In this document: positions 1 to 64,000 of the stretch, one piece after another
How the letters are laid out: the number at the start of each line of letters is the position of its first letter
Position numbering within the stretch: position 1 is the stretch's first letter
Assembly: GCF_903064525.1 (NCBI RefSeq)
Contig: NZ_LR797830.1
Span: 1,302,001 to 1,366,000 of the forward strand
DNA length: 64,000 nucleotides
Direction of reading: 5' to 3'
Source: Methylacidimicrobium sp. AP8
GTDB lineage: Bacteria > Verrucomicrobiota > Verrucomicrobiia > Methylacidiphilales > Methylacidiphilaceae
Program-made: the position numbers and the translations under genes
The notes under the pieces: model-generated
Database searches by the model: none
What the model was told of the DNA's origin: nothing
Seen by the model: only the letters and a program-made list of their open reading frames with translations

Positions 1-198
1 GAGAGAGCGGCCCATCCGCCCCGCCTCGTCCGGAAAGATCCGGTAGCCGAGCATCCGCTCCAGGAGCCTTTCGGCCGCGGCCTTCCCATCCCCGCGCTCG
101 ACGGCGATCAGGCCGAGAATCCCCGTTCCGATTGCGCCCACCGGCCGCCCGGCTACCAACACCCGCGCCTCGCGTACCCGTTGAATCAACGCGATCAT
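1..198 (-). CDS. dtd: D-aminoacyl-tRNA deacylase, N-terminal part (runs off window)
   Basis: The first 66 codons are present and the gene continues past the window edge. The protein begins MIALIQRVREARVLV and later shows GIGTGILGLIAVERGD-like and GYRIFPDE segments, the typical opening of DTD-fold deacylases. The family hydrolyses D-aminoacyl esters from mischarged tRNA in the cytoplasm and so protects translation from D-amino acids. The ATG lies at 198-196. The gene is divergent from the bufferin-like operon, with about 200 bases between. The catalytic C-terminal part is outside the window, so activity cannot be judged. Confidence 0.85.
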   Translation of the reverse strand, partial: MIALIQRVREARVLVAGRPVGAIGTGILGLIAVERGDGKAAAERLLERMLGYRIFPDEAGRMGRSL

Positions 199-401
199 CT
201 TCGATTCTCCCGCCCGCCGGTCGTCTCGATCGGGACCGGTTCGGGCCCGCCCCGGGCGAAAACAAGTCCGGGATTGCCGGAATTTAACCTTGCCAGCCGT
301 CCGCTTCGATCGTAAAGAAAGGCAATCTGTGGAACGGCCCCGAGCGGTAGCAAACGCCCGGAAGTCGTCCACCCAAACTTGCATGCAAGGAGGAAAACGA
401 A

Positions 402-632
402 ATGAAGCATCGTAGCGTAGCACTCCTGACGGCTGCCGCCTTCGCCGGATTGCTCGCCGGATCGTCCCTACGCGCCAGCGGGGCGGATCTTACTACGGAA
501 TCGGGAAGCGCGCACTCCCAGATGACGTCGGAAAAAGGAAGCTGCGGGCAGTGCAGCAGCAAGAAGGAGAAGAAGGAGAAGAAGTCGAAGAAGAAAAAGA
601 GCAAAGAGGGTGAGCAGGGCGGGCAGCAGTAG
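402..632 (+). CDS. Bufferin-like RiPP precursor peptide (BufA-like)
   Basis: This 76-residue peptide has a Sec-type signal (basic start, hydrophobic core at residues 6-20, likely cut near ASGA-D). A short linker follows, then EKGSCGQC with Cys48 and Cys51, and a Lys/Glu/Ser-rich tail of about 25 residues. A strong AAGGAGG sits at 387-393. It stands directly before a DUF692 (MNIO) gene and a DUF2063 gene, the bufferin arrangement in which the MNIO enzyme modifies precursor cysteines to give exported copper-binding peptides. Known precursors carry EGKCG-type motifs; this one has only two Cys in a related motif and lacks a recognisable DUF2282 body. Function is inferred from context. Confidence 0.65.
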   Translation: MKHRSVALLTAAAFAGLLAGSSLRASGADLTTESGSAHSQMTSEKGSCGQCSSKKEKKEKKSKKKKSKEGEQGGQQ

Positions 633-671
633 GCGTCCGGCCTGATCGTCTCTCGATATTTCGGCACTTCT

Positions 672-706
672 AGGCAGGCGGGTTGGCTCGCCTGCCTTTC
701 TTCTCT
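672..706 (+). terminator. Intrinsic terminator/attenuator between precursor and MNIO gene
   Basis: A perfect 9-bp stem (AGGCAGGCG at 672-680, CGCCTGCCT at 689-697) with an 8-nt loop is followed by a pyrimidine-rich TTCTTCTCTCT tract. It lies between the precursor stop and the bufB start, so partial termination here would give more precursor mRNA than enzyme mRNA. That role is inference. Confidence 0.75.
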
Positions 707-720
707 CTAAACCGGCTCCC

Positions 721-1578
721 TTGCCCAGCAATCGATTCAACGCGTTCTCTGGATACGGCATCGGTATCGGGCTGCGCCTTCCCCATTACGATCACATTCT
801 ACGGGAGAAGCCGGTAGTCGACTGGTTCGAGCTGCTCTCCGAAAATTTTCTGGCCGAAGGCGGGAGGCAGCGGGCGGTGCTCGACCGGATCCTCGAGCAG
901 TACCGGGTGGTCCTCCACGGCGTCGGCCTCTACTTTGGCTCCGCCGGCCCGCTCGACCGCGACCATCTTCGAAAGCTCAAGGCGTTGGTGCGCCGGACGA
1001 AGACGCCCTGGCTCTCGGACCATCTCTGCTGGGGAAGCGTCGATGGGCGGTATAGCCACGACCTTCTCCCCATGCCGTTTACGATGGCCGCGGCTCGGCA
1101 CACCGCGGCCAAGATCCGCCAAGCCGCGGACTTCCTCGAGGTTCCCGTCTCCGTGGAGAACATCAGCAGCTACATGGAGCTCAAAGCGTCCACTATGACC
1201 GAATGGGAATTCCTCCGGGAGGTTTCGGAGCTGGCCGATTGCGGGATCCTGCTCGACGTGAACAACGTTTATGTCGCAAGCCGGAACCATGGCTTCGATC
1301 CCGGCACCTACCTCGACAACGTTCCGGCCGATCGCGTGGCGCAGATCCATATCGGAGGCCACAGCCGCCAGGCCGGCCTCCTCCTCGACACCCACGACCG
1401 GCCGGTGGCCGATCCGGTCTGGCGGCTCTACGGCCGGGCGATCGCCAAGTTCGGACGGACCCCTACCCTCCTCGAATGGGACGATCGGATCCCCTCTTTT
1501 GAAGAAGTCCACCGTGAAGCCCGCAAAGCCGACCGCTTCCTCGCCTCCCTCGCCCCGGTCCATGCCAAGCGCGGATAG
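721..1578 (+). CDS. bufB: MNIO-family (DUF692) RiPP-modifying oxidase, BufB-like
   Basis: A 285-residue DUF692 protein, of normal length for the family. These multinuclear non-haem iron oxidases modify cysteines of a precursor peptide to oxazolone/thioamide or thiooxazole-type groups. Candidate metal ligands in a TIM-barrel order are His66 (VLHGVGL), Asp100-His101 (SDHLCWG), Glu146-Asn147 (SVENISSY), Asp179-Asn181 (LDVNNVYV), His210 (QIHIGGH), Asp223/His225 (DTHDRP) and Glu252 (LLEWDD). The start is TTG, as no closer ATG keeps the conserved GYGIGIGLR opening. It overlaps bufC by 17 bases, implying translational coupling. The substrate is most likely the upstream small peptide. Confidence 0.88.
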   Translation: MPSNRFNAFSGYGIGIGLRLPHYDHILREKPVVDWFELLSENFLAEGGRQRAVLDRILEQYRVVLHGVGLYFGSAGPLDRDHLRKLKALVRRTKTPWLSDHLCWGSVDGRYSHDLLPMPFTMAAARHTAAKIRQAADFLEVPVSVENISSYMELKASTMTEWEFLREVSELADCGILLDVNNVYVASRNHGFDPGTYLDNVPADRVAQIHIGGHSRQAGLLLDTHDRPVADPVWRLYGRAIAKFGRTPTLLEWDDRIPSFEEVHREARKADRFLASLAPVHAKRG

Positions 1579-2395
1579 CCTCGAGGAGCTCCGGGAGCTC
1601 CAGCGGCTTCTCTTCTCCTGCATTACCCGCCCTTCCGGCCCGGACGAGGGTTCGGTCGGCTTTGCGGCGCAGCTCGTCCGATCCTCCGGCAAGCTCGCCC
1701 CCGTCGACCGGATCGAGATCTACCGCCGACAATACTGGATCCGGCTCCTCTCGGCTTTGTCCGAGGACTATCCGGGCCTGGCGGGCCTGCTGGGAGCCGA
1801 GCGCTTCCGCCGGACCGCGCAAGCCTACCTTCTCCGCTATCCTCCCACTTCTCCCATGCTCCCGGAGCTCGGTTCCCGGCTTCCCCGCTTCCTCCGCGAA
1901 GAGCCCGGCTGGGCGGCTCCTTTCCCGCCGCGGCTGGTGCTCGACCTCGCGCGATTCGAGTGGGCGAAGATCGCCGCCTTTCATGCCCCGGAAGCCCCGC
2001 TTCCGCAAAAGGAGGAATTGAGCTCTCCGGAGATTCGGCTTTTCCTGCAGCCCCACCTGAACCTCCTCCATCTGCGCTATCCGGTCGATCGGCCGGAGCC
2101 CGGGGAGACCTTCCGGTCCACCCCGCTCCGTCCCGAAGCCCGGCGGATCGTCGTCCACCGGCAGGGATCGACCGTCTACCACAAGCTCCTCCCGCGCGAG
2201 GCCTTTTCCCTGCTCCGCTCCTTCGCCAAGGGAATCTCTCTTTTTCAAGCCTGCCGGCGGACGGCCGCCCGGTTTCCCGATCTCGCGCCCGAGCGCTACC
2301 GGGACTGGTTCCGGGAATGGGCCGCGCTCGGCTGGCTGACGACCTCTCCCTCCCTCGCCAGGGCGGGTCGGCCGCAGGCCTCCAAGACTGCTTGA
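1562..2395 (+). CDS. bufC: DUF2063 RiPP-partner protein, BufC-like
   Basis: A 277-residue protein whose first ~100 residues match the DUF2063 putative DNA-binding/recognition domain (LLFSCITRP opening, then IYRRQYWIRLLSALSEDYPGL and YLLRYPPTSP). In bufferin and related MNIO operons this protein partners the DUF692 enzyme and binds the leader of the precursor. The ATG at 1562 lies inside the 3' end of bufB. The C-terminal half is less conserved but keeps a plausible globular composition. There is no signal peptide, so it acts in the cytoplasm before export of the peptide. Assignment rests on family pattern and gene order. Confidence 0.82.
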   Translation: MPSADSLEELRELQRLLFSCITRPSGPDEGSVGFAAQLVRSSGKLAPVDRIEIYRRQYWIRLLSALSEDYPGLAGLLGAERFRRTAQAYLLRYPPTSPMLPELGSRLPRFLREEPGWAAPFPPRLVLDLARFEWAKIAAFHAPEAPLPQKEELSSPEIRLFLQPHLNLLHLRYPVDRPEPGETFRSTPLRPEARRIVVHRQGSTVYHKLLPREAFSLLRSFAKGISLFQACRRTAARFPDLAPERYRDWFREWAALGWLTTSPSLARAGRPQASKTA

Positions 2396-2449
2396 CCTCC
2401 CCGTGGTTATCCGTATTGGTTTTCCTGCCCCGCCGAACAGCCCCCTTTC

Positions 2450-2989
2450 ATGGAACGCCCGGAAACCGCTCTTGTCCGCTGCGAATTCGGCCGGGGCCTC
2501 CTGCAGAAGGCCCTTCTCCGCTTCTTCCGGATCGCGGTCGCCGCCGCCTTCAACCTGATCATCCTCCTGCTGCTGGTCGGACTGGGGATCGAGATCGTCC
2601 GGAGCATCGGGGAGCTCGCTCCGACGCTGGTGGGAGCCGCCCCGGCCTGGAGCTTCCGCAACCTGGTCGCCAGAACGCTCTCGCTTGTCGTGCTCCTCGA
2701 GCTCTTGCGCGCCTTCGTCGAGTACTTCCAATTCGATCGGATCCGGCTCCACGTGCTCTTGGAGGCGGCGGCCGCTTTCGTCTTGCGCGAGCTGATGCTC
2801 TCGCTCTTCGACGAAAAGATCTCCGGGGTCAACGTGCTCATTTGGAGCGTCGCGGTGGTCGTCCTTGTGATCGGTCGGTCGATCGCGCTCTTTTCCTCTC
2901 CGCAGAATCTCTGGCCCCCATCCGGCAAGCGGCCGCTTCCGGAAACGCGCGCCGAGGGCTCCCAAGCCGGCCGCCCGATGGTCGACTAG
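2450..2989 (+). CDS. PsiE-like phosphate-starvation membrane protein
   Basis: A 179-residue protein with about four hydrophobic segments (near residues 25-48, 66-86, 98-116 and 124-145). The RFFRIAVAAAFNLIILLLL opening and the VLLELLRAFVEYF region are typical of the PsiE family. The role of PsiE is poorly known beyond phosphate-starvation induction in enterobacteria. It follows bufC by 54 bases and may be cotranscribed. Its stop codon falls at the first bases of an adjacent hypE-derived remnant, so the present C-terminus may not be the ancestral one. Confidence 0.72.
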   Translation: MERPETALVRCEFGRGLLQKALLRFFRIAVAAAFNLIILLLLVGLGIEIVRSIGELAPTLVGAAPAWSFRNLVARTLSLVVLLELLRAFVEYFQFDRIRLHVLLEAAAAFVLRELMLSLFDEKISGVNVLIWSVAVVVLVIGRSIALFSSPQNLWPPSGKRPLPETRAEGSQAGRPMVD

Positions 2990-3080
2990 CAGATACGCGG
3001 CAGCTGCTCGCCCGGCAGTAGCGGGAGCAGGCGCCGTCCGCCGATCACAGGCGACCCCTTCCAGCAGCTCCTCCACCGCC
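2986..3080 (-). pseudogene. Fossil of a second hyp cluster: hypE 3' end joined to a hypF fragment
   Basis: Bases 2986 to about 3047 match the last ~60 bases of the intact hypE (4572 onward) with about 10% divergence, including the CTAGCAG stop context. Bases ~3043-3080 match an internal hypF stretch (about 7349-7388), also diverged, encoding an EELLEGVACDR-like peptide. The two pieces meet at the shared GCCGATC sequence. The IS1380 element begins immediately after. This looks like the residue of a deleted duplicate hyp locus. Confidence 0.7.
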
Positions 3081-4549
3081 ATTTCTCACCAGTGCGAGCT
3101 TTCGCGCGAGAAAGGTGCTGGTCGAGTCGCTTGCGAGCCGTTCCGGCCGCCAGGATCGAGTGAGATTTTCATTCGATTTGCCTTAAGGCGAGCGCTGCAA
3201 AGCGCAAAAAGCCGCTTGTGGAGCAAGGCTCCGCCCGATCGTAGGCTTTGCGGAAGGAGAAGAGGTGGGGTTTTGATACCTGCTCAACAACGCAGCACTC
3301 GGAAGAGGTGAGTAAAGAGGCTCTTCCAAGGATAGGCGCTGCTCATCGAGAGGAAGACGCGGCGGACGCTGACGCGGACCAGCGTGCCGATCTTAAAGAG
3401 CTTGAGCCGTAGGGTGTCGACCTGGGCCTCGGCCCAGTCCGTTCCTCGCAGACCGAGCCGTCGCAGCGCTTCCAGGTACTCGGCTTTGGCGACCACCCGG
3501 CGCTCCCTCGACCAGCTGCTCAAGGTGCGGTAGGCAAACTCGGTAAAGAAGCGGGCCGACTTGCCACTCGACTCGTGCAGACGACGGGCTTGCTCCATCG
3601 ACCCCTGAATGGTCCGGCACAAGCGCTCGTTGCGCGCCAAGCCGAAGAGGTAGTCGACTTGATTGGCTTCGCACCAAGCCATGATCTCTTCCCGGCAGAA
3701 GCCCGAATCGGCCCGGAGCACGATCCGGACTCCGGGCCAACGGGTACGGAGTTGTTCCACGATCCGGCTCACCTCCGTAAGGGAGCCCGCCGACGCATCC
3801 TGGTTCGATGGCCGAAGCCGGACGCCAAGGAGTTGATCGCCAGCAAAGATGTAGAGCGGCAAATAGCAGTAGGAGTCGTAGTAACCATGGAAGAAGCGCT
3901 CCGGCTGATGTCCGTAAAGGGGGATGTCGGTCGCATCCAGATCGAGCACCACCTCCTCAGGGGGCTGGGGATGCGATTGGAGGTAGAGATCGACCAGAAG
4001 ACGGTCGATCGCTTCGGCCGAGTAGTCGATCTTGTGGTAGCGCTCGCTTCGACCCACCAGTTCCAGCCGGTTGAGCGTGCTCTTGCCCGCCAGATCCTCT
4101 TCCAGATCGCTTTTCCCGCTCAGGAGAGCAACCAGCGGATCGGTCCGCAACTGCTCATGGTCGTCGAGGTCTTCGTAGCCCATCGCAATCCCGAAAATGC
4201 GCTGGGCAAGCATCTCCCGTACCCGATGCACAATGCGTTTCGGATGGCGTCGATCCACGAAGCAACCCTCTAACCGTCTTAACAAACCGATCTTCCGATC
4301 CGCTTCCCGCAACAGAATTGCGCCCCCATCGCTGGAGATCCGACCCGCGGTAAATCCCGCTTCCACCCGTCGCGAAAAATGATCTGTAAACGCAAAAGTC
4401 TCTTGGCTACACTCTGTCAGGGAAGGCCGTTTCTTTTTCCTGGTTGTAGTAACGTGTTGTTAACGCACTTATACCAGGGAAAGACGGCCTTTCCTATGCC
4501 CTTTTGCCGGATTTTTTGCCTTCCGCTATGCCTGCCATTGGTGAGAAAT
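3081..4549. mobile_element. IS1380-family insertion sequence
   Basis: The element is bounded by inverted ends reading inward as ATTTCTCACCA (left, 3081; right, complement ending 4549). It carries one minus-strand transposase. A target duplication is not obvious. It separates the hypE/hypF fossil from the intact hypE. The same right-end sequence recurs as a fragment at 13916-14116. The transposase has an internal deletion, so this copy is probably immobile on its own. Confidence 0.8.
3284..4366 (-). pseudogene. IS1380 transposase with internal in-frame deletion
   Basis: This 360-residue DDE transposase starts at GTG 4366 (MEAGFTAGRISSDGGAILL). It keeps the LDLDATDIPLYG and LRADSGF blocks that carry the first two catalytic aspartates. 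After RRVVAKAEYLE the sequence jumps directly to ALRRLGLRGTDWAEAQVDT and the C-terminal KIGTLVRVSVRRV block. Family members are usually about 430-450 residues, and the missing ~80-90 residues include the YRxRGxxEN-type region holding the third (Glu) catalytic residue. The reading frame is open, but the enzyme should be dead. Confidence 0.78.
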
Positions 4550-4571
4550 CGGGGCTAAGGCCGACAGGCTG

Positions 4572-5609
4572 CTAGCAGATCCGCGGCAGCTGCTCGCCCG
4601 GCAGGAGCGGGAGCGGGCACCGCCCGCCGATCGCGCTCCGCAGGAGCGCCTTGCCCGGATGCTCTCCGACGACTCGCCCGATGACGGCGGCCTGCGGCCA
4701 CCCGTTCCTCCTGAGCTCGGCAACCGCCTCCTCCGCGACCCCGGAGGCGACCACGGCGGCGAACCGCCCTTCGCAAGCCACGTAGAGCGGATCGATTCCC
4801 AGGATCTCGCAGGCCGAGGCGACCGGATCCTCCACCGGAATCGACGCCTCGTCGACCTCGATCCCCCGGTGGCTCTGCTGGGCCGCCTCCGCCAGGACGG
4901 TGGCCAGCCCCCCCCGGGTGGCATCGCGCAGGAAGTGGATCTGCGGCCCGAACCGGTCGAGCAGCCGGAGAACCGCATCGTGCAAGGGAGCGGTGTCGCT
5001 CGCGATCGTCGATTCGAAGGAGAGGCCTTCCCGCACCGAGAGGATCGCCGCGCCATGGTCGCCCACCGGCCCGTTGAGAAGGATCCGGTCGCCTTCCCGG
5101 ATTCTCCCGGCCGAGATCGCGGCGCGGGGGTGGAGATCCCCTATTCCGGTCGTGTGCAGAAAGATCCCGTCGCCCTTGCCCCTTTCGACGACCTTCGTGT
5201 CGCCGGTCACGATCGCCACCGAACATTCGGCGGCGGCCTGCCGAATCGAGCAGAGAACCTTCCAGAGGTCCGCGACCGGAAGCCCCTCCTCCAAGATCAA
5301 TCCCAAGGCCAGATAACGGGGCCGGGCGCCGCACATCGCCAGGTCGTTGACCGTCCCGTGGACGGCGAGCCTGCCGATGTCTCCTCCGGGGAAGAAGAGG
5401 GGAGAAACGACGAAGCTGTCGGTCGTCATCGCGATGCGGCCCCCCGCGGCCACCACCGCCCCGTCATGCCTTTCGGCAAGCTCAGGACTGCCGAACAAGC
5501 CGAAAACGGGCTCGAGCAGCTTCTGCATCAACACCCCGCCGCTCCCGTGGCCGAGCTGGATCTCGGAGAAGTCGAGCTTCGGCAGCGGACAGGAGAAGCC
5601 TGGATTCAT
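4572..5609 (-). CDS. hypE: Hydrogenase maturation factor HypE
   Basis: A 345-residue PurM-like ATP-dependent dehydratase. It converts the carbamoyl group that HypF places on its C-terminal cysteine to thiocyanate, giving the CN ligands of the [NiFe] centre. It shows LGHGSGG near the start, a [10 protein letters not shown] motif, [12 protein letters not shown], and the required C-terminal PRIC with terminal Cys345. The ATG at 5609-5607 overlaps the hypD stop as ATGA. It is last in the minus-strand hyp operon. The open frame continues far upstream through the hypD region, but only this start gives the family N-terminus. Confidence 0.95.
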
Positions 5610-6730
5610 GTTTGGCCGCCGCCCGCGCTTCCGGCTCCCTCCCCCGAGCCGATCCCGGCGAAATGATAGTAGGCGGCGCAGGCTCCCTCCGAGGAGACCA
5701 TGGGCGCCCCCTTGGGGGTTATCGGGGTGCACTCCTTGCCGAAGAGCGGGCACTGGTGCGGCTTGAGAATCCCCTTGAGGATCAGCCCGGCCCGGCAGCC
5801 GCTTGCCGCCCCCCTTCCGCCGGAATCGAGCGCAAACTTGAGGCGCGCGTCGAAGGCCTTCCACTCCGGGCGTAGATCGAGCCCGCTCCCGGGGATCGTG
5901 CCGATCCCCCTCCACTCCCGATCGACGCGGGCGAACACCCGCGCCAGCAGGGCCCGCGCCTCCGGATTCCCCTCCCGGCGGACTACCCGGCGATAGGCGT
6001 TTTGCGCCGTCGCCCTTCCCTCTTCCAACAGGACGACCAGCTCGAGGATCCCCTCGAGCAGGTCGAGCGGCTCGAAGCCCGTGACCACGATCGGCACCCG
6101 GTGGCGCGCGGCCAGCTCCTCGTACTCCTCGTATCCCATGACGGTGCAGACGTGGCCTGCGGCCAGGAAGCCGTCGATCCGGCAGTCGGGATCGGCCAAG
6201 AGCGCTTCCATCGCGGGCGGAACGAGCACATGGGCGGAAAGGAGCGAGAAGTTGCGCAGGCCCTCCCGGGCCGCATGAACGACCGCAAGGCCGTTGGCGG
6301 GAGCCGTCGTCTCGAAGCCGATCGCAAAGAAAACAAACTCCTTGGCAGGGTTCTCCCGCGCCATCCGCACGGCCTCCAAGGGAGAGTAGACCATGCGCAC
6401 ATCCGCTCCGGACGCCTTGGCTTCCCGCAGGCTCTTCCGCGAACCGGGAACCCGCAGCATGTCCCCGTAGGAGCAGAGGGCGACCCCCCGCTCGGCGAGC
6501 TCCACGGCTTGGTCGACCAGGCGAAGGGAAGTGACGCAGACCGGGCAGCCCGGTCCGTGGACGAGCGTGATCTCCTTCGGCAGAAGCGAGAGGATCCCAT
6601 ACTTGACTAGGTTGTGCGTCTGCCCGCCGCAGACCTCCATGATCCGCCAAGGGCGGGTGACTCGTTCGCCGATCCGGGCCAAGATCCGCCCGACGAGCAC
6701 CGGATCCCGATACTCGGAGAGCAGCTTCAT
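5606..6730 (-). CDS. hypD: Hydrogenase maturation factor HypD
   Basis: A 374-residue iron-sulfur scaffold that, with HypC, receives CN and CO to build Fe(CN)2CO. Conserved motifs seen are [37 protein letters not shown] and the C-terminal [11 protein letters not shown] with [10 protein letters not shown]. These carry the cysteines for the 4Fe-4S cluster and the Fe-binding site. It overlaps hypC upstream and hypE downstream by ATGA junctions, so translation is coupled. The last ~15 residues are Gly-rich and specific to this copy. Confidence 0.95.
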
Positions 6731-7023
6731 GGCGGGCCCCCCCGGTCGTCTCCGCCGTCTGTCGGCGCCCGGGCTGCTTCTTCCACCTCCTCAACCTCTC
6801 CCATCTCCCGCAGCAGGGCGAAGGTCTTTTCCGCTTCCTCCGCGTCCACCCGGGCGATCGCCAGCCCCACATGGACCAGGACGTAATCCCCCTCCCGCGC
6901 CTCCGGCAAGAGCTCGAGGTTCACCTCCTTGACCACCCCGCCGAAGCTCGCCTTTCCCATCCGGAAGCCGCCCGGAAACGGGGTATAGATCTCCTTCAGT
7001 TCGCCAGGAATTGCCAAGCACAT
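6727..7023 (-). CDS. hypC: Hydrogenase assembly chaperone HypC
   Basis: A 98-residue HypC/HupF protein beginning [12 protein letters not shown]; Cys2 is the essential ligand that binds the iron centre carried with HypD. The [16 protein letters not shown] core is present. The C-terminus is longer than minimal HypC and ends in a Glu-rich and Gly/Pro-rich tail. It overlaps hypD by four bases and follows hypF by three bases. Confidence 0.94.
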
Positions 7024-7026
7024 CGG

Positions 7027-9401
7027 CTAGCCCCCTTCCTTTCCGCCCGTCATCGCCCTGCCCGCAGACGTCGGGCTTCTCTCCCTAAGCCGGCCGGCCG
7101 CCCAGGCCGAAGCGACCATCTGGCCGAAGGAGATGCTTTCGTCGTTCGGCGAAAGCTCCCGGCAAATATAGACCGAAAACCGATCGCCCCACAAAGCGTC
7201 GATCAGGTCGACCAGGAGCCCGTTCTGGAAGACCCCTCCGGCCAGCGCCATCCTCCGGCAGCCGGTCCGCTCGGCGACCCGCCCGGCAACTTCGGCCAGG
7301 GAAAGATGGAAGCGGAACGCGATCTCCTCCGGAGGCACGCCGCGCTGCCGATCGCAGGCGACCCCTGCCAGCAGCTCCTCCAGCCGCACGGTCCCCGCCG
7401 GGGAGACCGTCAGCGGATAGGGGGTGCCGGGCTTCGTCCCTTTCCTGATCCCTCCCAGCGATCGGGCGCGGCGGACCGCCAGCGTCTCGAGCCGCCCCGC
7501 CGCCTCTCCTTCATAGGAAGCCCGGTCGCATAGGCCGAGGAGGCTCGCAACCCCGTCGAAGAGCCGGCCGACGCTCGTCGTTCGCAAAGCGCTTCCCCGC
7601 TCCAGAAGATCACGGTAGACGGACCGTTCGGCCGGACGGAACTTCGCGGCGAGCACTCCTTCCATAGCTTCGCTGGAGCGCCAGAGGCCGAGCGCCGCAA
7701 GGCGCGGCTCCCGAATCGCCTTCTCGCCCAAAAGGAGCGGAAACTCCTCGAAGTGGGCCGCCCGCTCCATCCTGCCGTCGCGCCAAAGAAAAAACTCGCC
7801 TCCCCAAATCACGCCGTCCTCTCCGAGCCCGGTCCCGTCCCAGATAACCCCCAGGACCGGCTCCCGTCCCCAGAGCAGGGAGTTCTCCGCCAACACCGCC
7901 CAGAAATGGGCCCGGTGGTGCTGCACCTTCTCCAAAGGGAGACCCAGTTCCCGGGCGATGGCCGCTCCCTCCTCGCTCGAGACGTATCCCGGGTGGAGGT
8001 CGACCACGATCCGTTGCGGATCGAAGGAGAGAAGACGCCGGAGATGGGCGAGCGCGCTGCGGAAATGCTCCTGGGCCTCCCAGCTCTCGAGATTCCCCAG
8101 GTATTGAGAGAGATAGATGTTCCCCTGATGCGCCAGGCAGACGGTCGCCTTCTGCTGCGCGCCCATCGCCAGAACGGCCGCGTCCGAATCGACGGCGAAA
8201 CCCCGAGGCAGGTAGAGCGGGGCGAATCCCCTGGCGCGGCGCAAGAGGATGGGACGGCCGAAAAAAGGAGAAAGCCGGGCCACCGAATCATCCAACGGAG
8301 TGGCGATTTCCCGGTCGTGGCTTAGGATCGCATCGGAGACCCCGCCCGCCGGGCCGAGCATCTCCGCCTCGGTCGTCAAGATCGGGCATCCCGATAGATT
8401 GGCGCTCGTCGCCACGACCGGGCCGCCGAGCCGGTCGAGAAGCAGGGCGGGCAGCGGTGCAGAGGGAAGCATGATCCCCAGGGTATCCTCGCCCGGCGCG
8501 ACACCGGGGGCGATCCGGCTCGGGCCACTCCTCCGCTGCAGAATCAGGATCGGCTTCTCGCGGCGCAGCAGCCACCGCTCTTCTTCCGGGCGAAGTTGGA
8601 CCTCCTGCCGGATTCGGTCGGGATCGGCGAAGAGCAGGGCCAGGGGTTTGGTCGGGCGGTGCTTCCTCCGGCGCAGCTCGGCCACGGCTTTCCCGTTCTC
8701 CGCGTCGACCAGGAGGAGATATCCGCCGATTCCTTTGAGGGCGACGATTTGGCCTCGAGCGATTCGGTCGGCGGCTCCCTCGATCGCCCCGCTCCCGGAA
8801 GCCGCAACCCGTCCTTGCGGGTCGAGCAGCGTGACCCTCACCCCGCAGGCGGGGCAGGAATTGGTTTGGGAGTAGAAGCGCCGATCGGCGGGGTCGCCGT
8901 ATTCACGGGCGCATTCCGGGCACATCCGGAAGCGGTCCATCGTGGTCCGCTCGCGATCGTAGGGGAGAGCGCGAATGATCGAGTAGCGCGGACCGCAATC
9001 GGTGCAGGTGATAAAGGGATAGCGAAACCGGCGGTTCTCGGGATCGGACATCTCCCGCCGGCAACGCTCGCAGAGGTCGAGATCGGGAAGCAGCAGGACC
9101 GTCGCCCTGCCCCCTTGCCGGCTCTCCCGCACCGCGAAGGCGGAGCTCGCCTCGGGCGACACCTCCCGGATCTCCACGCCGGTCACCGACGCGATGGGGG
9201 GATAGTCCCGGACCAGGGCCGCGCAGAAGCGCTCCAGCGCCTCCGCCTCCCCCTCCACCTGGATGTGGACCCCGTCGGCACCGTTGGTCACCCAGCCGGC
9301 CAGCCCCGACGCACGCGCCAGCCGGTAAACAAAGGGCCGGAACCCCACCCCTGCACCTTTCCCTCCAGGTGGATCCGCCGCGCCTCCACCCTCCGGCCCA
9401 C
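7027..9401 (-). CDS. hypF: Carbamoyltransferase HypF (apparent frameshift near its N-terminus)
   Basis: HypF makes carbamoyl-adenylate from carbamoyl phosphate and ATP and loads HypE. The continuous frame (9348-7027) encodes 773 residues. It has an acylphosphatase-like start, two zinc motifs (CERCRREM, CTDCG; CPECA, CPACG), a YrdC-like domain (LPSAPLPALLL, TSANLSG) and a Kae1-like domain (HHRAHFWAV, GVIWDGTGLG, LAGGVFQN). The expected leading RRVEARRIHLEGKVQG lies in another frame from GTG 9401. The switch needs one extra G in the GGGGTGGGG run at about 9343-9351. This is either a real mutation or a sequencing error. The upstream NicO-like stop is at 9403. Confidence 0.9.
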
Positions 9402-9402
9402 C

Positions 9403-10074
9403 CTACATCCCTCCCGTCCAGAGCCAGAAGACCCCGATTCCGATTGCAAACCCGCCGGTCGCCAGGCGGGCGGCCCGAAAGCCCCGGCTTCCGGGCGTGA
9501 TCGGCCGGGAAACCCATTTCCCCAGGACCCAGGAAAAGAAGGCCATGCCAAGGATCGCCCCCAGTCCGAAGCCGCCGATGTATCCGGCAGCCGCCGCCCC
9601 GTTCGGAAGGGCGAGCACCGGAAGGGCGGCCAGGAAATGGTGGCTTCCCGCCACTCCGTGAAGGAGCCCGATCCCGAGCGGGGCGGGATGGCGGTGGGTC
9701 CGGCCCGCCCGATCCGCCTCCGCGCGGAAAGAAAAGGAGTCGCCCGGGGCGGAGAGGGGGAGAGCGATCCGGCTCCGGAGAGCGCGCCGGCAGGACCAGA
9801 CGCCGATGGCCACCAGCACCGCTCCCACGAGCCGCTCCCCCCAGTGCGAGAGGACCGCGGTGGGGACGGCGCCGCGCAGCCCCAAGGCGAGCACGCTCAA
9901 GACCCAGACCCCGCCGCTGTGCCCGAGCCCCCAGGAAAGCCCGATCCGCCAGGCGCCGCTACGCCTCTCGAGCGAAAGAGGAGCGATCGCCGCCAAATGA
10001 TCCGGCCCGGTGAGCGCATGCACGATCCCGGCAAGAAGCCCCGCCCCGAAAGCGGCTGCAAGCAAGAAGTCCAC
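9403..10074 (-). CDS. NicO/UreH-type nickel transporter
   Basis: A 223-residue membrane protein with about six hydrophobic segments. Paired motifs resemble the metal-binding signatures of NicO/RcnA and UreH-like permeases: HALTGPDHLAA near residue 19, GLGHSGGV near 49, and LLHGVAGSHHF near 140. It lies between hypB and hypF in the maturation operon, so uptake of nickel for the [NiFe] site is the likely job. A cobalt or copper role cannot be excluded from sequence. The stop (TAG) directly precedes the GTG proposed for hypF. Confidence 0.78.
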   Translation of the reverse strand: MDFLLAAAFGAGLLAGIVHALTGPDHLAAIAPLSLERRSGAWRIGLSWGLGHSGGVWVLSVLALGLRGAVPTAVLSHWGERLVGAVLVAIGVWSCRRALRSRIALPLSAPGDSFSFRAEADRAGRTHRHPAPLGIGLLHGVAGSHHFLAALPVLALPNGAAAAGYIGGFGLGAILGMAFFSWVLGKWVSRPITPGSRGFRAARLATGGFAIGIGVFWLWTGGM

Positions 10075-10086
10075 TCTCCCCCCCGC

Positions 10087-10857
10087 CTACTCCGCCGCCT
10101 CCTCCGCCTGATAAAACGCCTTCTCGCGAAGCCACCCATCCTCCACCCAGCGGAGCCATTCCTCCATCCCCTCTCCCGTCTTAGCGGAAAGGAGGAGCGA
10201 GTCGAGGCCCGGCCGCAGCCGGTGGGCGAACTCGGTGCATTCTTTTACGGAGAAACTGACGTAGGGGAGGAGATCCGCCTTCGAAAGAAGCAGGAGATCG
10301 GCTCCGTGAAAGGCCTCGGGATATTTCCGCGGCTTGTCCTCCCCTTCGGTGACCGAAAGAATCACCACCCGCTTGCCTTCTCCCAGGTCGAAGAGCGCGG
10401 GACAAATCAGGTTGCCGACGTTCTCGATCCAGAGAATCCCCCGGAACGGCAGCGGCAGCTCTTCGAGCGCGTGGCTCACCGCGTGGGCGTCGAGGTGACA
10501 GCTCCTGCCGGTCTGAATCTGCAGGGCGGGAACACCCGTCGCGCGGATCCGCTCCGCGTCGAGATCGCTCTGCTGATCGCCTTCGATGACCGCCATGGGA
10601 ATCCTCCCCCGAAGCGCCTCGAGCGTCCGGGCGAGCAGGGTCGTCTTGCCGGAGCCGGGGCTCGAGATCAGGTTGACCGCGAAGATGCCGCCGCGGCGGA
10701 AGACTTCCCGGTTCCGGCGGGCGAAGGCCGCATTGGCCTCGAGCAGGTCGGCCTCCAGATCGATCCTCCGTCCCTCCGACGACTCATGGGGATGGTCGTG
10801 TCCGTGGGGGAATCCGTGCTTGTGTCCTTCGCCGCCGCATCCGCAAGTCGCACACAT
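10087..10857 (-). CDS. hypB: Hydrogenase nickel-insertion GTPase HypB
   Basis: A 256-residue SIMIBI GTPase. The N-terminus carries CATCGCG and a short His-rich stretch (HKHGFPHGHDHPH) able to bind or store nickel. The P-loop is SSPGSGKTT near residue 65. IEGDQQSD and IQTGRSCHLDA give the conserved Asp and the CH metal site, and LSKADLL is the guanine-specificity motif. With HypA it delivers nickel to the large subunit precursor. It is second in the operon, 39 bases after hypA. Confidence 0.95.
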   Translation of the reverse strand: MCATCGCGGEGHKHGFPHGHDHPHESSEGRRIDLEADLLEANAAFARRNREVFRRGGIFAVNLISSPGSGKTTLLARTLEALRGRIPMAVIEGDQQSDLDAERIRATGVPALQIQTGRSCHLDAHAVSHALEELPLPFRGILWIENVGNLICPALFDLGEGKRVVILSVTEGEDKPRKYPEAFHGADLLLLSKADLLPYVSFSVKECTEFAHRLRPGLDSLLLSAKTGEGMEEWLRWVEDGWLREKAFYQAEEAAE

Positions 10858-10896
10858 GGTTTTCCCTTTCTTCCCGCCGCCGCAAGCACCGCCGGT

Positions 10897-11238
10897 TCAA
10901 TCCACCACGATCTCCCCCAGGCGGAGCCCGATGTCCTCCTTAACCAACAATCGATAGCTTCCGCACTGCCGGCAGGGTTGCGCAAGCTTCGCCACCCGGC
11001 CCTCGCATCCGCAATCAAGGCAGACCGCCCGGGCCGCAACCGGATGGATCTCGAGAAGCGCTCCCTCGGCCAAGGTTCCGCGCGCGGCGACCCCGAAGGA
11101 GAAGATCATCGCCTCCGGCTCCACCATCGCCCGCGGCCCCACGCGGACCTCCACCCGGAGGACCCTCCGGTAGCGGTGGCGCTCGGCCTGCTCTTGGAGA
11201 ATCCCGAGGATCGACCGGCAGAGAGAGAGCTCGTGCAT
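10897..11238 (-). CDS. hypA: Hydrogenase nickel metallochaperone HypA
   Basis: A 113-residue protein starting MHELSLCRSIL, where His2 is the nickel ligand of the family. Two zinc CxxC pairs are present (CLDC near residue 73 and CRQC near 89). The ATG at 11238-11236 is chosen because the family always begins MHE; the open frame extends 15 codons further upstream. It is the first gene of the minus-strand hyp operon, whose promoter should lie in 11239-11760. Confidence 0.94.
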   Translation of the reverse strand: MHELSLCRSILGILQEQAERHRYRRVLRVEVRVGPRAMVEPEAMIFSFGVAARGTLAEGALLEIHPVAARAVCLDCGCEGRVAKLAQPCRQCGSYRLLVKEDIGLRLGEIVVD

Positions 11239-11762
11239 CGACAGCCGTCTCGATTCGCCGGGAAAGCCGTCTTCGCCCAGCAATTCTCAGCACATCTTCG
11301 CTCCGATTTCGGCCGGCGTCAGCAGAAAAAACGCCTGAACCCATTTCCGGCTTCGCGGCTGCGAAATTTGTAAGAAATGGCGGAGCGAGGCGGCTTTGCA
11401 CCGTCAACGGCTCGCGGAAAACGGCATTTCCGGAAGGGCGCCCGGAAGGCGCAGAAGGCCGCCCCGCCGTCCGCAGGGCCTTCCGGTCCGGAGGCGCGCC
11501 GGCTCGCTTTCCGGCGTCCGGCAGGGATCGAGGAGTCCGCCGAAGGGTTCGCCGTAGAGGTGGCTCGGGTGGCTCCTCCTTCCGCCGATCCGCCCGCTCC
11601 GACTCGCGCCGGACCGACCGCCTGCGGCCTGATCCGCCGCCGAGATCCCCGCCGGCATGGAAGCGCGCCTCCCCAAGGGTCGGCTCTTTCTCTTTGCCCG
11701 ACCGCGCGAACAGACCCCGCGTCCCTCGCCCGGTTCCCGATCGCTGCACAGAGCGCCGGAGG
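11239..11762. other. Intergenic region upstream of hypA with a degenerate MITE end
   Basis: No gene is supported here. Bases ~11330-11384 read inward on the minus strand as GCCATTTCTTACAAATTTCG followed by a CAGCCG-type continuation. This closely resembles the right end of the MITE at 22496-22679, and weaker similarity continues to about 11283. The rest (11385-11762) shows only low-complexity GC-rich sequence with chance open frames. The hyp promoter is expected here but was not pinned down. Confidence 0.5.
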
Positions 11763-12240
11763 CTACTTCTTCCCGTCCGTCACCGAAAAATCGGGTCCGC
11801 GCTTCTCCTCGATCGGCCCTTTCGGCGGGATAAAATCCCGCCTCTCGAGCATGAGATCGGCCAGAGTATACCGATCCAGCGTGCGAACAAAGTTGTTGAG
11901 CGCTTCATTCAGCACCTCGGGCAGGCGGCAGCGCTTGGTGATGACGCACCGATTGCCGGCGGCGAAGCATTCGACCAAGGCAAAGTCCGGCTCGGTCGCG
12001 CGTATGACGGCGCCGAGATGGATGGCCCCGGGCGGCTTTGCCAGGGTGAAACCGCCGGAACGTCCGCGCACGCCTTTGAGGTAGCCCAACCGCGTCAGGA
12101 TGTTGACCACCTTCATCAGATGGGCGCGCGAAACGTTGTAGGCCTTCGCCGTCTCCTCGATGGTAATAAAGACGCTGGCCTTCGGCGGAGGCATGCATCA
12201 GCACCCGGAGCGCGTAATCGGAAAATGTCGTCAGCCGCAT
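11763..12240 (-). pseudogene. Rrf2/NsrR-type iron-sulfur repressor, frameshifted
   Basis: From ATG 12240 one frame gives MRLTTFSDYALRVLMHASAEG, the classic NsrR/Rrf2 opening. The remainder of the protein (TIEETAKAYNVSRAHLMKVVN, then KGVRGRSGGFTLAKPP) is in a different frame from about 12190. One small indel near 12175-12195 would restore a ~158-residue protein. The cluster ligands survive as C-x6-C-x5-C in ECFAAGNRCVITKRC. NsrR senses nitric oxide through a [4Fe-4S] cluster and represses NO-defence genes. It may be a true pseudogene or a sequencing error. Confidence 0.75.
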
Positions 12241-12954
12241 CGAAGCATCCGATCGAGAAGATCTGACCGATCCATGCGCCGGCGGCGCGACAGCAACCGA
12301 CTTCGCGGCCGGTCCGGGGCGGCTCGGCCGCCGCGCGTCAACTCTCTCCTGCTGTTACAAGGATGATGCAATCCATAAACAAGCGTTCCAGGTTTGTCCA
12401 ACAAGCTCGATACGACTTCCTCACGGCGGCGCGTCCCGTTGCGGTCGCGCTCTTTCCGGGCGGCGCAGGCAACCGGTCGCGCCCGGACCTTTGCGGCAAC
12501 GCACTGCGCCCCGCATATCCGCGCCGGACTCCGCGATACGGCGGACGCCGTCTACGGCGGCGGCTTATTGCTCGCGGCACGGCCTTCTCCTCGCCAGGCC
12601 CGTGTGTCCGGCGGAGCCCCAGACCGTTGGTGCGCAGCGCCTGGAATTTGCCATCGACACTACCGGGCCCGATTTCAGCCGTCGCGGGCGCCGGCGGCTC
12701 CCGGGCAAAACGGGCGTCCGGAGCGTCGCTCTCCGCGAAAGGCAAGGCGAAGAAAGATTTGGCACCTGGCCCGAGGGTGCTCGCAATCCGCTCCGGCTCC
12801 AGGCTTGCGATCATGCGCTTTCCGTCCTCGGCCGGGCCAAGCGCTGCCCGGCTCAAGCCCGCCCACTCCGCCGGCCGCCGCTCCGTCAGGGAGCCGCTAT
12901 GCCCGGCCGACCCCTTGACCAGTAGAGGCCGAGCGGCTAACCTAGCGGGTCACG
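12241..12954. other. 714-base stretch without a supported gene
   Basis: Long open frames occur on both strands, but all are Arg/Pro/Ala-rich, share no recognisable motif and look like GC-driven chance frames. It may hold the decayed remains of a gene once controlled by the adjacent NsrR-like regulator; none could be identified. The bamD promoter should lie at its right end. Confidence 0.4.
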
Positions 12955-13995
12955 GTGCTTATTCGGCGGCTCCTCTTGCCTCTGCTTCTGATCGCGCTCC
13001 TGCCCGCGCGGCTCTATGCTCCGCTCGTCTGGAGGCCCGGAGAGGGCTGGACCGACGAAAGCACGGGAGCCGGCCTCTCGGCGTCGAGCTCGCGCGATCA
13101 GCTGGCGCTCGGCAAGAAATTTCTGGATGCGAAGGACTACGACAACGCCATGCGCGCGTTCATGGTGCTCGTGCGCCGCTGGCCCTATTCCTTCTTCGCC
13201 CCGGAGGCGCAGTTCCGGATCGCCGAATGCCTGGAAAAGCGGGGGGATTTCCTCAAGGCCAATAAGGCTTACGACAAGATGATCCAGAAATATCCGGCGA
13301 GTTCCTTCTTCGAGCAGGCGCTCGAGCGGAAGCTGGCGATCGGCAACCTCTACCTGGCGGGAGAACCCCAGCGGGTGATGGGCGTGCCGTTCGGTCCATC
13401 GATGAAGATCGCCGTCGATATTTTCGAGTCGATCATCCGTGCGGCTCCCTACGGCCGGCTGGCTCCGATCGCGGAGTTTCAATTGGGCTTGGCGCGGACC
13501 AAGGAGAAGAAGTACAGCGAGGCGATCGCGGCCTACAGCCGGATTCTCGATAAGTATCCGAACTCGGAGCTGGCCGACGACGCGCAGTACCAGCTGGGCT
13601 ACACTTGGTACCTGTCGGCCTTGGCGACAGCCTACGACCAGAGCGCCGGGGAAAAGGCGGTGGAAGCCTTCGAAGATTACATCATCCGTTACCCCTTGGG
13701 AGACAAGGTGGCCGCCGCCCGGGAGCATCTCGAGCTGCTCAAGAAGCGGTCCACTCTCGGAAGCTTCAGCATCGCCTCCTTTTACGAGAAGACCCGCAAC
13801 TACAAGGCCGCCTTCATCTACTACAGCGATGTGATCCGCCAGAACCCCCAATCCGAGCAGGGGAAGATCGCGGAGCAAAAGGTCAAGCAGCTTCGCCCGA
13901 TGGTCGAAAACCCCGATATCTCACCAATAGCGGGCATAGCGGAAGGCAAAAAGCCGGCAAAAGGGCATAGGAAAGGCCGTCTTTCCCTGGTATAA
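12955..13995 (+). CDS. bamD: BamD/ComL-like outer-membrane assembly TPR protein, C-terminus IS-derived
   Basis: A 346-residue exported protein with an N-terminal hydrophobic signal (residues 4-22) starting at GTG 12955. It has no clear lipobox Cys, unlike typical BamD lipoproteins. TPR-like helices occur as LALGKKFLDAKDYDNAMRAF, AQFRIAECLEKRGDFLKANK and EFQLGLARTKEKKYSEAIAAY, spaced as in BamD/YfiO. It would help insert beta-barrel proteins at the outer membrane. The last ~25 residues, after VENPD, are read from an IS1380 end (from about 13916), so the native C-terminus has been replaced or truncated. Confidence 0.8.
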   Translation: MLIRRLLLPLLLIALLPARLYAPLVWRPGEGWTDESTGAGLSASSSRDQLALGKKFLDAKDYDNAMRAFMVLVRRWPYSFFAPEAQFRIAECLEKRGDFLKANKAYDKMIQKYPASSFFEQALERKLAIGNLYLAGEPQRVMGVPFGPSMKIAVDIFESIIRAAPYGRLAPIAEFQLGLARTKEKKYSEAIAAYSRILDKYPNSELADDAQYQLGYTWYLSALATAYDQSAGEKAVEAFEDYIIRYPLGDKVAAAREHLELLKKRSTLGSFSIASFYEKTRNYKAAFIYYSDVIRQNPQSEQGKIAEQKVKQLRPMVENPDISPIAGIAEGKKPAKGHRKGRLSLV

Positions 13996-14116
13996 GTGCG
14001 TTAACGACACGTTACTACAACCAGAAAAAAGAAACGGCCTTCCATGACAGAGTGTAGCCAAGAGACTTTTGCGTTTACAGCGCATTTTTCGCGACGGGTG
14101 GAAGCGGGATTTTCAG
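13916..14116. mobile_element. IS1380 end fragment
   Basis: These 201 bases match, in opposite orientation, the transposase-start end of the intact IS1380 copy (about 4349-4549). They include the TCTCACCAAT terminus, the GGCCGTCTTTCCCTGGTATA stretch and the first codons of the transposase (GTGGAAGCGGGATTT). The fragment is cut at 14116 by an IS3 element. It supplies the end of the bamD reading frame. Confidence 0.85.
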
Positions 14117-14150
14117 TGGACCCCGATGGCAAGACAGATTTCCTCTGAAT

Positions 14151-15127
14151 TTAAGCTGCATCTATTCCTTCAGTCGCAGCGGAACAGCGCTGCCCTGTTG
14201 TTGCGCGGGGAGAATCCCCTGCGCAGCGTAGCGGAGCAGGGCGTTCTCCCCGCGTTCCGCCGAAATGATCCGGGATGCTGGCCCCTCCTCCATTGCCATC
14301 CGCATAAACGGCGTTCGGTGTTCGGTAGCCCAGCGACTGGTGCGGACGCTCGCCGTTGTAGAAGGCAAAATACTCCTCCAGCCCGAGCGTCAACTCGGCC
14401 ACCGTGCCGTACCCCTTCAGATACACATCCTCATGCTTGAGGCTGCGCCAGAGCCGTTCGACAAAAATATTGTCCAACGCTCGACCCCGTCCATCCATGC
14501 TAATCGCAATGCCTGCGCCCTTGAGCATGCCCGTGAACGTAGCGCTGGTGAACTGGGAGCCCTGATCGCTATTGAAGATCTCCGGCTTCCCGTACAGAGC
14601 CAGCGCATCCTCCAGGCAGTCGACGCAGAACGAGCTGTCCAGGCTGTTGCTGATCCGCCAGCCCAGTACCCGCCGCGAGTACCAGTCGATGATCGCCACC
14701 AGATAAACAAAACCTCGCAGGAGTTGAATGTACGTAATGTCGGAGCTCCAAACCTGATCGGGCCGGCTGACCTCCACGCCGCGCAGCAGGTAGGGATAAA
14801 CAGCCTGCTCGGGATGTCCCACGCTCGTCGAAGGCCCCGGCGCCATCCCAGCCAACCCCATATGGCGCATCAACCGCTGCACCCGCTTGCGGTTTGCAAC
14901 ATATCCCAGTCGCCCCAGAAAACCACCATCCGCCGGCTGCCGTAAAACGGCCGCCGCGTGTATTCCTCATCCATCAGCCGGCACAGCAGCAAATCCTCCT
15001 CGCTTTGCTCGCCAGACGCCCCCCGCCCGTAGAACGTAGCCCGCGCCACCCCTGCCAGTTCGCATTGCCGCACCACCGCCAGTTCCGCCTCTCGCTCTAT
15101 CCAGCCTATCCGTGCCTCGCTGCTCAT
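14151..15127 (-). pseudogene. IS3 transposase OrfB, frameshifted
   Basis: The rve-type integrase. The N-terminal part (15127 to ~14925) ends in [11 protein letters not shown] and then loses frame. The remainder, from [16 protein letters not shown] (14882), carries the DDE residues in WSSDITYI, NSDQGSQFTS and FVERLWRSLKHE. A single missing T near 14918 (TTCTGGGG instead of TTCTTGGGG) explains the break. The lesion would inactivate OrfAB unless it is a sequencing error. Confidence 0.8.
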
Positions 15128-15411
15128 AGTCCGGACTTTTTTTTAAGCCAGTCCAGCTCCATCTTCAGCCGACCAATCTCCCCATACAGCCGATCTTCAT
15201 CCGCATGCGCAGCCGGCTTCGGCCCTCGCTTCCCTTCAAAAATCGTCGCCGCCCGCTCCAGGAGCTCTTTCTTCCAATGCCCGACCACGACTGGATGCAC
15301 CCCGTACTGCTGCCCAATCTCGTTGAGCGTCTTCAACCCCCGGATCGCTTCCATTCCCACCTTCGCCTTGAACTCCGCGCTATGTGCCTTGCGCTTCCTG
15401 CCTTCGCTCAT
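15124..15411 (-). CDS. IS3 transposase OrfA
   Basis: A 95-residue HTH protein starting MSEGRKRKAHSAEFKAKVGM. It contains LNEIGQQYGVHPVVVGHWKKEL and ends in a leucine-zipper-like LYGEIGRLKMELDWLKKK. A run of eight A's near its end (about 15135-15142) is a plausible site for the programmed frameshift that makes the OrfAB transposase. Its stop overlaps the orfB ATG. Confidence 0.85.
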   Translation of the reverse strand: MSEGRKRKAHSAEFKAKVGMEAIRGLKTLNEIGQQYGVHPVVVGHWKKELLERAATIFEGKRGPKPAAHADEDRLYGEIGRLKMELDWLKKKSGL

Positions 15412-15469
15412 GCCATCACCCTCCCAAGATGGCAGCTTAAATCCCTGTCTCAAAATCGGGGTCCACTAT

Positions 15470-15488
15470 AATCATGCGGGACCTGACA
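15470..15488 (-). repeat. Orphan 19-bp end of an IS481 element
   Basis: AATCATGCGGGACCTGACA is the exact complement of the first 19 bases of the IS481 copy at 21427. It points leftwards, into IS3 copy A, and the rest of that element is gone. With the intact-length copy at 21427-22494 it brackets the hydrogenase operon in inverted orientation. Confidence 0.8.
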
Positions 15489-15958
15489 CCTATCGACGAC
15501 GTCGGCGTCGGATGGTTTGCTGCGTGTCGACATAACGAGGCTCCTCGGTCGCCGGTTCGATCCGATCGGCCGGCGAGAGCGACCTCTTTCTCCGGATGCT
15601 CGAGACGGTTCCGCAGACTGGATATCGCCTATTGTCGGACGCCCGATGGGTGCACCGCCGAGGCCGGTATCGGCACGCTGAGCATCGGTCACGACAGCAA
15701 GCTCTTTGTAAGGTCGCGACCATCGACGGTCTTCGGCATCCCTTTCTGCGACACCGCCGGGCGGTCGGTCGACTCTGATCCCGGCGCGATCGACGGCGGA
15801 CTCGGAAGGGAACTGCGGTTGGTCGCGGCCGACCGATGTAACCGCCTTGCTCGTAACTCCGACTCCTGTTCTTCGATCCGCCTTGGATCGTTTGTGGAAG
15901 CTTACTGCAGCTTCCCTATCAAACATATATGAGCCCTATATCTTTGTTCGTCTTTTGC
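15489..15958. other. 470-base stretch with no supported gene
   Basis: No coding sequence could be supported. A short plus-frame segment reads LETVPQTGYRLL, reminiscent of the end of OmpR/CadC-type winged helices. It is isolated and has no domain around it, so it is not called as a gene. Confidence 0.35.
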
Positions 15959-16310
15959 TGCCACCCACCTCTTCGACCGATGCGTCCGACGCGTCCACCA
16001 TTCGGCCCTCCGCCGGGAAGAGGAGCTTCCGGCTCCCCATCCTCAGGCTGGTGACGACAATCGGGCGGCGGTGATTCCGCTTGCCGCCGATCTCGCCGAC
16101 CAAAAGCTGCCTCATTCCGCTCCCCTTTCCGCCCGGCCCGGGCGCCGACCGGATTCCATGATGCGGACAGCCGGACGGAGGCCCGCTCCACCGGCTGGGC
16201 CTTATAACGCCCCGGGTTGCTGCGCCCGCATTGCTGCTCCGCCGTTTCGTGCGCAGGAGCAGGACGCCCGCATCCCGAACGGCGAAAGCGGCTGACCCTG
16301 GAAAAACAGA
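15959..16310 (-). pseudogene. Decayed ISL3 transposase fragment upstream of hupS
   Basis: Reading the minus strand, RFRRSGCGRPAPAHETAE aligns with RFPCPECGRPSPAHDTVE of the ISL3 transposase at 48948-50078. A second block (about 15985-16075, another frame) matches its SRKLLFLAEG region at the DNA level, including GGAAGAGGAGCTTCCGGCT. The middle is deleted and frames are broken. This is an old ISL3 insertion just before the hydrogenase operon. Confidence 0.7.
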
Positions 16311-16445
16311 CCGGTTCGCTCCGGCCGCGAAACGGTTGCGAAATGAAGCCGAGACGAAACATATCGGCGCCGTTCTCTTTTTTTGTTGCCTTAGTTGTCA
16401 TCATAGCAATAACCTCGGCATGCAAGCGGTGCGGATGGGACTTTC

Positions 16446-17681
16446 ATGAAAGCCTTCGGAAAGGGGGCGGCGGGCATCGGGGCCAGGAACGAGCGGGAGT
16501 ACGAAGCGCTTCGCCGGCGCTGCGAAGAGCGTCTCCGGGATCTCGAGGCGGCCAAGCCGCTCCGCGAGGTGAACCTGCCCTCCCTCCTGCGCTCGCAGGG
16601 GATGAGCCGCCGGGATTTTCTCAAGTGGGCTTCGGCGACGACCGCCCTGCTCTTCCTGCCCGGGAGCTTCGAGAAGCTCGTGGCCCGCGCGGCGGCGGTA
16701 ATGAACCGGGTGCCGGTGATCTGGGTCGAATACCAGGATTGCGCGGGCAACTCGGAGGCGATCCTGCGTGCGGACGGTCCCACGATCGACGAGCTGCTCC
16801 TCGACGTGATCTCCCTCGAGTACAACGAGACCCTGATGGCCCCCGCGGGCTTTCAGGCGGAAGCGCAGCTCGCGGACGCGGTGGAGACCTTCCGGGGGAA
16901 GTACATCCTGATCGTCGAAGGCTCGATCCCCACCGAAGCGGGCTTCGGGTGGAACGGGCCGCGGGGAGAGCTCTTCCTTGAGAACCTTAAGCGCCTCTCC
17001 CGCGACGCCCTGGCCGTCATCGCCGTGGGGAGCTGTGCCTCTTTCGGCGGAATTCCCGCCGCCTATCCCAATCCGACCAAGGCCGTCGGCGTCTGGGATG
17101 TGGTCAAGGGGAAGCCGATCGTCAACATTCCGGCCTGCCCGATGAACCCTGCCAACTTGGTCGGAGTCATCCTTCACTACGTGCTGACCGGCACGCTTCC
17201 CGAGCTCGATTATCTGCTCCGGCCGAAGTTCGCCTTCGGCTATCGGATCCACGACAACTGCGAGCGCCGCGCCCATTTCGACGCGGGGGAGTACGTCGAA
17301 AGCTGGGGGGACGAGGGAGCCCGCAACAACTTCTGCCTCTACAAGATGGGCTGCAAGGGCCCCATGACCTTCAACAACTGCTCGATTATCCGCTACAACG
17401 ACGGAACCAACTGGCCGATCGGCGTCGGCCGGGGATGCATCGGCTGCTCGGAACCCGGCTTTTGGGACAAGTATGCTTATGAGCGCCCCATGGCGGGAGC
17501 GAATATTCCCGTTCCGGGCCTCTGGAACCTCGGAATCGAGAAGAGCGTCGACATTCTCGGCGTCGGCCTCCTGACCGCCGCCGCCGCAGGAATCGCGATC
17601 CATGCCTTCCTCAGCGCCAAGTACGGAAAGAAATCGGAGGAGCCGGGCGGCGGAGCGCGTCCCGACAAGGAGCGGCCATGA
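16446..17681 (+). CDS. hupS: [NiFe]-hydrogenase small subunit
   Basis: A 411-residue small subunit. A Tat signal (SRRDFLKW near residue 54, then a hydrophobic stretch) follows an unusually long N-terminal extension, so the folded enzyme is exported with its large subunit. Iron-sulfur ligands appear as DCAGNSE, GSCASFGG and PACPMNP (proximal), HDNC and later Cys (distal), and FNNC/GCIGCSEPGFWD (medial). At the second proximal position Asn replaces the usual Cys (DCAGN). A hydrophobic C-terminal helix (near residues 375-395) anchors it to the membrane next to cytochrome b. It overlaps hupL by ATGA. Confidence 0.93.
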   Translation: MKAFGKGAAGIGARNEREYEALRRRCEERLRDLEAAKPLREVNLPSLLRSQGMSRRDFLKWASATTALLFLPGSFEKLVARAAAVMNRVPVIWVEYQDCAGNSEAILRADGPTIDELLLDVISLEYNETLMAPAGFQAEAQLADAVETFRGKYILIVEGSIPTEAGFGWNGPRGELFLENLKRLSRDALAVIAVGSCASFGGIPAAYPNPTKAVGVWDVVKGKPIVNIPACPMNPANLVGVILHYVLTGTLPELDYLLRPKFAFGYRIHDNCERRAHFDAGEYVESWGDEGARNNFCLYKMGCKGPMTFNNCSIIRYNDGTNWPIGVGRGCIGCSEPGFWDKYAYERPMAGANIPVPGLWNLGIEKSVDILGVGLLTAAAAGIAIHAFLSAKYGKKSEEPGGGARPDKERP

Positions 17682-19378
17682 GCAGGCGCATCGTCGTCGA
17701 CCCGATCACCCGGATCGAGGGTCACCTCCGGATCGAAGCAGTGTTGGATGACCAGAACACGATCCGGGACGCCTATGCCTCCGGAACGATGTTCCGGGGG
17801 ATCGAAACGATCCTCAAGGGACGCGATCCGCGCGACGCCGGCCTTCTGGCGATGCGGATCTGCGGAGTCTGCACCGGAGCCCATTACTGGACCTCCATCC
17901 GAGCGGTCGAGGACGCCTTCGGAATCCGCATCCCGAATAACGCGCGGCTCGTCCGCAACCTGATCGCAGGCTCTCTCTACCTTCACGATCACTCGGTCCA
18001 CTTCTACCATCTCCATGCGCTCGACTGGGTCGACGTCCTCTCGGCGCTCAAGGCCGACCCGCGTAAGGCGGTCGATGTCGCCTACCAATTTACGGACACC
18101 CCATGGAACGCAAGCGTCGAGCACTTCCGGAAGGTCCAGCAGCGGCTCGGAGGCTTTGCTGCTCAGGGCCGCCTCGGGATCTTCGCCGGCGGCTACTGGG
18201 GAAACCCGAGCTACCGCTTCTCCGCCGAGGAAAACTTGGTCGCCGTTTCCCACTATCTCGATGCGCTGGCGATGCAGCGGGGCGCGGCCAAGATGATGGC
18301 GATCTTCGGGGGAAAGAACCCCCACCCCCAGTCGATCGTCGTGGGCGGGGTCACCTGCGTCCAGGACATCGAGAACCCGAGCCGGATCTCCCTCTTCCAA
18401 AGCCTGCTTGAGGAGCAGCACCGGTTCATCCGGCAAGCCTACCTGCCCGACATCCTGATGGCCGCCCATGCCTACCGCGAGGAGGGCCTTTCCGGCATCG
18501 GGTCGGGCCTCAAGTCCTACTTGGCTTACGGCTTCTTCGACATGGACAACGACGGTCCGGGTCGCGGAAAGACCCTCTTCCCGAGCGGGATGGTCCTGGA
18601 TGGAGATCTGTCCAAGGCCTACGATTTCGATCCCGGCAAGGTGACCGAGGACGTTCTCCACTCCTGGTATCGGGGCGGCGACGGCCTCCATCCCTATGTG
18701 GGAGTCACCGATCCGTCCTTCACCGGGCTGCGGAAAGAGGGGGACATCGCTTATTTGGACACCGAAGGCAAGTACAGCTGGATCAAGGCGCCGACCTACG
18801 ACGGGCACCGGGTGGAGACCGGCCCCTTGGCGCGCCTGATCGTCGGCTACGCCCGGGGCGATGCCCGAATCCGAGCGGCGGTCGACGGGGTGCTCCAGCG
18901 CGCGGGTCTGCCGGCCACCGTCCTCTTCAGCACCCTCGGCCGGACGGCGGCTCGGGCGATCGAAGCCGACCTGATCGCCGACGCAATGGCCGGCTGGGCG
19001 GGAGAGCTCGCCAAGAACACGGCGGCCGGAGATCTCTCGACCTGGACCCCGTTTGATTTCGCAAAGGTCTCCGGGGACGCCCAAGGCTGCGGCTTGTCCG
19101 AGGCCCCGCGCGGGGCGCTCGGCCACTGGGTCAAGATCCGGGATGGGAAGATCGAAAATTACCAGGCGGTGGTCCCCACCACTTGGAATGCCTCTCCCCG
19201 CGACCGCAAAGGCAGGAGGGGAGCCTACGAGGAGGCGCTCATCGGCACCCGCCTGGCCAATGCCGACCAGCCGTTGGAAATTCTTCGCACCATTCACAGC
19301 TTCGACCCCTGCCTCGCCTGCTCGGTCCACATCGTCGACTTCCGCGGGAGAGACTTGGGTACCTATCAAGTGCTGTAG
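17678..19378 (+). CDS. hupL: [NiFe]-hydrogenase large subunit
   Basis: A 566-residue catalytic subunit for H2 oxidation. The nickel ligands are in RICGVCTGAHYW (L1, near residue 62) and DPCLACSVH (L2, near 545). A 15-residue tail after the L2 His (IVDFRGRDLGTYQVL) is the peptide removed by the maturation protease encoded downstream. Starting at ATG 17678 gives SRRIVVDPITRIEGHLRIE, the classic opening. With HupS and the b-type cytochrome it should pass electrons from periplasmic H2 to the quinone pool; nickel and Fe(CN)2CO come from the hyp operon at 4.5-11.2 kb. Confidence 0.96.
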   Translation: MSRRIVVDPITRIEGHLRIEAVLDDQNTIRDAYASGTMFRGIETILKGRDPRDAGLLAMRICGVCTGAHYWTSIRAVEDAFGIRIPNNARLVRNLIAGSLYLHDHSVHFYHLHALDWVDVLSALKADPRKAVDVAYQFTDTPWNASVEHFRKVQQRLGGFAAQGRLGIFAGGYWGNPSYRFSAEENLVAVSHYLDALAMQRGAAKMMAIFGGKNPHPQSIVVGGVTCVQDIENPSRISLFQSLLEEQHRFIRQAYLPDILMAAHAYREEGLSGIGSGLKSYLAYGFFDMDNDGPGRGKTLFPSGMVLDGDLSKAYDFDPGKVTEDVLHSWYRGGDGLHPYVGVTDPSFTGLRKEGDIAYLDTEGKYSWIKAPTYDGHRVETGPLARLIVGYARGDARIRAAVDGVLQRAGLPATVLFSTLGRTAARAIEADLIADAMAGWAGELAKNTAAGDLSTWTPFDFAKVSGDAQGCGLSEAPRGALGHWVKIRDGKIENYQAVVPTTWNASPRDRKGRRGAYEEALIGTRLANADQPLEILRTIHSFDPCLACSVHIVDFRGRDLGTYQVL

Positions 19379-19406
19379 ACCGGAAGACACGGCGGAGGAA
19401 CTGTCG

Positions 19407-20135
19407 ATGAAAGGAGAAGCAAGCGGAAATCTCGTTCGGGTGCTCCGGATGCCCGTAAGCTGGCGGATCTTCCACTGGGTCAACTTTCTTGCGGTTTTTG
19501 CGGCGGTCGTCACCGGCATCTACATCGCCCGCCCGTACTACCAGGCCATGATCGCCGAGCCGGCGGTCCGAAAATTCGTGATGGGATGGAATCGGGCGAT
19601 CCACCTCTACGCCGCAATCCTGGTCGATGTCCTCTGCGTCGTCTCCTTCTACCTCTATTTCCTGAGCCGATTCGAGCGTCCCGTCCGCAAGCTCCTGCCG
19701 ACGAAGGAACATCGACGGGAATTTCTCGAGGTGCTGGCCAACTTCTTCACCTTCAACCGGAGGAAGCGCTTCGATTCGGCCGAGCTCGACACCTTCAACG
19801 CCGCCTGGTTCACGCTCCTCCACCTCCTCCTCTTTTTTCAGCTATTCACCGGCCTTCAACTCTACGTCGACGGCCTCGAAAGCGGCCTCAGCTCGATCGG
19901 CGCCTGGTGGCCCTGGATCATCCACCTCGGCACGGACTGGACCTATTGGGCCTTCGGCGGCCGGATGGGAGTCCGCTGGGTCCACCACTTTACGATGTAC
20001 CTGATCCTCGCGTGGATCGCCTTTCATGTCTATTATGAGATCTGGCGGACCGTCTACTGGCGCGAAGGCGATATCGCCATCGCCTTCGGCGGCGAAAAGA
20101 TCGCGCGCCGGCTTCCGGGTGCAGCCGCCGACTGA
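19407..20135 (+). CDS. hupC: Hydrogenase b-type cytochrome membrane subunit
   Basis: A 242-residue integral membrane protein with four to five hydrophobic helices. Haem-ligand candidates are the His in SWRIFHWVNFLAVF, NRAIHLYAAIL, RWVHHFTMYLIL and AFHVYYEIW, matching the HupC/HyaC family. It accepts electrons from HupS and reduces quinone. The ATG at 19407 is preceded by GGAGGAA. It lies 28 bases after hupL and overlaps the protease gene. Confidence 0.93.
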   Translation: MKGEASGNLVRVLRMPVSWRIFHWVNFLAVFAAVVTGIYIARPYYQAMIAEPAVRKFVMGWNRAIHLYAAILVDVLCVVSFYLYFLSRFERPVRKLLPTKEHRREFLEVLANFFTFNRRKRFDSAELDTFNAAWFTLLHLLLFFQLFTGLQLYVDGLESGLSSIGAWWPWIIHLGTDWTYWAFGGRMGVRWVHHFTMYLILAWIAFHVYYEIWRTVYWREGDIAIAFGGEKIARRLPGAAAD

Positions 20136-20661
20136 CCTTGCCGTCATCGGCTTGGGAAACGTGATCCTCCGCGACGAGGGGCTCGGCGTGCTCGCCGCCT
20201 GGATTCTGGAAAGCAACTACGCCTATGCGCCGGAAGTCCGCTTCTTCGATGGCGGGGTTCTCGGCCTCGATCTGGTTTCCGAGTTCGAGCGCCACGGCGG
20301 GCTGATCGTCCTCGATGCGGTCGCCAGCCTCGACCCGCCGGGCACGATCTATCGCTTCCCCGGAGAAGCGCTCTGGAAGCGGGAGGGAATGGCCCGAACC
20401 GCCCATGAAGTCGATCTGCTCGATGTCCTCAAGGTAGCCACGCTCCTCGGTTCGGTCCCCGACCTGGTCCTTCTCGGCATGGTTCCTGCCGAGGTCGGAG
20501 GACCCGCGCTCGGCCTCTCGTCGGCCCTGGAAAACTCCTTTCCTCGGTTCCTGGCCGCGGTGCTGCGGGAAATCCGCTCGCTCGGGATCGAGGTGCGGAA
20601 AAAGGCCTGCCTCTCCCTTTCCCAGATCCTCGAGGCCAAGACGCGGGTCCCGACGCCATGA
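20119..20661 (+). CDS. hupD: Hydrogenase maturation endopeptidase
   Basis: A 180-residue HupD/HybD-type protease that removes the C-terminal peptide of the large subunit once nickel is in. Metal-binding residues appear as Glu in LRDEGLGV, Asp in LIVLDAVASL and His in RTAHEVDLL. GTG 20119 is preferred because it precedes VIGLGNVILRDEG, the family start, and overlaps the cytochrome gene end. It overlaps the next gene by ATGA. Confidence 0.92.
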   Translation: MQPPTDLAVIGLGNVILRDEGLGVLAAWILESNYAYAPEVRFFDGGVLGLDLVSEFERHGGLIVLDAVASLDPPGTIYRFPGEALWKREGMARTAHEVDLLDVLKVATLLGSVPDLVLLGMVPAEVGGPALGLSSALENSFPRFLAAVLREIRSLGIEVRKKACLSLSQILEAKTRVPTP

Positions 20662-21425
20662 GCGTTCCCTCGGCCCCTCTCCTGCTCCGGCTCGACCGAT
20701 TCGATCCGGAAAGCGGGCTTTTCGCCTCCTTTGCCGATTCTCCCCGGGTGCCCCTGCTCCGCCTCCGCCCTCTCCCCACCAGCGGCAGAAAGATCCTCGA
20801 AGCGATCGGAGCCCTCGACGAAAACGCGGCACGGCTCCTGCCCCGGTTCCGGCGGAAGTTTCCGGACATGTGGGCAGCGGTGGAGGCGGTCGGCGCGGGT
20901 CTTCCGAACGGCACGGATCAAAGCCTTTTCTTCTTTTTCTCTCTCTGCAGCGTCGCTCTCGGGATCGAGGAAGCTGACATTCGGGATGCCGCCTCCGTTT
21001 TCTCCGGCCTCCAGATCGACTATGCCCTCATCCAGGAAGAGGAGCAGTGGCTCCTCGACACGAGAACGACCCTCCGTAGCCTCTGGAGCTACAAGCTGGC
21101 GGAGGTATCCAACGCCCTTCTGCTCTTCTCGCTCTTCGAATCCCTGGGGCAAACCCTGGGAGCCTTCGCGGGACGCTGCGGCGACCTCCTGCGGGCGCAG
21201 GCGATCCGCCTCTCCGGCGACCTGGCGGCTCATCCCTTTCTCCGGGCGGGCCTGCGCCGAGGCCTTCCCCGCGGGTTCGCAACGCTGGAGGAAGCACCGG
21301 CCTCGGATGCCTCATTGCCCAACGGGCTCAATGCTTCCGGGCGAAAGAGCGCGGACCCCGATCTCCTTCCCGCTCCGGCCGCTCGCGCGACGGAAGAGAG
21401 AGAGCCGACCCGAGTAGAAGGCTAG
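20658..21425 (+). CDS. Unknown protein, last gene of the hydrogenase operon
   Basis: A 255-residue soluble, mostly alpha-helical protein with no motif I recognise and no Cys-rich or membrane segment. The start overlaps the protease stop as ATGA, so it is translated with the hydrogenase genes. It could be a HupH/HyaE-like assembly helper by position, but sequence similarity to those was not seen. The stop codon lies in the CTAGC target duplication of the adjacent IS481, so the C-terminus (low-complexity after residue ~205) may be unaltered or slightly trimmed. Confidence 0.7.
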   Translation: MSVPSAPLLLRLDRFDPESGLFASFADSPRVPLLRLRPLPTSGRKILEAIGALDENAARLLPRFRRKFPDMWAAVEAVGAGLPNGTDQSLFFFFSLCSVALGIEEADIRDAASVFSGLQIDYALIQEEEQWLLDTRTTLRSLWSYKLAEVSNALLLFSLFESLGQTLGAFAGRCGDLLRAQAIRLSGDLAAHPFLRAGLRRGLPRGFATLEEAPASDASLPNGLNASGRKSADPDLLPAPAARATEEREPTRVEG

Positions 21426-22389
21426 CTGTCAGGTCCCGCATGATTGCGTACTGCTTTTTGGAAGAGATGCGGATGGGATTGTTGCCATGTTTTTAGGGCC
21501 TGAAGTGGGGTTTGGTGATTGAGCGATTTTTGAGGGTGGTGTTCGTTGTAGAGCCAGGCGTAGCGGTGGAGCGTGGTTTTCAGGTCGAGGGAGCTTTGGA
21601 AGTGATGAGTACGGAGGATCTGCGCCAGTCTTCCGTTGAAGCGCTCCACCATGCCATTGGTGCGAGGCGACTTTGGCTTGGTCAGGCGGTGCTCGATTCC
21701 CAATGCTTGGCAGAGCGCGTCGAACTCATGGGCTCCGGTAGCATCCTTGGCTGCTTGGCCGAAGACCCGATCGGTGAACTCCTTGCCGTTATCGGTGAGG
21801 ATGGTTCGGATTTTCACGGGTGCCGCCTTGGCCAGCGCCTGGAGAAAGCTGCGGGCGGCCGCTGGGGTCTTTGCACGCTTGACCGCCAAGAAGACCCAAC
21901 GGGTGGCTCGGGTCCTTGGCGACGAAGACATAACGGCGAGACGTCTCGTCGGCCATCTGGGGCAGGTATTTGAGGTCCACATGAAAGTAGCCCGGCAGCT
22001 AAACTTTAAAGGGTTGAGTGGGATTGGCCGGTTTTTCCGGTTGAGGCAGCCGGCAGTGGCCTCGGCGCCGCAGGAGCCGGCCCAAGGCCGAGCGGGTCAT
22101 GGAGGGTTCGATAAATTCGCGGATGACGGCCAGCAGATCGTCCAGCGGCAGCCGGAGCTGCGTGCGCAAGTAGATCACCAGCTCTTCCTGTCCCGGATTG
22201 AGTGTCGTCGGAAGATGATGCGGGGTGTGGCTGGCATCCTCGACAAAATCCCGCTTCCGCCACCGACGAATCGTCTCCCGAGTCACGCGAAACTGCCTCG
22301 CCAACTCGTAATCGCTGCCCTTCGCCCGCCAGAATCGCCGTGCGGATCGCCGGCGTAGTCGTCGCATTTTTGTGCAGGGTGATTCTCAT
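21422..22389 (-). pseudogene. IS481 transposase, three lesions
   Basis: The pieces in order are MRITLHKNATTTPAIRTAI (from 22389), then SDYELARQFRVTRETIRRW to PTQPFKV in a second frame. An in-frame TAG at 21999-22001 follows, then VDLKYLPQMADETSRRYVFVA, then ATRWVFLAVKRAKTPAAARSF in a third frame. The catalytic DDE core (DLKYL, LTDNGKEF, NGMVERFNGRL) is still readable. Two frameshifts (about 22325 and 21900) and one stop make it non-functional as written. Confidence 0.82.
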
Positions 22390-22494
22390 ATCTTTACCTC
22401 GGCTTTCCAGCTTGCCACAACCTCCCGAAGCACCGCACGCCCGATCAGCAACGGACGGCGATTTGCTAGAAGGTAATCATGCGAACCCCAACAT
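21427..22494. mobile_element. IS481-family insertion sequence with 5-bp target duplication
   Basis: The element is flanked by direct CTAGC repeats (21422-21426 and 22495-22499). The left end reads TGTCAGGTCCCGCATGATT; the right end is an imperfect complement (AATCATGCGAACCCCAACA region). It inserted exactly at the edge of the MITE, whose TIR shares the TAGC bases. Its transposase is broken. Confidence 0.85.
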
Positions 22495-22495
22495 C

Positions 22496-22679
22496 TAGCG
22501 GCCATTTCTCACAAGCTTTCTCCTACGGCTTGCAAAACGGGCTCGTCTGCTTCGCTCCCGCTTGGTTTTCCATCCTCGCAGTATGTCTTCATACAGCTCC
22601 GGTGGAAAACCTGCGCCCGCCTCGCACCCAAGCCCATTTGCGGCGCCTCGGCTACGAAATTTGTGAGAAATGGCCGCTA
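22496..22679. repeat. 184-bp MITE with 19-bp perfect terminal inverted repeats
   Basis: TAGCGGCCATTTCTCACAA (22496-22514) is repeated perfectly inverted at 22661-22679. No coding capacity is present. The inner CCATTTCTCACAA resembles the CCATTTCTCACCA end of the IS1380 elements here, suggesting mobilisation by an IS1380-type transposase (inference). It provides the stop codon of the neighbouring tetR gene. Confidence 0.85.
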
Positions 22680-23351
22680 AGAACGATGAGAGCCGCCATC
22701 TTTCCGGTCCTCGTTTTGCTCTAAGAGTTCGGGCTTCACGAGCGCTCGCTCGAGCGCCCGAAAGACGATGCCGAAAAGATGCGGCGATCCCAAGAGGCCC
22801 ATCATCGCCGTCATCAGAAGCGCCGCTCCCTCCGCAGACGAAATCTCCGGCCGAAAGATCCCCTCCTCGCTTCCGTCCCGCAGCATGGCCTCCAGCCCGC
22901 CTCTCCATTCTTGCAGGAGCGGTTGAAGAATTCGGTCAATCGCCGGGCAGCGGCGGGAGCGATGAATGAGCTCTTGCATCACCAGCAGCAGCCCTTTCTC
23001 CTTCTCCCAGTAGAAGGCGGCATCCGCGAATTCCTGCCGGAGCCGCGCCAGCCCCGGGTTCCGCGCCCGAGGCGGTCCCGGCGCGTGCAGCGCCCGGAAG
23101 CGCTCGGCCAGGTGCCCCGCGACCCCTTGAATCAGCTCTTCCTTGGTCGGAAAGTAGTAGTGAAGCGTTGCGACATTCACACCCGCCTCTTCGGCCACGC
23201 GCCGGGTCCGCAGGCCTTCGAAGCCGCATTCGACCAGCACCGTCATCGCCGCCTCGATCAGCTGAGTCCTCCGGTCGAGGGCATCCGCCCGGAAAGATCG
23301 CTTCGGACGCCCCCTCTTTTTCTCCGCTCGGCTCGCCGCTCTTGCCTTCAC
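22677..23351 (-). CDS. TetR-family transcriptional regulator
   Basis: A 224-residue repressor with an N-terminal HTH (LRTRRVAEEAGVNVATLHYYFPTKEEL, near residues 45-70) and a helical ligand-binding half. The GTG at 23351, nine bases after the methyltransferase stop and preceded by GGGGAAGAG, is preferred over longer starts that overlap that gene heavily. It is probably cotranscribed with, and may regulate, the O-methyltransferase. Its stop codon lies in the MITE terminal repeat, so the last residues could be altered. Confidence 0.82.
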   Translation of the reverse strand: MKARAASRAEKKRGRPKRSFRADALDRRTQLIEAAMTVLVECGFEGLRTRRVAEEAGVNVATLHYYFPTKEELIQGVAGHLAERFRALHAPGPPRARNPGLARLRQEFADAAFYWEKEKGLLLVMQELIHRSRRCPAIDRILQPLLQEWRGGLEAMLRDGSEEGIFRPEISSAEGAALLMTAMMGLLGSPHLFGIVFRALERALVKPELLEQNEDRKDGGSHRS

Positions 23352-23359
23352 CTCTTCCC

Positions 23360-24403
23360 CTACTTTTTCCCACGGGAGGCGACGAGCAGTGGGGAGTGGG
23401 AGCCGATCTCGAAGGATTCCACCACGGGAAAATCCGCTTCGGCCAGCCACTCGCCATACTCCTCGGCCGAAAAGATCCCTCCTTCCTCCGTGTTGAGAAC
23501 CATCCGCAACCCGAAGAGCACCGGGTCGAGCGGCCCCGTCCTCTCGCGGTTGGGGAGGAACTCGGCGATCGCAATTCGTCCTGCCGGCCGGAGCGCCTCG
23601 GCGACCCGGCCGAGGAGCCTGCGCGACTTCGCCTCCCCCTCGCTATGGAGAATGTTGGCCAGGATCGCCAGATCGTACTCGGATTCGGGCAGCGAAACCT
23701 CCTGGATGTTGCCGGGCAGATATTCGTAGCGGTCGGCCATCCCGTGACGCTCGACGTAGCGGCGCGTATGCGCGAGCACGCCGGGGAAGTCGACGGCGGT
23801 CACCCGGGCCTCCGGATCGGCGTGCCCCACGGCCAGGCTCCAGACCGCCGATCCGCAGCCGATATCGAGAACCCGCAATCCCCGATGAGACGCACCGGCT
23901 CCCAGCGCATGCGCGGCCGCGATCGCCGGTCCCCGGTTGACGACGTGGAGGAAGCGGATCAGCAGCGGGAAAAACTCTTCGGCCCGCTTTTGCCGTTCCA
24001 CCGCCTCGACCCCCTCCGCAGGCCCTCCGTTCCGAACCGCCTCGGCCAGGCGGTCCCACTCCTGATCCAAAACGGAGCCCTGGACCAGATCGCCGAGATA
24101 GTCGGGGCTTCCCGGCACCAGCAGCGCTTCGGCGATCGGCAGGAGCCGGTACGAGGCCTTTTCCTTTCCGAGGAGCTGGAGGGCCGTCAGGCCGTCCAGG
24201 AGAGCCCGTGTTCCCCGCACGCTGATTCCGAGGGAGCCGGCGACCTGCTCGGCGGTCCCGGGCTCCTTTGCGAGCCGGGAGAAGACGCCGAGGTCTACCG
24301 CAGCCCGGACGATACGGGAACCTCGAACGCTATCGGTGCAGAACAAAAAGGGCGAGAGATCGAAATCGAGCGCAAACTTCCGAACATCCATCGGTTTTTC
24401 CAT
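23360..24403 (-). CDS. SAM-dependent O-methyltransferase
   Basis: A 347-residue class I methyltransferase of the acetylserotonin/CrtF-like O-methyltransferase group. An N-terminal winged-helix dimerisation domain (GVFSRLAKEPGTAEQVAGSL, GTRALLDGLTALQLL) comes first. The SAM site is VLDIGCGSAVWSLA (near residue 177), followed by VDFPGVL, and a C-terminal region ends SHSPLLVASRGKK. The natural acceptor is unknown; quinones, carotenoids and small phenols are family substrates. It begins 206 bases from the divergent tRNA-Gly. Confidence 0.82.
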   Translation of the reverse strand: MEKPMDVRKFALDFDLSPFLFCTDSVRGSRIVRAAVDLGVFSRLAKEPGTAEQVAGSLGISVRGTRALLDGLTALQLLGKEKASYRLLPIAEALLVPGSPDYLGDLVQGSVLDQEWDRLAEAVRNGGPAEGVEAVERQKRAEEFFPLLIRFLHVVNRGPAIAAAHALGAGASHRGLRVLDIGCGSAVWSLAVGHADPEARVTAVDFPGVLAHTRRYVERHGMADRYEYLPGNIQEVSLPESEYDLAILANILHSEGEAKSRRLLGRVAEALRPAGRIAIAEFLPNRERTGPLDPVLFGLRMVLNTEEGGIFSAEEYGEWLAEADFPVVESFEIGSHSPLLVASRGKK

Positions 24404-24609
24404 CTTGTTTTCTCCTTTGCATTTCCCGGAGGACCGGGGGAAGCGCCGTGCTTATCCATCAACTGATTGATGAAATTACAAGAGCGCCCGCCGCGTCACA
24501 AGCGGCTGCTGGTCCGGAGGAAACGCCGCAGCGCAGCGGATCGCAAACTTCCCCGCTTTTTTTGATCTTGCCTCCGCTCGGCGCGCGTATCAGAGTACAT
24601 GGTCGTCTT

Positions 24610-24682
<73 letters not shown>

Positions 24683-24704
24683 CACCCCCTCAAAAGGAGA
24701 GCGC

Positions 24705-25100
24705 CTTTGTCCGGCCGGAGGAGCCGACCTGGATGGGATCCTCTGCGTTCAGGACGACCGGATCGTGAGCAACGATAACACGGTCCACCGGGGGCGGAAG
24801 AAGCTCCGGATCTTGCCCCAAAGCTGGCGCATCGGCTTGGCCAAATGCCGCGTCCGGGTCTGTGAGCCTCTCGACGGAAACCTCAGCGTCCGGGATGGCC
24901 ACCGGATCGTCGGCTGGCACGACTCGGAGGGCAAGCCAGCCGCTGGAACTACACCAAACCAAGGCGGCTTAAAAGAAGAGCAGAACTTTGCCCCTGCCCC
25001 GGGGCCAGGGCAAGAACCGCAAAGGAAAGAACAATCCAATATCCCAAGCGGTCAGATTACTTGCTACCGAAGCGGTCAGTTTGACATGCCTTCAACAAGG
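24705..25100 (+). pseudogene. 3' remnant of an ISNCY-like transposase
   Basis: In one frame the sequence reads DLDGILCVQDDRIVSNDNTVH, then RILPQSWRIGLAKCRVRVCEPLDG and LSVRDGHRIVGWHD, matching the C-terminal beta-domain of ISNCY-type transposases. No N-terminal or catalytic part is present; the fragment starts ~20 bases after the tRNA. A GCGGTCAG motif repeated near 25050-25080 may be part of its terminus. Confidence 0.65.
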
Positions 25101-25129
25101 AAAAAGGACAGGCGCGTGCAAAAAAGTTA

Positions 25130-25216
25130 TGCACTGTGTGGCACTATTTTTTTGCGAAAGTTCGTTCGACAACCCTGGAGCCATCGTCAAAAGGGTCGCT
25201 TTTCCCCAAACATGGG
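25130..25216 (+). repeat. Solo IS1634-type end
   Basis: The segment with TTTTTTTGCGAAAG, CAACCCTGGAGCC and CCCCAAACATGGG closely matches the right end of the IS1634 element at about 30320-30401. No transposase accompanies it. It lies between the transposase remnant and the nuclease gene. Confidence 0.65.
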
Positions 25217-25408
25217 ACGGTTCACGGGCCGGCGGCGTCATTCCGAAATTCCCAGGAAGCAGCCTCTCCACGAAGGGGGGAGGGTGCGAAAGGCGGGAGT
25301 TCCGAAGACGCCGGTTATCCGCAGCTCCGCGAACGATTCTGTTCTGCCCCAGAACAATGTCCAGCCATCCTCGCCGCCGCATGAACCCCAAAACAAAAGA
25401 CCCTGCTC

Positions 25409-26935
25409 CTACCTCTCCGGTCCTCGCGAAGGAGGAGGCCGCCGCGGGCCCGAAACATACCCCCAGCCGGCCCGGCAAGGGCGGCCTGGCTCCTTCTCGG
25501 GCTCCTCCGGCCTCTCCGGCCGAAGCGCGCCCTTGTGCCGTTTCTCCTCCCTGGCGGGGTAGGGGAAGCGGCAGAGCTCCTCCCCCCGCTCCCGGCCTCT
25601 CCCCTCCGCCGCGGCCGAGGAGATCCCTCCGTGGGGATCGCCCCCGGGGACGGCCTCCTTGGCCGGGGAGCGATTCCGCCGCCAGTCCTCGATCCGCGCC
25701 GCCTGCTGCTCGGCGAGAGCGGAGGCGGCCAACGCTCCCGCCATCCCCCAGGGTCCCGCTCCGGAAAGCACCAGATTCGCCGCGCCGCCGACCGCCCGCC
25801 AAGCCGCCTGCCGGAGCCGATCGGCCGCTTCCGGGGCGTCCCCCGTACGGAGGCTCCGCCACGCCCGGTAGGCGTCATAGCCAGCCTCGGCGAAGCCCGC
25901 GAGGGCTCCCATCACCGGCAGCCGCTTGAGCACCATCCCCACCCCGGGGGTCCGTAGGAAAACCCTCGCGGCGGGAGCGAGCGCGTTGGCGGCCGCGCCC
26001 GCCGCCTCCACCCCATCCCGGGCCGCTTCGGGTACTTTCCCGTTCCGCAGCTCCTCGCCCGCTTGGCCCGCCTCCGCATACGCCGAAGCGGCCGAAGAAA
26101 GGCTCGCGGCTTTCCCGAAGGCACTCCCCATCACCCGCCCCATCGTGGGAACATCCTCGATGACGGGCAGGCCCCGGGGCCCGAGCGGCTCCCGGGGATT
26201 CTCCCGGGCCCGCCTCCAAAGCTCCTTCCGGCGGTTTGCTTCCGCCTGCTTTTCGGTCAGGATCTCTTGCTTTGCGGCGGGATCGCCCGCCTGGGCCAGC
26301 GCCTCGGCATACGACTTGCGGAACTGTTGCTCAAGCACCGCGGAACGTCCGGGGTTCTTGATCGCAATCGCCTCCTTCGCCATCCCCAGCGCGGCCAGCT
26401 CGGCCTTCTTTTCCCCCAAAGCCTCAAGCTCTCCATAGAGCGGGATCGCCTCCCTTCCGGCCTTAGCCACCGGAAGGCGGACATCCTGGCCGCGTTCGAT
26501 CCAATCGCTGAGCCGATCGTAAAAGGCGTCATCAAAAGCATGGTGCGCCGCCTTCGGCAAGAGCATCAGGTTGGAAGGGGCGTTGATCTCCTCGAGCGTT
26601 TTGCCCCCGGAAAAGGCCAAGGGAATCCTGTGGTGGAAGGCATGATCCCTTCCGGTCAGGTCTTTTGCCAATTTGCTAAGGTCCCTTAGCGCTCCGCCAT
26701 CCCGCGCCGCCTTTTCCACCCAGGAGCGGAGCTGGGGATGGAGCTCGGCCAACCCCTCCTTGTGGGTTTCGAGAAACTCCCGCCAGAATTCCGGAGGCTG
26801 GTGGGCCTTTTTGAATTTCTCAAACTTTTTTCGCCACCCTTTCCTTTCTTTCGGATGCTGCCTTTGCAGCGTCTCCCACGTAAAGCCCGCCTCGAACTGA
26901 TCCCGGAGCCTCCGGAGCTCTTCCCGCTCGATCAT
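25409..26935 (-). CDS. HNH-nuclease-containing toxin-like protein
   Basis: A 508-residue protein. Residues ~98-135 show an HNH/AHH-like pattern: RDHAFHHRIPLAF, then NAPSNLMLLPKAAHHAF, with His98, His101-102, Asn122 and His131-132 as candidate catalytic or metal residues. The middle is Ala/Gly-rich with hydrophobic stretches (residues ~300-420) that could enter membranes, and the last ~80 residues are Pro/Arg-rich. The start at ATG 26935 is four bases after the SUKH stop. Its pairing with a SUKH immunity gene suggests a secreted or contact-dependent DNase-type toxin, but the nuclease is N-terminal, not C-terminal as usual. No secretion signal was seen. Confidence 0.68.
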   Translation of the reverse strand: MIEREELRRLRDQFEAGFTWETLQRQHPKERKGWRKKFEKFKKAHQPPEFWREFLETHKEGLAELHPQLRSWVEKAARDGGALRDLSKLAKDLTGRDHAFHHRIPLAFSGGKTLEEINAPSNLMLLPKAAHHAFDDAFYDRLSDWIERGQDVRLPVAKAGREAIPLYGELEALGEKKAELAALGMAKEAIAIKNPGRSAVLEQQFRKSYAEALAQAGDPAAKQEILTEKQAEANRRKELWRRARENPREPLGPRGLPVIEDVPTMGRVMGSAFGKAASLSSAASAYAEAGQAGEELRNGKVPEAARDGVEAAGAAANALAPAARVFLRTPGVGMVLKRLPVMGALAGFAEAGYDAYRAWRSLRTGDAPEAADRLRQAAWRAVGGAANLVLSGAGPWGMAGALAASALAEQQAARIEDWRRNRSPAKEAVPGGDPHGGISSAAAEGRGRERGEELCRFPYPAREEKRHKGALRPERPEEPEKEPGRPCRAGWGYVSGPRRPPPSRGPER

Positions 26936-26939
26936 ATGG

Positions 26940-28043
26940 CTACTCCTCCTCTCCCGCCCCGTCCTCGGAGGAAGGGAGCGGAACATCGTCGAAGAGATCC
27001 TTCACGAAAGAGTCGAAGTCGGGCGCGCTGACGGTCGCCATCCCCAGGTCGGCGTCGCTCGAGTCTAGCTCATGAAAGGTGGCGCTCGGCAGGTGGCAGA
27101 CGTAGTAGATGCCCTCGGAGGCACCCCCGAAGCAGAAGAGCTCGTCTCGATAGGCGCGCGCTTCCTCTTCGTCAAAAAAATGAGACCGCCGAAAGCGTTC
27201 GATGTATGCAAAGAGATAGTCCTTTTCCCACTCGGGAATCCCGGCGTCCTCGATCGGAGCAAACACCAGATCGACATTGACGTTGAATCCGTTGATCCGG
27301 CGGAGGAAGTCCCGGTAGAACGGGGGAAGGGGATAGCCGTAGTCCCGCTCGCAGCGCCAGTCGGCTGCGGCGAGCGCCTCGGGGCGGGCCGGTGCCGGAG
27401 GCCAATCTGGTTCGTAACTGGACAACACGGCCTGAAGGAAGGGGAAGGTCCGGGGATCGAAGCGGGCGGGAGCCCGGGAGCGGAGCCGGCCCAGCCGCTT
27501 GACCAGCTCGACCGTAAGCCAGTCGTGGCGGAGGTGGGCCGCGTCGCCCTCCCGGGTTCGGAGCACGCCCCGGAGCAAGGCCCCCAGGTCGGGAAAGCTC
27601 GATAGGCTCTCCCGGGTATCCTTCCAGGGAAAGAGCGGGGACATCAGGTGAAAGGTCCCGGCTCGGGTATCGTAGACCAGCGGCTGAAAGTGAAACTCGC
27701 CGAAGACAAAGAGGTGGGAGCCGATGCGATAGGGCTCCTGCCGCCGTTTCCGGAAGCGGTGGTTTTGGAAAAAAAGGTTCTCTATATTGAGGAGTTCTTT
27801 CTTCCCCTCCTCTGGAACGGCATAAAAGGCGCCATAGCCAAACGAAAACCCGTTGGAAAGGGAGAGCAGCTCCCGGCAGAAGCCGGGAAGCGGAAAGCCG
27901 AGCTCCCGCTCGCACCAGGCTTCGGCCTTGGCGAGGGCCTCGGCGCTGATGGGTGGCGGGTAAACCTCCGGGTTGTTCCGGTATCCGGCGAAATCGAGCG
28001 CCTTTTCGATATGCTCGAGGAGCTCCGGGGTGAGTTCCTTCAT
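26940..28043 (-). CDS. Tandem SUKH (SMI1/KNR4) immunity-like protein
   Basis: A 367-residue protein with two similar halves. The first has WCERELGFPLPGFCRELLSLSNGFSFG (near residue 45), the second WRCERDYGYPLPPFYRDFLRRINGFNVN (near 240). Both match the SMI1/KNR4 signature of a hydrophobic helix followed by NG(F). SUKH proteins neutralise polymorphic nuclease toxins, and the next gene encodes such a candidate. The ATG at 28043 is chosen because it begins the conserved region. The acidic C-terminus ends SSEDGAGEEE. Confidence 0.8.
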   Translation of the reverse strand: MKELTPELLEHIEKALDFAGYRNNPEVYPPPISAEALAKAEAWCERELGFPLPGFCRELLSLSNGFSFGYGAFYAVPEEGKKELLNIENLFFQNHRFRKRRQEPYRIGSHLFVFGEFHFQPLVYDTRAGTFHLMSPLFPWKDTRESLSSFPDLGALLRGVLRTREGDAAHLRHDWLTVELVKRLGRLRSRAPARFDPRTFPFLQAVLSSYEPDWPPAPARPEALAAADWRCERDYGYPLPPFYRDFLRRINGFNVNVDLVFAPIEDAGIPEWEKDYLFAYIERFRRSHFFDEEEARAYRDELFCFGGASEGIYYVCHLPSATFHELDSSDADLGMATVSAPDFDSFVKDLFDDVPLPSSEDGAGEEE

Positions 28044-28125
28044 GGGGTTGCCCTCCGCGGGAATGCCGCCGCACGATCTTACCGGCGCCGGAGCCGAAAG
28101 CAAGCCGCGCCCCTAGGATCGATGG

Positions 28126-28254
28126 CTACTCCTCCTCTCCCGCCCCGTCCTCGGAGGAAGGGAGCGGAACATTGCTGAAGAGATCCTTCACGAAAGAGTC
28201 GAAGTCGGGCGCGCTGACGGTCGCCATCCCCAGGTCGGCGTCGCTCGAGTCTAG
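28126..28254 (-). pseudogene. Truncated second SUKH gene (3' end only)
   Basis: This ~130-base segment is almost identical to the 3' end of the neighbouring immunity gene (26940-27068), encoding DSSDADLGMATVSAPDF and ending EDGAGEEE with a few changes. It stops abruptly at 28254, where an IS630 transposase fragment begins. It shows there were at least two SUKH genes in tandem. Confidence 0.85.
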
Positions 28255-28502
28255 TGTCCTGTATTGTAATTGGAATAACATACGGTCAGCAGGGCTTCCC
28301 ATGCGCGGTAGATCTTTTCTAAGGTCTTCTGCGCATCCGCATGCCAGCGATAAGGCCGAGGATTCCCATTGCGTTCGCCGATCCAGCGGGTGATGTCTGC
28401 CACGAGAGCGGGAACGCTGCGAAAGCTTCCGCGAACGATGACTTGGCTGGTTAATTCGGCGAAGAAACGTTCGACCATGTTCAGCCAGGATGAGGATGTC
28501 GG
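28255..28502 (-). pseudogene. IS630 transposase 3' fragment
   Basis: It encodes SSSWLNMVERFFAELT followed by IGERNGNPRPYRWHADAQ and ends near YSNYNTGH, typical of the end of IS630-family transposases (the Glu of the DDE triad is in MVERFF). The upstream part is missing, cut by the IS1634 left end at about 28503. Confidence 0.8.
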
Positions 28503-30401
28503 CCCATGTTTGGGGGAAGGTCTTGTAAGTCGTTGCGAGACAGTACCCGTCATTTCCAATTGGCACTACAGGGGCTATTTTTGCCCTTTGCGGTCGGCTA
28601 CGGCTCCCGGGCAGAGATGCGTAAGGCGGAGAGGATTTGCCGGGCCTGATGATTCCCGGCGGTGACCCCGCGACGTTTTTCGCTTCCGAAGGAGAAGTCC
28701 ACCAGATGGATGGTTCGGAGGGCAACCCAAGCTTGCTCGCTGGAGAAGGGTAGATTGGCCGCCTTGAGCTTCTTCTCCAGGAGCCGGTCGAGCAGGAAGG
28801 CTAAGGCGGCGACGAAGACGTGCGCCCGCACCCGTTGGGGATTGTGGTGGTAGATCGGAAGAAGCTCGAGCACGTCCTTGAGCTTCCGGAAGGCTCTTTC
28901 CACCTCGGAGAGCTCCTTGTAGGCCCGGACCGCCTCAAGCGGGGAGAGATCCTTTTCCTCGGTGAGGATCACGTACTCCCCTCCAGAAGCTTTTCGGTCT
29001 CCACCGGCTCTTCGGACACTTGGAGCTTGCCTGCCCGCAGACTCCAGCGGAAGTAGCGGTGGCCGCGATGGAGAGAGAGGATTCGGGCGACGGAGCTGCC
29101 GATCTCTTCCCGATTCCGAAGCTCTCCTTTTTCGATACGCTTGGCGAGTTTGCCCAACTCTTCCCGGGTCTTCGTGACATCCCTCTCCCGCATGGCCTGC
29201 TCGTAGGCCAGCCGCTCGGCGCTTTCGACCACGAAGATCCGCTGCCCGGGAAGCGCTCCCTCGACTTCGCAGACCCGATCCTTTTCCTCCGGAGAGCAGG
29301 GCTGCCAGGAACCGCTCTGGGCCTTGCGGACATACTCCAAGACCTCCGGGCTCCTTCGTCGGCGTAAGCCGAACAAAAACCCATGCCCCTGGCTCCACAG
29401 GAAGCCCAAGTTGGCCGTGCTCACCATCCCCCGGTCCCCGACGAAGACGATCCGACGCAACCCGAAGCGTTTCTCCAAATCGGCGACGATCGGCAGAACT
29501 GTTTCCGAATCGTGCCGATTGCCCCGGAAGACATGGTGGGCAATCGGCCAGCCATTGGCCATGACGACCCCCAAGAGGATCTGCCGGTTTCCCTCCCGCT
29601 GATCCCGGCTGTAGCCGTATTGAGCCAAACCCTCGGGGCCTTCCCCTTCGAAATAGGAGGAAGTCAAATCATAGAAGACCATCTCGGGCTTAAGAGAAAA
29701 GAGATCCCGCAGCCGGGCAAAGAGCCCTTCCTAGGGTCCGCTCCTTCCGCCCTATGAGCTCGTCAAGGGTCCGGTACCACGGCCAAAGGAAGCGGTGGTC
29801 GACCCGAACTCGGCCATTCTGCTTCCAGACCGGCCGGATCCGCTCTCCTCTCCCGTCGGGAACGTAGTCGGTCTCCAGCCACTGGGCCAAGGCGTGTTCG
29901 CTCCCCGGGGACAAGAGCCGGTTGACCACAAGGACGAACGCCCGTTCCGCAAGGGACAGTCCTTTGCCTTTCCCCCTCTTCTCCTCCAAGAGCTCTTCCA
30001 TACCCAGCTCCTTCCAGAGATGTCTGGCGACAAGCGTTGGACCCCAAACTGTGGATTCCTGAGGCTCAAGCGCTCTCCGAGAAGCCGGCGCGCTCCGCCC
30101 GAGCAACTCCGCGAGCCGATCCAAGTGGGGTGCCAAGAGATCCTTGCGGCCAAGAGTCGCGACAATCCGCTGCTTGACCTTTCCCTTTTCCCGGTAGCTT
30201 TCCACCAAGCGGACATACTCCGCCTCGCTCCCGTCCTTCCGACGCAACCGCAGGGTGCGCAGAAACAGGAAATAGCATTACCGGTCGTCACCGTGAATCG
30301 CAAGCACAAAAGGCCACTTTCATGCGGACTACATTTTTGCAAAATTTCCTTCCCCAACCCTGGAGCCGTCGTCAAAAAGGCCGCTTTTCACCAAACATGG
30401 G
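28503..30401. mobile_element. IS1634-family (IS4-like) insertion sequence
   Basis: The ends are CCCATGTTTGGGGGAA (28503) and, inverted, TTTTCACCAAACATGGG (ending 30401). It encodes one transposase on the minus strand, broken into three frames. The right end abuts the first, truncated CRISPR repeat with no spacer between, so this insertion or a later deletion removed the leader-distal end of the array. Confidence 0.8.
28598..30247 (-). pseudogene. IS1634 transposase in three frames
   Basis: The parts, from the N-terminus, are MRRKDGSEAEYVRLVESYRE to LDELIGRKERTLG (30247-29690), MVFYDLTSSYFEGEG to VSEEPVETEKLLEG (29682 to ~28975), and EYVILTEEKDLSPLEAV to the end (to 28598). Catalytic-region blocks YDLTSSYFEG, VFVGDRGMVS and YKELSEVERAFRKLKD survive. 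Two frameshifts are needed to join them, so the copy is probably inactive. Confidence 0.82.
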
Positions 30402-31312
30402 CCGAGGCGCGAACGCCTCGGATACGTGGTCGTAGAGCGGACTCAGAAACAGCCTGCGTTTGGCTGCGCTTCAATGAGGCCGAGGCGCGAACGCCTCGGA
30501 TACATCGCCAGGACCTGGGCCGAAATCGGCCAGCTAACGCTTCAATGAGGCCGAGGCGCGAACGCCTCGGATACACGAAGGACGACTCCACAAAAAAGGA
30601 CACCCTAAAGGCGGCTTCAATGAGGCCGAGGCGCGAACGCCTCGGATACCATCGAGTTCTTGAACCTCGCTTCGCTCCTGGAGAGCTTCAATGAGGCCGA
30701 GGCGCGAACGCCTCGGATACCCGGACGGGATGTGAAATCCCGGTCCCGGACTCCAGTAAGCTTCAATGAGGCCGAGGCGCGAACGCCTCGGATACCGGGA
30801 GAAGCGTCGTGGTCGATACTACTATCATCTCGCGCTTCAATGAGGCCGAGGCGCGAACGCCTCGGATACCCGCCGACATACAGTGAGATGAAACTCGCCA
30901 AAATCCCGCTTCAATGAGGCCGAGGCGCGAACGCCTCGGATACCCCCCCTCCGGCTGATAGCGTTTCTATCGCTACAATGAGCTTCAATGAGGCCGAGGC
31001 GCGAACGCCTCGGATACGTTCAGCGACAAGAAGCGTTGCACTCCTGGATGCGCGGGCTTCAATGAGGCCGAGGCGCGAACGCCTCGGATACAGGCTGGCC
31101 GACCTGCAATCACGTATAGAGTGGTGGGGCTTCAATGAGGCCGAGGCGCGAACGCCTCGGATACCTGGGGAGAAAGTGGTAGGCCACTTCGCGCCGGGCG
31201 ATAGCTTCAATGAGGCCGAGGCGCGAACGCCTCGGATACCGGTCGCATATTTCCCGTCCTGGTCGCCCCCGAAATAGCTTCAATGAGGCCGAGGCGCGAA
31301 CGCCTCGGATAC
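30402..31312 (-). CRISPR. CRISPR array, 13 repeats / 12 spacers
   Basis: The 36-nt repeat begins GCTTCAATGAGG, continues with the palindrome CCGAGGCG-CGAA-CGCCTCGG and ends ATAC. Repeat starts are 30402 (24 nt only), 30468, 30539, 30614, 30685, 30760, 30834, 30908, 30982, 31056, 31129, 31204 and 31277. Spacers are 35-42 nt. Read on the minus strand, the repeat ends in ATTGAAGC, the usual 8-nt crRNA handle form, and its hairpin has a TTCG loop. Transcription therefore runs right to left, with cas2 and the leader on the right. The left-most repeat lacks 12 nt and touches the IS1634 end. All full repeats appear identical. Confidence 0.97.
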
Positions 31313-31580
31313 AGCCGCTATGTAAGTCCTTGGTCACCAAAGTCCAGTTTTTGCATTTTCGAGCGGTCTCCTAGAGCTGTCGCCAAAACGCACCAATGTC
31401 TCTGCCCCGCGGTACCTGCGATGTCAAAGAACACCACGACTCCAACGACTTGCAGCATTTCGAGCGGGTCCGGGGGTTTGCGCGTCACCGAACCGCTCGA
31501 AAGCAGCCGGCGGAAACCGCGCAATCCCTCCGGGAACCACCCACCCTTGTCGGAGTCCCGGGCCAGCTTCGAAAGCCGAC
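31313..31580 (-). promoter_or_regulatory. CRISPR leader
   Basis: These 268 bases lie between the cas2 stop and the leader-proximal repeat on the transcribed strand. No gene is supported. The position next to cas2 and the array orientation make this the leader carrying the pre-crRNA promoter and the integration site. No clear -10/-35 was identified. Confidence 0.7.
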
Positions 31581-31874
31581 TTAAATGATAGTGGCGCGCC
31601 GTTCGACTTTCGAGAACGTTTTTCCGATGCTCTCGATGGCAAGCTCGATTTTCTCCGCCGGCCCGACATCAATCAGAAGGACGTGATCTTCGCCGTTCTT
31701 GACCAGTTGGCGCAGTCGCGTCTCGAGCTCGGCGCGGCGCCGCTGCGACAGACGGCATTGGAAAACGGAGAGCTGGATCCATTCTCCGTACCCGTGCACG
31801 GCTTTGAACACCTGCCGCCAGCGCTTCGGATTGGAGATGTCGTAGGTGACGATGAAGAGGCGTTCGTCGGCCAT
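31581..31874 (-). CDS. cas2: CRISPR integration protein Cas2
   Basis: A 97-residue Cas2 with the ferredoxin-fold opening FIVTYDISNPKRWRQVFK (Asp12 in the YDI position) and IQLSVFQCRLS. The ATG at 31874 lies eight bases after the cas4-cas1 stop. Cas2 bridges two Cas1 dimers during spacer integration. It directly precedes the leader. Confidence 0.95.
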   Translation of the reverse strand: MADERLFIVTYDISNPKRWRQVFKAVHGYGEWIQLSVFQCRLSQRRRAELETRLRQLVKNGEDHVLLIDVGPAEKIELAIESIGKTFSKVERRATII

Positions 31875-31882
31875 CGGAGCCT

Positions 31883-33607
31883 TTATCGGGGTAAATAGTG
31901 AGGATAGGCCGGCAGTTCTCCCAGGAGAAATCGGGAGAGCAGCCGTGCCTGAATCAGGAGCATGCGGCGCATGCTCCCCGGATAACCGAAGACCGGATGC
32001 GTGGTTTTTTGAGAAAGACGGCGCTCGAAGGCCTCGACAAAGCGACGGCGTCCCGCTTGCGTCAGCGCAGTCCCGGTAATCCCCACGACGAAATCCTTCG
32101 GCCCGACCTCGCCGGTGTTTACCGCCGAGAGCACGACCGAATCGGCAAGGATCGGACGAAACGGTTCGATGAGGTCGAGGGCCAGCGCCGGACGGCCGTA
32201 CCGGGGCGAATGGTAGAAGCCCCGATAGGGATCGAGGCCGACCGATGCCAATGCGATCGTCAAATGCCTGGTGAGCATCGCATAGGCGAGCGAGAGCATG
32301 GCGTTGACCGGATCGGTCGGCGGCCGCCGGTTCCGGGCCTCGAAATGGAACGGCCGCATTCCGGAGACGCCTCCCCCCTCGGGCGGTTGCAACAAACCGG
32401 AAAAGGCTCGGAAATAAATGGCGGCCGCGTCTCCTTCGACTCCGAGGAGCTGCGCCTTTGTTGACGCCCGCTCCGCCGATTGGCGTGCGGCTCCTAAGCG
32501 ATCGAGCGCTACCTGCCGTTCCTCCGGAAGCCCCCGCCAATTCCGGCGGAGGATCGTTCTCTGATTCATGACCTTTGCGGCGACCAGCTGCTTGGCGAAG
32601 CGGAGGCAGGCGGCCTCGTCAAAGCTCATCCGGTATTGCGCCGTGCGGACCTCCACATTCCGGTGGCCGATGCCGTGGGCGATGCCGCGAAACCAGCCGC
32701 CGTGGCTGTGAAACGTGACCGGGATGTCGCGTTCGAGCAGGGCAGAGAGCGCCGGGGTCGTGATCGAAACGTTGCCGAAGAGCGCCACATCCGAAATGTC
32801 GATCAAGCGCACCTGCGTTTCCCCTTTCCCCTCATCGGTAATCTTGAGGGTTTCGCCTTCCTTGGCGATGCGGGCGTGCTGGGATTGGACGATCAGCGGC
32901 AGCGCCTCATCGGGCGGGACGGCGATCGTTCGCGGGGCGAGCGAGGAGCCGCAGAGCGAGTGAACCTCGTCCGGCAAGCATACCGTCACAAGCGCGCAGC
33001 GCGGACATTTCGGGCTGTCCCGGAGGGGTGGGGGGATCCGCCCCTGACCAACGGTTAGCCGGAGCTCGCTGACCGCGGCTCGCGTTGCGGCGCGCAAGGC
33101 TTCATCGAAGAGGACCCGTACCCGTTCGCGGCTTTCGGCATAATAGATTGCACCTTCCTCTACTCGGTAGCCGTGCTCCTCGAGGAGCAGCCCTTGGAGG
33201 CAGAGTTGAATCCGTTCGGGCTCATAAGCTCCCTGGGGAACATGGGGCCGCTTGCCGCGCTTGTAATCGATGGGGGTCACGACCCCATCCTGGGCCTCCG
33301 CCACGTCGAGCTTGGCGATCACTCCCAGGGCCACCGAGGAGAGGGTCAGGGAACGGGTGCGGACCTCTTCTCCGGTTTCCACCGCCTCCGGCGCGGGAAG
33401 CGGAGCGGCCGGCGTGTCGGTGCGCACGTGGATGCGGCTTCCCTCAACCGTCTCGGCCGTTTCCACCCACTCGCCTTGCGTCCACATGAGGTAGGCAAGC
33501 CGGGGGCAGTAGACGAACTCGTTCACCATCCGCGCCGGAATGAGCGGGGTGTCGCCGCCGAGCGGCGGGGCCGGCAGAGGGAGCTCGAGTTGGTCATCGG
33601 TCGACAT
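31883..33607 (-). CDS. cas4-cas1: Cas4-Cas1 fusion protein
   Basis: A 574-residue fusion. The Cas4 part (residues ~1-215) has the RecB-like IDYKRGKRP motif and four Cys for an Fe-S cluster (NEFVYCPRLAY, then CPRCALVTVC). The Cas1 part shows FGNVSITTPAL, GFYHSPRYGRPALALDLIEPFRP (His and Glu metal ligands) and AVNTGEVGPKDF. Such fusions are typical of type I-G (formerly I-U) loci, where Cas4 trims prespacers and reads the PAM. ATG 33607 gives MSTDDQLELPLP. The start overlaps the upstream csb2-like fragment by 14 bases. Confidence 0.93.
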   Translation of the reverse strand: MSTDDQLELPLPAPPLGGDTPLIPARMVNEFVYCPRLAYLMWTQGEWVETAETVEGSRIHVRTDTPAAPLPAPEAVETGEEVRTRSLTLSSVALGVIAKLDVAEAQDGVVTPIDYKRGKRPHVPQGAYEPERIQLCLQGLLLEEHGYRVEEGAIYYAESRERVRVLFDEALRAATRAAVSELRLTVGQGRIPPPLRDSPKCPRCALVTVCLPDEVHSLCGSSLAPRTIAVPPDEALPLIVQSQHARIAKEGETLKITDEGKGETQVRLIDISDVALFGNVSITTPALSALLERDIPVTFHSHGGWFRGIAHGIGHRNVEVRTAQYRMSFDEAACLRFAKQLVAAKVMNQRTILRRNWRGLPEERQVALDRLGAARQSAERASTKAQLLGVEGDAAAIYFRAFSGLLQPPEGGGVSGMRPFHFEARNRRPPTDPVNAMLSLAYAMLTRHLTIALASVGLDPYRGFYHSPRYGRPALALDLIEPFRPILADSVVLSAVNTGEVGPKDFVVGITGTALTQAGRRRFVEAFERRLSQKTTHPVFGYPGSMRRMLLIQARLLSRFLLGELPAYPHYLPR

Positions 33608-33824
33608 GCCCATCCTCGTTGGTGGCCGCGAAGAGGCCGCTGCCCATATGGTTACCGCAACCGAGGAGGAGAGGGCCTTCCACGGCAACGGCGAACGCGA
33701 GGCGGAGCCGCGCACGGAGGCCGCCGCGGGGACCGATGTGGTGGTGGCCGCTGCGATTCCCGATCTCTCTCACAGCCATCGGATGATCCTCCGCCATAAG
33801 CGCTTCTAACTCAAGGAGAAACAC
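33594..33824 (-). pseudogene. Probable 3' remnant of a Csb2-like (Cas5/Cas6) gene
   Basis: The frame (76 codons from 33824, or 67 from 33797) contains LRLAFAVAVEGPLLLGCGNHMGSGLF. This parallels the C-terminus of the intact Csb2 in this window (IRFAQPIEGPVILGAGRFLGLGLF). No N-terminal part is recognisable. It overlaps the cas4-cas1 start, the position csb2 occupies in Geobacter-type I-G loci. It could still be translated as a short peptide. The homology is a by-eye alignment of about 26 residues. Confidence 0.6.
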
Positions 33825-34519
33825 TGCGCTGGGTCGCTTGCTGCCGTGACACCCATCCCATTGGCGCAGTCGTTCCGAAGCCCAAAATAGGAGGACAACT
33901 TCAGCTGTCGCCGGGCGATCCGTTCCCTATGTCACTCGACATGGATTGCTTGGCGCCTTGTTTGCCTGCCGAGTGAAGCAAGGGCGGTGTCTGTGAACAC
34001 CTTCCCAAGCTCCTGCGCCGCCATCCATCGGATACGCTACGGCCTTCCGCCCGGTCCAAGGGAACCGATCGATCGTCTTTTTGACCCGGTCTTCTCGGAA
34101 GCGGAGGCCGCCTCTGAAAAAACCGAAAACTCCGCCTTCTCCCGCTTGTTTCGCTGGCACCGGCCTGGACCGCCATCTCTCCAGCACCGGAAAAAAGTGT
34201 AATCCTTGCTCATCTCTGCGCTGCGCTGGCGCTCCGGGGTATATTCCTAATGGCCAGCAACGAGGGGTGCACTACCGACGAGGTGTATCCGATCTCGCCC
34301 GAGCCACTGGCAATGGCAGTCCGAAGGGAATGCCCGGGTGCAGGGCGCCCCGCGAGCCTCTCCTCCTTCCGCTGGATGCCGGTTGTGCCTGTACCCATGG
34401 AGGATATGATCTGATGGTGCAAGCCGGATTTCGTGCCCCGGAGTTCCCTTGGTGGTGGAGTCGGTTCTCTTTGGTCGAATTGGAAAGGTTCCCTTCCCCG
34501 CCCAGTTCCCGGCAAGGAC
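33825..34519. other. 695-base stretch between the csb2-like remnant and the type III module
   Basis: No intact gene is supported. Both strands carry short frames with unremarkable composition. It may contain decayed sequence from an older cas operon or from an unidentified mobile element, but no transposase motif or terminal repeat was seen. Confidence 0.4.
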
Positions 34520-35422
34520 CTACGAAGGATCGGCACGTTTCTCGGCTCTCGCCATCCGAAGCATCCCAGTCGGCTGCAGGTTCCACGCGGGTATGTCCGC
34601 ATCACCGGTCCATCGTGAGCCGGGCATCCAGACAGGACCGCTGATCCGGGGATCACACTGTCCTTTAGCCATGTCCCATCCCCCGATGGCTTCCTGGTTG
34701 CCAGAGAGATCGGCTTCCGTGTCGTGCGCATGTGCCGGCAGGTACTCGGCGACAACACGAGGCTCATCCTGATCTAGCTCCACCTCCATCCCGAAAAATG
34801 TCGCGGCTGGCTCCATGGACTCCCGCTCCAGTCGTCCAAGCCCGTAGCGGGTGTCCCCACCGACAAACAACCTTGCTATCGGGCGGATGCGTTCCTCCGG
34901 GCCCGATTCCTTGAAAAGGATATAGCCGGCCATCGCGACCGGCTCGACCGGCGCGGTCTGCGAATCGTCGCCTTGTCGCCAGAAAGGCTGGACGCACTCC
35001 GTCTCACGCAAGGACCCTTCCCGTGCGGAATCGCTGTCAGGGACGATGGCAGTACCGGATCGCGCCCAAAGGAGACGACGACGGAAGCGTCTGTCCGAAA
35101 TGCGATGGGCGTCATTATCCTCGCGAACCCAGCAGAGGCCCTCCCCCTCCCGATATTGCGGAAGCCAGGCGCACCAGCCGCCGTGGATGACCTCTGCTGG
35201 ATATAGGTAAGAGAGGCGCGTATGGTCCCGAATCATCTCCCCAATCCCAGCGTAATCCGGGTCGCCGGATGCTTCCTGGCGCGCCAACTCGGCGGTGAGA
35301 GCGCCCCAAAGCGGCCGGGCTGGCACATAGAGCCGACACCGATTCAGGGCGCCAGATGGCGTCGAGCCGACAAAAAGTGGACTCGCCACGCGCCAGACCC
35401 ACCGGCATAGGTTCCAACTCAT
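34520..35422 (-). CDS. RAMP-fold protein of the type III module (Cas5/Cmr3-like?)
   Basis: A 300-residue protein. The N-terminus (WRVASPLFVGSTPSGALNRCRLYVPARPLWGALTAEL, near residues 9-46) and the Gly-rich FVGGDTRYGLGRLE (near 189) fit RAMP-superfamily proteins of type III complexes. By elimination it could hold the Cas5/Cmr3 position, which no other gene fills, but direct similarity to Cmr3 was not recognised. ATG 35422 is two bases after the cmr5 stop, so it belongs to the same operon. It is the last gene before the spacer region and cas4-cas1. Confidence 0.65.
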   Translation of the reverse strand: MSWNLCRWVWRVASPLFVGSTPSGALNRCRLYVPARPLWGALTAELARQEASGDPDYAGIGEMIRDHTRLSYLYPAEVIHGGWCAWLPQYREGEGLCWVREDNDAHRISDRRFRRRLLWARSGTAIVPDSDSAREGSLRETECVQPFWRQGDDSQTAPVEPVAMAGYILFKESGPEERIRPIARLFVGGDTRYGLGRLERESMEPAATFFGMEVELDQDEPRVVAEYLPAHAHDTEADLSGNQEAIGGWDMAKGQCDPRISGPVWMPGSRWTGDADIPAWNLQPTGMLRMARAEKRADPS

Positions 35423-35424
35423 TC

Positions 35425-35772
35425 CTAGCTTCTGGCGTTACTTCGTGCTTTGGCCTGATAGCGGCCGTAAACGAGCGCTTGGCGCAAGAGGTCACGGGCC
35501 AGCAGAAGCCGATCGATGTCCTTGGCAAGACCTCGGACGCCGGATAAGGGGTCGGCCGGGTCGATTGCGCTGCCGACTTGAGCCTTCAAGAACGACGAGC
35601 AGCTCTCGATGAGGGCCTTCCGATCGTCCTTCTGTTGGAGGTAAAGGAAGAACGCGTAGAGGCCCTGCTCTTCGAGAACGGAGAGAGCATCGGTGAGTAT
35701 CTTGTCGTTAGCCTGCTGCGAAAGCTTCGAGCCGAGTCTCGCACACTCCATGTCCAGATTGATCGCCATCAC
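35425..35772 (-). CDS. Type III small subunit, Cmr5-like
   Basis: A 115-residue all-helical protein with QQANDKILTDALSVLEEQGLYAFFLYL and a conserved-looking LARDLLRQALVYGRYQAKAR end. Size, helicity and position between cmr4 and a RAMP gene fit Cmr5/Cas11, which lines the RNA-bound groove of the complex. Starts GTG 35772 and ATG 35769 are adjacent and overlap the cmr4 stop. Sequence similarity to named Cmr5 proteins is weak. Confidence 0.68.
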   Translation of the reverse strand: MMAINLDMECARLGSKLSQQANDKILTDALSVLEEQGLYAFFLYLQQKDDRKALIESCSSFLKAQVGSAIDPADPLSGVRGLAKDIDRLLLARDLLRQALVYGRYQAKARSNARS

Positions 35773-36767
35773 TTTTCCTCCGGCGATGCGCTCCGGGCGT
35801 TCGGCTTCTCGGACTTGAGCACGCGAAGGCGTCCCATGCCCCGGGTACCCATGCCGCCGATTCCCAGCGCCTCCATGTAGGGGAATCCCTCCTCTACGAC
35901 CTTGTAAACGCCATCAGGACTGTCGACTTTGGCAATGTTTTCCCCATTGATCTTGAAGTGATGGGGACTCTTGCAGGTGACCTCCCAGAAAAGCACCGTG
36001 CCGCGGGGCAAGGCCTCGTAGGTAAAAAGCGCTCCTTCCTCGGCCGCGCCCGTCGCCGGATCGATCGCGACCGATGTACGCACTTCAAGGTTGCTGTTGA
36101 CGACGTGGGGAAAAAGCTTGTCGGAGACGAGGCCGAGACGCTCCAGGATATAGGGGGGAACGCCCATCGCTTGCAACTTCTCTTTTACGGTCTCCATCTG
36201 GCCGTGTTCGACGACCGGGAGCAGGAGCCATCCCAAGTTCAACTTGTCCGCCGCGGCAGCGCGGTTAACGGCATCCTCACGGACATCCATCACATTCTGG
36301 AGGCCCGCCAGCCATCGGAGCGCGAGCGGCGCGGTAATCCAGACCGGTCCTTCGCAAGTCGCGACCGGAAAGAGCAGCACATGCGCATCGCTAAACGCGG
36401 CCAGCCCCGCGAACCCGCCGCGTTCCCCGCGCGCGAAGCCGAAGACCGTGCAAACGGGGCAGGTGAATTGGCCACAGTGCCCCCCGGAACCATCCGGGCG
36501 GGGTTGACCTTGACCCGCGCAGTCCGGGAAGTAGGGTTTCTCTCGGCTATCGATCCGCCGATTGCCCTCCGTGGCTTGCTTACGCATGGCGACATAGCTG
36601 CGCAGCACGCCCGCCAAGCTTGAGCCGGGGATCTTCGGCACCTTTGTAACGGGATCGCGGACGATGGCGTTGTCGACACGTCCCAGCCGCGTTCCGCCGG
36701 TGCCCACATGGATCGGATCGACCGCCAGGGCGGCCGTAGGGTATGTCTGAAAGCTCGGGTTCGTCAT
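35769..36767 (-). CDS. cmr4: Type III backbone RAMP Cmr4 (Cas7)
   Basis: A 332-residue RAMP. VDPIHVGTGGTRLGRVDNAI shows the conserved Asp that in Cmr4 cleaves target RNA every six nucleotides. VPKIPGSSLAGVLRSYVAM and the CTVFG motif follow, and a Gly-rich EALGIGGMGTRGMGRL lies near the C-terminus. It forms the crRNA-binding filament. It overlaps cas10 upstream (ATGA) and the Cmr5-like gene downstream. Confidence 0.88.
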   Translation of the reverse strand: MTNPSFQTYPTAALAVDPIHVGTGGTRLGRVDNAIVRDPVTKVPKIPGSSLAGVLRSYVAMRKQATEGNRRIDSREKPYFPDCAGQGQPRPDGSGGHCGQFTCPVCTVFGFARGERGGFAGLAAFSDAHVLLFPVATCEGPVWITAPLALRWLAGLQNVMDVREDAVNRAAAADKLNLGWLLLPVVEHGQMETVKEKLQAMGVPPYILERLGLVSDKLFPHVVNSNLEVRTSVAIDPATGAAEEGALFTYEALPRGTVLFWEVTCKSPHHFKINGENIAKVDSPDGVYKVVEEGFPYMEALGIGGMGTRGMGRLRVLKSEKPNARSASPEEK

Positions 36768-39700
36768 CGCCTTACCTCCACTGACTCTTTAAGCGCTCTC
36801 AGATGCCAATCAAGAGTGAGCTCCAAAATTCCGGAGGCGGCCGCATCCACGAGCGTTTCCAAAACGGCCCCCTCCACTTCTAGGCATTGCGCGAGGACCG
36901 GACGGGCGAGTTCCACCCATGCGCGGCGGGTTTCTGCGGGATCGGCAGCCGGTCCGTCCCAATCCTCCCTTACCTCCACCAGGATGCTCCAGGCTCTCCG
37001 CAACGCGGTGATGCTCGGGGCTTCCCGCCGGAGGAGGGACCAGATACTGCGCAGCCGTTTCCAGTCCGAGAGATAACGCGGGCGGACAGGCTCGAACCGG
37101 CCGGCTGTGCTCTCGAGGAAGAGGAGCGCGAACCGGGCGGGCGCAATCTGAATCCGATCTCCCAAGGCCAGGTCCGCCACATGGCGGTAGACGATTCCTT
37201 TGGGCGTCGCGAAATCGCGCGGCTGCCGCAGCTTGCCGTCGGCAACCTCCAGGTAAGGATAGAAGACATCCGCCCGTCCATCGGGCAGACAAGCCGGAAC
37301 GACCGCCAGTTCTTGCTCGCCGTCCGGTCGAGCGAGGCTTAGTGCGGTCATCCCGCCGCGGGAGACTGTCTCGACGACCCGCCACGCTTCTTTCTTCTCC
37401 TGAATCGGCGCATGCACCGCATCCTCGACATTGCGCGCCGCCTCGACCACCGCCTGGAATGGAGTCCTGCGCGCAAAGGCCACCGCGCTCACGCGCAGCG
37501 GCATCCGGCCCCAGACGCGCGAGAACTCCTGCTCCCACTTCTCCACGGCGGCCTCGATGCAGGCATTGACCGCGCTCAGCGGCAAAAGGATGCGAAAGCG
37601 CTCGGGGTCTTGTTCCAGGACGAGGATGGGGGCATAGGACCCCAGTCCGGGGGCGGTCTTTGCCGAAGCGATTTGGAGCGTTCGCGCTTTTCCGTCATCC
37701 CCGGCCACCTCGATCGGTTGGTCGATGAGGAGATCCTCGCTCTCCTCTTGCCCAAGCAGGCGGGAGAGGTTGCAGATCGTCACGAAATCCCTCCTCGCCG
37801 AACGGTAAAGGACCTCAAACGGAGCGCCGCGAAAGGACCCGAGATAGGTTTGCCGGTCTTCCCATCCCGCTTGATCCGGATCATTGACATTGACGGTGAG
37901 CGCCAAACGTCGGGTGCGCCATCGATTGGGAGCCGCCGAGGCGATCTCCCGGAAGCGGGGCAAGAGCTGATCGAAGAATCTCTGGGTGGTCCGCCAAAAG
38001 CGGTAGATTCGCCCCGGGGAAGCGTTCTTCCGGAAGAGCTGGTGGGCCAGCCAGTGGGCCCGGTCTTTTTCGGTGAGAGAATCCCATGACGGTGCGTCGG
38101 ATCGGTCCTCGACAATCTTTTGAAAGAAGGCCTGGATGTCGTCTTCCCACGAAAACCCCTCATTGAGGGAGGCCAAAAGGGGATTGTCCAGCTTACCCGA
38201 CCGTTTTCCGCTGCGAACCGTGACTGGATTTCTTACGAAGCGCTCGATTTCCTCGACGATCGAATCGTGAGGCCGGTGGATATCGACGGGATTATCGGTT
38301 CCATTGAGGGTCGGGTTGTGCCGCCGCCACTCCCTAACGTTTTGCGTGCGCAAGCAATCGATTTGCGAACCATCGAGCCACGGGCCGAGGTCGAAGCTTA
38401 ACGTAAGCAGGGCGAGCCGGTCGTTTTCGTCCGCTACTTCGGAAATCCAGATCGTCTCGTTGCCGGAAGCGAGCCAAGAGTCGAGCCGTCCCTTGCGGCG
38501 CTCGCTGCACACCCGACATGCGCGCTGCTTGGAGAGGTTCGCATGCCTCTCCTCCGGCCCACCGTTGAACCGAACTTGGCAAACCGGGCAGACGTGCCCC
38601 TGGCCTTCGTCTGTCTGCGGGATCGACCATGAGCGGTGCATGGGAACGGCGAGCGTCTGCCGAGCCCCTCGCAGCTCTGCGGTCATAGGGATAAGGGACC
38701 GAGTGGATGTGGAGAGGCGGCAGAGCGGGGGCGTTTCGAAGCTACGGTCTTTTGCGAGCTCATCGATCTCCTTTTCGAGCTCCTGGCGCAAGGTCTCGGC
38801 ACTCGAATCATCGAGGCTGCCCCTCGGGGCTGCGCTGTCGACCTCATCGAAGCGCAGGCCGGGAAAGGTGAAGACCAAGAGTTGGTTGTCCCGGAAGACC
38901 AGCGAGCCGATGGCGAGGTCAACCTCGATGAGGCGCCGGATATCCTCAAAGAAGGCCTCGATCTGCCGCCGAGCCCCGGCCCAGTCTCCGATCCGCACGG
39001 CGCGAGCCTCGTAATGGTCCGTGCCGAAGCCTACGGTGAGCACGCGCCAGCGGGTCTGGGACTTTAGCGATTCCCAGCTCGGGTTTTGCGAGAGCAGGCT
39101 CCCCGCGACGGCCGACTTGAACAGCGCGGCGGCGACATAGGACTGGTCCCAGAGCGTGACGTCGTTGTTGGGTAGCCTGGTCTCGGCGAGCGTGGCCATG
39201 AAGGCCTGACGCAACCAGCCTTCCGGCCCGATCGCCTCCTGCCGCCAGCGCCACCAAGGTTCTAGATCCGATGGAGGAGAGTCGCCGAGTTCTGACAAAC
39301 CGTCCAGCAGCGCGCCTATCCGCGCAGTTAGCCCTGCCCATCCATTTTGCGTGAGAACTTCCGGAGGATCGGAAAGCAGGTTGCGGATCGGGTGACCGAA
39401 GGGCGAGGCAAGCCACATATGCGTGGCGTCCTGGCCGAGATACTTGGAGGGCTGCGTAGGCAAGTTCTTCTCGACCCCGGAGGCCATTGCATGCCCGGCT
39501 TGAAGGAATCCGACGAGGGTGTTCTTGGAATCTCGGTTATCGTATTCCTGAAGGAACTCGAGAAATGTGCTCGGCCACCGCTGAGTGGTGAATCGGGAAC
39601 GGAGCCAGCCAAGGCGCGTGCTCCAGTCCGGGTCAAGACTCTGATGCCAATTCTTTTCGTCATAAAGCACGCCCGTCGAGCCATGTCGGCGCAAAAAGTC

Positions 39701-39811
39701 GGGGTGCGCCTTGCCGGTCATGTGCAGCCAGCCGATGGCCTCGCAGGCAAGAAGCAGCGGGCGGTGTTCCCGGAGCTTCCCAAGGCACTCTTGACCGGCT
39801 AAGCTGGTCAT
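36764..39811 (-). CDS. cas10: Cas10-family large subunit with degenerate HD and palm motifs
   Basis: A 1015-residue protein starting MTSLAGQECLGKL (ATG 39811, overlapping the cmr6-like stop). The HD-like N-terminus reads AIGWLHMTGKAHPDFL: His30 is followed by Met31, so the HD dyad is gone. The palm strand expected to carry GGDD reads LVFRDNQLLVFTFPG (near residue 308), and no GGDD occurs anywhere. A zinc finger is intact (CPVC near 407, CRVC near 435). The layout resembles Csx11/III-C type Cas10 proteins with an inactive cyclase. It should scaffold the complex without making cyclic oligoadenylate. The C-terminal ~500 residues lack recognisable motifs. Confidence 0.85.
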   Translation of the reverse strand: MTSLAGQECLGKLREHRPLLLACEAIGWLHMTGKAHPDFLRRHGSTGVLYDEKNWHQSLDPDWSTRLGWLRSRFTTQRWPSTFLEFLQEYDNRDSKNTLVGFLQAGHAMASGVEKNLPTQPSKYLGQDATHMWLASPFGHPIRNLLSDPPEVLTQNGWAGLTARIGALLDGLSELGDSPPSDLEPWWRWRQEAIGPEGWLRQAFMATLAETRLPNNDVTLWDQSYVAAALFKSAVAGSLLSQNPSWESLKSQTRWRVLTVGFGTDHYEARAVRIGDWAGARRQIEAFFEDIRRLIEVDLAIGSLVFRDNQLLVFTFPGLRFDEVDSAAPRGSLDDSSAETLRQELEKEIDELAKDRSFETPPLCRLSTSTRSLIPMTAELRGARQTLAVPMHRSWSIPQTDEGQGHVCPVCQVRFNGGPEERHANLSKQRACRVCSERRKGRLDSWLASGNETIWISEVADENDRLALLTLSFDLGPWLDGSQIDCLRTQNVREWRRHNPTLNGTDNPVDIHRPHDSIVEEIERFVRNPVTVRSGKRSGKLDNPLLASLNEGFSWEDDIQAFFQKIVEDRSDAPSWDSLTEKDRAHWLAHQLFRKNASPGRIYRFWRTTQRFFDQLLPRFREIASAAPNRWRTRRLALTVNVNDPDQAGWEDRQTYLGSFRGAPFEVLYRSARRDFVTICNLSRLLGQEESEDLLIDQPIEVAGDDGKARTLQIASAKTAPGLGSYAPILVLEQDPERFRILLPLSAVNACIEAAVEKWEQEFSRVWGRMPLRVSAVAFARRTPFQAVVEAARNVEDAVHAPIQEKKEAWRVVETVSRGGMTALSLARPDGEQELAVVPACLPDGRADVFYPYLEVADGKLRQPRDFATPKGIVYRHVADLALGDRIQIAPARFALLFLESTAGRFEPVRPRYLSDWKRLRSIWSLLRREAPSITALRRAWSILVEVREDWDGPAADPAETRRAWVELARPVLAQCLEVEGAVLETLVDAAASGILELTLDWHLRALKESVEVRR

Positions 39812-40710
39812 TGTTTCCCCTTCCCCTCGCCGAGAAGCTTCGCAAGCAAGGTTTTTGCCTCTGCGAGAGTTTTCGCCTCCTTCCAACCAGAGCCCTTTGT
39901 GCACAGTTTCCGGGCTTGGATCCCCGCGACTCCCCAGCCCGCCGTCCGCTTGGCCGAGAACCCGTATCGGGTCAGCAGCTTTTCGAGCGCCGGGAGGAGA
40001 CGATCAAGGACTTCGGTGGGCACCACGCCCTGGCGCCGGGCTTGGCCCGGCATCGGCGCATAAAGCAGAGAGAGTGTCCCGGAGGTAGAAGCCGGCACGA
40101 CCTCGTAGAGGATGGGCTGGGTGCCTGCTCGCCGCGCTCGATCATGGGGATTGATGACCTCGAAGCCGATTTTGTTGAACCAGGTCGGAAAGCAGTGGAG
40201 AGCTCCTCGTGAGAAGATTTCATCCTCTTCCTTCCCGTTGCCAAAGAGATGGAGGATCCAGCTTGGCTCCTTCCAGCCATCGAGCCCGCCCTCATGCTCG
40301 GCTAGATGCTCGAGCAGGCCATCTTCCATCCGGCAGGCCCAGCGCAGTAGGCCCTTCCAGCTTGCCGCCGACATGAAAGGGAGATCGAAGACTCGATCCT
40401 TCCGCACCGGATTGTCGCGCACATGAAAGGGACGGTCGTCCTTGGAATACCAGGGCGTCCGGAGTTTGAAGACGACCTCAATCGCCAGCCAGCCGGCAAG
40501 GAGCGGCTTGGGCCGTTCGCTGTGATCGAGCAGATCCGGCAAATTGAGGTCCAGCTTTTCCACTTGCCTCTGGTAATGCCTTCGAGCTCTGTTGCGGTCG
40601 CAGGTGGACCAGGAGAGGAATGCCTCGCCGAATCGGCTGACTAGATCCGCCGCGGCTGAAGCGGATCGCTTGGCGCTTTTTTCTGCTAAATGGGCGTGAA
40701 GGTCAAACAT
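39808..40710 (-). CDS. Type III RAMP, Cmr6-like
   Basis: A 300-residue Cas7-type RAMP. The central LRTPWYSKDDRPFHV and PFMSAASWKGLLRWACRM resemble the G-S-S-x-K-G-x-x-R assembly motif, and TRYGFSAKRTAGWGVAG is a Gly-rich C-terminal loop. Next to Cmr1 and Cas10, Cmr6 is the likely role, capping the filament. It overlaps cmr1 by one base and cas10 by four. The exact subunit name is inferred from order and size. Confidence 0.75.
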   Translation of the reverse strand: MFDLHAHLAEKSAKRSASAAADLVSRFGEAFLSWSTCDRNRARRHYQRQVEKLDLNLPDLLDHSERPKPLLAGWLAIEVVFKLRTPWYSKDDRPFHVRDNPVRKDRVFDLPFMSAASWKGLLRWACRMEDGLLEHLAEHEGGLDGWKEPSWILHLFGNGKEEDEIFSRGALHCFPTWFNKIGFEVINPHDRARRAGTQPILYEVVPASTSGTLSLLYAPMPGQARRQGVVPTEVLDRLLPALEKLLTRYGFSAKRTAGWGVAGIQARKLCTKGSGWKEAKTLAEAKTLLAKLLGEGKGKQ

Positions 40711-41651
40711 CAGGAAGCGGCTCCGCTGAGAAGCTCCTTTAGGATCGCCTTGCCTTCTTTTACCTCGTGGTCCGCGAGATCACTCCATGCGCACTTCAAC
40801 TTGGTTTTCATCGTATCAAAGGTGACATCCTTGCCGTTCACAAAACCGAAGGTTCGTGCCGGATCCTTGAAGCTGAACACCTTCTTGCTTTCGGCGTCCA
40901 CTTTGTGGGCTCGATCCGGTCGGCGTCCGGCGATCCACGAATCGTTCCCGCTGCTTTGTCGCTTCGGCTGAGGGCGTCCGATCAGATGGTTAAACGAGCT
41001 GAAGCTTTCGTTCTGTCGGGCCAAGTACTTTCCGTTCACGCACCAGAAGTTCGCAAGCGAGGCCCAGGCAAAGCCGGCTTGGTTGACTCTCCGCCAGCAC
41101 GGACGGGCGGCATAGTCCTCGAGCATTTGAACGGAAAAGGATTGGATGTCGGAGGGGCGGCGCTCGATTTGGATCAGGCCGTAGTCCTTATGGTGTGGCT
41201 CGTTCTGCCGGTTCTGCTCGTCGGAAGGCTTCAGGACGGTCTTGCCCCCAATCGCCCCGTAGTCGGCGATCAAGCGGAGTGTTAGGTCGAGCAGCGCCCA
41301 TTCTTTCGGCTGAATCGGCCGGAGCGGCATGAAGGAGAAGCGGAAGGAATTGTCCTTTTTGATCTGCTGGGGCATGTCATGCTGGTCCAGCACGTCGAAG
41401 CGAAACTTCCGCGCCCAGCCGGTGCAGCCGAAGAATTCACAGGTGGGGCACCGCCGGCCCGAATCATCCGGACAGGAGCCGGGACCCGAAGGGTCGCACA
41501 CCATCCCGCCGAGGCCGCGGACCACCACTTCGAACCACCAGCGGATCGAGCCCAGCAGCCCGGTAGTCACCAGACGATCGGGTTTCCCGCGGCAATCGCC
41601 CGTCCATAGATCGGAGCGAGCCTTGAGCTCGTAAATGACGGAAGAACGCAT
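40710..41651 (-). CDS. cmr1: Type III RAMP Cmr1
   Basis: A 313-residue RAMP with VTTGLLGSIRWWFEVVVRGLGG near residue 29, the Cmr1 signature for an LRWWxR-type helix. A CPTCEFFGCTGWARKFRF Cys-containing segment and a C-terminal ARTFGFVNGKDV region follow. Cmr1 sits at the 3' end of the crRNA in the effector. It is the first gene of the minus-strand type III operon and diverges from csb1 across a 253-base gap. Confidence 0.86.
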   Translation of the reverse strand: MRSSVIYELKARSDLWTGDCRGKPDRLVTTGLLGSIRWWFEVVVRGLGGMVCDPSGPGSCPDDSGRRCPTCEFFGCTGWARKFRFDVLDQHDMPQQIKKDNSFRFSFMPLRPIQPKEWALLDLTLRLIADYGAIGGKTVLKPSDEQNRQNEPHHKDYGLIQIERRPSDIQSFSVQMLEDYAARPCWRRVNQAGFAWASLANFWCVNGKYLARQNESFSSFNHLIGRPQPKRQSSGNDSWIAGRRPDRAHKVDAESKKVFSFKDPARTFGFVNGKDVTFDTMKTKLKCAWSDLADHEVKEGKAILKELLSGAAS

Positions 41652-41904
41652 CCTTGTCCTCAGTCGCGATATTCCCGTTGGTTCTCCGGCGATGCTACGC
41701 TATTATCCCGATTCTGGCAAACGCCTTGTGCGCATAGAGAATAGCCTCATCGACCTCGGGAAGGGCCTCGGGAGGCGGAAAGGGGAGGCGGCAGCGTGAC
41801 GTTAGCTAAAGGGGGAAGCGGCGACCAAGGATCGGCCCCAGGAGAAAAGTTCGAAAGCCGTAGGCACCAGGCGCGCACCGGGATCGGGCCTGGAGGAAAA
41901 AAAC
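41652..41904. promoter_or_regulatory. Divergent promoter region between type III and type I-G operons
   Basis: These 253 bases separate divergently transcribed cmr1 and csb1, so both effector operons must start here. A strong GGAGG lies just before the csb1 ATG (CCTGGAGGAAAAAAAC). No confident -10/-35 boxes or operators were found, and no repeat copy is present. Confidence 0.6.
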
Positions 41905-43152
41905 ATGGATATCACTGAAGTTAGCCGCATGGTCGCCGAAGACGCCGCCTTGCGGCGCAGGCAGAAGCTCCAGCCGATGGGCGGCAAGGGCGACAAGATC
42001 TTCCCGCCGACCTATCCGGGAGAAGGGCGCAACGCTCCACCCCGGCATGTCTATGAGCTCCGCCGCCTGAATGGCCAGGATGTCTGGTGCGTCCTTATTG
42101 ACAGCGTGCAATCCCAAGCAAACCGGCTGGAGGAGTGCCTGCTCCAAGCGATCCGGGACGGCCTGCCGATTCCGTACGTGGTTGTGGATTTCAGCGAAGC
42201 CAAGCTCGACGGCATCACCCGGATCACCTCGCTCGACGCCCCGCATCGCGTTTATGACGCCATTCTGCGCGACAGCCTTCTGAATGGCGAGCCATTCATG
42301 AACAGCGACACGGGGAAACGCCTCGCCAAGGCCAAGGCGGAGGACGCCTCGGCACTTCTGGAAGTCTCGCCTACCGCTCTCCTGTTCGGCGCCTGGCATT
42401 CGACCGGAGAAGGCGGCGGGCTCGGCGCTAAGTTTGCGCGTTGCCTCGTCTCGGAAATTGTGGGCATCGGTGTGCCGGTGGAAGAGGTCGTGAACCAGGG
42501 AAGCGGCGAGAAAAGCATCCGAACGGCGGGCCGCCGCACCGGCAGCCGGATCGATCCCTTGGGTGTGCTGAGAAAAATCGATGTGTTCAAGGGCGCGAAT
42601 GGTTGGAGTACGACCCAGGCCGACGCCGGCCGGGGAGCGAAGAAAGTCCGGCCGTCCGAAATCAATCATGGCAACATCGCCCCTTCGATCCAGCCCCTTG
42701 GCGTGACCTGCGATTATGCGGAGCAGAGCTTCGTGTTGAGCTTTGCCTCACTGCGTCGGCTGCACTTCGGCGGAAGCAAAAAAGACGCAGCGGGACGCGG
42801 CTTGCTTGCTGCGCTCGGGCTTGTCGCGCTTGCCGAACAGGACGCACGCGGCTATGCGCTGCGGTCCCGATGCGATCTCGTCTGCGACGGCCGGGCGCCG
42901 TTGGAGCTGGTGCGTCCGGACGGTAGAACAGAGGAGATCTCGATCGACCGCGAGACGGCCCGCACGCTCTATCGAGAGGCTTTTAAGACAGCGCAAGAGG
43001 CCGGCTTCCACTTGTCGGCCACTCCACTTCGCCTCACACCCCAGGGCAAGCTTGTGGAGATTGTCCGCAAAAGCCAGGAACTGGCCCTTGCGGGCGCAGG
43101 TGGTGAAGCCGAGGAAGGAGCAGCCACCGATGAGTCTGGTCCTAGAAATTGA
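41905..43152 (+). CDS. csb1: Type I-G Cas7 (Csb1/GSU0053 family)
   Basis: A 415-residue Csb1. Family features include IFPPTYPGEGRNAPPRHVYE, VWCVLIDSVQSQANRLEE, SPTALLFGAWHSTGEGGGLGAKFAR and KKVRPSEINHGNIAPSI. It forms the Cas7 filament along the crRNA in type I-G Cascade. It starts the plus-strand effector operon and overlaps csb2 by 23 bases. Confidence 0.94.
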   Translation: MDITEVSRMVAEDAALRRRQKLQPMGGKGDKIFPPTYPGEGRNAPPRHVYELRRLNGQDVWCVLIDSVQSQANRLEECLLQAIRDGLPIPYVVVDFSEAKLDGITRITSLDAPHRVYDAILRDSLLNGEPFMNSDTGKRLAKAKAEDASALLEVSPTALLFGAWHSTGEGGGLGAKFARCLVSEIVGIGVPVEEVVNQGSGEKSIRTAGRRTGSRIDPLGVLRKIDVFKGANGWSTTQADAGRGAKKVRPSEINHGNIAPSIQPLGVTCDYAEQSFVLSFASLRRLHFGGSKKDAAGRGLLAALGLVALAEQDARGYALRSRCDLVCDGRAPLELVRPDGRTEEISIDRETARTLYREAFKTAQEAGFHLSATPLRLTPQGKLVEIVRKSQELALAGAGGEAEEGAATDESGPRN

Positions 43153-44686
43153 GTATCTTTCCGGCGTCTGCTTCGCAGCGATCGGCCCTGACAGTCCGAC
43201 GCCCGATTGGCCGCCGCAGCCCGATCGCATCTTTTCCGCTCTCGTCGCCACATGGGCTGCGCGGGGGCAGGACAAAGGGGAAGCGAAGGCGCTCGAATGG
43301 TTGGAGAAGCTCGACCCGCCGCACGTTCTTGCGTCTAGCGCTGAGCCACGCACGGCGCCGCCAGTGTACGTGCCTCCCAATGACTACGAAACGCCTGACG
43401 GTGAATTGAGCACCCTTATCTGGTACCGGGATTTCATATCGAAAGGCCTTCGACCACGGAAGGAACATCAAAAATCTTGGCGGCGGGCATGGAATGTCCT
43501 GCCGGACGAGAGAAAGCGCTCGGGACTTAAGGAAAGAAGTTTTCCCGCATCGCGTCCACACAAGCCCATTGTGCAACTATTCTGGGCAACGGCAGACCCG
43601 GAAGACGAAGTGATTGCTGCGTTGCAGCGGCTGGCGAGCGACACCGCCTATGTCGGCCATTCGGCAAGCCTCACGCGTTGCCGCTTTCTGCTCGACCCCG
43701 ATGCGCCTGAGCCGAACGAAGCCAAGTTGCCGGAACGCCGTGTCTATGCCGGACGTTTTGCTGAACTCCGCCGGACCTTCGAGGAAGGGCGAAGACCGCT
43801 TCCCGGCGCGCGCGTTGTGTCCGTAATGGAGGCAAAGCCGCATCGTGCCAGTCTCTTCGGCAAACACTGGCTACTCCTCGAGCATGTCGCGGGCCGGATG
43901 CCGGACCTGCGGGCTTGCGCCTTCCTGGCCAAGACCGCGCGGGATGCGCTGCTTAGCGGCTATCAACGAATCGGCCTTGGAAAGGAAATCCCGGAAGTAA
44001 TCAGCGGCCATGCCGCAGACGGGAATCCCACGCGCGCGCCGCATCTGGCCATCATTCCCTTGTCCTTCACGGGCTTTCCTTATGCGGATGGCCATGTGCT
44101 GGGCTTTGCGCTTGTCCCGCCGCGCGACAGCAGGATCCTGGAGGATGAGAGCTTTCGCAAGGTGCTAAGAACGCTTGCGCCGATGGATGAAACGCGCGGG
44201 CGGCGGGTCTTGACGCTCAGGACCAAAGAAGGGACGCCCTCCGGCCGGGCCTTTTCCATCGGCCTTTCTCCGACCTTCGAGCCGCCCGCAGGCAAACGCT
44301 CCCTCGACCCGGCGTGGTACACCCGCCCGTCGCAAAGCTTCGCCTCGGTCACGCCCATCGCCGCCGACCGGCATCTAAAGGAGGAAGGGGAGGCACGGCT
44401 GGAGGAACTCGCGGCGCAGATCGCCAGCGCCTGCCGCAACATCAATCTGCCCGAGCCGGAAGCGATCGTCACCGACAACCATTCGGCCATAGAGGGGGCG
44501 CCTCCGGCCTATCCATCGGGGAAATCGCCGGCCTGGATGCGATGGGGTCTGCCCCGATCGCTGGCCAGTCGTCCACTCACCCATGCGGTCATCCGCTTCG
44601 CTCAGCCCATCGAAGGTCCGGTGATTCTCGGAGCGGGACGTTTCCTGGGACTGGGGCTCTTCCGTCCTCTCGATCCGGAGGAATGA
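43130..44686 (+). CDS. csb2: Type I-G Cas5-Cas6 fusion (Csb2/GSU0054 family)
   Basis: A 518-residue protein starting SLVLEIEYLSGVCFA. YLSG and PPQPDRIFSALVATWA near residues 30-48 mark the Csb2 family, and the C-terminus ends with IEGPVILGAGRFLGLGLF. The Cas6-like half should cleave pre-crRNA at the repeat hairpin and the Cas5-like half caps the crRNA 5' end. No other cas6 is present, so it probably processes crRNAs for both effectors (inference). It overlaps cas3 by ATGA. Confidence 0.92.
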   Translation: MSLVLEIEYLSGVCFAAIGPDSPTPDWPPQPDRIFSALVATWAARGQDKGEAKALEWLEKLDPPHVLASSAEPRTAPPVYVPPNDYETPDGELSTLIWYRDFISKGLRPRKEHQKSWRRAWNVLPDERKRSGLKERSFPASRPHKPIVQLFWATADPEDEVIAALQRLASDTAYVGHSASLTRCRFLLDPDAPEPNEAKLPERRVYAGRFAELRRTFEEGRRPLPGARVVSVMEAKPHRASLFGKHWLLLEHVAGRMPDLRACAFLAKTARDALLSGYQRIGLGKEIPEVISGHAADGNPTRAPHLAIIPLSFTGFPYADGHVLGFALVPPRDSRILEDESFRKVLRTLAPMDETRGRRVLTLRTKEGTPSGRAFSIGLSPTFEPPAGKRSLDPAWYTRPSQSFASVTPIAADRHLKEEGEARLEELAAQIASACRNINLPEPEAIVTDNHSAIEGAPPAYPSGKSPAWMRWGLPRSLASRPLTHAVIRFAQPIEGPVILGAGRFLGLGLFRPLDPEE

Positions 44687-47643
44687 TCGTGGCATCGCCG
44701 GACGATTTTGCGGCCTTCTTTGAAGAGGTTCACGGCTACCCGCCTTTCCCTTGGCAAACGCGCCTCCAGCGTCTGGTGGCCGAAAGCGGCCGATGGCCGA
44801 GGGTGCTCGATTTGCCGACCGGCTCGGGCAAGACGGCGGCGATCGATATCGCTATTTTTCATCTCTCGCTGGAAGCGGATCACGGGAAGGCGCGGCGTGC
44901 GCCTGTCCGCATCGCCTTCGTGGTGGACCGGAGGCTGGTGGTGGACGACGCCTTCCTACGCGCGCAGAAGCTGCAAAAAGCACTCGCCACTCCGCAAGGG
45001 CCCGTCACGGCGCGCGTGGCGCAGCGGCTGAAAAAGCTCTCCGGTGACGGCCCACCGTTGATCGCACGCCGCCTGCGCGGCGGCATTCCGCGTGAGGACG
45101 ACTGGGCGCGTACACCCTCCCAACCAACGATACTCTGCTCGACCGTCGACCAGATCGGCTCACGCCTTCTGTTTCGCGGCTATGGTGTGTCCGATTCCAT
45201 GAAGCCGGTTCATGCCGGGCTCATCGGGTCGGACTGTCTGATCCTGCTCGATGAGGCGCATCTGGCCGAGCCATTCCGGCAAACGTTGGAATGGGTGCAC
45301 GAATATCGGGGGAAAAACTGGCGCCAGGCGGAATACGCTGCGCCCTGGGGGGTCGCACTTCTCACCGCGACGCCGAGAGAGAGACCTCAAGAGGTCTTTC
45401 AGCTTGAGGACGAGGACTGGGAACACCCGATTTTGGGGAAGCGCCTGAAGGTTTCCAAGCGTGCGCGTCTTGTGGAAGCGGCAAAGGGAACAGCAAAGGG
45501 GGAAGAAGCTGCTCGCCCCACAGGGAACGAGGCGGAAGAAGGCGACAGTGACCTTGGCCGCCGTATCGCGGCCATCCTCAAAGAAGTTCATGCTTCCATC
45601 GATCACTTCCGCGGCGCTCCTCCCCCCGCCATCGGCGTGGTGGTCAATCGCGTCGTCCGTGCGCGGGAGGTCTTTCGGCAATTGCGGGAAGAGATTGGCG
45701 CGGAAGAAGCGGATTGCCTCCTGTTGATCGGTCCGAGCCGTCCGGTGGATCGGGACAACGTTGCCGATCAGCTTGCGTCGATCCGGACCGGCGCCGAACG
45801 CACGCTCCAAAAGCCGCTCATTGTCGTTGCGACGCAATGCATCGAAGCGGGCGTGGATATTGATCTCGATGCGCTCATCACCGAAGCCGCTCCGTTGGAC
45901 GCACTACGCCAGCGCTTCGGCCGTCTCAACCGTGCGGGAAGAGATATCCGGCCGTATGCCGTCATCGTTGCCGCGAAATCCGATCTTTCCGCGCGAACCG
46001 ACGATCCGGTCTACGGCAAGGCGATCCGGCCGGCATGGGATTGCCTACAGGAGGCGGCGGCTGCGAACGGCAGCGATCCGAGGGTGGAGTTCGGTCTGCG
46101 CGATTTCGCTGTCTGCATGGAAAAGGACGCCCTTTCTAGGAAAGACGACGCGCCTATTCTCCTGCCCGCCCATCTTGACCTGTTGAGCCAGACATCGCCC
46201 ATCCCGGCGGCCGATCCGGAGGTTGCCCTCTACCTCCATGGAACATCCCGCCAGCCGGACGCGATCACCATCCTTTGGCGCGGCGACATCGATCCGAAGA
46301 ACCAGAACGACGAGCAGGTCCGCCGTCTTCTGCTGCTCGTCCCACCCCGCTCAGCCGAAGCGATTGCCTTGCCGCTCTGGGCGGTGCGCCGTTGGTTGGA
46401 GGAACGCGGGCAAGCCCTGGCCGATCTGGCCGACATTCCTACCGCCGGGCCGGAGGGAAGGGACGACGGCGCCCGAGGGGAAATGAGGAGAGCCTTTCGC
46501 TGGACAGGGGATACCGAACGTTCACGTTGGATTACGCCTCCTGAGCTTCGTCCAGGAGATACAATCGTCGTGCCCGCTTCTTATGGCGGTGTCGACCAGT
46601 TCGGCTGGAACCCCGCGTGCCAGGAACCTGCCACGGACGTTGGGCGAAAGGCCGCCGAACCTTTCTCCGGGCGCCGATTTGCGGTTCGCGTAGCGCCCGG
46701 TCTCCTGGAAGCATCCGTAACCGGGGATGCATTGGCCGACGCGTTGGCCGGTGCCGTCTCGGAGCAGTGGCAGGATTTGCGGGCCGCTCTCTTCGATCTC
46801 GATCTGCCGGAAAAAGTCCGGAGCGATCTCGAGGTGCTCGACAACGCCAATCGGAAGGAAAGCGTTGCTGCGTATCTCGACCTTTATGGAGAGGAGGATG
46901 GTCGCCCGCGTGGCGTGGTCTTTGTGGCGCCGTTCGGAATCCGAGGCTATCGGCAAGAAGAAGACGGCCGCCCCAACACGACTGAGGACGACACGACCGG
47001 TTCCCTTTTTGGTTTCCCCTTATCCCTTCGACAGCACAGCCAGGATGTCGAAAAGAAGGCCGAAGCTTTCGCCCAAGCCGCCGGCCTCCCAGGGGCACGT
47101 GTCGCGGACCTCAAACTCGCCGGCTTCCTCCATGACATCGGCAAGGTCGATCCTCGTTTTCAGGCATGGCTGAATTCTGGCGACCCCCTGGGGCCGGACC
47201 CCGAGGAACCGGAAGCCATCCTCGCCAAATCCGGTCGTCCCCTGCCGCGGGCGGCGCATGCCGCTTCGGGCCTACCGGAAGGATGGCGGCACGAAGCGTT
47301 TTCGGTACGGCTGTCTCGCTATATTGCGCGCTTCACGGAAGCCAAGGATCAAGATCTCAAACTCGTGCTCTGGCTTGTCGGCACCCACCATGGGCATGGA
47401 AGGCCTTTCTTCCCGCATTCGGACCCGGCCGACTCCCTGTCGCAACGCTTCCCCTCCGTGCTTGGCCTGCCTTCTCTATTGCCGCCCGGACCAGGACCCC
47501 AATCGCTTGCCTTCGACTGGCAGGGCCTCGACTGGCCGATGCTCTTCGCGCGGCTCAAAGCTCGCTATGGCACATGGGAACTCGCCAGGATGGAGGCCAT
47601 CCTGCGGCTTGCCGATCATCGCGCATCCGAAGAAAGCGCCTAG
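44683..47643 (+). CDS. cas3: Type I-G Cas3 helicase-nuclease (helicase first, HD at C-terminus)
   Basis: A 986-residue protein. The SF2 helicase comes first: LDLPTGSGKTAAIDIA (Walker A), LILLDEAHLAEPF (DEAH), LLTATPRER, and QRFGRLNRAGRD (motif VI). The HD nuclease follows near residues 810-910: LAGFLHDIGKVDPRFQ, AAHAASGLPEGWRHE and GTHHGHGRP. This reversed domain order is characteristic of type I-G. It degrades target DNA after recruitment by Cascade. All key residues are present. Confidence 0.95.
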   Translation: MIVASPDDFAAFFEEVHGYPPFPWQTRLQRLVAESGRWPRVLDLPTGSGKTAAIDIAIFHLSLEADHGKARRAPVRIAFVVDRRLVVDDAFLRAQKLQKALATPQGPVTARVAQRLKKLSGDGPPLIARRLRGGIPREDDWARTPSQPTILCSTVDQIGSRLLFRGYGVSDSMKPVHAGLIGSDCLILLDEAHLAEPFRQTLEWVHEYRGKNWRQAEYAAPWGVALLTATPRERPQEVFQLEDEDWEHPILGKRLKVSKRARLVEAAKGTAKGEEAARPTGNEAEEGDSDLGRRIAAILKEVHASIDHFRGAPPPAIGVVVNRVVRAREVFRQLREEIGAEEADCLLLIGPSRPVDRDNVADQLASIRTGAERTLQKPLIVVATQCIEAGVDIDLDALITEAAPLDALRQRFGRLNRAGRDIRPYAVIVAAKSDLSARTDDPVYGKAIRPAWDCLQEAAAANGSDPRVEFGLRDFAVCMEKDALSRKDDAPILLPAHLDLLSQTSPIPAADPEVALYLHGTSRQPDAITILWRGDIDPKNQNDEQVRRLLLLVPPRSAEAIALPLWAVRRWLEERGQALADLADIPTAGPEGRDDGARGEMRRAFRWTGDTERSRWITPPELRPGDTIVVPASYGGVDQFGWNPACQEPATDVGRKAAEPFSGRRFAVRVAPGLLEASVTGDALADALAGAVSEQWQDLRAALFDLDLPEKVRSDLEVLDNANRKESVAAYLDLYGEEDGRPRGVVFVAPFGIRGYRQEEDGRPNTTEDDTTGSLFGFPLSLRQHSQDVEKKAEAFAQAAGLPGARVADLKLAGFLHDIGKVDPRFQAWLNSGDPLGPDPEEPEAILAKSGRPLPRAAHAASGLPEGWRHEAFSVRLSRYIARFTEAKDQDLKLVLWLVGTHHGHGRPFFPHSDPADSLSQRFPSVLGLPSLLPPGPGPQSLAFDWQGLDWPMLFARLKARYGTWELARMEAILRLADHRASEESA

Positions 47644-47654
47644 GAGAAGTGCGA

Positions 47655-48641
47655 ATGACTGCTGACACCTCCCACCGGCTTGACGGTCTGGAGCCGGACA
47701 ATCTTCTGGCCTTCCTGGCCCTCCTCGGGCTTTTGCGGGCACTGCAGGCTGCCGATAGCACGTTATCTCCCCGCGCCGCCTGGGACATCCACACCCCGCC
47801 CTTAAGGCCCAGGCTCATTCTGGCACGCGCCCTCACGCAGGAAGAAGTGACCGAAAGCGCGGTCAACGGCGTCAATGCGCTTTCGGTCAGCTATGGCTTC
47901 GGAAACCGGAAAGACTTGAACTATTCGCGGGAAGAGTGCCGCGCGCTTCTGGAGCAGGAAGCCAGAGCTGCCCGTTTCGATGCGCGGGAACGTGCCGATC
48001 TGTTAGCGGCCTTGATGAGCGACGCCGCCGCCAAATCGGACAACGAAGAACTCATCGATCCGACGCCGCTCTGCCTGCTGCTCTCCCAGGGTCATCAGCA
48101 TTTTCTGGAACGACTGGCCAGGGTGCCGCGGGAGTTGGCGCCGCCTCTGCGCCGGAGGGGGAGAAGGACTGTTCGATTGTCCGCCTCCAAATGCTTGGGC
48201 GAAACCCTGTTTGCGCCTTGGCGTCGCAACGACCCGACCTCGTGTTCTTCCTTCCGTTGGGATCCGGAAGAAGATGTTCGCTATGCCCTGATGGCGGGCG
48301 ATCCCACACAATCGGCATACAAGAAGGGTACCCAGCTTGGCGCCAACTGCCTCGCCGTGCTCGGTCTTGCAGGGCTCACTCTCGTTCCGGAAACCCGAGC
48401 CGGCCGCGTGCGTCCCAATATTGTTGGGGGCATACCCGGAGCGGACGGATTTTCCTTCGCTTGGCCGATCTGGCGTGACCCGGCGACGTATGCTGCGATC
48501 CGCGCGTTGCTCGCCCATCCCCATCTGCTCACGCCCGGCGCGCTCGCCCACCTTGGAGTCGACCACGTGATGGTCGCCCGGCGCATCTTCGTCGCCCGGT
48601 ACTGGAATTTTTCCCGCGCTCGGCCCTTGTCGTCCCCGTAG
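47655..48641 (+). CDS. Type I-G small Cas8 (Cas8g2/Csb3-like)
   Basis: A 328-residue protein with LDGLEPDNLLAFLALLGLLRAL near the start, a Cas8-like N-terminal pattern. A RPNIVGGIPGADGFSFAWPIW segment and a C-terminal HLGVDHVMVARRIF follow. Size and place after cas3 match the shorter I-G large-subunit variant (GSU0052-like); the ~700-residue Csx17 is absent. It likely recognises the PAM and contacts Cas3. It starts 11 bases after cas3. Confidence 0.8.
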   Translation: MTADTSHRLDGLEPDNLLAFLALLGLLRALQAADSTLSPRAAWDIHTPPLRPRLILARALTQEEVTESAVNGVNALSVSYGFGNRKDLNYSREECRALLEQEARAARFDARERADLLAALMSDAAAKSDNEELIDPTPLCLLLSQGHQHFLERLARVPRELAPPLRRRGRRTVRLSASKCLGETLFAPWRRNDPTSCSSFRWDPEEDVRYALMAGDPTQSAYKKGTQLGANCLAVLGLAGLTLVPETRAGRVRPNIVGGIPGADGFSFAWPIWRDPATYAAIRALLAHPHLLTPGALAHLGVDHVMVARRIFVARYWNFSRARPLSSP

Positions 48642-48878
48642 ATCGAGCCAATCCACACAACCGATTGAACGGATCCCCCTCTGTCGCCCTGCGCCGCCCG
48701 TAGCCCGACCGGACGCTGGTGCGGGGCGCGCGGTTCGTGAGCGAATTTGCTCATTCCCCGTGCCCCGGCTACCGGATTGGAGACCCAGGCGGAACGGCGG
48801 AAAGTGGTGACGTAGTCGAGGGTCGGCCTGCCCATGAACGCGGTGTCAGAGCCGTCTTCCTCGGTGGCGAGGGCACCC

Positions 48879-48914
48879 GCTTCAATGAGGCCGAGGCGCG
48901 AACGCCTCGGATAC
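48879..48914 (-). repeat. Orphan CRISPR repeat on the far side of the cas block
   Basis: A single full 36-nt copy identical to the array repeat, in the same orientation, 238 bases after cas8. No second repeat was found within 150 bases either side. The sequence just to its left could be one remaining spacer plus unrelated DNA. An ISL3 element begins close to its right, so a former second array may have been deleted. Confidence 0.93.
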
Positions 48915-48947
48915 CGTGGCAAACTGAAAAAAGGCCTCTTCGCTATT

Positions 48948-50078
48948 TCATGTGGCCAAGGCGGGAACATCCAACCTCAGCCTTCCGGCTTTGAGGAAAG
49001 CGGCGATCCGCAAGCACCGGAAGCTTCGGAAGCCTCTGGCCATCCTTTTGGCAAGCTGGATGAGTCCGTTGATCGCCTCGATGAGACCATTGGTCACCCG
49101 GCTCTGGAGGAAAGCAAGGACGCCGTCCAGATGGTCTTTGATCGTCTTGGAAAGCTTTCGGAAGGGAGCAAGCCGACTGCGGTGGGCCCACTGGAACCAC
49201 CAGCGGAGCTCTTGGGGATCCTCTTGGGCGAGGATCTCTTGCAGAGCCTCCCGCAACCCAATGGCTCTTCCCAGTCGGGGGTAGGCGGCGCAAAGGGAAG
49301 CGCGCAGACTCTTCTGCTCCCTGCTTCGCGTCCATTCGTTGCCTCGCAGTGCCCAGAGGCTTCCCTTCGGCAGCAGCCCCTGACGCACGAACTCCTTACG
49401 CACCTGGTCGACCGCCTCCCCCGCCATCTGCATGAGGTGGAAGCGGTCAAAGACGATCTGCGCCTTGGGGAAGTGCTCCTTGGCTCCGCAAATGTAGGAA
49501 GGGCTCATGTCCATGCAGATTAGCTCGATCTGCTCGGGACTCGCTCCATGCTCGCGCATCTCCTTGGCAAATGCCTCCAAGGCCTCCTTCCCTTTGCCTT
49601 CCGCGAGGAAGAGGAGCTTCCGGCTCTCCGCGTCGGTAACGGCGGTCACGTAGCGGTGACCCCGCTTGCTGCTGGTCTCGTCGACCAAGATCCGCTTCAC
49701 CCCGCTCCAATCCTCCTTCCGATAGGCCTTTTCCACGTAATGCTCCAAGATTCTCCACAGCCGGGTGTCCTGCTCCTTGAGCATCTTGGCCACCTGGGAA
49801 ACCGGCATCTCCTGGGAAAGCATCAGGATGACCGCCTCCATCATCAGGGTAAACCCGCTCCCCGGTCTGGCCCAGGGAACTTCCGCCAACCGCACTCCGT
49901 GCTCCGGACAGTCCACCCGAGGAACCCGCGCCACCAGCTCGGTCTTGTACTGCCAGAAGTTCATGTGCCTCCACCGCTTCTCCACCGTGTCGTGCGCAGG
50001 AGAAGGACGCCCGCATTCCGGACAGGGGAACCGATGGCCCTCGCGAAAATCGAGCCAGATCTTCAAGGTGTGATCCAC
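48948..50078 (-). CDS. ISL3-family transposase (5'-truncated element)
   Basis: A 376-residue transposase with an N-terminal zinc-binding region (FPCPECGRPSPAHD, VDCPEHGV), the DDE core (ILVDETSSKRGH; CMDMSPSYICGAKEHFP; SRVTNGLIEAINGLIQLAKRMARGF) and the usual C-terminal RxFRIAAF-like end. The native start is missing: the in-frame sequence runs into an IS3 terminus at 50106, removing about 20 residues. GTG 50078 is the first in-frame start shown. Activity is doubtful. Confidence 0.88.
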   Translation of the reverse strand: MDHTLKIWLDFREGHRFPCPECGRPSPAHDTVEKRWRHMNFWQYKTELVARVPRVDCPEHGVRLAEVPWARPGSGFTLMMEAVILMLSQEMPVSQVAKMLKEQDTRLWRILEHYVEKAYRKEDWSGVKRILVDETSSKRGHRYVTAVTDAESRKLLFLAEGKGKEALEAFAKEMREHGASPEQIELICMDMSPSYICGAKEHFPKAQIVFDRFHLMQMAGEAVDQVRKEFVRQGLLPKGSLWALRGNEWTRSREQKSLRASLCAAYPRLGRAIGLREALQEILAQEDPQELRWWFQWAHRSRLAPFRKLSKTIKDHLDGVLAFLQSRVTNGLIEAINGLIQLAKRMARGFRSFRCLRIAAFLKAGRLRLDVPALAT

Positions 50079-50146
50079 CGCAGACAGTTTGAAGTTTCTT
50101 CGATTTTGCGGACAGGGGCTTTGGGGGTTAGAAAGGAAAACTCCAA

Positions 50147-50476
50147 ATAAACAACGGAAAGAGCAGCAGCAAGTTCGCGCGGCGTTATGACCGCGAGTGT
50201 AAAGAGAATGCGGTGGCCCTGGTGCGAGGGGGGCGTTCGATTCACGAGGTAGCTCGCGATCTGGGCGTTTCCCATTGGTCGCTGAATCTGCGGGTCAAGG
50301 AAGCCCAAGGCGGTCGGGCTTTCAGCGATCCCAAGACGTTGGCGGCCGAATCGCCCGAGCAGCGCGAGCTGCGGAGGTGGCGCCAGGGAAACGACTATCT
50401 GCGCCCTCAGCGCGACATTTTACAAAAAGCATTGGGCATCTTGTCGGCCGAGATGCCTGCCAGCGATATGCGGTGA
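50147..50476 (+). CDS. IS3 transposase OrfA (copy B)
   Basis: A HTH protein containing RRYDRECKENAVALVRGGR, IHEVARDLGVSHWSLNLRVKEA and a C-terminal coiled segment ending ILSAEMPASDMR. No in-frame ATG precedes the HTH. A possible ATA start at 50147 follows AAAGGA; the first GTG (50213) would cut into the helix region, so the start is uncertain. Its TGA overlaps the orfB ATG. Confidence 0.7.
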   Translation: MNNGKSSSKFARRYDRECKENAVALVRGGRSIHEVARDLGVSHWSLNLRVKEAQGGRAFSDPKTLAAESPEQRELRRWRQGNDYLRPQRDILQKALGILSAEMPASDMR

Positions 50477-51333
50477 TGCAAAAAATGACCAAAGATTATT
50501 GCCTCACCGAATTGGCCGAAGCTCTGGAGGTTTCCCGGAGCGGCTTCCATGCTCACCGGCACAAGGACCGGGGAAGCCGTCTACAACGGGACAAGCAACG
50601 GCTTGCGGCCATCCATTCAGTTTTCCTGGAAAGCCGGAGAAGCTATGGCAGCCCGCGCATCACCTGGGCACTGCGTAAGGCCGGAGAGCCTTGCGGCAAA
50701 AATCGCGTGGCCCGCTTAATGCGGGAGCTCGGTCTGCGCGCGAAACAAAAACGCCGCTTCCGTCCCCAAACCACCGATAGCGCCCATCGCCTTCCGGTCG
50801 CCGACAACTGGCTGGCCCGGATGCCCGCGCCGGATCGCCCCAACCAGATCTGGATCGGTGACATCACCTCCATCCTCACCGCCGAGGGCTGGCTTTATCT
50901 TTCCGCCATCCTCGATGCTTGTTCCCGCCGGTGTGTCGGCTGGCATGCCGAGGACTCGCTCTCTACCTCTTTGGTGACAAGAGCCTGGAAGAAGGCCTGG
51001 AAAAGCCGACGCCCCGGCCCAGAGCTCTTGCACCATTCCGATCGCGGCGTCCAGTATGCCAGCGGAGAGTTCAACGCGCTACTGCACTCCTGCGGTGCCG
51101 TCGCCTCCATGAGCCGCAAGGGACAGTGTTATGACAATGCCATGATGGAATCCTTCTGGGCCACGCTCAAAACCGAGTGCTTCGGCTCCTTCCTCCCGAA
51201 AACAAAACAAGGGGCCAAGATCGTGATCTTCGATTACATCGAATGCTTCTACAACCGCCGCCGCCTTCATAGCGGCCTCCATTACCAATCCCCGCTGGAC
51301 TTCGAAAATAATCTCGCTAACCTAAACAACTAA
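50476..51333 (+). CDS. IS3 transposase OrfB (copy B)
   Basis: A 285-residue integrase-core transposase with a complete DDE triad (IWIGDITSIL, HHSDRGVQYASGEF, NAMMESFWATLKTE) and the typical ending YNRRRLHSGLHYQSPLDFE. An N-terminal HTH_21-like domain is present (RSYGSPRITWALRKAG). It is expressed alone or as OrfAB through frameshifting. This appears to be the only undamaged transposase pair in the window. Confidence 0.93.
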   Translation: MQKMTKDYCLTELAEALEVSRSGFHAHRHKDRGSRLQRDKQRLAAIHSVFLESRRSYGSPRITWALRKAGEPCGKNRVARLMRELGLRAKQKRRFRPQTTDSAHRLPVADNWLARMPAPDRPNQIWIGDITSILTAEGWLYLSAILDACSRRCVGWHAEDSLSTSLVTRAWKKAWKSRRPGPELLHHSDRGVQYASGEFNALLHSCGAVASMSRKGQCYDNAMMESFWATLKTECFGSFLPKTKQGAKIVIFDYIECFYNRRRLHSGLHYQSPLDFENNLANLNN

Positions 51334-51824
51334 ACCCTCCGAAGCCCCGTCCACGTTTTCGAAGAAAGATCAAGGAGAGCGAAGGCACGGTCCGCCGCCT
51401 CGTGGGCCTCCGGGTGGCGTTCGATCTCCGCAAGCTCCGGCCCGAACATCAGGCGGAAGTGGTCGGGATGGCTCATGGCGAAGGAGACATAGACGCGACC
51501 CAGGATGCAGAGCTGCTCCCACGCATCGGCAATCCGGGCGCCCGCCTCTTCCATCTCTCGGGGCATCTCGACAAATCGCTCCGCCGCCAGGGCCGCTAAC
51601 AGGCCCTCCTTGTTCCGAAAGTGGCGATAGGGCGCGGTCGGCGACACCCCTACCCGCGCGGCGACGGCACGAAGGCTCAGGCCCTTCGGCCCGCCGAGCC
51701 GGATTTCTGCCAAGGCGGCCTCACTCAGGGCCTCACGCAGGCGGCGGTGGTGATAGGCGCGCGCGGTGGACGGCGGAGCACGCTTTCCTCGATGTGGGGT
51801 CGACCCGCAATTCGGCTCTTCCAT
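51330..51824 (-). CDS. TetR-family regulator, C-terminus truncated by IS3
   Basis: A 164-residue regulator with HTH LSLRAVAARVGVSPTAPYRHFRNKEGLLAAL near residues 48-78 and a TetR_C-type helix region (LCILGRVYVSFAMSHPDHFRLMFG). ATG 51824 is chosen since upstream sequence is intergenic. The last six residues (WTGLRRV region) are encoded by the IS3 end, so 30-50 native residues are probably missing. It diverges from the CrtI-type gene and may have controlled it. Confidence 0.8.
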   Translation of the reverse strand: MEEPNCGSTPHRGKRAPPSTARAYHHRRLREALSEAALAEIRLGGPKGLSLRAVAARVGVSPTAPYRHFRNKEGLLAALAAERFVEMPREMEEAGARIADAWEQLCILGRVYVSFAMSHPDHFRLMFGPELAEIERHPEAHEAADRAFALLDLSSKTWTGLRRV

Positions 51825-51869
51825 AGACGGAGAATGGAGAGAAATGTTGATTATGTTATCGCTGATTAC

Positions 51870-53543
51870 ATGAGCGCTCCTGATCGTTTCCGCACTCTTC
51901 GGAATCATACTTTCGATGTCATCGTGATCGGCGCCGGCACCGGTGGCTTGACGGCGGCCGCTCTTCTCGCCCGAAGAGGGAAACGGGTGCTGGTTCTCGA
52001 CCAGCACACGGTCCCCGGAGGGAATGCCACGACCTTCTCGAGACCCGGATATACTTTCGACGTCGGCCTCCATTACCTTGGAGGCTGCCACCCAAATGGC
52101 CTTATCCCCCGCATCCTGCGGGCGGCGGGAGCGGACCCGGTCTTCTTCGAAGAGATGGATCCCGACGGCTATGACATCCTGCTCTTCCCCGATCTGGAGT
52201 TCCGGGTACCCAAGGGGATCGAGGCGTTCCGGGAACGGCTGCGAAACGCCTTCCCCGGCGAGCGGCGGGGGATCGACCGCTACTGCTCTCTTCTCCGGTC
52301 GCTCGAGCGGCTTGTGCACGAGTCGGCAAATCCCGCCAAAACCCTTTGGAACCTCTTGCGCTCACCACTCCTGCTCCGCTGGGCCAACCGCTCGTTTGCA
52401 GACTTCCTCCAAAGCTCTACCCGGGACGTCCGGCTCCGGGCGCTCCTTGCCGGCCAACATGGCAACTACGCACTTCCTCCCAGTCGAGCCTCCCTGCTCA
52501 TCGGCGCGGGAGTCGCCGAGCACTACCTCGAGGGAGCCTACTATCCCCGCGGCGGCGGCCAGATCCTTTCCGACTGCCTGGCCGCGTCGATCGAGGCGGT
52601 GGACGGGAATATCCTCCTCCGGAGTCGCGCCCAAGAGATCCTGGTCCGAAACGGAAGGGCCGTCGGCGTCCGGTTCCAGAACCCCTATCTAGGCGTCCAG
52701 GAGGTCGGGGCCCGGTATGTCCTTTCCAATGCCGATGTAAAGGAAACACTCTTACGGCTGATCCCCGAGGGGGTGCTCCCCTCGCGGACCCGGGAGCGAG
52801 CCCGCCGCTGGGAAATGGCACCCGCCCTCTTCGTCGCCTATCTCGGAGTCCGCCGCGCAGCCTTGGAGAACCGGCAGACCCGGAGCAACTATTGGATCCA
52901 CTCCACCTACGATCACGAGGCGCAATACCGGCAGGCCGCGCGGGGAGAGTTTCCGGAAGCGCCTTCGGTATTTGTTTCGATCGCTTCGCTCAAGGATCCT
53001 AGGAACGATTCCCTGGCACCCGCGGGGATCGTCAATCTTCAACTCATGGCGGTGGCTCCCAGCCGACCGGAAGCGTGGGGAGTCTCCGCGGAGGCCGAAA
53101 GCGGCAGCCGCTACCGGAGCAGCGCCCTATACCGGGAGAGAAAGGAGGCCTTCGGCCGGAGGGTCATCGAGCTGACACGCCGCGCATTTCCCTGTCTGCC
53201 CGAGGAGATCGTCTATCAGGAGTTCTCCAGCCCGCTCACGCATAGCCGCTACACGCTCTCGACGGGCGGTACCGGATATGGGATTGCCGCCAGCCCGGGG
53301 CAATTTCTCTTCGGCCGCCCGGGGTCACGGACGAAGCTGCCCGGCCTGCTTCTTTGCGGAGCGAGCTGTCGCACGGGCCACGGAATTGCGGGAGCCATGA
53401 TGTCGGGCTTGATGGCGGCTGCGGCCATCCTCGGTCCGCGCCTGATGCTCGAGGTGCTGGGAAAGGCCAACAGCGTGGGGCGCTGCATTCCCGACATCGC
53501 CACCGTCCCACCACGGGTTTACGACTCGGAACGGACGGGATGA
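51870..53543 (+). CDS. CrtI/retinol-saturase-type FAD oxidoreductase
   Basis: A 557-residue flavoprotein. The dinucleotide-binding motif DVIVIGAGTGGLTAAALLARRGKRVLVLD lies near residue 16, followed by VPGGNATTF as in phytoene desaturase, carotenoid isomerase and retinol 13,14-reductase relatives. The C-terminus has GLLLCGASCRTGHGIAGAMMSG, the FAD-binding end motif. The substrate is unknown; carotenoid or polyunsaturated lipids are possible. It starts 45 bases from the divergent tetR and overlaps the convergent hydrolase gene by 25 bases. Confidence 0.83.
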   Translation: MSAPDRFRTLRNHTFDVIVIGAGTGGLTAAALLARRGKRVLVLDQHTVPGGNATTFSRPGYTFDVGLHYLGGCHPNGLIPRILRAAGADPVFFEEMDPDGYDILLFPDLEFRVPKGIEAFRERLRNAFPGERRGIDRYCSLLRSLERLVHESANPAKTLWNLLRSPLLLRWANRSFADFLQSSTRDVRLRALLAGQHGNYALPPSRASLLIGAGVAEHYLEGAYYPRGGGQILSDCLAASIEAVDGNILLRSRAQEILVRNGRAVGVRFQNPYLGVQEVGARYVLSNADVKETLLRLIPEGVLPSRTRERARRWEMAPALFVAYLGVRRAALENRQTRSNYWIHSTYDHEAQYRQAARGEFPEAPSVFVSIASLKDPRNDSLAPAGIVNLQLMAVAPSRPEAWGVSAEAESGSRYRSSALYRERKEAFGRRVIELTRRAFPCLPEEIVYQEFSSPLTHSRYTLSTGGTGYGIAASPGQFLFGRPGSRTKLPGLLLCGASCRTGHGIAGAMMSGLMAAAAILGPRLMLEVLGKANSVGRCIPDIATVPPRVYDSERTG

Positions 53544-54205
53544 CTCTTGGGCCAATGGCGGCGAAACCAGTCGGCGGCCAGGCGGGCGACCTGCTCAAGA
53601 GCGCCCGGCTCCTCGAAGAGATGGGTCGCCCCGGGAACGACGGCCAGCTCTTTTTCACAGCGCAGCTCCTGAAGCGCTTCGCGATTCAAGCGGAGGACCG
53701 GCGAATCCGCTCCTCCCACGATCAGCAGGGTCGGGCACCTCACGCGGGCCAACGCGTCCCCGGCAAGATCGGGCCGACCTCCCCGGGAGACGACGGCCGC
53801 GATCTCCGAGCCCTCTCGGGCGGCGGCGACCAGGGCCGCACCACCGCCCGTGCTCGAGCCGAAATAGCCGAAAGCGCGCCTTGGCTCTCCCAGGAAGTCC
53901 CGCAGCCACCGCGTGGCGCCGAAAAGCCTCTCGGCCAGAAAGGCGATATCGAAGCGGAGAGAGGCGGTCCGCTCGTCCTCCTCTTCCTCTTCGGGAGTCA
54001 ACAGGTCAAAAAGCAGCGTGCCCGAGCCGTTCTCCTGGAGGAAACGAGCGACGAAACGGTTTCTCGGGCTAAACCGGCTCGATCCGCTGCCGTGGGCGAA
54101 GAGGACGATCCCGTCGGCCTCGGGAGGCACCTCGAGCGTCCCGGGCAAACAGATCGCGTCGATGGTGATCTCGACCTCCTCCTTCCATTCCGACTTTTTT
54201 GACAT
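53519..54205 (-). CDS. Alpha/beta hydrolase (dienelactone-hydrolase-like)
   Basis: A 228-residue hydrolase. Visible are GIVLFAHGSGSSRFSPRN (oxyanion region), FGYFGSSTGGGAAL (nucleophile elbow G-x-S-x-G with Ser), LLIVGGADSPV (Asp) and VPGATHLFEEPG (His), giving a complete Ser-Asp-His triad. The pattern matches small cytoplasmic DLH-like phosphoribosyl-linked hydrolases often found alone. The substrate is unknown. It is convergent with the CrtI-type gene. Confidence 0.85.
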   Translation of the reverse strand: MSKKSEWKEEVEITIDAICLPGTLEVPPEADGIVLFAHGSGSSRFSPRNRFVARFLQENGSGTLLFDLLTPEEEEEDERTASLRFDIAFLAERLFGATRWLRDFLGEPRRAFGYFGSSTGGGAALVAAAREGSEIAAVVSRGGRPDLAGDALARVRCPTLLIVGGADSPVLRLNREALQELRCEKELAVVPGATHLFEEPGALEQVARLAADWFRRHWPKSHPVRSES

Positions 54206-54404
54206 AAGGGACTGAAAACCCGCCGCGACATTTGGTAAAAAGGTTAGCTTTAGATCTGCTCCTCCGCAAGCCGCTTCCCGGCTTGCGCTGTCCGGGGCCG
54301 ATCCCGTAATCTTCGCGAAACCGGCCGGAAGAGAAGCGCCGGTATGGTCGTCCGCCGGACGGCCGCGCCGGAGCCGGCATCAATCACCAATAAGGAGCCC
54401 CTTC

Positions 54405-55913
54405 ATGAATCGCACCTCGCTCTCTCCCACCGTCTTGGTTATCTTTGGCGCCGCCGGGGACCTGACTTGGCGCAAGCTGGTGCCCGCCCTCTACTCCCTC
54501 TCGGCAGAAGGTTGGCTTCCCGAGAAGTTCGCCGTCATCGGTGTCGATCGAAAGGAAATGACCAAGGACGAGTTTACCGCGCATCTCCGTTCCGGGGTGG
54601 AATCCTTCTGCCGCCGGAAGCTCGACGACGCTTCCTGGTCGGCGTTCGCTGCCTTGCTTTGCCAGTACCATTCCGGGGACCTCACCCATCCCGACACCTT
54701 CGAGATTCTGGCCAAGGCGATCGCCGACCTCCGCCAGCAGTGGGGCGGGGACGCCAACCCTGTCTTCTACTTAGCCACCTTGCCCTCGCTCATTCAGGCC
54801 ATCGCCACCGAACTGGGCAAGGTAGGGCTGGGGAAAGGCACCCCCGGGAGCCGCATCGTCGTCGAGAAGCCCTTCGGACGAGATCTCGCCTCGGCCCAAG
54901 CGCTCAATCGCTCTCTGGCCGAAGTCTTCGAGGAGAAGCAGATCTTCCGGATCGACCACTACCTCGGCAAGGAAACCGTTCAGAACATTCTCGCGCTCCG
55001 TTTCGCGAACGCCTGGTTCGAGCCCATTTGGGACCGGCGCTATATCGACTCTGTCCAGATCACGGTCGCGGAAACGATCGGAGTCGAACAGCGAGGAAGA
55101 TACTACGATCAAGCCGGCGCCCTGCGCGACATGGTCCAGAATCATCTGCTTCAGCTCTTGTGCACGGTCGCTATGGAGCCGCCTGTCTCGTTCGAGGCAG
55201 AAGAGGTGCGCAACAAGAAGACCGACGTGCTCCACGCGATCCGCCCTTTTCCCACCGAAGCCGTCCACCGGCTGGCCGTGCGCGGCCAATACGGCGCCGG
55301 CTGGGTGCGCGGCCAGCATGTGCCCGCCTACCGGAGCGAGCCCGATGTCTCCCCGGACTCCTTGACGGAAACCTTCGTCGCTCTCAAGGTCTTCGTCGAC
55401 AACTGGCGCTGGCAGGACGTTCCTTTCTATCTACGAACAGGCAAGAGGCTGCCCCAGCGCATCTCCCAAATCGTGATCAGCCTTCGGCCCGTCCCTCACC
55501 AGGCCTTTCCTGAAATCGCGGTCGATCAGTGGCATCCCAACCGGATGATCCTCAACATCCAGCCGAAGGAGAGCATCCTGCTTAGCTTCCAGGCGAAACG
55601 GCCCGGACCGACCATCCGGCTCACCCCGGTCGACCTCCGCTTCTCCTATTCCGAAGCCTTCAAGTCCGAATCGCCGGAAGCTTACGAAACCCTCCTCCGC
55701 GATGTCATCCTCGGAGACGGCACGCTCTTCATGCGCGCCGATCAAGTCGAGGCGGCCTGGGCGCTGGTCGACCCGATCCTCCAGGTCTGGGAATCCAATC
55801 CCCCGACCGATTTCCCCAACTATTCGGCCGGAAGCTGGGGACCGGAGGCGGCACAGGTTCTGATCGCCCGCGACGGCAGGAGCTGGTACGAAAGCCCGGA
55901 AGACGGGGAGTGA
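54405..55913 (+). CDS. zwf: Glucose-6-phosphate 1-dehydrogenase
   Basis: A 502-residue enzyme catalysing glucose-6-phosphate to 6-phosphogluconolactone, feeding NADPH and the pentose phosphate pathway. VLVIFGAAGDLTWRKLVPALY is the nucleotide-binding motif, VVEKPFGRD contains the conserved Lys, and FRIDHYLGKETVQN is the active-site signature with the catalytic His. Length is typical. The ATG at 54405 is preceded by AAGGAG. It is divergent from the hydrolase and convergent with argG. Confidence 0.97.
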   Translation: MNRTSLSPTVLVIFGAAGDLTWRKLVPALYSLSAEGWLPEKFAVIGVDRKEMTKDEFTAHLRSGVESFCRRKLDDASWSAFAALLCQYHSGDLTHPDTFEILAKAIADLRQQWGGDANPVFYLATLPSLIQAIATELGKVGLGKGTPGSRIVVEKPFGRDLASAQALNRSLAEVFEEKQIFRIDHYLGKETVQNILALRFANAWFEPIWDRRYIDSVQITVAETIGVEQRGRYYDQAGALRDMVQNHLLQLLCTVAMEPPVSFEAEEVRNKKTDVLHAIRPFPTEAVHRLAVRGQYGAGWVRGQHVPAYRSEPDVSPDSLTETFVALKVFVDNWRWQDVPFYLRTGKRLPQRISQIVISLRPVPHQAFPEIAVDQWHPNRMILNIQPKESILLSFQAKRPGPTIRLTPVDLRFSYSEAFKSESPEAYETLLRDVILGDGTLFMRADQVEAAWALVDPILQVWESNPPTDFPNYSAGSWGPEAAQVLIARDGRSWYESPEDGE

Positions 55914-55927
55914 AGGGTCGGCCGCGG

Positions 55928-57124
55928 CTAGGAAGCCCGCCCTCGTCGCGCCGCCGTCCGCAGCCGGAGGGCATTCAGCCGGATGAAGCCGCCCGCATCG
56001 CGCGGATCGTACGCCCCGTGATCGGCCTCCATGGTCGCCAGCTGCGGGCTGTAGAGGGAGTAGGGACTCTTGCGCCCCAACGTTTGCAAAGCTCCTTTGA
56101 AGAGCCGGAGGCGGACCGTTCCGGTTACGTACCGCTGGCTCTGCTCGATCGCCGCTTGGAGAAACTCCCGCTCCGGCGAAAACCAGAAGCCGTAATAGAC
56201 CAGCTCGGCATAGCGCGTGACCAGAGAATCCCGCAGATGCATGACCTCCCGATCGAGCGTCAAAGTCTCTACTTGGCGGTGGGCGAAGCGGAGGATTGTC
56301 CCCCCCGGGCATTCATAGACTCCGCGCGATTTCATTCCGACAAAGCGGTTTTCGACGATGTCGATACGGCCGATCCCGTGCCGGCCCCCGATCTCGTTGA
56401 GCGCGGTCAGGACTCCCGCCGGGGATAGGCTCTTCCCGTTGACGGCTACGCAGTTCCCGGATTCAAAGTCGAGGTCCACCGTCTCCGGCTCGCCCGGGGC
56501 GTGCTCCGGATCGCACGTCAGCCGGAAAAGATCGGCCGGGGGAGGTTGCCAGGGGTCTTCGAGGATCCCGCTCTCGTAGCTAATATGAAAAAGGTTGCGG
56601 TCCATGGAGTACGGCTTGGCCTGCGTGACGGGCACCTCGATCCCGTGCGTTTCCGCATAGCGGATTAGATCGGCCCTTCCCGCAAACTCCCACTCCCGCC
56701 AAGGAGCGATGACGCGCAGATCCGGAGCCAGCGCCGCGAAGGTCAGCTCAAAGCGTACCTGGTCATTGCCTTTGCCGGTTGCCCCGTGCGCGACCGCGTC
56801 GGCCCCGAGCTCCCGCGCGATCTCGACCTGCTTCTTGGCGATCAGGGGACGAGCGATCGCGGTGCCCAAAAGGTACTGCTCCTCATAAAGCGCCCCCGCC
56901 CGTAGCATGGGGAAGACGTAATCCCGGACGAATTCCTCCCGGAGATCGGCGATGAGGCAGCGGGAAGCGCCGCTGCGGCGCGCCTTTTCCTCAAGACCGT
57001 TCAGTTCCTCCCCCTGGCCGATGTCGGCGCAATAGGCGATGACGTCGGCCCGGTAGCGCTCCGCCAGCCACTTGAGGATCACGGAGGTATCGAGTCCACC
57101 GGAGTAGGCGAGAACGATCTTCAT
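55928..57124 (-). CDS. argG: Argininosuccinate synthase
   Basis: A 398-residue enzyme joining citrulline and aspartate with ATP for arginine synthesis. It has [19 protein letters not shown] (P-loop), [16 protein letters not shown] and [11 protein letters not shown], then [12 protein letters not shown] and YECPGGTIL, all family signatures. ATG 57124 ([10 protein letters not shown]) is preferred over one seven codons upstream. It lies between zwf and dxs, with no sign of an arginine cluster nearby. Confidence 0.97.
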
Positions 57125-57175
57125 GGAAGCTTCCGTCGCAGACACCGCGCCTTTTGCGAGCCGGCGGGTTTGCGC

Positions 57176-59065
57176 CTACGCGATCTCCCCGAAGGACCGT
57201 TGCCTTCCTTTAAGGATGGGACGCAGTTTTTCCAGAGCCGCTTCGACGGTCAGGCCGTATTTTTTCCGCAGCTGATCGACCTTGCCGTGCTCGATGTACT
57301 GGTCCGGCCAACCGATCCGGACGACGGGAACCGCAATCCCCATGTCGGAGAGCGCCTCGAGAACTAGGGATCCGAAGCCTCCGGCCAAGACGTGATCCTC
57401 GATCGTCACGATCGCCTCGACCCTGCGTGCGAAGAATTCGAGGGTTCCCCGGTCGAGCGGCTTCACGGTTCGAGGATTGATCACCGCCGCCGAAACCCCC
57501 TCGGCTTCGAGGGCATCGGCAAGCGCGCGGGCCATCGGAATCATCATGCCCAGTCCCAGGATCGCCACATCCCGGCCATGCTGGAGGACTTCGGCCCTCC
57601 CGATCGGGATCAGTTCGGGGAACGGCTTGACGGTTGCGCCCGGACCGGCTCCGCGCGGATAGCGGATCGCGACCGGTCCCGGATGATGCATGGCCGTGAA
57701 GAGCATGTCGGCCAGCTCGTCCTCATCCTTGGGATGGAGAATCGTGATGTTGGGCACGCAGCGGAGGTAGGAGATGTCGAAGAGGCCGTGATGGGTCGGC
57801 CCGTCGTCGCCGGATAGCCCGCCCCGGTCCATGCAGAAGACCACGGGCAGATTCTGCAGGCACACGTCATGGACGATCTGGTCAAAGGCGCGCTGCAGGA
57901 AAGTCGAATAGATCGCGCAATAAGGCTTGAAGCCCTTGGTCGCCAGCCCGGCTGCAAAAAGCACGGCGTGCTCCTCGGCGATTCCGGTATCGAAATACCG
58001 GTCGGGGAACTTCGGCTGGAAGCGGTCGAGTCCGGTTCCGTTCGGCATGGCCGCCGTGATCGCCACCACCTTGCGGTTCTGATCGGCAAGCTTGATCAGG
58101 GTGTCGGCGAAGACCTGGGAGCAAGTCACGGTTTCGCTCTTGGGCGTCTCTCCGGTCACCGGATGGTAGGGACCGAGGCCGTGGAACTTCTTCTGCTTCT
58201 CCATCGCCGGCGCGAAGCCCTTCCCCTTTTGGGTGAGCACGTGGAGCAGGACCGGATGTTCCTGCTGCTTTAGGAACTCGAACATCGAGATCAGCATCCC
58301 CACATCGTGGCCGTCGACCGGACCGTAGTAGGTCAGACCGAGCTCCTCGAAAATCACGCTCGGCAGCAGCAGGCTTTTTACCGCCTCTTCCGCCTTCCGC
58401 GCCGCCCGAAGGACCCCGCGATTGGGAATCTTCTTGAGGAACTCCTCCGCCCGGTCGCGAAGCCAGGAGTAGGCCGGGTGGCTGACGATCCGGCTGAAAT
58501 AGCTCGCGATGGCTCCGACGTTCTTGTCGATCGACCATTCGTTATCGTTGAGGACCACGATCAGCCGCCGGGTCTGCTCGCAGACGTTGTTGAGGGCCTC
58601 GTAGGTGATGCCGCAGGTAAACGCCGCGTCTCCGCAGACGGCGATCACGTGCTCCTTTCCCCCACGGCGGTCGCGGCCGACCGCCATGCCCAAGGCGGCG
58701 GAAAGAGCGGTGCCCGCATGGCCGGCCCCGTAGCAGTCATGTTCGCTCTCCGCACGGTTGAGGAACCCCGACAGCCCGTTGGGCTGGCGGATCGTCGGAA
58801 AGAGTTTCCGGCGGCCCGTCAAGAGCTTGTGGACATATCCCTGGTGGCTAACGTCGAAGACGATGTTGTCTTGCGGCGTCTGGAAGACGTAATGGAGCGC
58901 GATGGTCAGCTCGACGACCCCGAGGTTAGGCCCGATATGGCCGCCGTTCTTCGCCAGGACCGTGATCATCTCCTGGCGAATCTCCTCGGCCAAGCGAGGC
59001 AGCTCTCCGATCGGAAGCTTTTTCAGATCCGCCGGCGAATCGATCTCATCGAGTAGACGTCCCAA
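57176..59065 (-). CDS. dxs: 1-deoxy-D-xylulose-5-phosphate synthase
   Basis: A 629-residue thiamine-diphosphate enzyme condensing pyruvate and glyceraldehyde-3-phosphate, the first step of the MEP isoprenoid route. Motifs are FDVSHQGYVHKLLTGR, the ThDP site CGDAAFTCGITYEALN through LNDNEWSIDKNVGA, YYGPVDGHD, FCMDRGGLSGDDGPTHHG and a transketolase C-terminal domain ending near VRIGWPDQYIEHGK. It follows xseB by three bases in the same direction. Confidence 0.97.
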   Translation of the reverse strand: MGRLLDEIDSPADLKKLPIGELPRLAEEIRQEMITVLAKNGGHIGPNLGVVELTIALHYVFQTPQDNIVFDVSHQGYVHKLLTGRRKLFPTIRQPNGLSGFLNRAESEHDCYGAGHAGTALSAALGMAVGRDRRGGKEHVIAVCGDAAFTCGITYEALNNVCEQTRRLIVVLNDNEWSIDKNVGAIASYFSRIVSHPAYSWLRDRAEEFLKKIPNRGVLRAARKAEEAVKSLLLPSVIFEELGLTYYGPVDGHDVGMLISMFEFLKQQEHPVLLHVLTQKGKGFAPAMEKQKKFHGLGPYHPVTGETPKSETVTCSQVFADTLIKLADQNRKVVAITAAMPNGTGLDRFQPKFPDRYFDTGIAEEHAVLFAAGLATKGFKPYCAIYSTFLQRAFDQIVHDVCLQNLPVVFCMDRGGLSGDDGPTHHGLFDISYLRCVPNITILHPKDEDELADMLFTAMHHPGPVAIRYPRGAGPGATVKPFPELIPIGRAEVLQHGRDVAILGLGMMIPMARALADALEAEGVSAAVINPRTVKPLDRGTLEFFARRVEAIVTIEDHVLAGGFGSLVLEALSDMGIAVPVVRIGWPDQYIEHGKVDQLRKKYGLTVEAALEKLRPILKGRQRSFGEIA

Positions 59066-59068
59066 GGA

Positions 59069-59359
59069 TTACCCCTCTTTTTCCTCTTCTCCTCGGAGGG
59101 CGGAGCCCTTCGGATCCGCCTGCGGCGTTCCGACCGCCGGCTCCTGGCCCCCGGGCCCTTGCCCCAAAACGGTGATCTTTTGCTCCGCCAGGGAAAGTTT
59201 GTCACTACAAAACTTCACAAGCCGCATCCCTTCCTCATAGCGATCCAGCAGGTCCTCGAGAGCCAGATCTCCGCTCTCCATCCGGGTCACGATCTCCTGC
59301 AGCCGCCGAAAGGCCTCCTCGAAGGAACCGGCATTCTCTGCCGCATCCGTTTTCGCCAT
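59069..59359 (-). CDS. xseB: Exodeoxyribonuclease VII small subunit
   Basis: A 96-residue protein with FEEAFRRLQEIVTRMESGDLALEDLLDRYEEGMRLVKFC, the full XseB helical hairpin signature near residues 13-51, then a family-atypical 35-residue Gly/Glu-rich tail. It binds XseA to form the nuclease that degrades single-stranded DNA. Coupling with dxs is common in bacteria. XseA is not in the window. Confidence 0.94.
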   Translation of the reverse strand: MAKTDAAENAGSFEEAFRRLQEIVTRMESGDLALEDLLDRYEEGMRLVKFCSDKLSLAEQKITVLGQGPGGQEPAVGTPQADPKGSALRGEEEKEG

Positions 59360-59374
59360 GAAGAGCCCCCCTCG

Positions 59375-59905
59375 CTATCCTCTGGCCTCCGCGGCTTCCG
59401 TACTTTCTCTTCCGATCCGTAGCCGCTCATCGCCCGAAAGGATCTCCTCGAGGCCTTCCCAACCGACCTCATCGATCTCGTTGAAGAGCCGGAGGTAAAT
59501 GGCGACGTCTAGCCGGGGGAAGCAGGCGAGAAGCCGCTCGAGCGCCTCCCGCAGCTTTTCCGGGGAGGGCTCCTCCCCGAACTTCTCTACGACCCCCCGG
59601 CCATCATGGGGGATCTCGAGGGCATCCAGCCAGGCGCAGAGCATCGGCGCGCGCGTGTGCACCAGCCAGCAGGTGAAGAGATGGGAGGAGATCTCCTCGC
59701 TCTGCGGCAGGGAGAGCACCCGCCGGGCGAGCTGATGCCTCTGCGCCTTCGGCATTTCCAGGAGCTTCCCCTGCCGGATCCCCAGGCGGCGGCTCGTCAG
59801 CTCGATGGCGACCCGGTAGAGCCGCTTATCGGAGTCGCGAACCGCGAGGAGGATCTCGTGAACCCATTCATCCGGAATCTCCCGCCAAAGAGTCCACGTG
59901 GCCAT
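59375..59905 (-). CDS. Conserved-looking protein of unknown function
   Basis: A 176-residue soluble, helical, acidic protein (WREIPDEWVHEILLAVRDSDKRLY near the start, then LSLPQSEEISSHLFTCWLVHTRAPMLCAWLDALEIPHDG). I do not recognise a family. It precedes xseB and dxs in the same direction with a 15-base gap, so it is probably cotranscribed. Codon bias and composition match the neighbours, and the frame is well conserved in appearance, so it is likely real. Confidence 0.7.
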   Translation of the reverse strand: MATWTLWREIPDEWVHEILLAVRDSDKRLYRVAIELTSRRLGIRQGKLLEMPKAQRHQLARRVLSLPQSEEISSHLFTCWLVHTRAPMLCAWLDALEIPHDGRGVVEKFGEEPSPEKLREALERLLACFPRLDVAIYLRLFNEIDEVGWEGLEEILSGDERLRIGRESTEAAEARG

Positions 59906-59980
59906 GCTCGTCGTCCAAACTCATCTTGCCCCCGCCGCTTAAAAAGACAATCGTTTTTCACAAGTCCTCGGAACCCAACG

Positions 59981-61015
59981 ATGCCGGGAAGTTCAAGGAA
60001 GGAAGCGGAGGGAGCCGCCCCGCCATCGCGAGGACGGCAGCCTCCCGTTTGCCCCCTATCCGCCCCCGAGCTTCGGGGCCGGCTTCTGGGTGCGCACGTC
60101 TCGATCGCCGGGGGGATCGAACGTGCAGTGGAGCGTGCGGCCCAATGCGGTTTTTCCGCCGCGCAGATCTTCCTCAAGAACTGCCGGCAATGGACAGCCC
60201 CTGCTCTTGGAGCCGAAGAAGCCTTGGCCTTCCGCCGGGCCGCTTCCGCTTCCGGCATCTACTTTTTTGCCCATGCCGGCTACCTCCTCAACCTGGCCGC
60301 CTCTTCGGATCCCCTGGCCGAGCGATCCTCGGAAGCGCTCCGCGAGGAGGTGCGGCGCGCGGCGCGGCTGGGCCTTCCCTTCCTCGTCCTCCACCCCGGC
60401 GCCGCAGCGCCCGGCGAAGATCCCGACGCGGCCCTGGCCCGGCTCGTCCGGCGGCTCCGAGCTCTCTTTCCGAAAGAGGCATCGCCGGCGGGCGTGCGCA
60501 TCGCCTTGGAGACCATGTCCGGACAAGGAAACCAGCTCGGATGGCGGCTGGAGCAGCTGCGCCGGGTTCTTGAGGAGCTGGACGACCCGGAGCGGTTCGC
60601 CATCTGCCTCGACACCGCCCATCTCTGGGCGGCCGGCTATCCCCTTGCGACTCCGACCGGATACCGGGCCTTCATCGGGATGCTGGAAGGCCTGGGGCTC
60701 GCCGATCGGGTCTGCGCTATTCATCTCAACGACTCGGCGGCCGCGTTCGGATCCCGGCGGGACCGCCATGAGCACCTGGGCAAAGGATCGCTAGGGCTCG
60801 CCGGCTTCGGCCCGCTTCTTCGGGACCCGCGCTGGTCGCGGATTCCGATGGTTCTGGAGACTCCGAAGGTGGAGGGCGTAGAGGACGATTGCCGCAACCT
60901 CCGCGCGATTCTGCCGTTTCTCTCCGGAACGAGACCGGAGCCGCTGCGGAAAGGGCCGGAAACGGACCCCGTAGCGGAAAAAAGCATTGGCGTTCCTCCG
61001 ACTGCCGACCTATAG
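59981..61015 (+). CDS. nfo: Endonuclease IV (AP endonuclease)
   Basis: A 344-residue enzyme with a ~35-residue Pro/Arg-rich N-terminal extension before GAHVSIAGG. Zinc ligands are all visible: His in FFAHAGYLLNLA, His in LVLHPGAA, Glu in IALETMSGQG, Asp/His in CLDTAHLWAAGY, His in AIHLNDS, Asp and His in RRDRHEHLGKG, and Glu in MVLETPK. It incises DNA 5' of abasic sites. The ATG at 59981 is the only good start. Function complements the nearby uracil glycosylase. Confidence 0.95.
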   Translation: MPGSSRKEAEGAAPPSRGRQPPVCPLSAPELRGRLLGAHVSIAGGIERAVERAAQCGFSAAQIFLKNCRQWTAPALGAEEALAFRRAASASGIYFFAHAGYLLNLAASSDPLAERSSEALREEVRRAARLGLPFLVLHPGAAAPGEDPDAALARLVRRLRALFPKEASPAGVRIALETMSGQGNQLGWRLEQLRRVLEELDDPERFAICLDTAHLWAAGYPLATPTGYRAFIGMLEGLGLADRVCAIHLNDSAAAFGSRRDRHEHLGKGSLGLAGFGPLLRDPRWSRIPMVLETPKVEGVEDDCRNLRAILPFLSGTRPEPLRKGPETDPVAEKSIGVPPTADL

Positions 61016-61022
61016 GATAAAC

Positions 61023-61361
61023 ATGAGCCAACCCAAGATTATTGCCTATCTGAAGCCCACCTGCGGCTGGAGCCAGGGCGTGCGGGCGATCCTAAGGAAA
61101 TATCAGCTCTCCTATGAGGACCGCGACATCATCAATGTCCCGGCGTATCGGGAAGAGATGATCCGGAAAAGCGGACAGCCTTTCTCTCCGTGCGTCGAGG
61201 TGGACGGAGAGATGCTTGCCGATATCAGCGGCCAGGAGCTCGAAGAGTGGCTCATCGCCAAGGGTCTGGTCCAAGCCAGCGATCGTCCGGTGGACGTTCC
61301 GACCGACCAAGGGTGCTCGGGCGAGCATCATTCCGAGATCCCCGTCCGCATCAACTTTTGA
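61023..61361 (+). CDS. Glutaredoxin-like protein
   Basis: A 112-residue thioredoxin-fold protein: KIIAYLKPTCGWSQGVRAIL shows a single redox Cys (CGWS), the cis-Pro region is QPFSPCVEVDGEMLADI, followed by ELEEWLIAKGLV. It is thus a monothiol-type glutaredoxin with a longer C-terminal tail. It follows nfo by seven bases and overlaps the convergent uracil glycosylase by 11 bases. Partners and substrate are unknown. Confidence 0.85.
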   Translation: MSQPKIIAYLKPTCGWSQGVRAILRKYQLSYEDRDIINVPAYREEMIRKSGQPFSPCVEVDGEMLADISGQELEEWLIAKGLVQASDRPVDVPTDQGCSGEHHSEIPVRINF

Positions 61362-62139
61362 CGCTTTCGCCGCCGGAAAGGGTTCCTTCGCGGCCGGCTT
61401 CGAGCAGCGCACGCGCGCGGGAGAAGACCGCGTCGAACATCGCCTCGGTCAAGCGACCGGTGAAGGTGTTCTGCTGGCTCGGGTGGTAGGAGGCGAGCAG
61501 GGTTCGCCCTTCCGGGAGGGTGAATTCCGCTCCGTGGGCGAACGTAGTCCGGCTGCGCGGCAAGGAGGAGGCCGCCTCCTCCGGCCAGCGCTGCCGCACC
61601 CAACGGAGCAGGGTTGCGAAGGCCAATCCGCCTAGTGCGATCAAGACCCGGATTCTGACGAGGGCGTCGAGTTCCCGAGCGAGAAAGGGATAGCAGTTGC
61701 GCCGTTCGGCGGGTGACGGCCGGTTCTCCGGCGGAGGGCAACGGACGGCGGCGGTCACGAAGCAGTCGAAGAGTTGCAGGCCGTCGTCGCGGTCGCGGGA
61801 GATCGCTTGGTTCGCAAAGCCGAAGCGATGGAGAGCGCGAAAGAGCCAGTCTCCGCTCCGATCTCCGGTAAAGATCCTGCCGGTCCGGTTTCCACCGTGA
61901 GCCGCGGGAGCCAAGCCGACCAAGAGAAGGCGGGCCTGCGGGTCGCCGAATCCCGGAACCGGCCGGGCCCAATAACGGAACCCTGCATAGCGCTTGGGAG
62001 GGTGCGCGGCCGCCTCCTCCCTCCACGCGACCAGACGCGGGCAGCGGCGGCAGGCGACCACCTCCTTTTCGATCTCCGCGATACACGAAGTGGGCGGAGC
62101 CCCCTCCCCGAGCCGCCGCCGCTCCGCCTCTCCCCGCAC
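61351..62139 (-). CDS. Type-5 uracil-DNA glycosylase (UDGb)
   Basis: A 262-residue Fe-S glycosylase removing uracil, and in this family often hypoxanthine, from DNA. Cys ligands are in VVACRRCPRL and in later CFVTAAVRCPPPENRP. The active-site motif GLAPAAHGGNRTGRIFTGDRSGD fits type 5, with Ala in place of the catalytic Asp of other families, and the C-terminal motif is LASYHPSQQNTF. It sits among nfo and a deaminase gene, suggesting a base-repair neighbourhood. Confidence 0.92.
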   Translation of the reverse strand: MRGEAERRRLGEGAPPTSCIAEIEKEVVACRRCPRLVAWREEAAAHPPKRYAGFRYWARPVPGFGDPQARLLLVGLAPAAHGGNRTGRIFTGDRSGDWLFRALHRFGFANQAISRDRDDGLQLFDCFVTAAVRCPPPENRPSPAERRNCYPFLARELDALVRIRVLIALGGLAFATLLRWVRQRWPEEAASSLPRSRTTFAHGAEFTLPEGRTLLASYHPSQQNTFTGRLTEAMFDAVFSRARALLEAGREGTLSGGESVKS

Positions 62140-62149
62140 CCCCGCTTCC

Positions 62150-62635
62150 TCACAAGCCGGAAATCAAGCCGCCCGCCCGCTCGTCCGCGACAAGCCCGAT
62201 GTCCTCATCCCACGCGGCGGGCGACCGGCGGATGAATTCGGCGAGCAGCCCCCGGCACTCGGCGTCATCCCTCACCTCGATAATCACGCCATGCCGGCGC
62301 AGCAGCTCTTCGGAGCCGGGGAAGGTGCGATTCTCTCCAATGACGACCCGCGGAATGCGGTAGAGGAGGATCGCCCCCGCGCACATCGGACATGGCGAGA
62401 GAGTGGTGTAGAGGGTGCACGACCGATAGAAGGAGGCGGGCCGGCGCCCGAGATTTTCCAGCGCGTCCATCTCGCCGTGGCGGATGACACTTCCCCACTG
62501 GATCCTTCGGTTCCTACCGCTCGCCAGGATTCGACCGCCATGGACGATGACGGCCCCGACGGGGATCCCGCCTTCCGCCAGCCCTGCGCGCGCCTCCGCG
62601 ATCGCTGCCTCCAGAAACGGATCTGGCTCGGGCAT
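62150..62635 (-). CDS. Cytosine-deaminase-like (FCY1-type) nucleobase deaminase
   Basis: A 161-residue zinc deaminase with HGEMDALENLG (catalytic HxE) and TTLSPCPMCAGAILLY (PCxxC), then VIGENRTFPGSEELLRRHG, which resembles yeast cytosine deaminase more than TadA. It would deaminate cytosine to uracil for salvage. The C-terminal AWDEDIGLV also fits FCY1. It is adjacent to the uracil-DNA glycosylase, 10 bases upstream in the same direction. Confidence 0.88.
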   Translation of the reverse strand: MPEPDPFLEAAIAEARAGLAEGGIPVGAVIVHGGRILASGRNRRIQWGSVIRHGEMDALENLGRRPASFYRSCTLYTTLSPCPMCAGAILLYRIPRVVIGENRTFPGSEELLRRHGVIIEVRDDAECRGLLAEFIRRSPAAWDEDIGLVADERAGGLISGL

Positions 62636-63028
62636 GGTCCCTCTCCTGCCGACTTCTCCCTAACAGCGAAAGCTATGCCAAGAAGAGAGGCGATGAAAAT
62701 CCTTTCGTCCTTTCGGCTGCCTTTCTCTTGCTTCGTGCGGTTTCGCCGGTCGTTTCCCTTAGCCGGACCGATCCGGCTCCCAAGCGATTGACCGGGCGCG
62801 CTCGTTGACGATATGCTCCTGATCAAGCGACCTCGGCAAACCGGGGCGCCCGCTCGCTTCCACCCGATCCGCAGCATTCGGAACGCAAGGAGCATCTCTA
62901 GTCTTGCTCCGGATCGCGTTCTTGTTTCTTTCCGGACCCCGGTGGGAACGTTCTGCGGTGGAGCCCCGAGCCTTTTCCGGCGACCGCGCCCCGGGTCGAG
63001 ACGAACCGATTCAGAGAGGGAGAAAGCC
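62636..63028. other. 393-base intergenic region
   Basis: Only chance frames are seen between the divergently transcribed deaminase and HAD genes. Promoters for both should lie here; a purine-rich GAGAGGGAG stands before the HAD start. No repeat or RNA structure stood out. Confidence 0.5.
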
Positions 63029-63754
63029 ATGAACGAAAAGGAACGACAGCAGACATCGGCGCAGGCGGACGGCTCGGCGACCGGAGCCCCCGGCAACCGG
63101 GACTGGGCGGCCATCTTCGACTGGGACGGCGTGCTGGTGAACTCGGCGGCCGCCCACTTGGAAAGCTGGCGCCGGCTCGCCCGGGAGGAGGGGAAACCGC
63201 TTCCTCCCGACTTTTTTCTTCCCTCCTTCGGCAAGAAGAACGATTGGGTCATTCCGCATCTGCTGCACTGGACGGAGGACCCTGCCGAAATTCGCCGAAT
63301 CAGCGAGCGGAAGGAAGAGCTCTATCGCGCGATCGTCGCGGAACGAGGCATCGATCTTTATCCCGGAGGGATGGCGCTGTGCGCATCCCTCGCGGAGCGA
63401 TCGGTCCCGATGGCCATCGCGTCGTCCACCGCCCGAGCCAATATCGAGCTCACCCTCCACCAGGCGAATCTCCGCCATCGCTTTCGGACGGTGATTTCCG
63501 CCGAGGACGTGCATCGGGGCAAGCCGGATCCGGAAGTCTTTCTTCTTGCCGCCCGCCGCCTAGGATTCCCACCCGAGCGATGCGTCGTTTTCGAGGACGC
63601 CCCCGTCGGCGTGGAAGCGGCCAAGCGGGCGGGAATGCGGGCGGTCGCCGTCACCACGACCAATCCCGCCGAGGCCTTGCAGCTGGCGGACCGGACGCTG
63701 CCAGATCTCGGGATGGCGACCCCCGAACGGATCGCGCAATGGTTTTTCTCCTGA
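63029..63754 (+). CDS. HAD-family phosphatase/phosphomutase
   Basis: A 241-residue HAD hydrolase, subfamily I with an alpha cap. It shows AIFDWDGVLVNS (motif I with nucleophile Asp and acid Asp), AIASSTARANIE (motif II Thr/Ser), HRGKPDPEVFL (Lys motif III) and CVVFEDAPVGVEAAKRAGM (motif IV), resembling beta-phosphoglucomutase and phosphoglycolate-phosphatase-like proteins. Substrate cannot be fixed from sequence. The first ~25 residues are a variable extension. Confidence 0.88.
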   Translation: MNEKERQQTSAQADGSATGAPGNRDWAAIFDWDGVLVNSAAAHLESWRRLAREEGKPLPPDFFLPSFGKKNDWVIPHLLHWTEDPAEIRRISERKEELYRAIVAERGIDLYPGGMALCASLAERSVPMAIASSTARANIELTLHQANLRHRFRTVISAEDVHRGKPDPEVFLLAARRLGFPPERCVVFEDAPVGVEAAKRAGMRAVAVTTTNPAEALQLADRTLPDLGMATPERIAQWFFS

Positions 63755-63848
63755 GCGGAAGCCAACCTCCGGGCATCCCGATCCGGTCTCCGGCCGAGCG
63801 GTTCCCGGGCACGGCGCCGGGCGCCCGGGCTCCTATTGGCGGCGCGGC

Positions 63849-64000
63849 TTACGCGGCGGCGTTCCCTTGGAACTTCCAGCCCGTCCCCCGAAGGAACTTC
63901 TCTTCCGGAATGGCTCCGCGATTCCTCTCGATCTCCTCGATCAAGTGCGGAGAGCGCTCCTTGACGAGCTGGTTGAGGAGGCGCATCCCGGTCGCATAGA
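63849..64000 (-). CDS. C-terminal end of an unidentified gene (runs off window)
   Basis: The last 50 codons are present, reading YATGMRLLNQLVKERSPHL, then IEEIERNRGAIPEEKFLRG, and ending WKFQGNAAA before a TAA. The frame has good codon quality and a helical, charged composition. I do not recognise the family from this tail alone. The gene continues beyond the right edge. Confidence 0.6.
   Translation of the reverse strand, partial: YATGMRLLNQLVKERSPHLIEEIERNRGAIPEEKFLRGTGWKFQGNAAA

Follow-up and report, generated by a model that had tools for sequence, protein, structure and literature searches.

In CRISPR systems of type I-G, csb2 is a fusion of Cas5 and Cas6. Csb2 is the processing enzyme of the type, and its C-terminal domain holds the catalytic histidine that cleaves the crRNA, numbered H503 in the enzyme described (PMC9638904). 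Swapping of effectors in situ by a conserved adaptation module has already been described (PMC12669027), as has the shuffling of modules (PMC6452270). In the present study we analysed a 64,000-nucleotide stretch of the genome of Methylacidimicrobium sp. AP8 (hereafter the window), in which a small frame directly before a cas4–cas1 fusion proved to be a genuine trace left by a lost CRISPR effector, a broken-off csb2 tail fused to a decayed transposon gene. The features around this junction are as follows.

31883 to 33607, minus strand: type I-G cas4–cas1 fusion (alphaproteobacterial loci reach 84% identity)
33594 to 33824, minus strand: 76-codon open reading frame, overlapping the cas4–cas1 start (ATG at 33607) by 14 bases
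33594 to 33607, minus strand: the 14 nt shared by the csb2 stop and the cas4–cas1 start, the same in locus L049
33594 to 33740, minus strand: csb2 3′ stub of class A, last 48 codons (profile matches and alignments; stop codon at 33594–33596)
33741 to 33824, minus strand: 5′ part of the 76-codon frame, without csb2 similarity, antisense to the istB relic
33734 to 33941, plus strand: decayed 3′ end of an IS21-family istB with its right terminus (..TCGACA), by DNA match
33945 to 34193: block that matches G012, another genome of the family, at two places (68–69% identity)

The initial annotation had claimed that the frame aligns with the Csb2 C-terminus and overlaps the cas4–cas1 start by 14 bases, and both statements were borne out. 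Comparison with the profiles of the Csb2 families gave matches to the Csb2 end only: residues 27–67 of the frame matched TIGR02165 (Csb2) at profile positions 450–491 of 492 (E 9.4e-6), with a score of 25.1 bits that is below the full-length cut-off of 45 bits, as expected for a fragment, and five PADLOC Cas56g/Cas5g models matched at E values of 5e-7 to 7e-5, all at their C-terminal end. In an unbiased six-frame search of the whole genome, the stub was one of three csb2 places (E 7.1e-5). Alignment with the best class A csb2 tails gave z values of 15–21 against shuffles, where classes A–D are working labels of this analysis for the I-G effector types in related Cas4–Cas1 loci. The segment HIGPRGGLRARLRLAFAVAVEGPLLLGCGNHMGSGLF aligned to the Csb2 of L049 (Rhodobacteraceae) with 26 of 38 residues identical (68% over 38 amino acids), and a frameshift-permitting alignment stopped at 33740. 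The whole 76-codon frame had been taken as csb2; this holds for 33594–33740 but not for its first 28 codons (33741–33824), which run antisense to istB. The stub holds the motif GCGNHMGSGLF, which includes a histidine. Pfam and PDB sequence searches with this very short piece returned no match, and frameshift-aware and six-frame searches upstream of it found no further csb2 relics. Given the profile E values and the place of the stub directly before cas4–cas1, chance is a poor explanation of the csb2 match. Of the Cas5-like plus Cas6-like domains of a full-length protein only 48 residues are present, out of roughly 730 codons, and the stub cannot be a working Csb2.

Class A loci have the order cas3-cas8-cas7-csb2 (about 730 aa) followed by cas4/1 and are intact in alphaproteobacteria; in class B the order is cas7-csb2-cas3-cas8, followed by cas4/1 or divergent from it; in class C a shorter csb2 adjoins cas4/1, and class D also occurs among the related loci. 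The best matches of the stub were all class A tails (L049, L045, L035, L040, L052, L031 and L037) and class B tails, the window's own included, scored below them; the stub belongs to class A and not to the plus-strand I-G operon of the window, which is of class B. In agreement with the earlier statement that csb2 lies just upstream of cas4–cas1 in Geobacter-type I-G loci, csb2 directly abuts or overlaps cas4–cas1 in the intact loci L049, L035, L031, L025 and others, and the uninterrupted csb2–cas4/1 order was present in about ten related loci, in the congener G003 and on an annotated Cereibacter plasmid. DNA similarity to the window crosses the csb2/cas4–cas1 junction in L049 and L035, and in L036 for the last 45 nt. 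The class A tail nearest to the stub is that of L049, but the nearest relatives of the window cas4–cas1 are other loci; the csb2 tail and the adaptation module may therefore lack a single history. The intact locus of G003 was ruled out as a direct ancestor, as it occupies another chromosomal site and another place in the Cas4–Cas1 tree, and its csb2 tail is also less similar to the stub. Downstream of its intact I-G effector, the G003 cas4–cas1 (L057 7623–9358) carries a frameshift, so that the adaptation module of this congener may be inactive. The class A csb2 itself (about 730 aa; L031 5779–7968) has two glycine-rich RAMP-like loops, each of which aligns with the class B csb2 end, which suggests that it carries an extra internal domain.

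At the other side of the stub, the last csb2-like position is 33740, and the match to istB begins at 33734. The region 33734–33941 matches an istB 3′ end in the same genome (G000:236117), scoring 55 where dinucleotide shuffles score 21.2 ± 2.1, and a second, independent istB copy in the congener G006 gave a score of 42 with the same terminal TCGACA; both copies are themselves incomplete. The relic was identified by this DNA-level match, Pfam having failed to recognize the decayed istB frame in the window, and the match covers only about 208 bp, short of a complete IS21 element with istA and two ends. Other IS21-family relics are present in this genome and in the genus. The csb2 tail is thus joined to the interior of istB, with the right end of istB facing away from csb2; the junction is one of deletion or recombination and not of simple insertion. 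A scan for promoters in the gap found nothing. One of the two G012 matches to the approximately 250 bp block at 33945–34193 is near a contig start.

The wider neighbourhood of the stub comprises an adaptation module and two effector operons.

24610 to 24683: tRNA-Gly
24684 to 53545: island between tRNA-Gly and a conserved block (synteny comparison with the congeners G003 and G002)
30397 to 31312, minus strand: CRISPR array of 36-nt repeats (CRISPR-DR16), outermost copy degenerate
31581 to 31874, minus strand: cas2, 80–90% identical to cas2 of the closest related loci
34520 to 35422, minus strand: cmr3, type III-C (PADLOC profile match)
35425 to 35772, minus strand: cmr5 (PADLOC profile match)
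35769 to 36767, minus strand: cmr4 (profile matches)
36764 to 39904, minus strand: Csx11/Cas10c, III-C large subunit, without GGDD motif (profile matches)
39808 to 40710, minus strand: cmr6 (PADLOC profile match)
40710 to 41651, minus strand: cmr1 (profile matches)
41905 to 43152, plus strand: cas7 (csb1), type I-G class B
43136 to 44686, plus strand: csb2, class B, full length
44674 to 47643, plus strand: cas3, type I-G class B
47652 to 48641, plus strand: cas8g, class B
48879 to 48914, minus strand (array orientation): orphan CRISPR repeat, single and intact, beyond the class B operon

The adaptation module consists of a Cas4g–Cas1g fusion (NF049935, 754 bits), cas2 and an array of the I-G repeat type, with the same kind of repeat in its relatives; Cas4–Cas1 relatives at up to 84% identity come from alphaproteobacteria and from some MAGs with other labels. 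A minus-strand I-G operon with cas3, cas8g, cas7 and csb2 upstream of cas4–cas1 is absent: the csb2 tail alone stands there, and then come the type III-C genes. The second I-G operon previously recognized on the plus strand is indeed present and has a different effector, of class B. The minus-strand operon upstream of cas4–cas1 has a Csx11-type Cas10 with Cmr1, 3, 4, 5 and 6 and is of type III-C; its Cas10 without GGDD accords with the inactivated III-C cyclase described previously (PMC12669027). Since Csb2 is the I-G processing enzyme and no cas6 was seen in the III-C operon, the class B csb2 would be a natural candidate supplier of crRNAs for both effectors, and we infer that the two operons probably share the array of the adaptation module. 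The entire cas block lies between directly oriented CRISPR repeats (the array at 30397–31312 and the repeat at 48879–48914), and a transposase gene begins approximately 30 bp past the orphan repeat.

Except for a 2.1 kb match in G002 and some IS-like stretches, the region 24684–53545 was unmatched in the syntenic intervals of G003 and G002, and the CRISPR block therefore lies on an island. As this block is absent from these intervals of the two congeners, the loss of the class A effector may predate the arrival here of the island or of the adaptation module. The corresponding intervals are about 28 kb in G003 and about 45 kb in G002, and their contents differ. A tblastn analysis covering the window plus two further loci from this genome detected no other class A genes, the matches being the stub, class B genes and cas4–cas1, and cas7g turned up just once in the genome; the 48 codons stand alone, with no second class A gene to corroborate a full operon. 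At about 434 kb (G000:C1; L053 8054–10718) there is a second class B csb2–cas3 fragment, 95% identical to that of the window, in which the 5′ part of csb2 is missing and cas3 is cut where a copy of the window IS (28501–30411) begins. The genome also has a second cas4–cas1 fusion (L054 5439–7142; G000:C1:1415429-1417129), 38% identical and accompanied by cas2 and an array whose repeats are unrelated, and two further cas1 places near 771 and 780 kb.

On a Cas4–Cas1 tree of 28 labelled rows, three of the loci being from one MAG, the minimum number of effector-class changes was 13, and shuffling of the labels gave 12.5 ± 1.1; with the two stub rows and an unclear one excluded, the corresponding figures were 12 and 11.75. 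The count is at the level of shuffled labels and, within this 28-row sample, effector class is therefore unrelated to Cas4–Cas1 ancestry. The fossil and the tree together indicate that I-G adaptation modules exchange effector classes frequently enough to leave no link with Cas4–Cas1 ancestry among these loci. The window Cas4–Cas1 falls inside a clade made up mainly of alphaproteobacterial loci (support 98/95). In L027, at about 1480–1537, roughly the last 12 codons of a cas8g (GKFMNFARARPI) stand directly before cas4–cas1. This 3′ stub, whose DNA is 92% identical to the intact L046 gene across 36 bp, is a second, independent case of an effector tail left behind. It is tempting to regard such effector 3′ stubs before cas4–cas1 (the csb2 tail here, the cas8 tail in L027) as a recurrent, selected scar, each swap leaving a short coding tail because cas4–cas1 translation starts inside the last effector gene. 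We find this generalization decidedly doubtful; if true, past effectors could be read from the adaptation module.

Taken together, our results are probably explained by a stub that is a non-functional class A csb2 fossil, its effector having been lost through a rearrangement that fused the tail to istB. A class A csb2 would once have been located directly upstream of this cas4–cas1–cas2–array module. The rearrangement would have removed the rest of the effector and joined the csb2 tail to the interior of an IS21-family istB gene, whose 3′ end and right terminus are all that is left. We infer this order of events. Because cas4–cas1 translation starts inside the csb2 tail, a viable deletion probably had to stop short of the csb2/cas4–cas1 junction, which would be why the tail was retained. 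The adaptation module is now accompanied by two other effectors, the divergent class B I-G operon and the III-C operon, and both probably use its array.

The initial annotation had an older I-G effector deleted or overwritten by the type III genes. Replacement of an older effector is well supported, but the role given to the type III genes is not. If the III-C operon had taken the place of the class A effector by recombining into the locus, so that csb2 and the upstream genes were removed and the tail was left, its present same-strand position upstream of cas4–cas1 would be accounted for; a Csx11 match was found in this genome only among 13 of its family, and the III-C operon is therefore probably a recent arrival. 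However, the csb2 breakpoint joins the istB fragment, and approximately 580 bp of other sequence separate this relic from cmr3. Moreover, in L033 and L034 a class B operon is divergent from cas4/1 without type III genes between them, and the layout can therefore be explained without invoking the type III module. On the Thermus plasmid that carries the closest III-C relative found, no I-G genes are annotated in the 32 kb read around it. Searches for type III-C in a sample of alphaproteobacteria and in genomes with the same module, run without a positive control, found none. We regard replacement by the III-C operon as unlikely.

A full class A operon may also never have existed in this lineage, the cas4–cas1–cas2–array module having been captured as a fragment already ending inside csb2 and having then joined the class B and III-C operons on the island. 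We consider this a serious possibility, if somewhat less than an even one: the window holds no further class A relic, a single cas7g was found in the genome, Cas4–Cas1 is nested among mostly alphaproteobacterial loci, and two congeners lack the block in the syntenic interval. However, full deletion of a resident operon would look identical, and the other IS21 relics of the genome and genus favour formation of the junction in this host or a relative of it. Capture of a fragment is compatible with loss by rearrangement, merely shifting the loss to a donor. It is very unlikely that the frame is instead a functional small protein, or a translational coupler of cas4–cas1, under selection; it is open and its stop overlaps the cas4–cas1 start as in L049, but no stand-alone homologue was found among the loci examined, where the related frames all end a longer csb2, and 28 of its codons are antisense to the IS relic. 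There is a negligible probability that the stub arose by duplication from the end of the class B csb2 in the window. Both are csb2 ends, and the fragment at 434 kb is a further class B csb2–cas3 piece; the stub, however, matches the class B tail at 12 of 24 residues compared with 26 of 38 for the class A tail of L049, and this closer match to class A tails ruled out such an origin.

For the class A operon lost, in the preferred explanation, through the istB junction, plasmid p.C of Cereibacter sphaeroides provides the order implied by the stub, an intact cas3u-cas8-cas7u-cas5u6u-cas4/1-cas2. It differs from the window in that the locus is intact and in that its Cas4–Cas1 is only 54% identical to that of the window. 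The stub has in common with Csb2 (TIGR02165) the C-terminal sequence, the glycine-rich loop and the place immediately upstream of cas4–cas1, but keeps just 48 of the roughly 730 codons. The scar is an ordinary example of known CRISPR module swapping, and also a readable molecular fossil of effector exchange in which the breakpoint and the likely agent, an IS21 element, are preserved. As in the systems described for in situ shuffling (PMC12669027, PMC6452270), a conserved cas4–cas1–cas2 is paired with changing effectors; unlike them, the window has a readable 3′ stub, an IS21 relic at the breakpoint and a III-C operon that is also present.

Follow-up and report, generated by a model that had tools for sequence, protein, structure and literature searches.

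When two CRISPR effectors of different types diverge from each other beside a single array, do the same guides serve both? The question is raised by a locus of Methylacidimicrobium sp. AP8, in which a type III-C and a type I-G operon adjoin one array and one set of adaptation genes. The window, meaning the whole stretch of 64,000 nucleotides that was analysed, corresponds to C1:1302001-1366000 of a genome that consists of one 2.30-Mb contig; positions given without a unit are counted from its first letter. With one array, one adaptation module and one processing enzyme beside two effectors, the same spacers would be traceable into the complex that cuts DNA and into the one that cuts RNA, and loss of the target PAM would separate the two effectors. 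The locus also bears on how those III-C systems that have no HD nuclease and no cyclase protect cells.

Subtype I-G was formerly called I-U, and the 'I-G' of Pyrococcus furiosus is the older name of the Cst system now placed in I-B, not of the csb1/csb2 type. Sharing between type I and type III systems has been reported for 85 genomes with common repeats and acquisition machinery, the type I partner being I-B (71), I-A (11) or I-C (3) (PMC8482600). The present locus, with a single repeat sequence and a single module for acquisition, would fall into the same category of DNA- and RNA-targeting systems, but its partners are I-G and III-C, and neither 'I-U' nor 'III-C' occurs in the portion of that paper's text consulted. 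In Marinomonas, III-B was found by experiment to use I-F crRNAs, and the same paper, as excerpted, mentions a chimeric III/I-F locus and states that III-B, III-C and III-D often lack adaptation and processing genes and use communal arrays (PMC5576922); there the sharing partner is III-B and the evidence experimental, whereas here it is III-C, with a Cas10 lacking HD and GGDD, and the sharing is deduced. The P. furiosus I-A, 'I-G' and III-B complexes hold crRNAs of all seven arrays (cited in the excerpted text of PMC12814883), the type III partner being III-B rather than III-C, and in hot springs 38 of 2,150 Cas1 proteins were placed in type I/III hybrid operons (PMC9755687, in part). According to excerpts of the III-C literature, the subtype lacks cyclase sites, half of its members having a recognisable HD domain (PMC11229360), and most III-C (Csx11) systems lack arrays (PMC11229360, PMC12669027, PMC3150331); the present system has the Csx11 and the missing cyclase site in common with them, and differs in its adjoining array, adaptation genes and I-G operon. 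The concept is thus already known, both shared type I/III arrays and III-C with a dead Cas10 having been published, and the view taken in a first-pass annotation of this DNA, that the arrangement lay outside described kinds, is not supported. In the open-licence PMC literature no account was found of a pair of csb2-type I-G with III-C, of its recurrence, or of III-C operons nested within type I clusters, which is weak evidence of absence.

Layout of the locus

Read from the array, the minus strand carries 13 repeats, cas2, a cas4-cas1 fusion, cmr3, cmr5, cmr4, csx11, cmr6 and cmr1, and the plus strand, from 41905, csb1, csb2, cas3g and a small cas8g. The six-gene III-C operon (34520-41651, minus strand) and the four-gene I-G operon (41905-48641, plus strand), in both of which neighbouring genes overlap or almost touch, diverge from a 253-base region between their start codons (41652-41904), the length that the first-pass annotation had given. 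This region contains a single weak promoter-like site, on the minus strand. The range of 34520-48641 formerly given for the whole system is too narrow, the array, cas2 and cas4-cas1 lying outside it at 30399-33610. One cas2 had been claimed and is present (31581..31874, minus strand; TIGR01573 38.4 bits, cut-off 24.5; Cas2g 1.8e-28), but the supposedly separate cas4 and cas1 are a single fused gene (Cas4g/Cas1g; 31883..33610, minus strand; NF049935 754.6 bits, cut-off 560).

The array itself (30399..31312, minus strand) consists of 12 identical full 36-nt repeats (30468-31312) with the 3' end ATTGAAGC, separated by 11 spacers of 35-39 nt, and a degenerate leader-distal repeat at about 30399-30425. 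Its orientation follows from Rfam CRISPR-DR16, which matches only the minus strand, in all 12 full repeats and in an orphan repeat of identical sequence (48879-48914, minus strand) that adjoins an ISL3 transposase gene (48948-50078). The putative leader (31313..31580, minus strand), between cas2 and the array, was assigned from position and array orientation only. When a 30-nt segment of the repeat was searched through the genome with up to three mismatches, it gave 13 matches, all exact: the 12 of the array and the orphan. The claim of one array therefore holds for this locus and its repeat, but not genome-wide, where two more arrays with different repeats are found. Comparison of the array region with phages gave no match, and with plasmids five records of 60-80% identity, which are probably other arrays with a similar repeat; parts of 22-25 nt from three of the 11 spacers, searched as exact patterns in viral contigs, had 0 matches each. 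These searches thus gave no protospacer from which a PAM or a coding-strand bias could be read.

The type I-G operon and crRNA processing

All four plus-strand genes exceed the cut-offs of their family models: csb1/cas7g (41905..43152; TIGR02570 83.9 bits, cut-off 38); csb2, a Cas5-Cas6 fusion (43130..44686; TIGR02165 295.8 bits, cut-off 45); cas3g, with the motifs DLPTGSGKT, DEAH and HDIGKVD (44683..47643; TIGR02621 829.3 bits, cut-off 400); and a small cas8g of 333 aa (47640..48641; NF049934 138 bits, cut-off 65; PADLOC PDLC01514 4.9e-77), which scores 14.8 bits against the full-length Csx17 model, under its cut-off of 150. With the Cas4-Cas1 fusion and Cas2 these make up the I-G gene set, and family models bear out the gene identities first assigned to both operons. 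The I-G system of Thioalkalivibrio sulfidiphilus, as far as excerpts of its description go, likewise has Cas7, Csb2, Cas8g, Cas3, Cas4-1, a 36-nt repeat and an 8-nt handle, and differs from the present one, in which Cas8g is small and a III-C operon is the neighbour; its Csb2 cuts 4 nt past the stem of the repeat, giving the 8-nt handle (PMC9638904). The repeat RNA examined here is predicted to form an 8-bp stem with a UUCG loop (-15.3 kcal/mol, z -2.66), followed by CCUC and then AUUGAAGC, a geometry that fits such a cut and such a handle. As the AUUGAAGC handle is also found in I-G arrays with no adjoining III-C (genome G439, and contig C6 of genome G388), it is compatible with crRNA sharing and not diagnostic of it.

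Csb2 is the candidate for this processing step. Its His485 occupies a column that is His in all nine aligned Csb2 proteins and is a candidate catalytic histidine, possibly the counterpart of Thioalkalivibrio His503, the two being equated by their position near the C-terminus, since the Thioalkalivibrio sequence stands outside the alignment. Whole-genome searches with PF10040 and TIGR01877, both limited models, gave no Cas6 match, and Csb2 is the sole complete Cas6-type protein found in the genome. To that extent its nomination as the processing enzyme holds good, but a second csb2, truncated, lies at 434 kb, where residues 248-518, and with them most of the Cas6 half, are kept in one open frame at 97% identity. 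It belongs to a truncated second copy of the I-G operon (csb2 92-97% identical; first 582 residues of cas3g 94% identical). In Thioalkalivibrio, the C-terminal half of Csb2 cleaves even on its own (PMC9638904, in part), so the truncated protein could in principle process the same repeat. A second cas6 had been named as an observation that would tell against guide sharing; what exists is this near-copy, which is not dedicated to III-C.

A type III-C operon whose Cas10 lacks both active-site motifs

The minus-strand operon comprises cmr3 (34520..35422; Cmr3 1.9e-69) and cmr5 (35425..35772; Cmr5 2e-28), both with no NCBIfam match, cmr4 (35769..36767; TIGR02580 126.8 bits, cut-off 87), csx11/cas10c (36764..39811; TIGR02682 314.3 bits, cut-off 248.95; Cas10c 417.8 bits), cmr6 (39808..40710; Cmr6 2.6e-60, the NCBIfam Cmr6 model staying under its cut-off) and cmr1 (40710..41651; TIGR01894 46.4 bits, cut-off 28.65), for which PADLOC ranks a Csm3 model above Cmr1. 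The likely start of csx11 is the ATG at 39811, with a GTG further upstream at 39904. The III-C set of Cmr1, Cmr3, Cmr4, Cmr5 and Cmr6 is present, only Cmr4 and Cmr1 passing NCBIfam cut-offs, and because Csx11, here a TIGR02682 match, is the signature of III-C, the operon belongs to this subtype.

The earlier reading of this Cas10 as devoid of both active sites agrees with the alignment. At the HD-motif position the window, Thermus and most related rows have HM; L027 has HQ and L051 has HN, HD itself stands in the cyanobacterial rows, L045 and L049, and in four rows the position is empty. All 27 aligned Csx11 proteins lack GGDD at the Palm hairpin, the equivalent hairpin having been chosen by eye, and GGD- or GADD-like strings stand elsewhere in five rows, including GGDE in L038. 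At the level of sequence, hhalign of the Csx11 alignment against the genome's own III-B Cas10 gave E 0.064 and no usable alignment, and no PDB sequence was matched by phmmer at E 1. An AlphaFold model (pLDDT 84.9) matches Cas10/Csm1 with a best Z of 18.7 over 522 residues at 3.6 A, spanning model residues 18-1010, and with a best Foldseek E of 1.2e-7, so that Csx11, as modelled, has the Cas10 fold over almost its full length. Four zinc-type cysteines of Csx11 are conserved. Cmr4 retains the motif GRVDxxIxRD, which in the form GRVDxxIxR[DE] is found in 30 of 31 aligned rows, the remaining row (L040) being empty there and L032, which ends at a contig end, having been left out; we take its Asp, from Pyrococcus Cmr4, to be the RNase residue. 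With the HD and GGDD motifs missing, neither collateral DNA cleavage nor cyclic-oligoadenylate signalling is expected, and on these motifs the III-C complex should cut target RNA without signalling.

A Csx11 with no recognisable catalytic motifs of its own, encoded opposite I-G from a common start region, would suit a scheme in which I-G and III-C join in mixed complexes or work strictly one after the other, with transcripts sensed by III-C and Cas3g recruited by it. Each operon is, however, a complete set with no sign of shared subunits, and we consider this scheme very improbable.

Other CRISPR systems in the genome

Four cas1 matches were found in the genome, one being the fusion at the locus. 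Of the three elsewhere, one is part of a V-B locus that also has Cas12b, cas4-1, cas2 and a 29-repeat array, a second stands with cas2 and a CARF gene by a 28-repeat array at about 769-771 kb, and the third is a partial copy. About 4 kb from the 28-repeat array lies a III-B locus with Cas10b (HD and GGDD both present), Cmr1, 3, 4, 5 and 6, a CARF-PDDEXK gene and Csx3, in which no Cas6 was seen. This separate system, with its intact HD and GGDD, escaped the first-pass annotation, as did the III-C subtype of the operon studied here. A second array dedicated to III-C, which would have told against sharing, was looked for and not found in the genome, the two others being those near III-B and at V-B.

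The III-B neighbourhood offers an alternative source of guides: III-C could take its crRNAs from the array at about 769-771 kb, either in preference to the adjacent array or to its exclusion, the proximity of III-C to I-G being only a defence-island effect. A III-B locus, a 28-repeat array and its own cas1 and cas2 do exist in the genome, the complexes of III-B and III-C are closely related, cas genes tend to cluster regardless, and 11 of 18 readable III-C loci in other genomes have no adjoining type I effector. The V-B and III-B-side repeats, however, differ from the I-G/III-C array repeat; read from the minus strand, the III-B-side repeat ends in ATGGAGAC, whereas arrays by four other III-C loci (HR33, L044, L049 and L051) end in ATTGAARC, and a Cas6 is no more in evidence at III-B than at III-C. 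Repeat ends at further III-C loci differ again (TTTGAAAC in Thermus L022; CGAAAC in L027). We regard this source of guides as unlikely, and use of the adjacent array as the better account.

III-C loci in other genomes

The comparison covered 31 III-C loci, 28 on genome contigs and three on plasmids (L024 and L047 are the same plasmid), and 18 distinct loci were readable, with at least 2 kb on either side of the III-C core. Type I genes adjoin or surround III-C in seven of these: I-B remnants in Thermus (L022), I-G in HR33 (L028), I-B in L039, L042 and Methanococcoides (L044), mixed I-B/I-D matches in L049, and I-D in a Chloroflexi genome (L051). With L038, where I-A is visible from one side only and which stands outside the seven, the subtypes are I-A, I-B, I-D and I-G. 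A tblastn search of the other 11 readable loci, made with a limited set of queries, gave no type I effector. At one of them, L035, only a Cas6 adjoins III-C, and PADLOC, run on 61 of 90 flanking reading frames from ten of the 11 loci (all but L024), gave this Cas6 in L035 as the one Cas family among the best 25 of 112 families; in L027 two arrays lie upstream and there is a Cas6-like match that is short and weak (3e-6). A search for III-C in viral contigs gave 40 candidate stretches, 0 of them a relative.

III-C is enclosed by the type I cluster, and shares its strand, in L044, L051 and HR33, where the repeats of the arrays that follow carry ATTGAAAC or ATTGAAGC at their end; the L044 and L051 clusters were found to have one cas6 and one adaptation module each. 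HR33 (L028, L069, L070) is an independent I-G/III-C locus, where III-C sits within a double I-G cluster that has a single cas4-1, a single cas2 and an array of 76 repeats. It has in common with the window the same two effector kinds, cas4-1, cas2 and a repeat ending in ATTGAAGC, but is laid out on a single strand, with III-C between csb2 and cas3g, two I-G sets and an intervening helicase gene.

At the level of whole genomes I-G and III-C co-occur at about background. I-G was present in 4 of 27 III-C genomes; the counts for comparison were 44 of 392 in Planctomycetota and, above cut-off, 19 of 387 in the window's own phylum, and enrichment was rejected as evidence. An association between HD loss and a type I neighbour was also considered: Csx11 proteins with such a neighbour read HM or HN, or in one case have HD intact (L049), and proteins reading HM or HQ occur with no type I neighbour (L026, L027, L029); the counts are too small, and none is claimed. 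Nor do type I labels cluster on a Csx11 tree of 30 rows (L043 and L052 left out for their short reading frames), where nine labelled rows needed nine changes against a shuffled mean of 7.9, 500 of 500 shuffles being as low. This would point to repeated gain or loss, or to short-flank loci having been counted as unlabelled, and not to one inherited unit.

A probable single set of guides for two effectors

On anatomy, motifs and comparison, the most likely reading is that the locus is a hybrid I-G/III-C system in which crRNAs made by Csb2 serve both effectors, for DNA destruction by I-G and for RNA cleavage without signalling by III-C; we hold this to be reasonably probable. The Cas4-Cas1 fusion and Cas2 would insert spacers into the one array, and Csb2 would cut the pre-crRNA 4 nt 3' of the repeat hairpin, leaving the 8-nt AUUGAAGC handle. 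The crRNAs would enter an I-G Cascade of Csb1, Csb2 and Cas8g that recruits Cas3g to degrade DNA; they would likewise enter the III-C complex of Cmr1, 3, 4, 5, 6 and Csx11, which would bind complementary transcripts and cut them through Cmr4. We infer the processing of the array repeat by Csb2, the loading of crRNAs into III-C, the cleavage of RNA and any benefit of the pairing; as an idea, crRNA sharing is supported by the likeness to III-C operons nested in type I clusters. Counting against it are the near-background co-occurrence, the 11 of 18 loci with no type I effector, the negative result of the searches for spacer targets, the rarity of Csx11 in the family, and the resemblance of the array and adaptation genes to their counterparts in a sister genome whose I-G effector is different.

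A wider proposal, which we put forward tentatively and think rather doubtful, is that III-C with a dead Cas10 may be an RNA-only partner module, recurrent in or beside the clusters of four type I subtypes, that would be supplied with guides by their single Cas6, in this case Csb2, and add PAM-independent transcript cleavage to the DNA damage of Cas3, a dependence under which the HD and cyclase sites might have become dispensable. Should the recurrence with type I hold in a full survey, III-C would become a partner module and no longer an orphan curiosity.

Origin of the parts

Csx11 is found in one of 13 genomes of the family, in one of 387 sampled genomes of the window's own phylum above cut-off (three of 387 at E 0.001) and in one of 395 of HR33's phylum, and its closest relatives, at 60-62% identity, are from Myxococcota and Planctomycetota. 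The single occurrence in the family suggests that the I-G/III-C pairing here may be young. A III-C operon missing from 12 of 13 relatives and bereft of both Cas10 motifs, in a genome where several broken or duplicated CRISPR pieces indicate turnover, might be a recently acquired passenger, non-functional or uncoupled from the array. Its six genes are nevertheless all open and tightly spaced, the Cmr4 motif and the four Csx11 cysteines are conserved, and HD loss, being common to a wide set of relatives, is no sign of local decay. We accordingly give the passenger explanation little credence.

The locus itself is read as a mosaic in which three parts have come together: an adaptation module and its array, an I-G operon that lost its 3' array, and an acquired III-C operon. 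A possible decayed csb2 tail lies directly upstream of cas4-cas1 (33624..33731, minus strand), a weak match to TIGR02165 (E 7.1e-5, 22.7 bits, cut-off 45) that fits the mosaic and proves nothing. In the congener G439, cas2 is 81% and cas4-1 75-78% identical (in two frames) and the repeat differs by one base, but the I-G effector is another, with a Csx17-type Cas8g. On the mosaic reading, the orphan repeat by the ISL3 gene would be what is left of the lost 3' array; in the family member G072 the I-G operon, 58-60% identical, is directly followed by an array of 10 repeats of related sequence.

Further CRISPR-Cas loci in the same genome

Elsewhere in the genome of Methylacidimicrobium sp. AP8, a truncated second copy of the I-G genes lies at ~434–437 kb (L074:12048-14720, a stretch outside the window), with a csb2 that is 92–97% identical to that of the window, and a cas3g represented by its first 582 aa, at 94% identity to the window gene. 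A stretch 1 kb beyond this copy matches window region 29601-30411 at 95%.

The genome also encodes a type V-B locus at ~1415–1422 kb (L007:7119-13527), comprising Cas12b, a cas4-cas1 fusion, cas2 and a 29-repeat array. At 1434 aa, this Cas12b exceeds the full-length profiles that it matched (about 1000–1130).

In the III-B locus, cmr3 is present as two ORFs in the same frame, split at L016:8280-8315 (~758.3 kb), and the III-B complex may be impaired because of this split. Repeated segments at L005:11340-14662 and L006:3016-7955 contain cas1 and CARF pieces; other genes in them are likewise similar, and one gene matches mad2. These segments appear to be a duplication adjoining the III-B array.

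III-C loci in other genomes

In the hybrid I-G/III-C locus of bacterium HR33, a 705-aa DruE-like helicase gene (L028:15430-17547) sits between III-C and cas3g. Among the matches listed for flank proteins of ten other III-C loci, beside which no type I effector was seen, DruE-like models match three of 61. In one Planctomycetota genome, KatS3mg102 (L026, L043 and L071), two contigs bear III-C loci, and a third, 195,134 bases long, has an I-G locus with an array.
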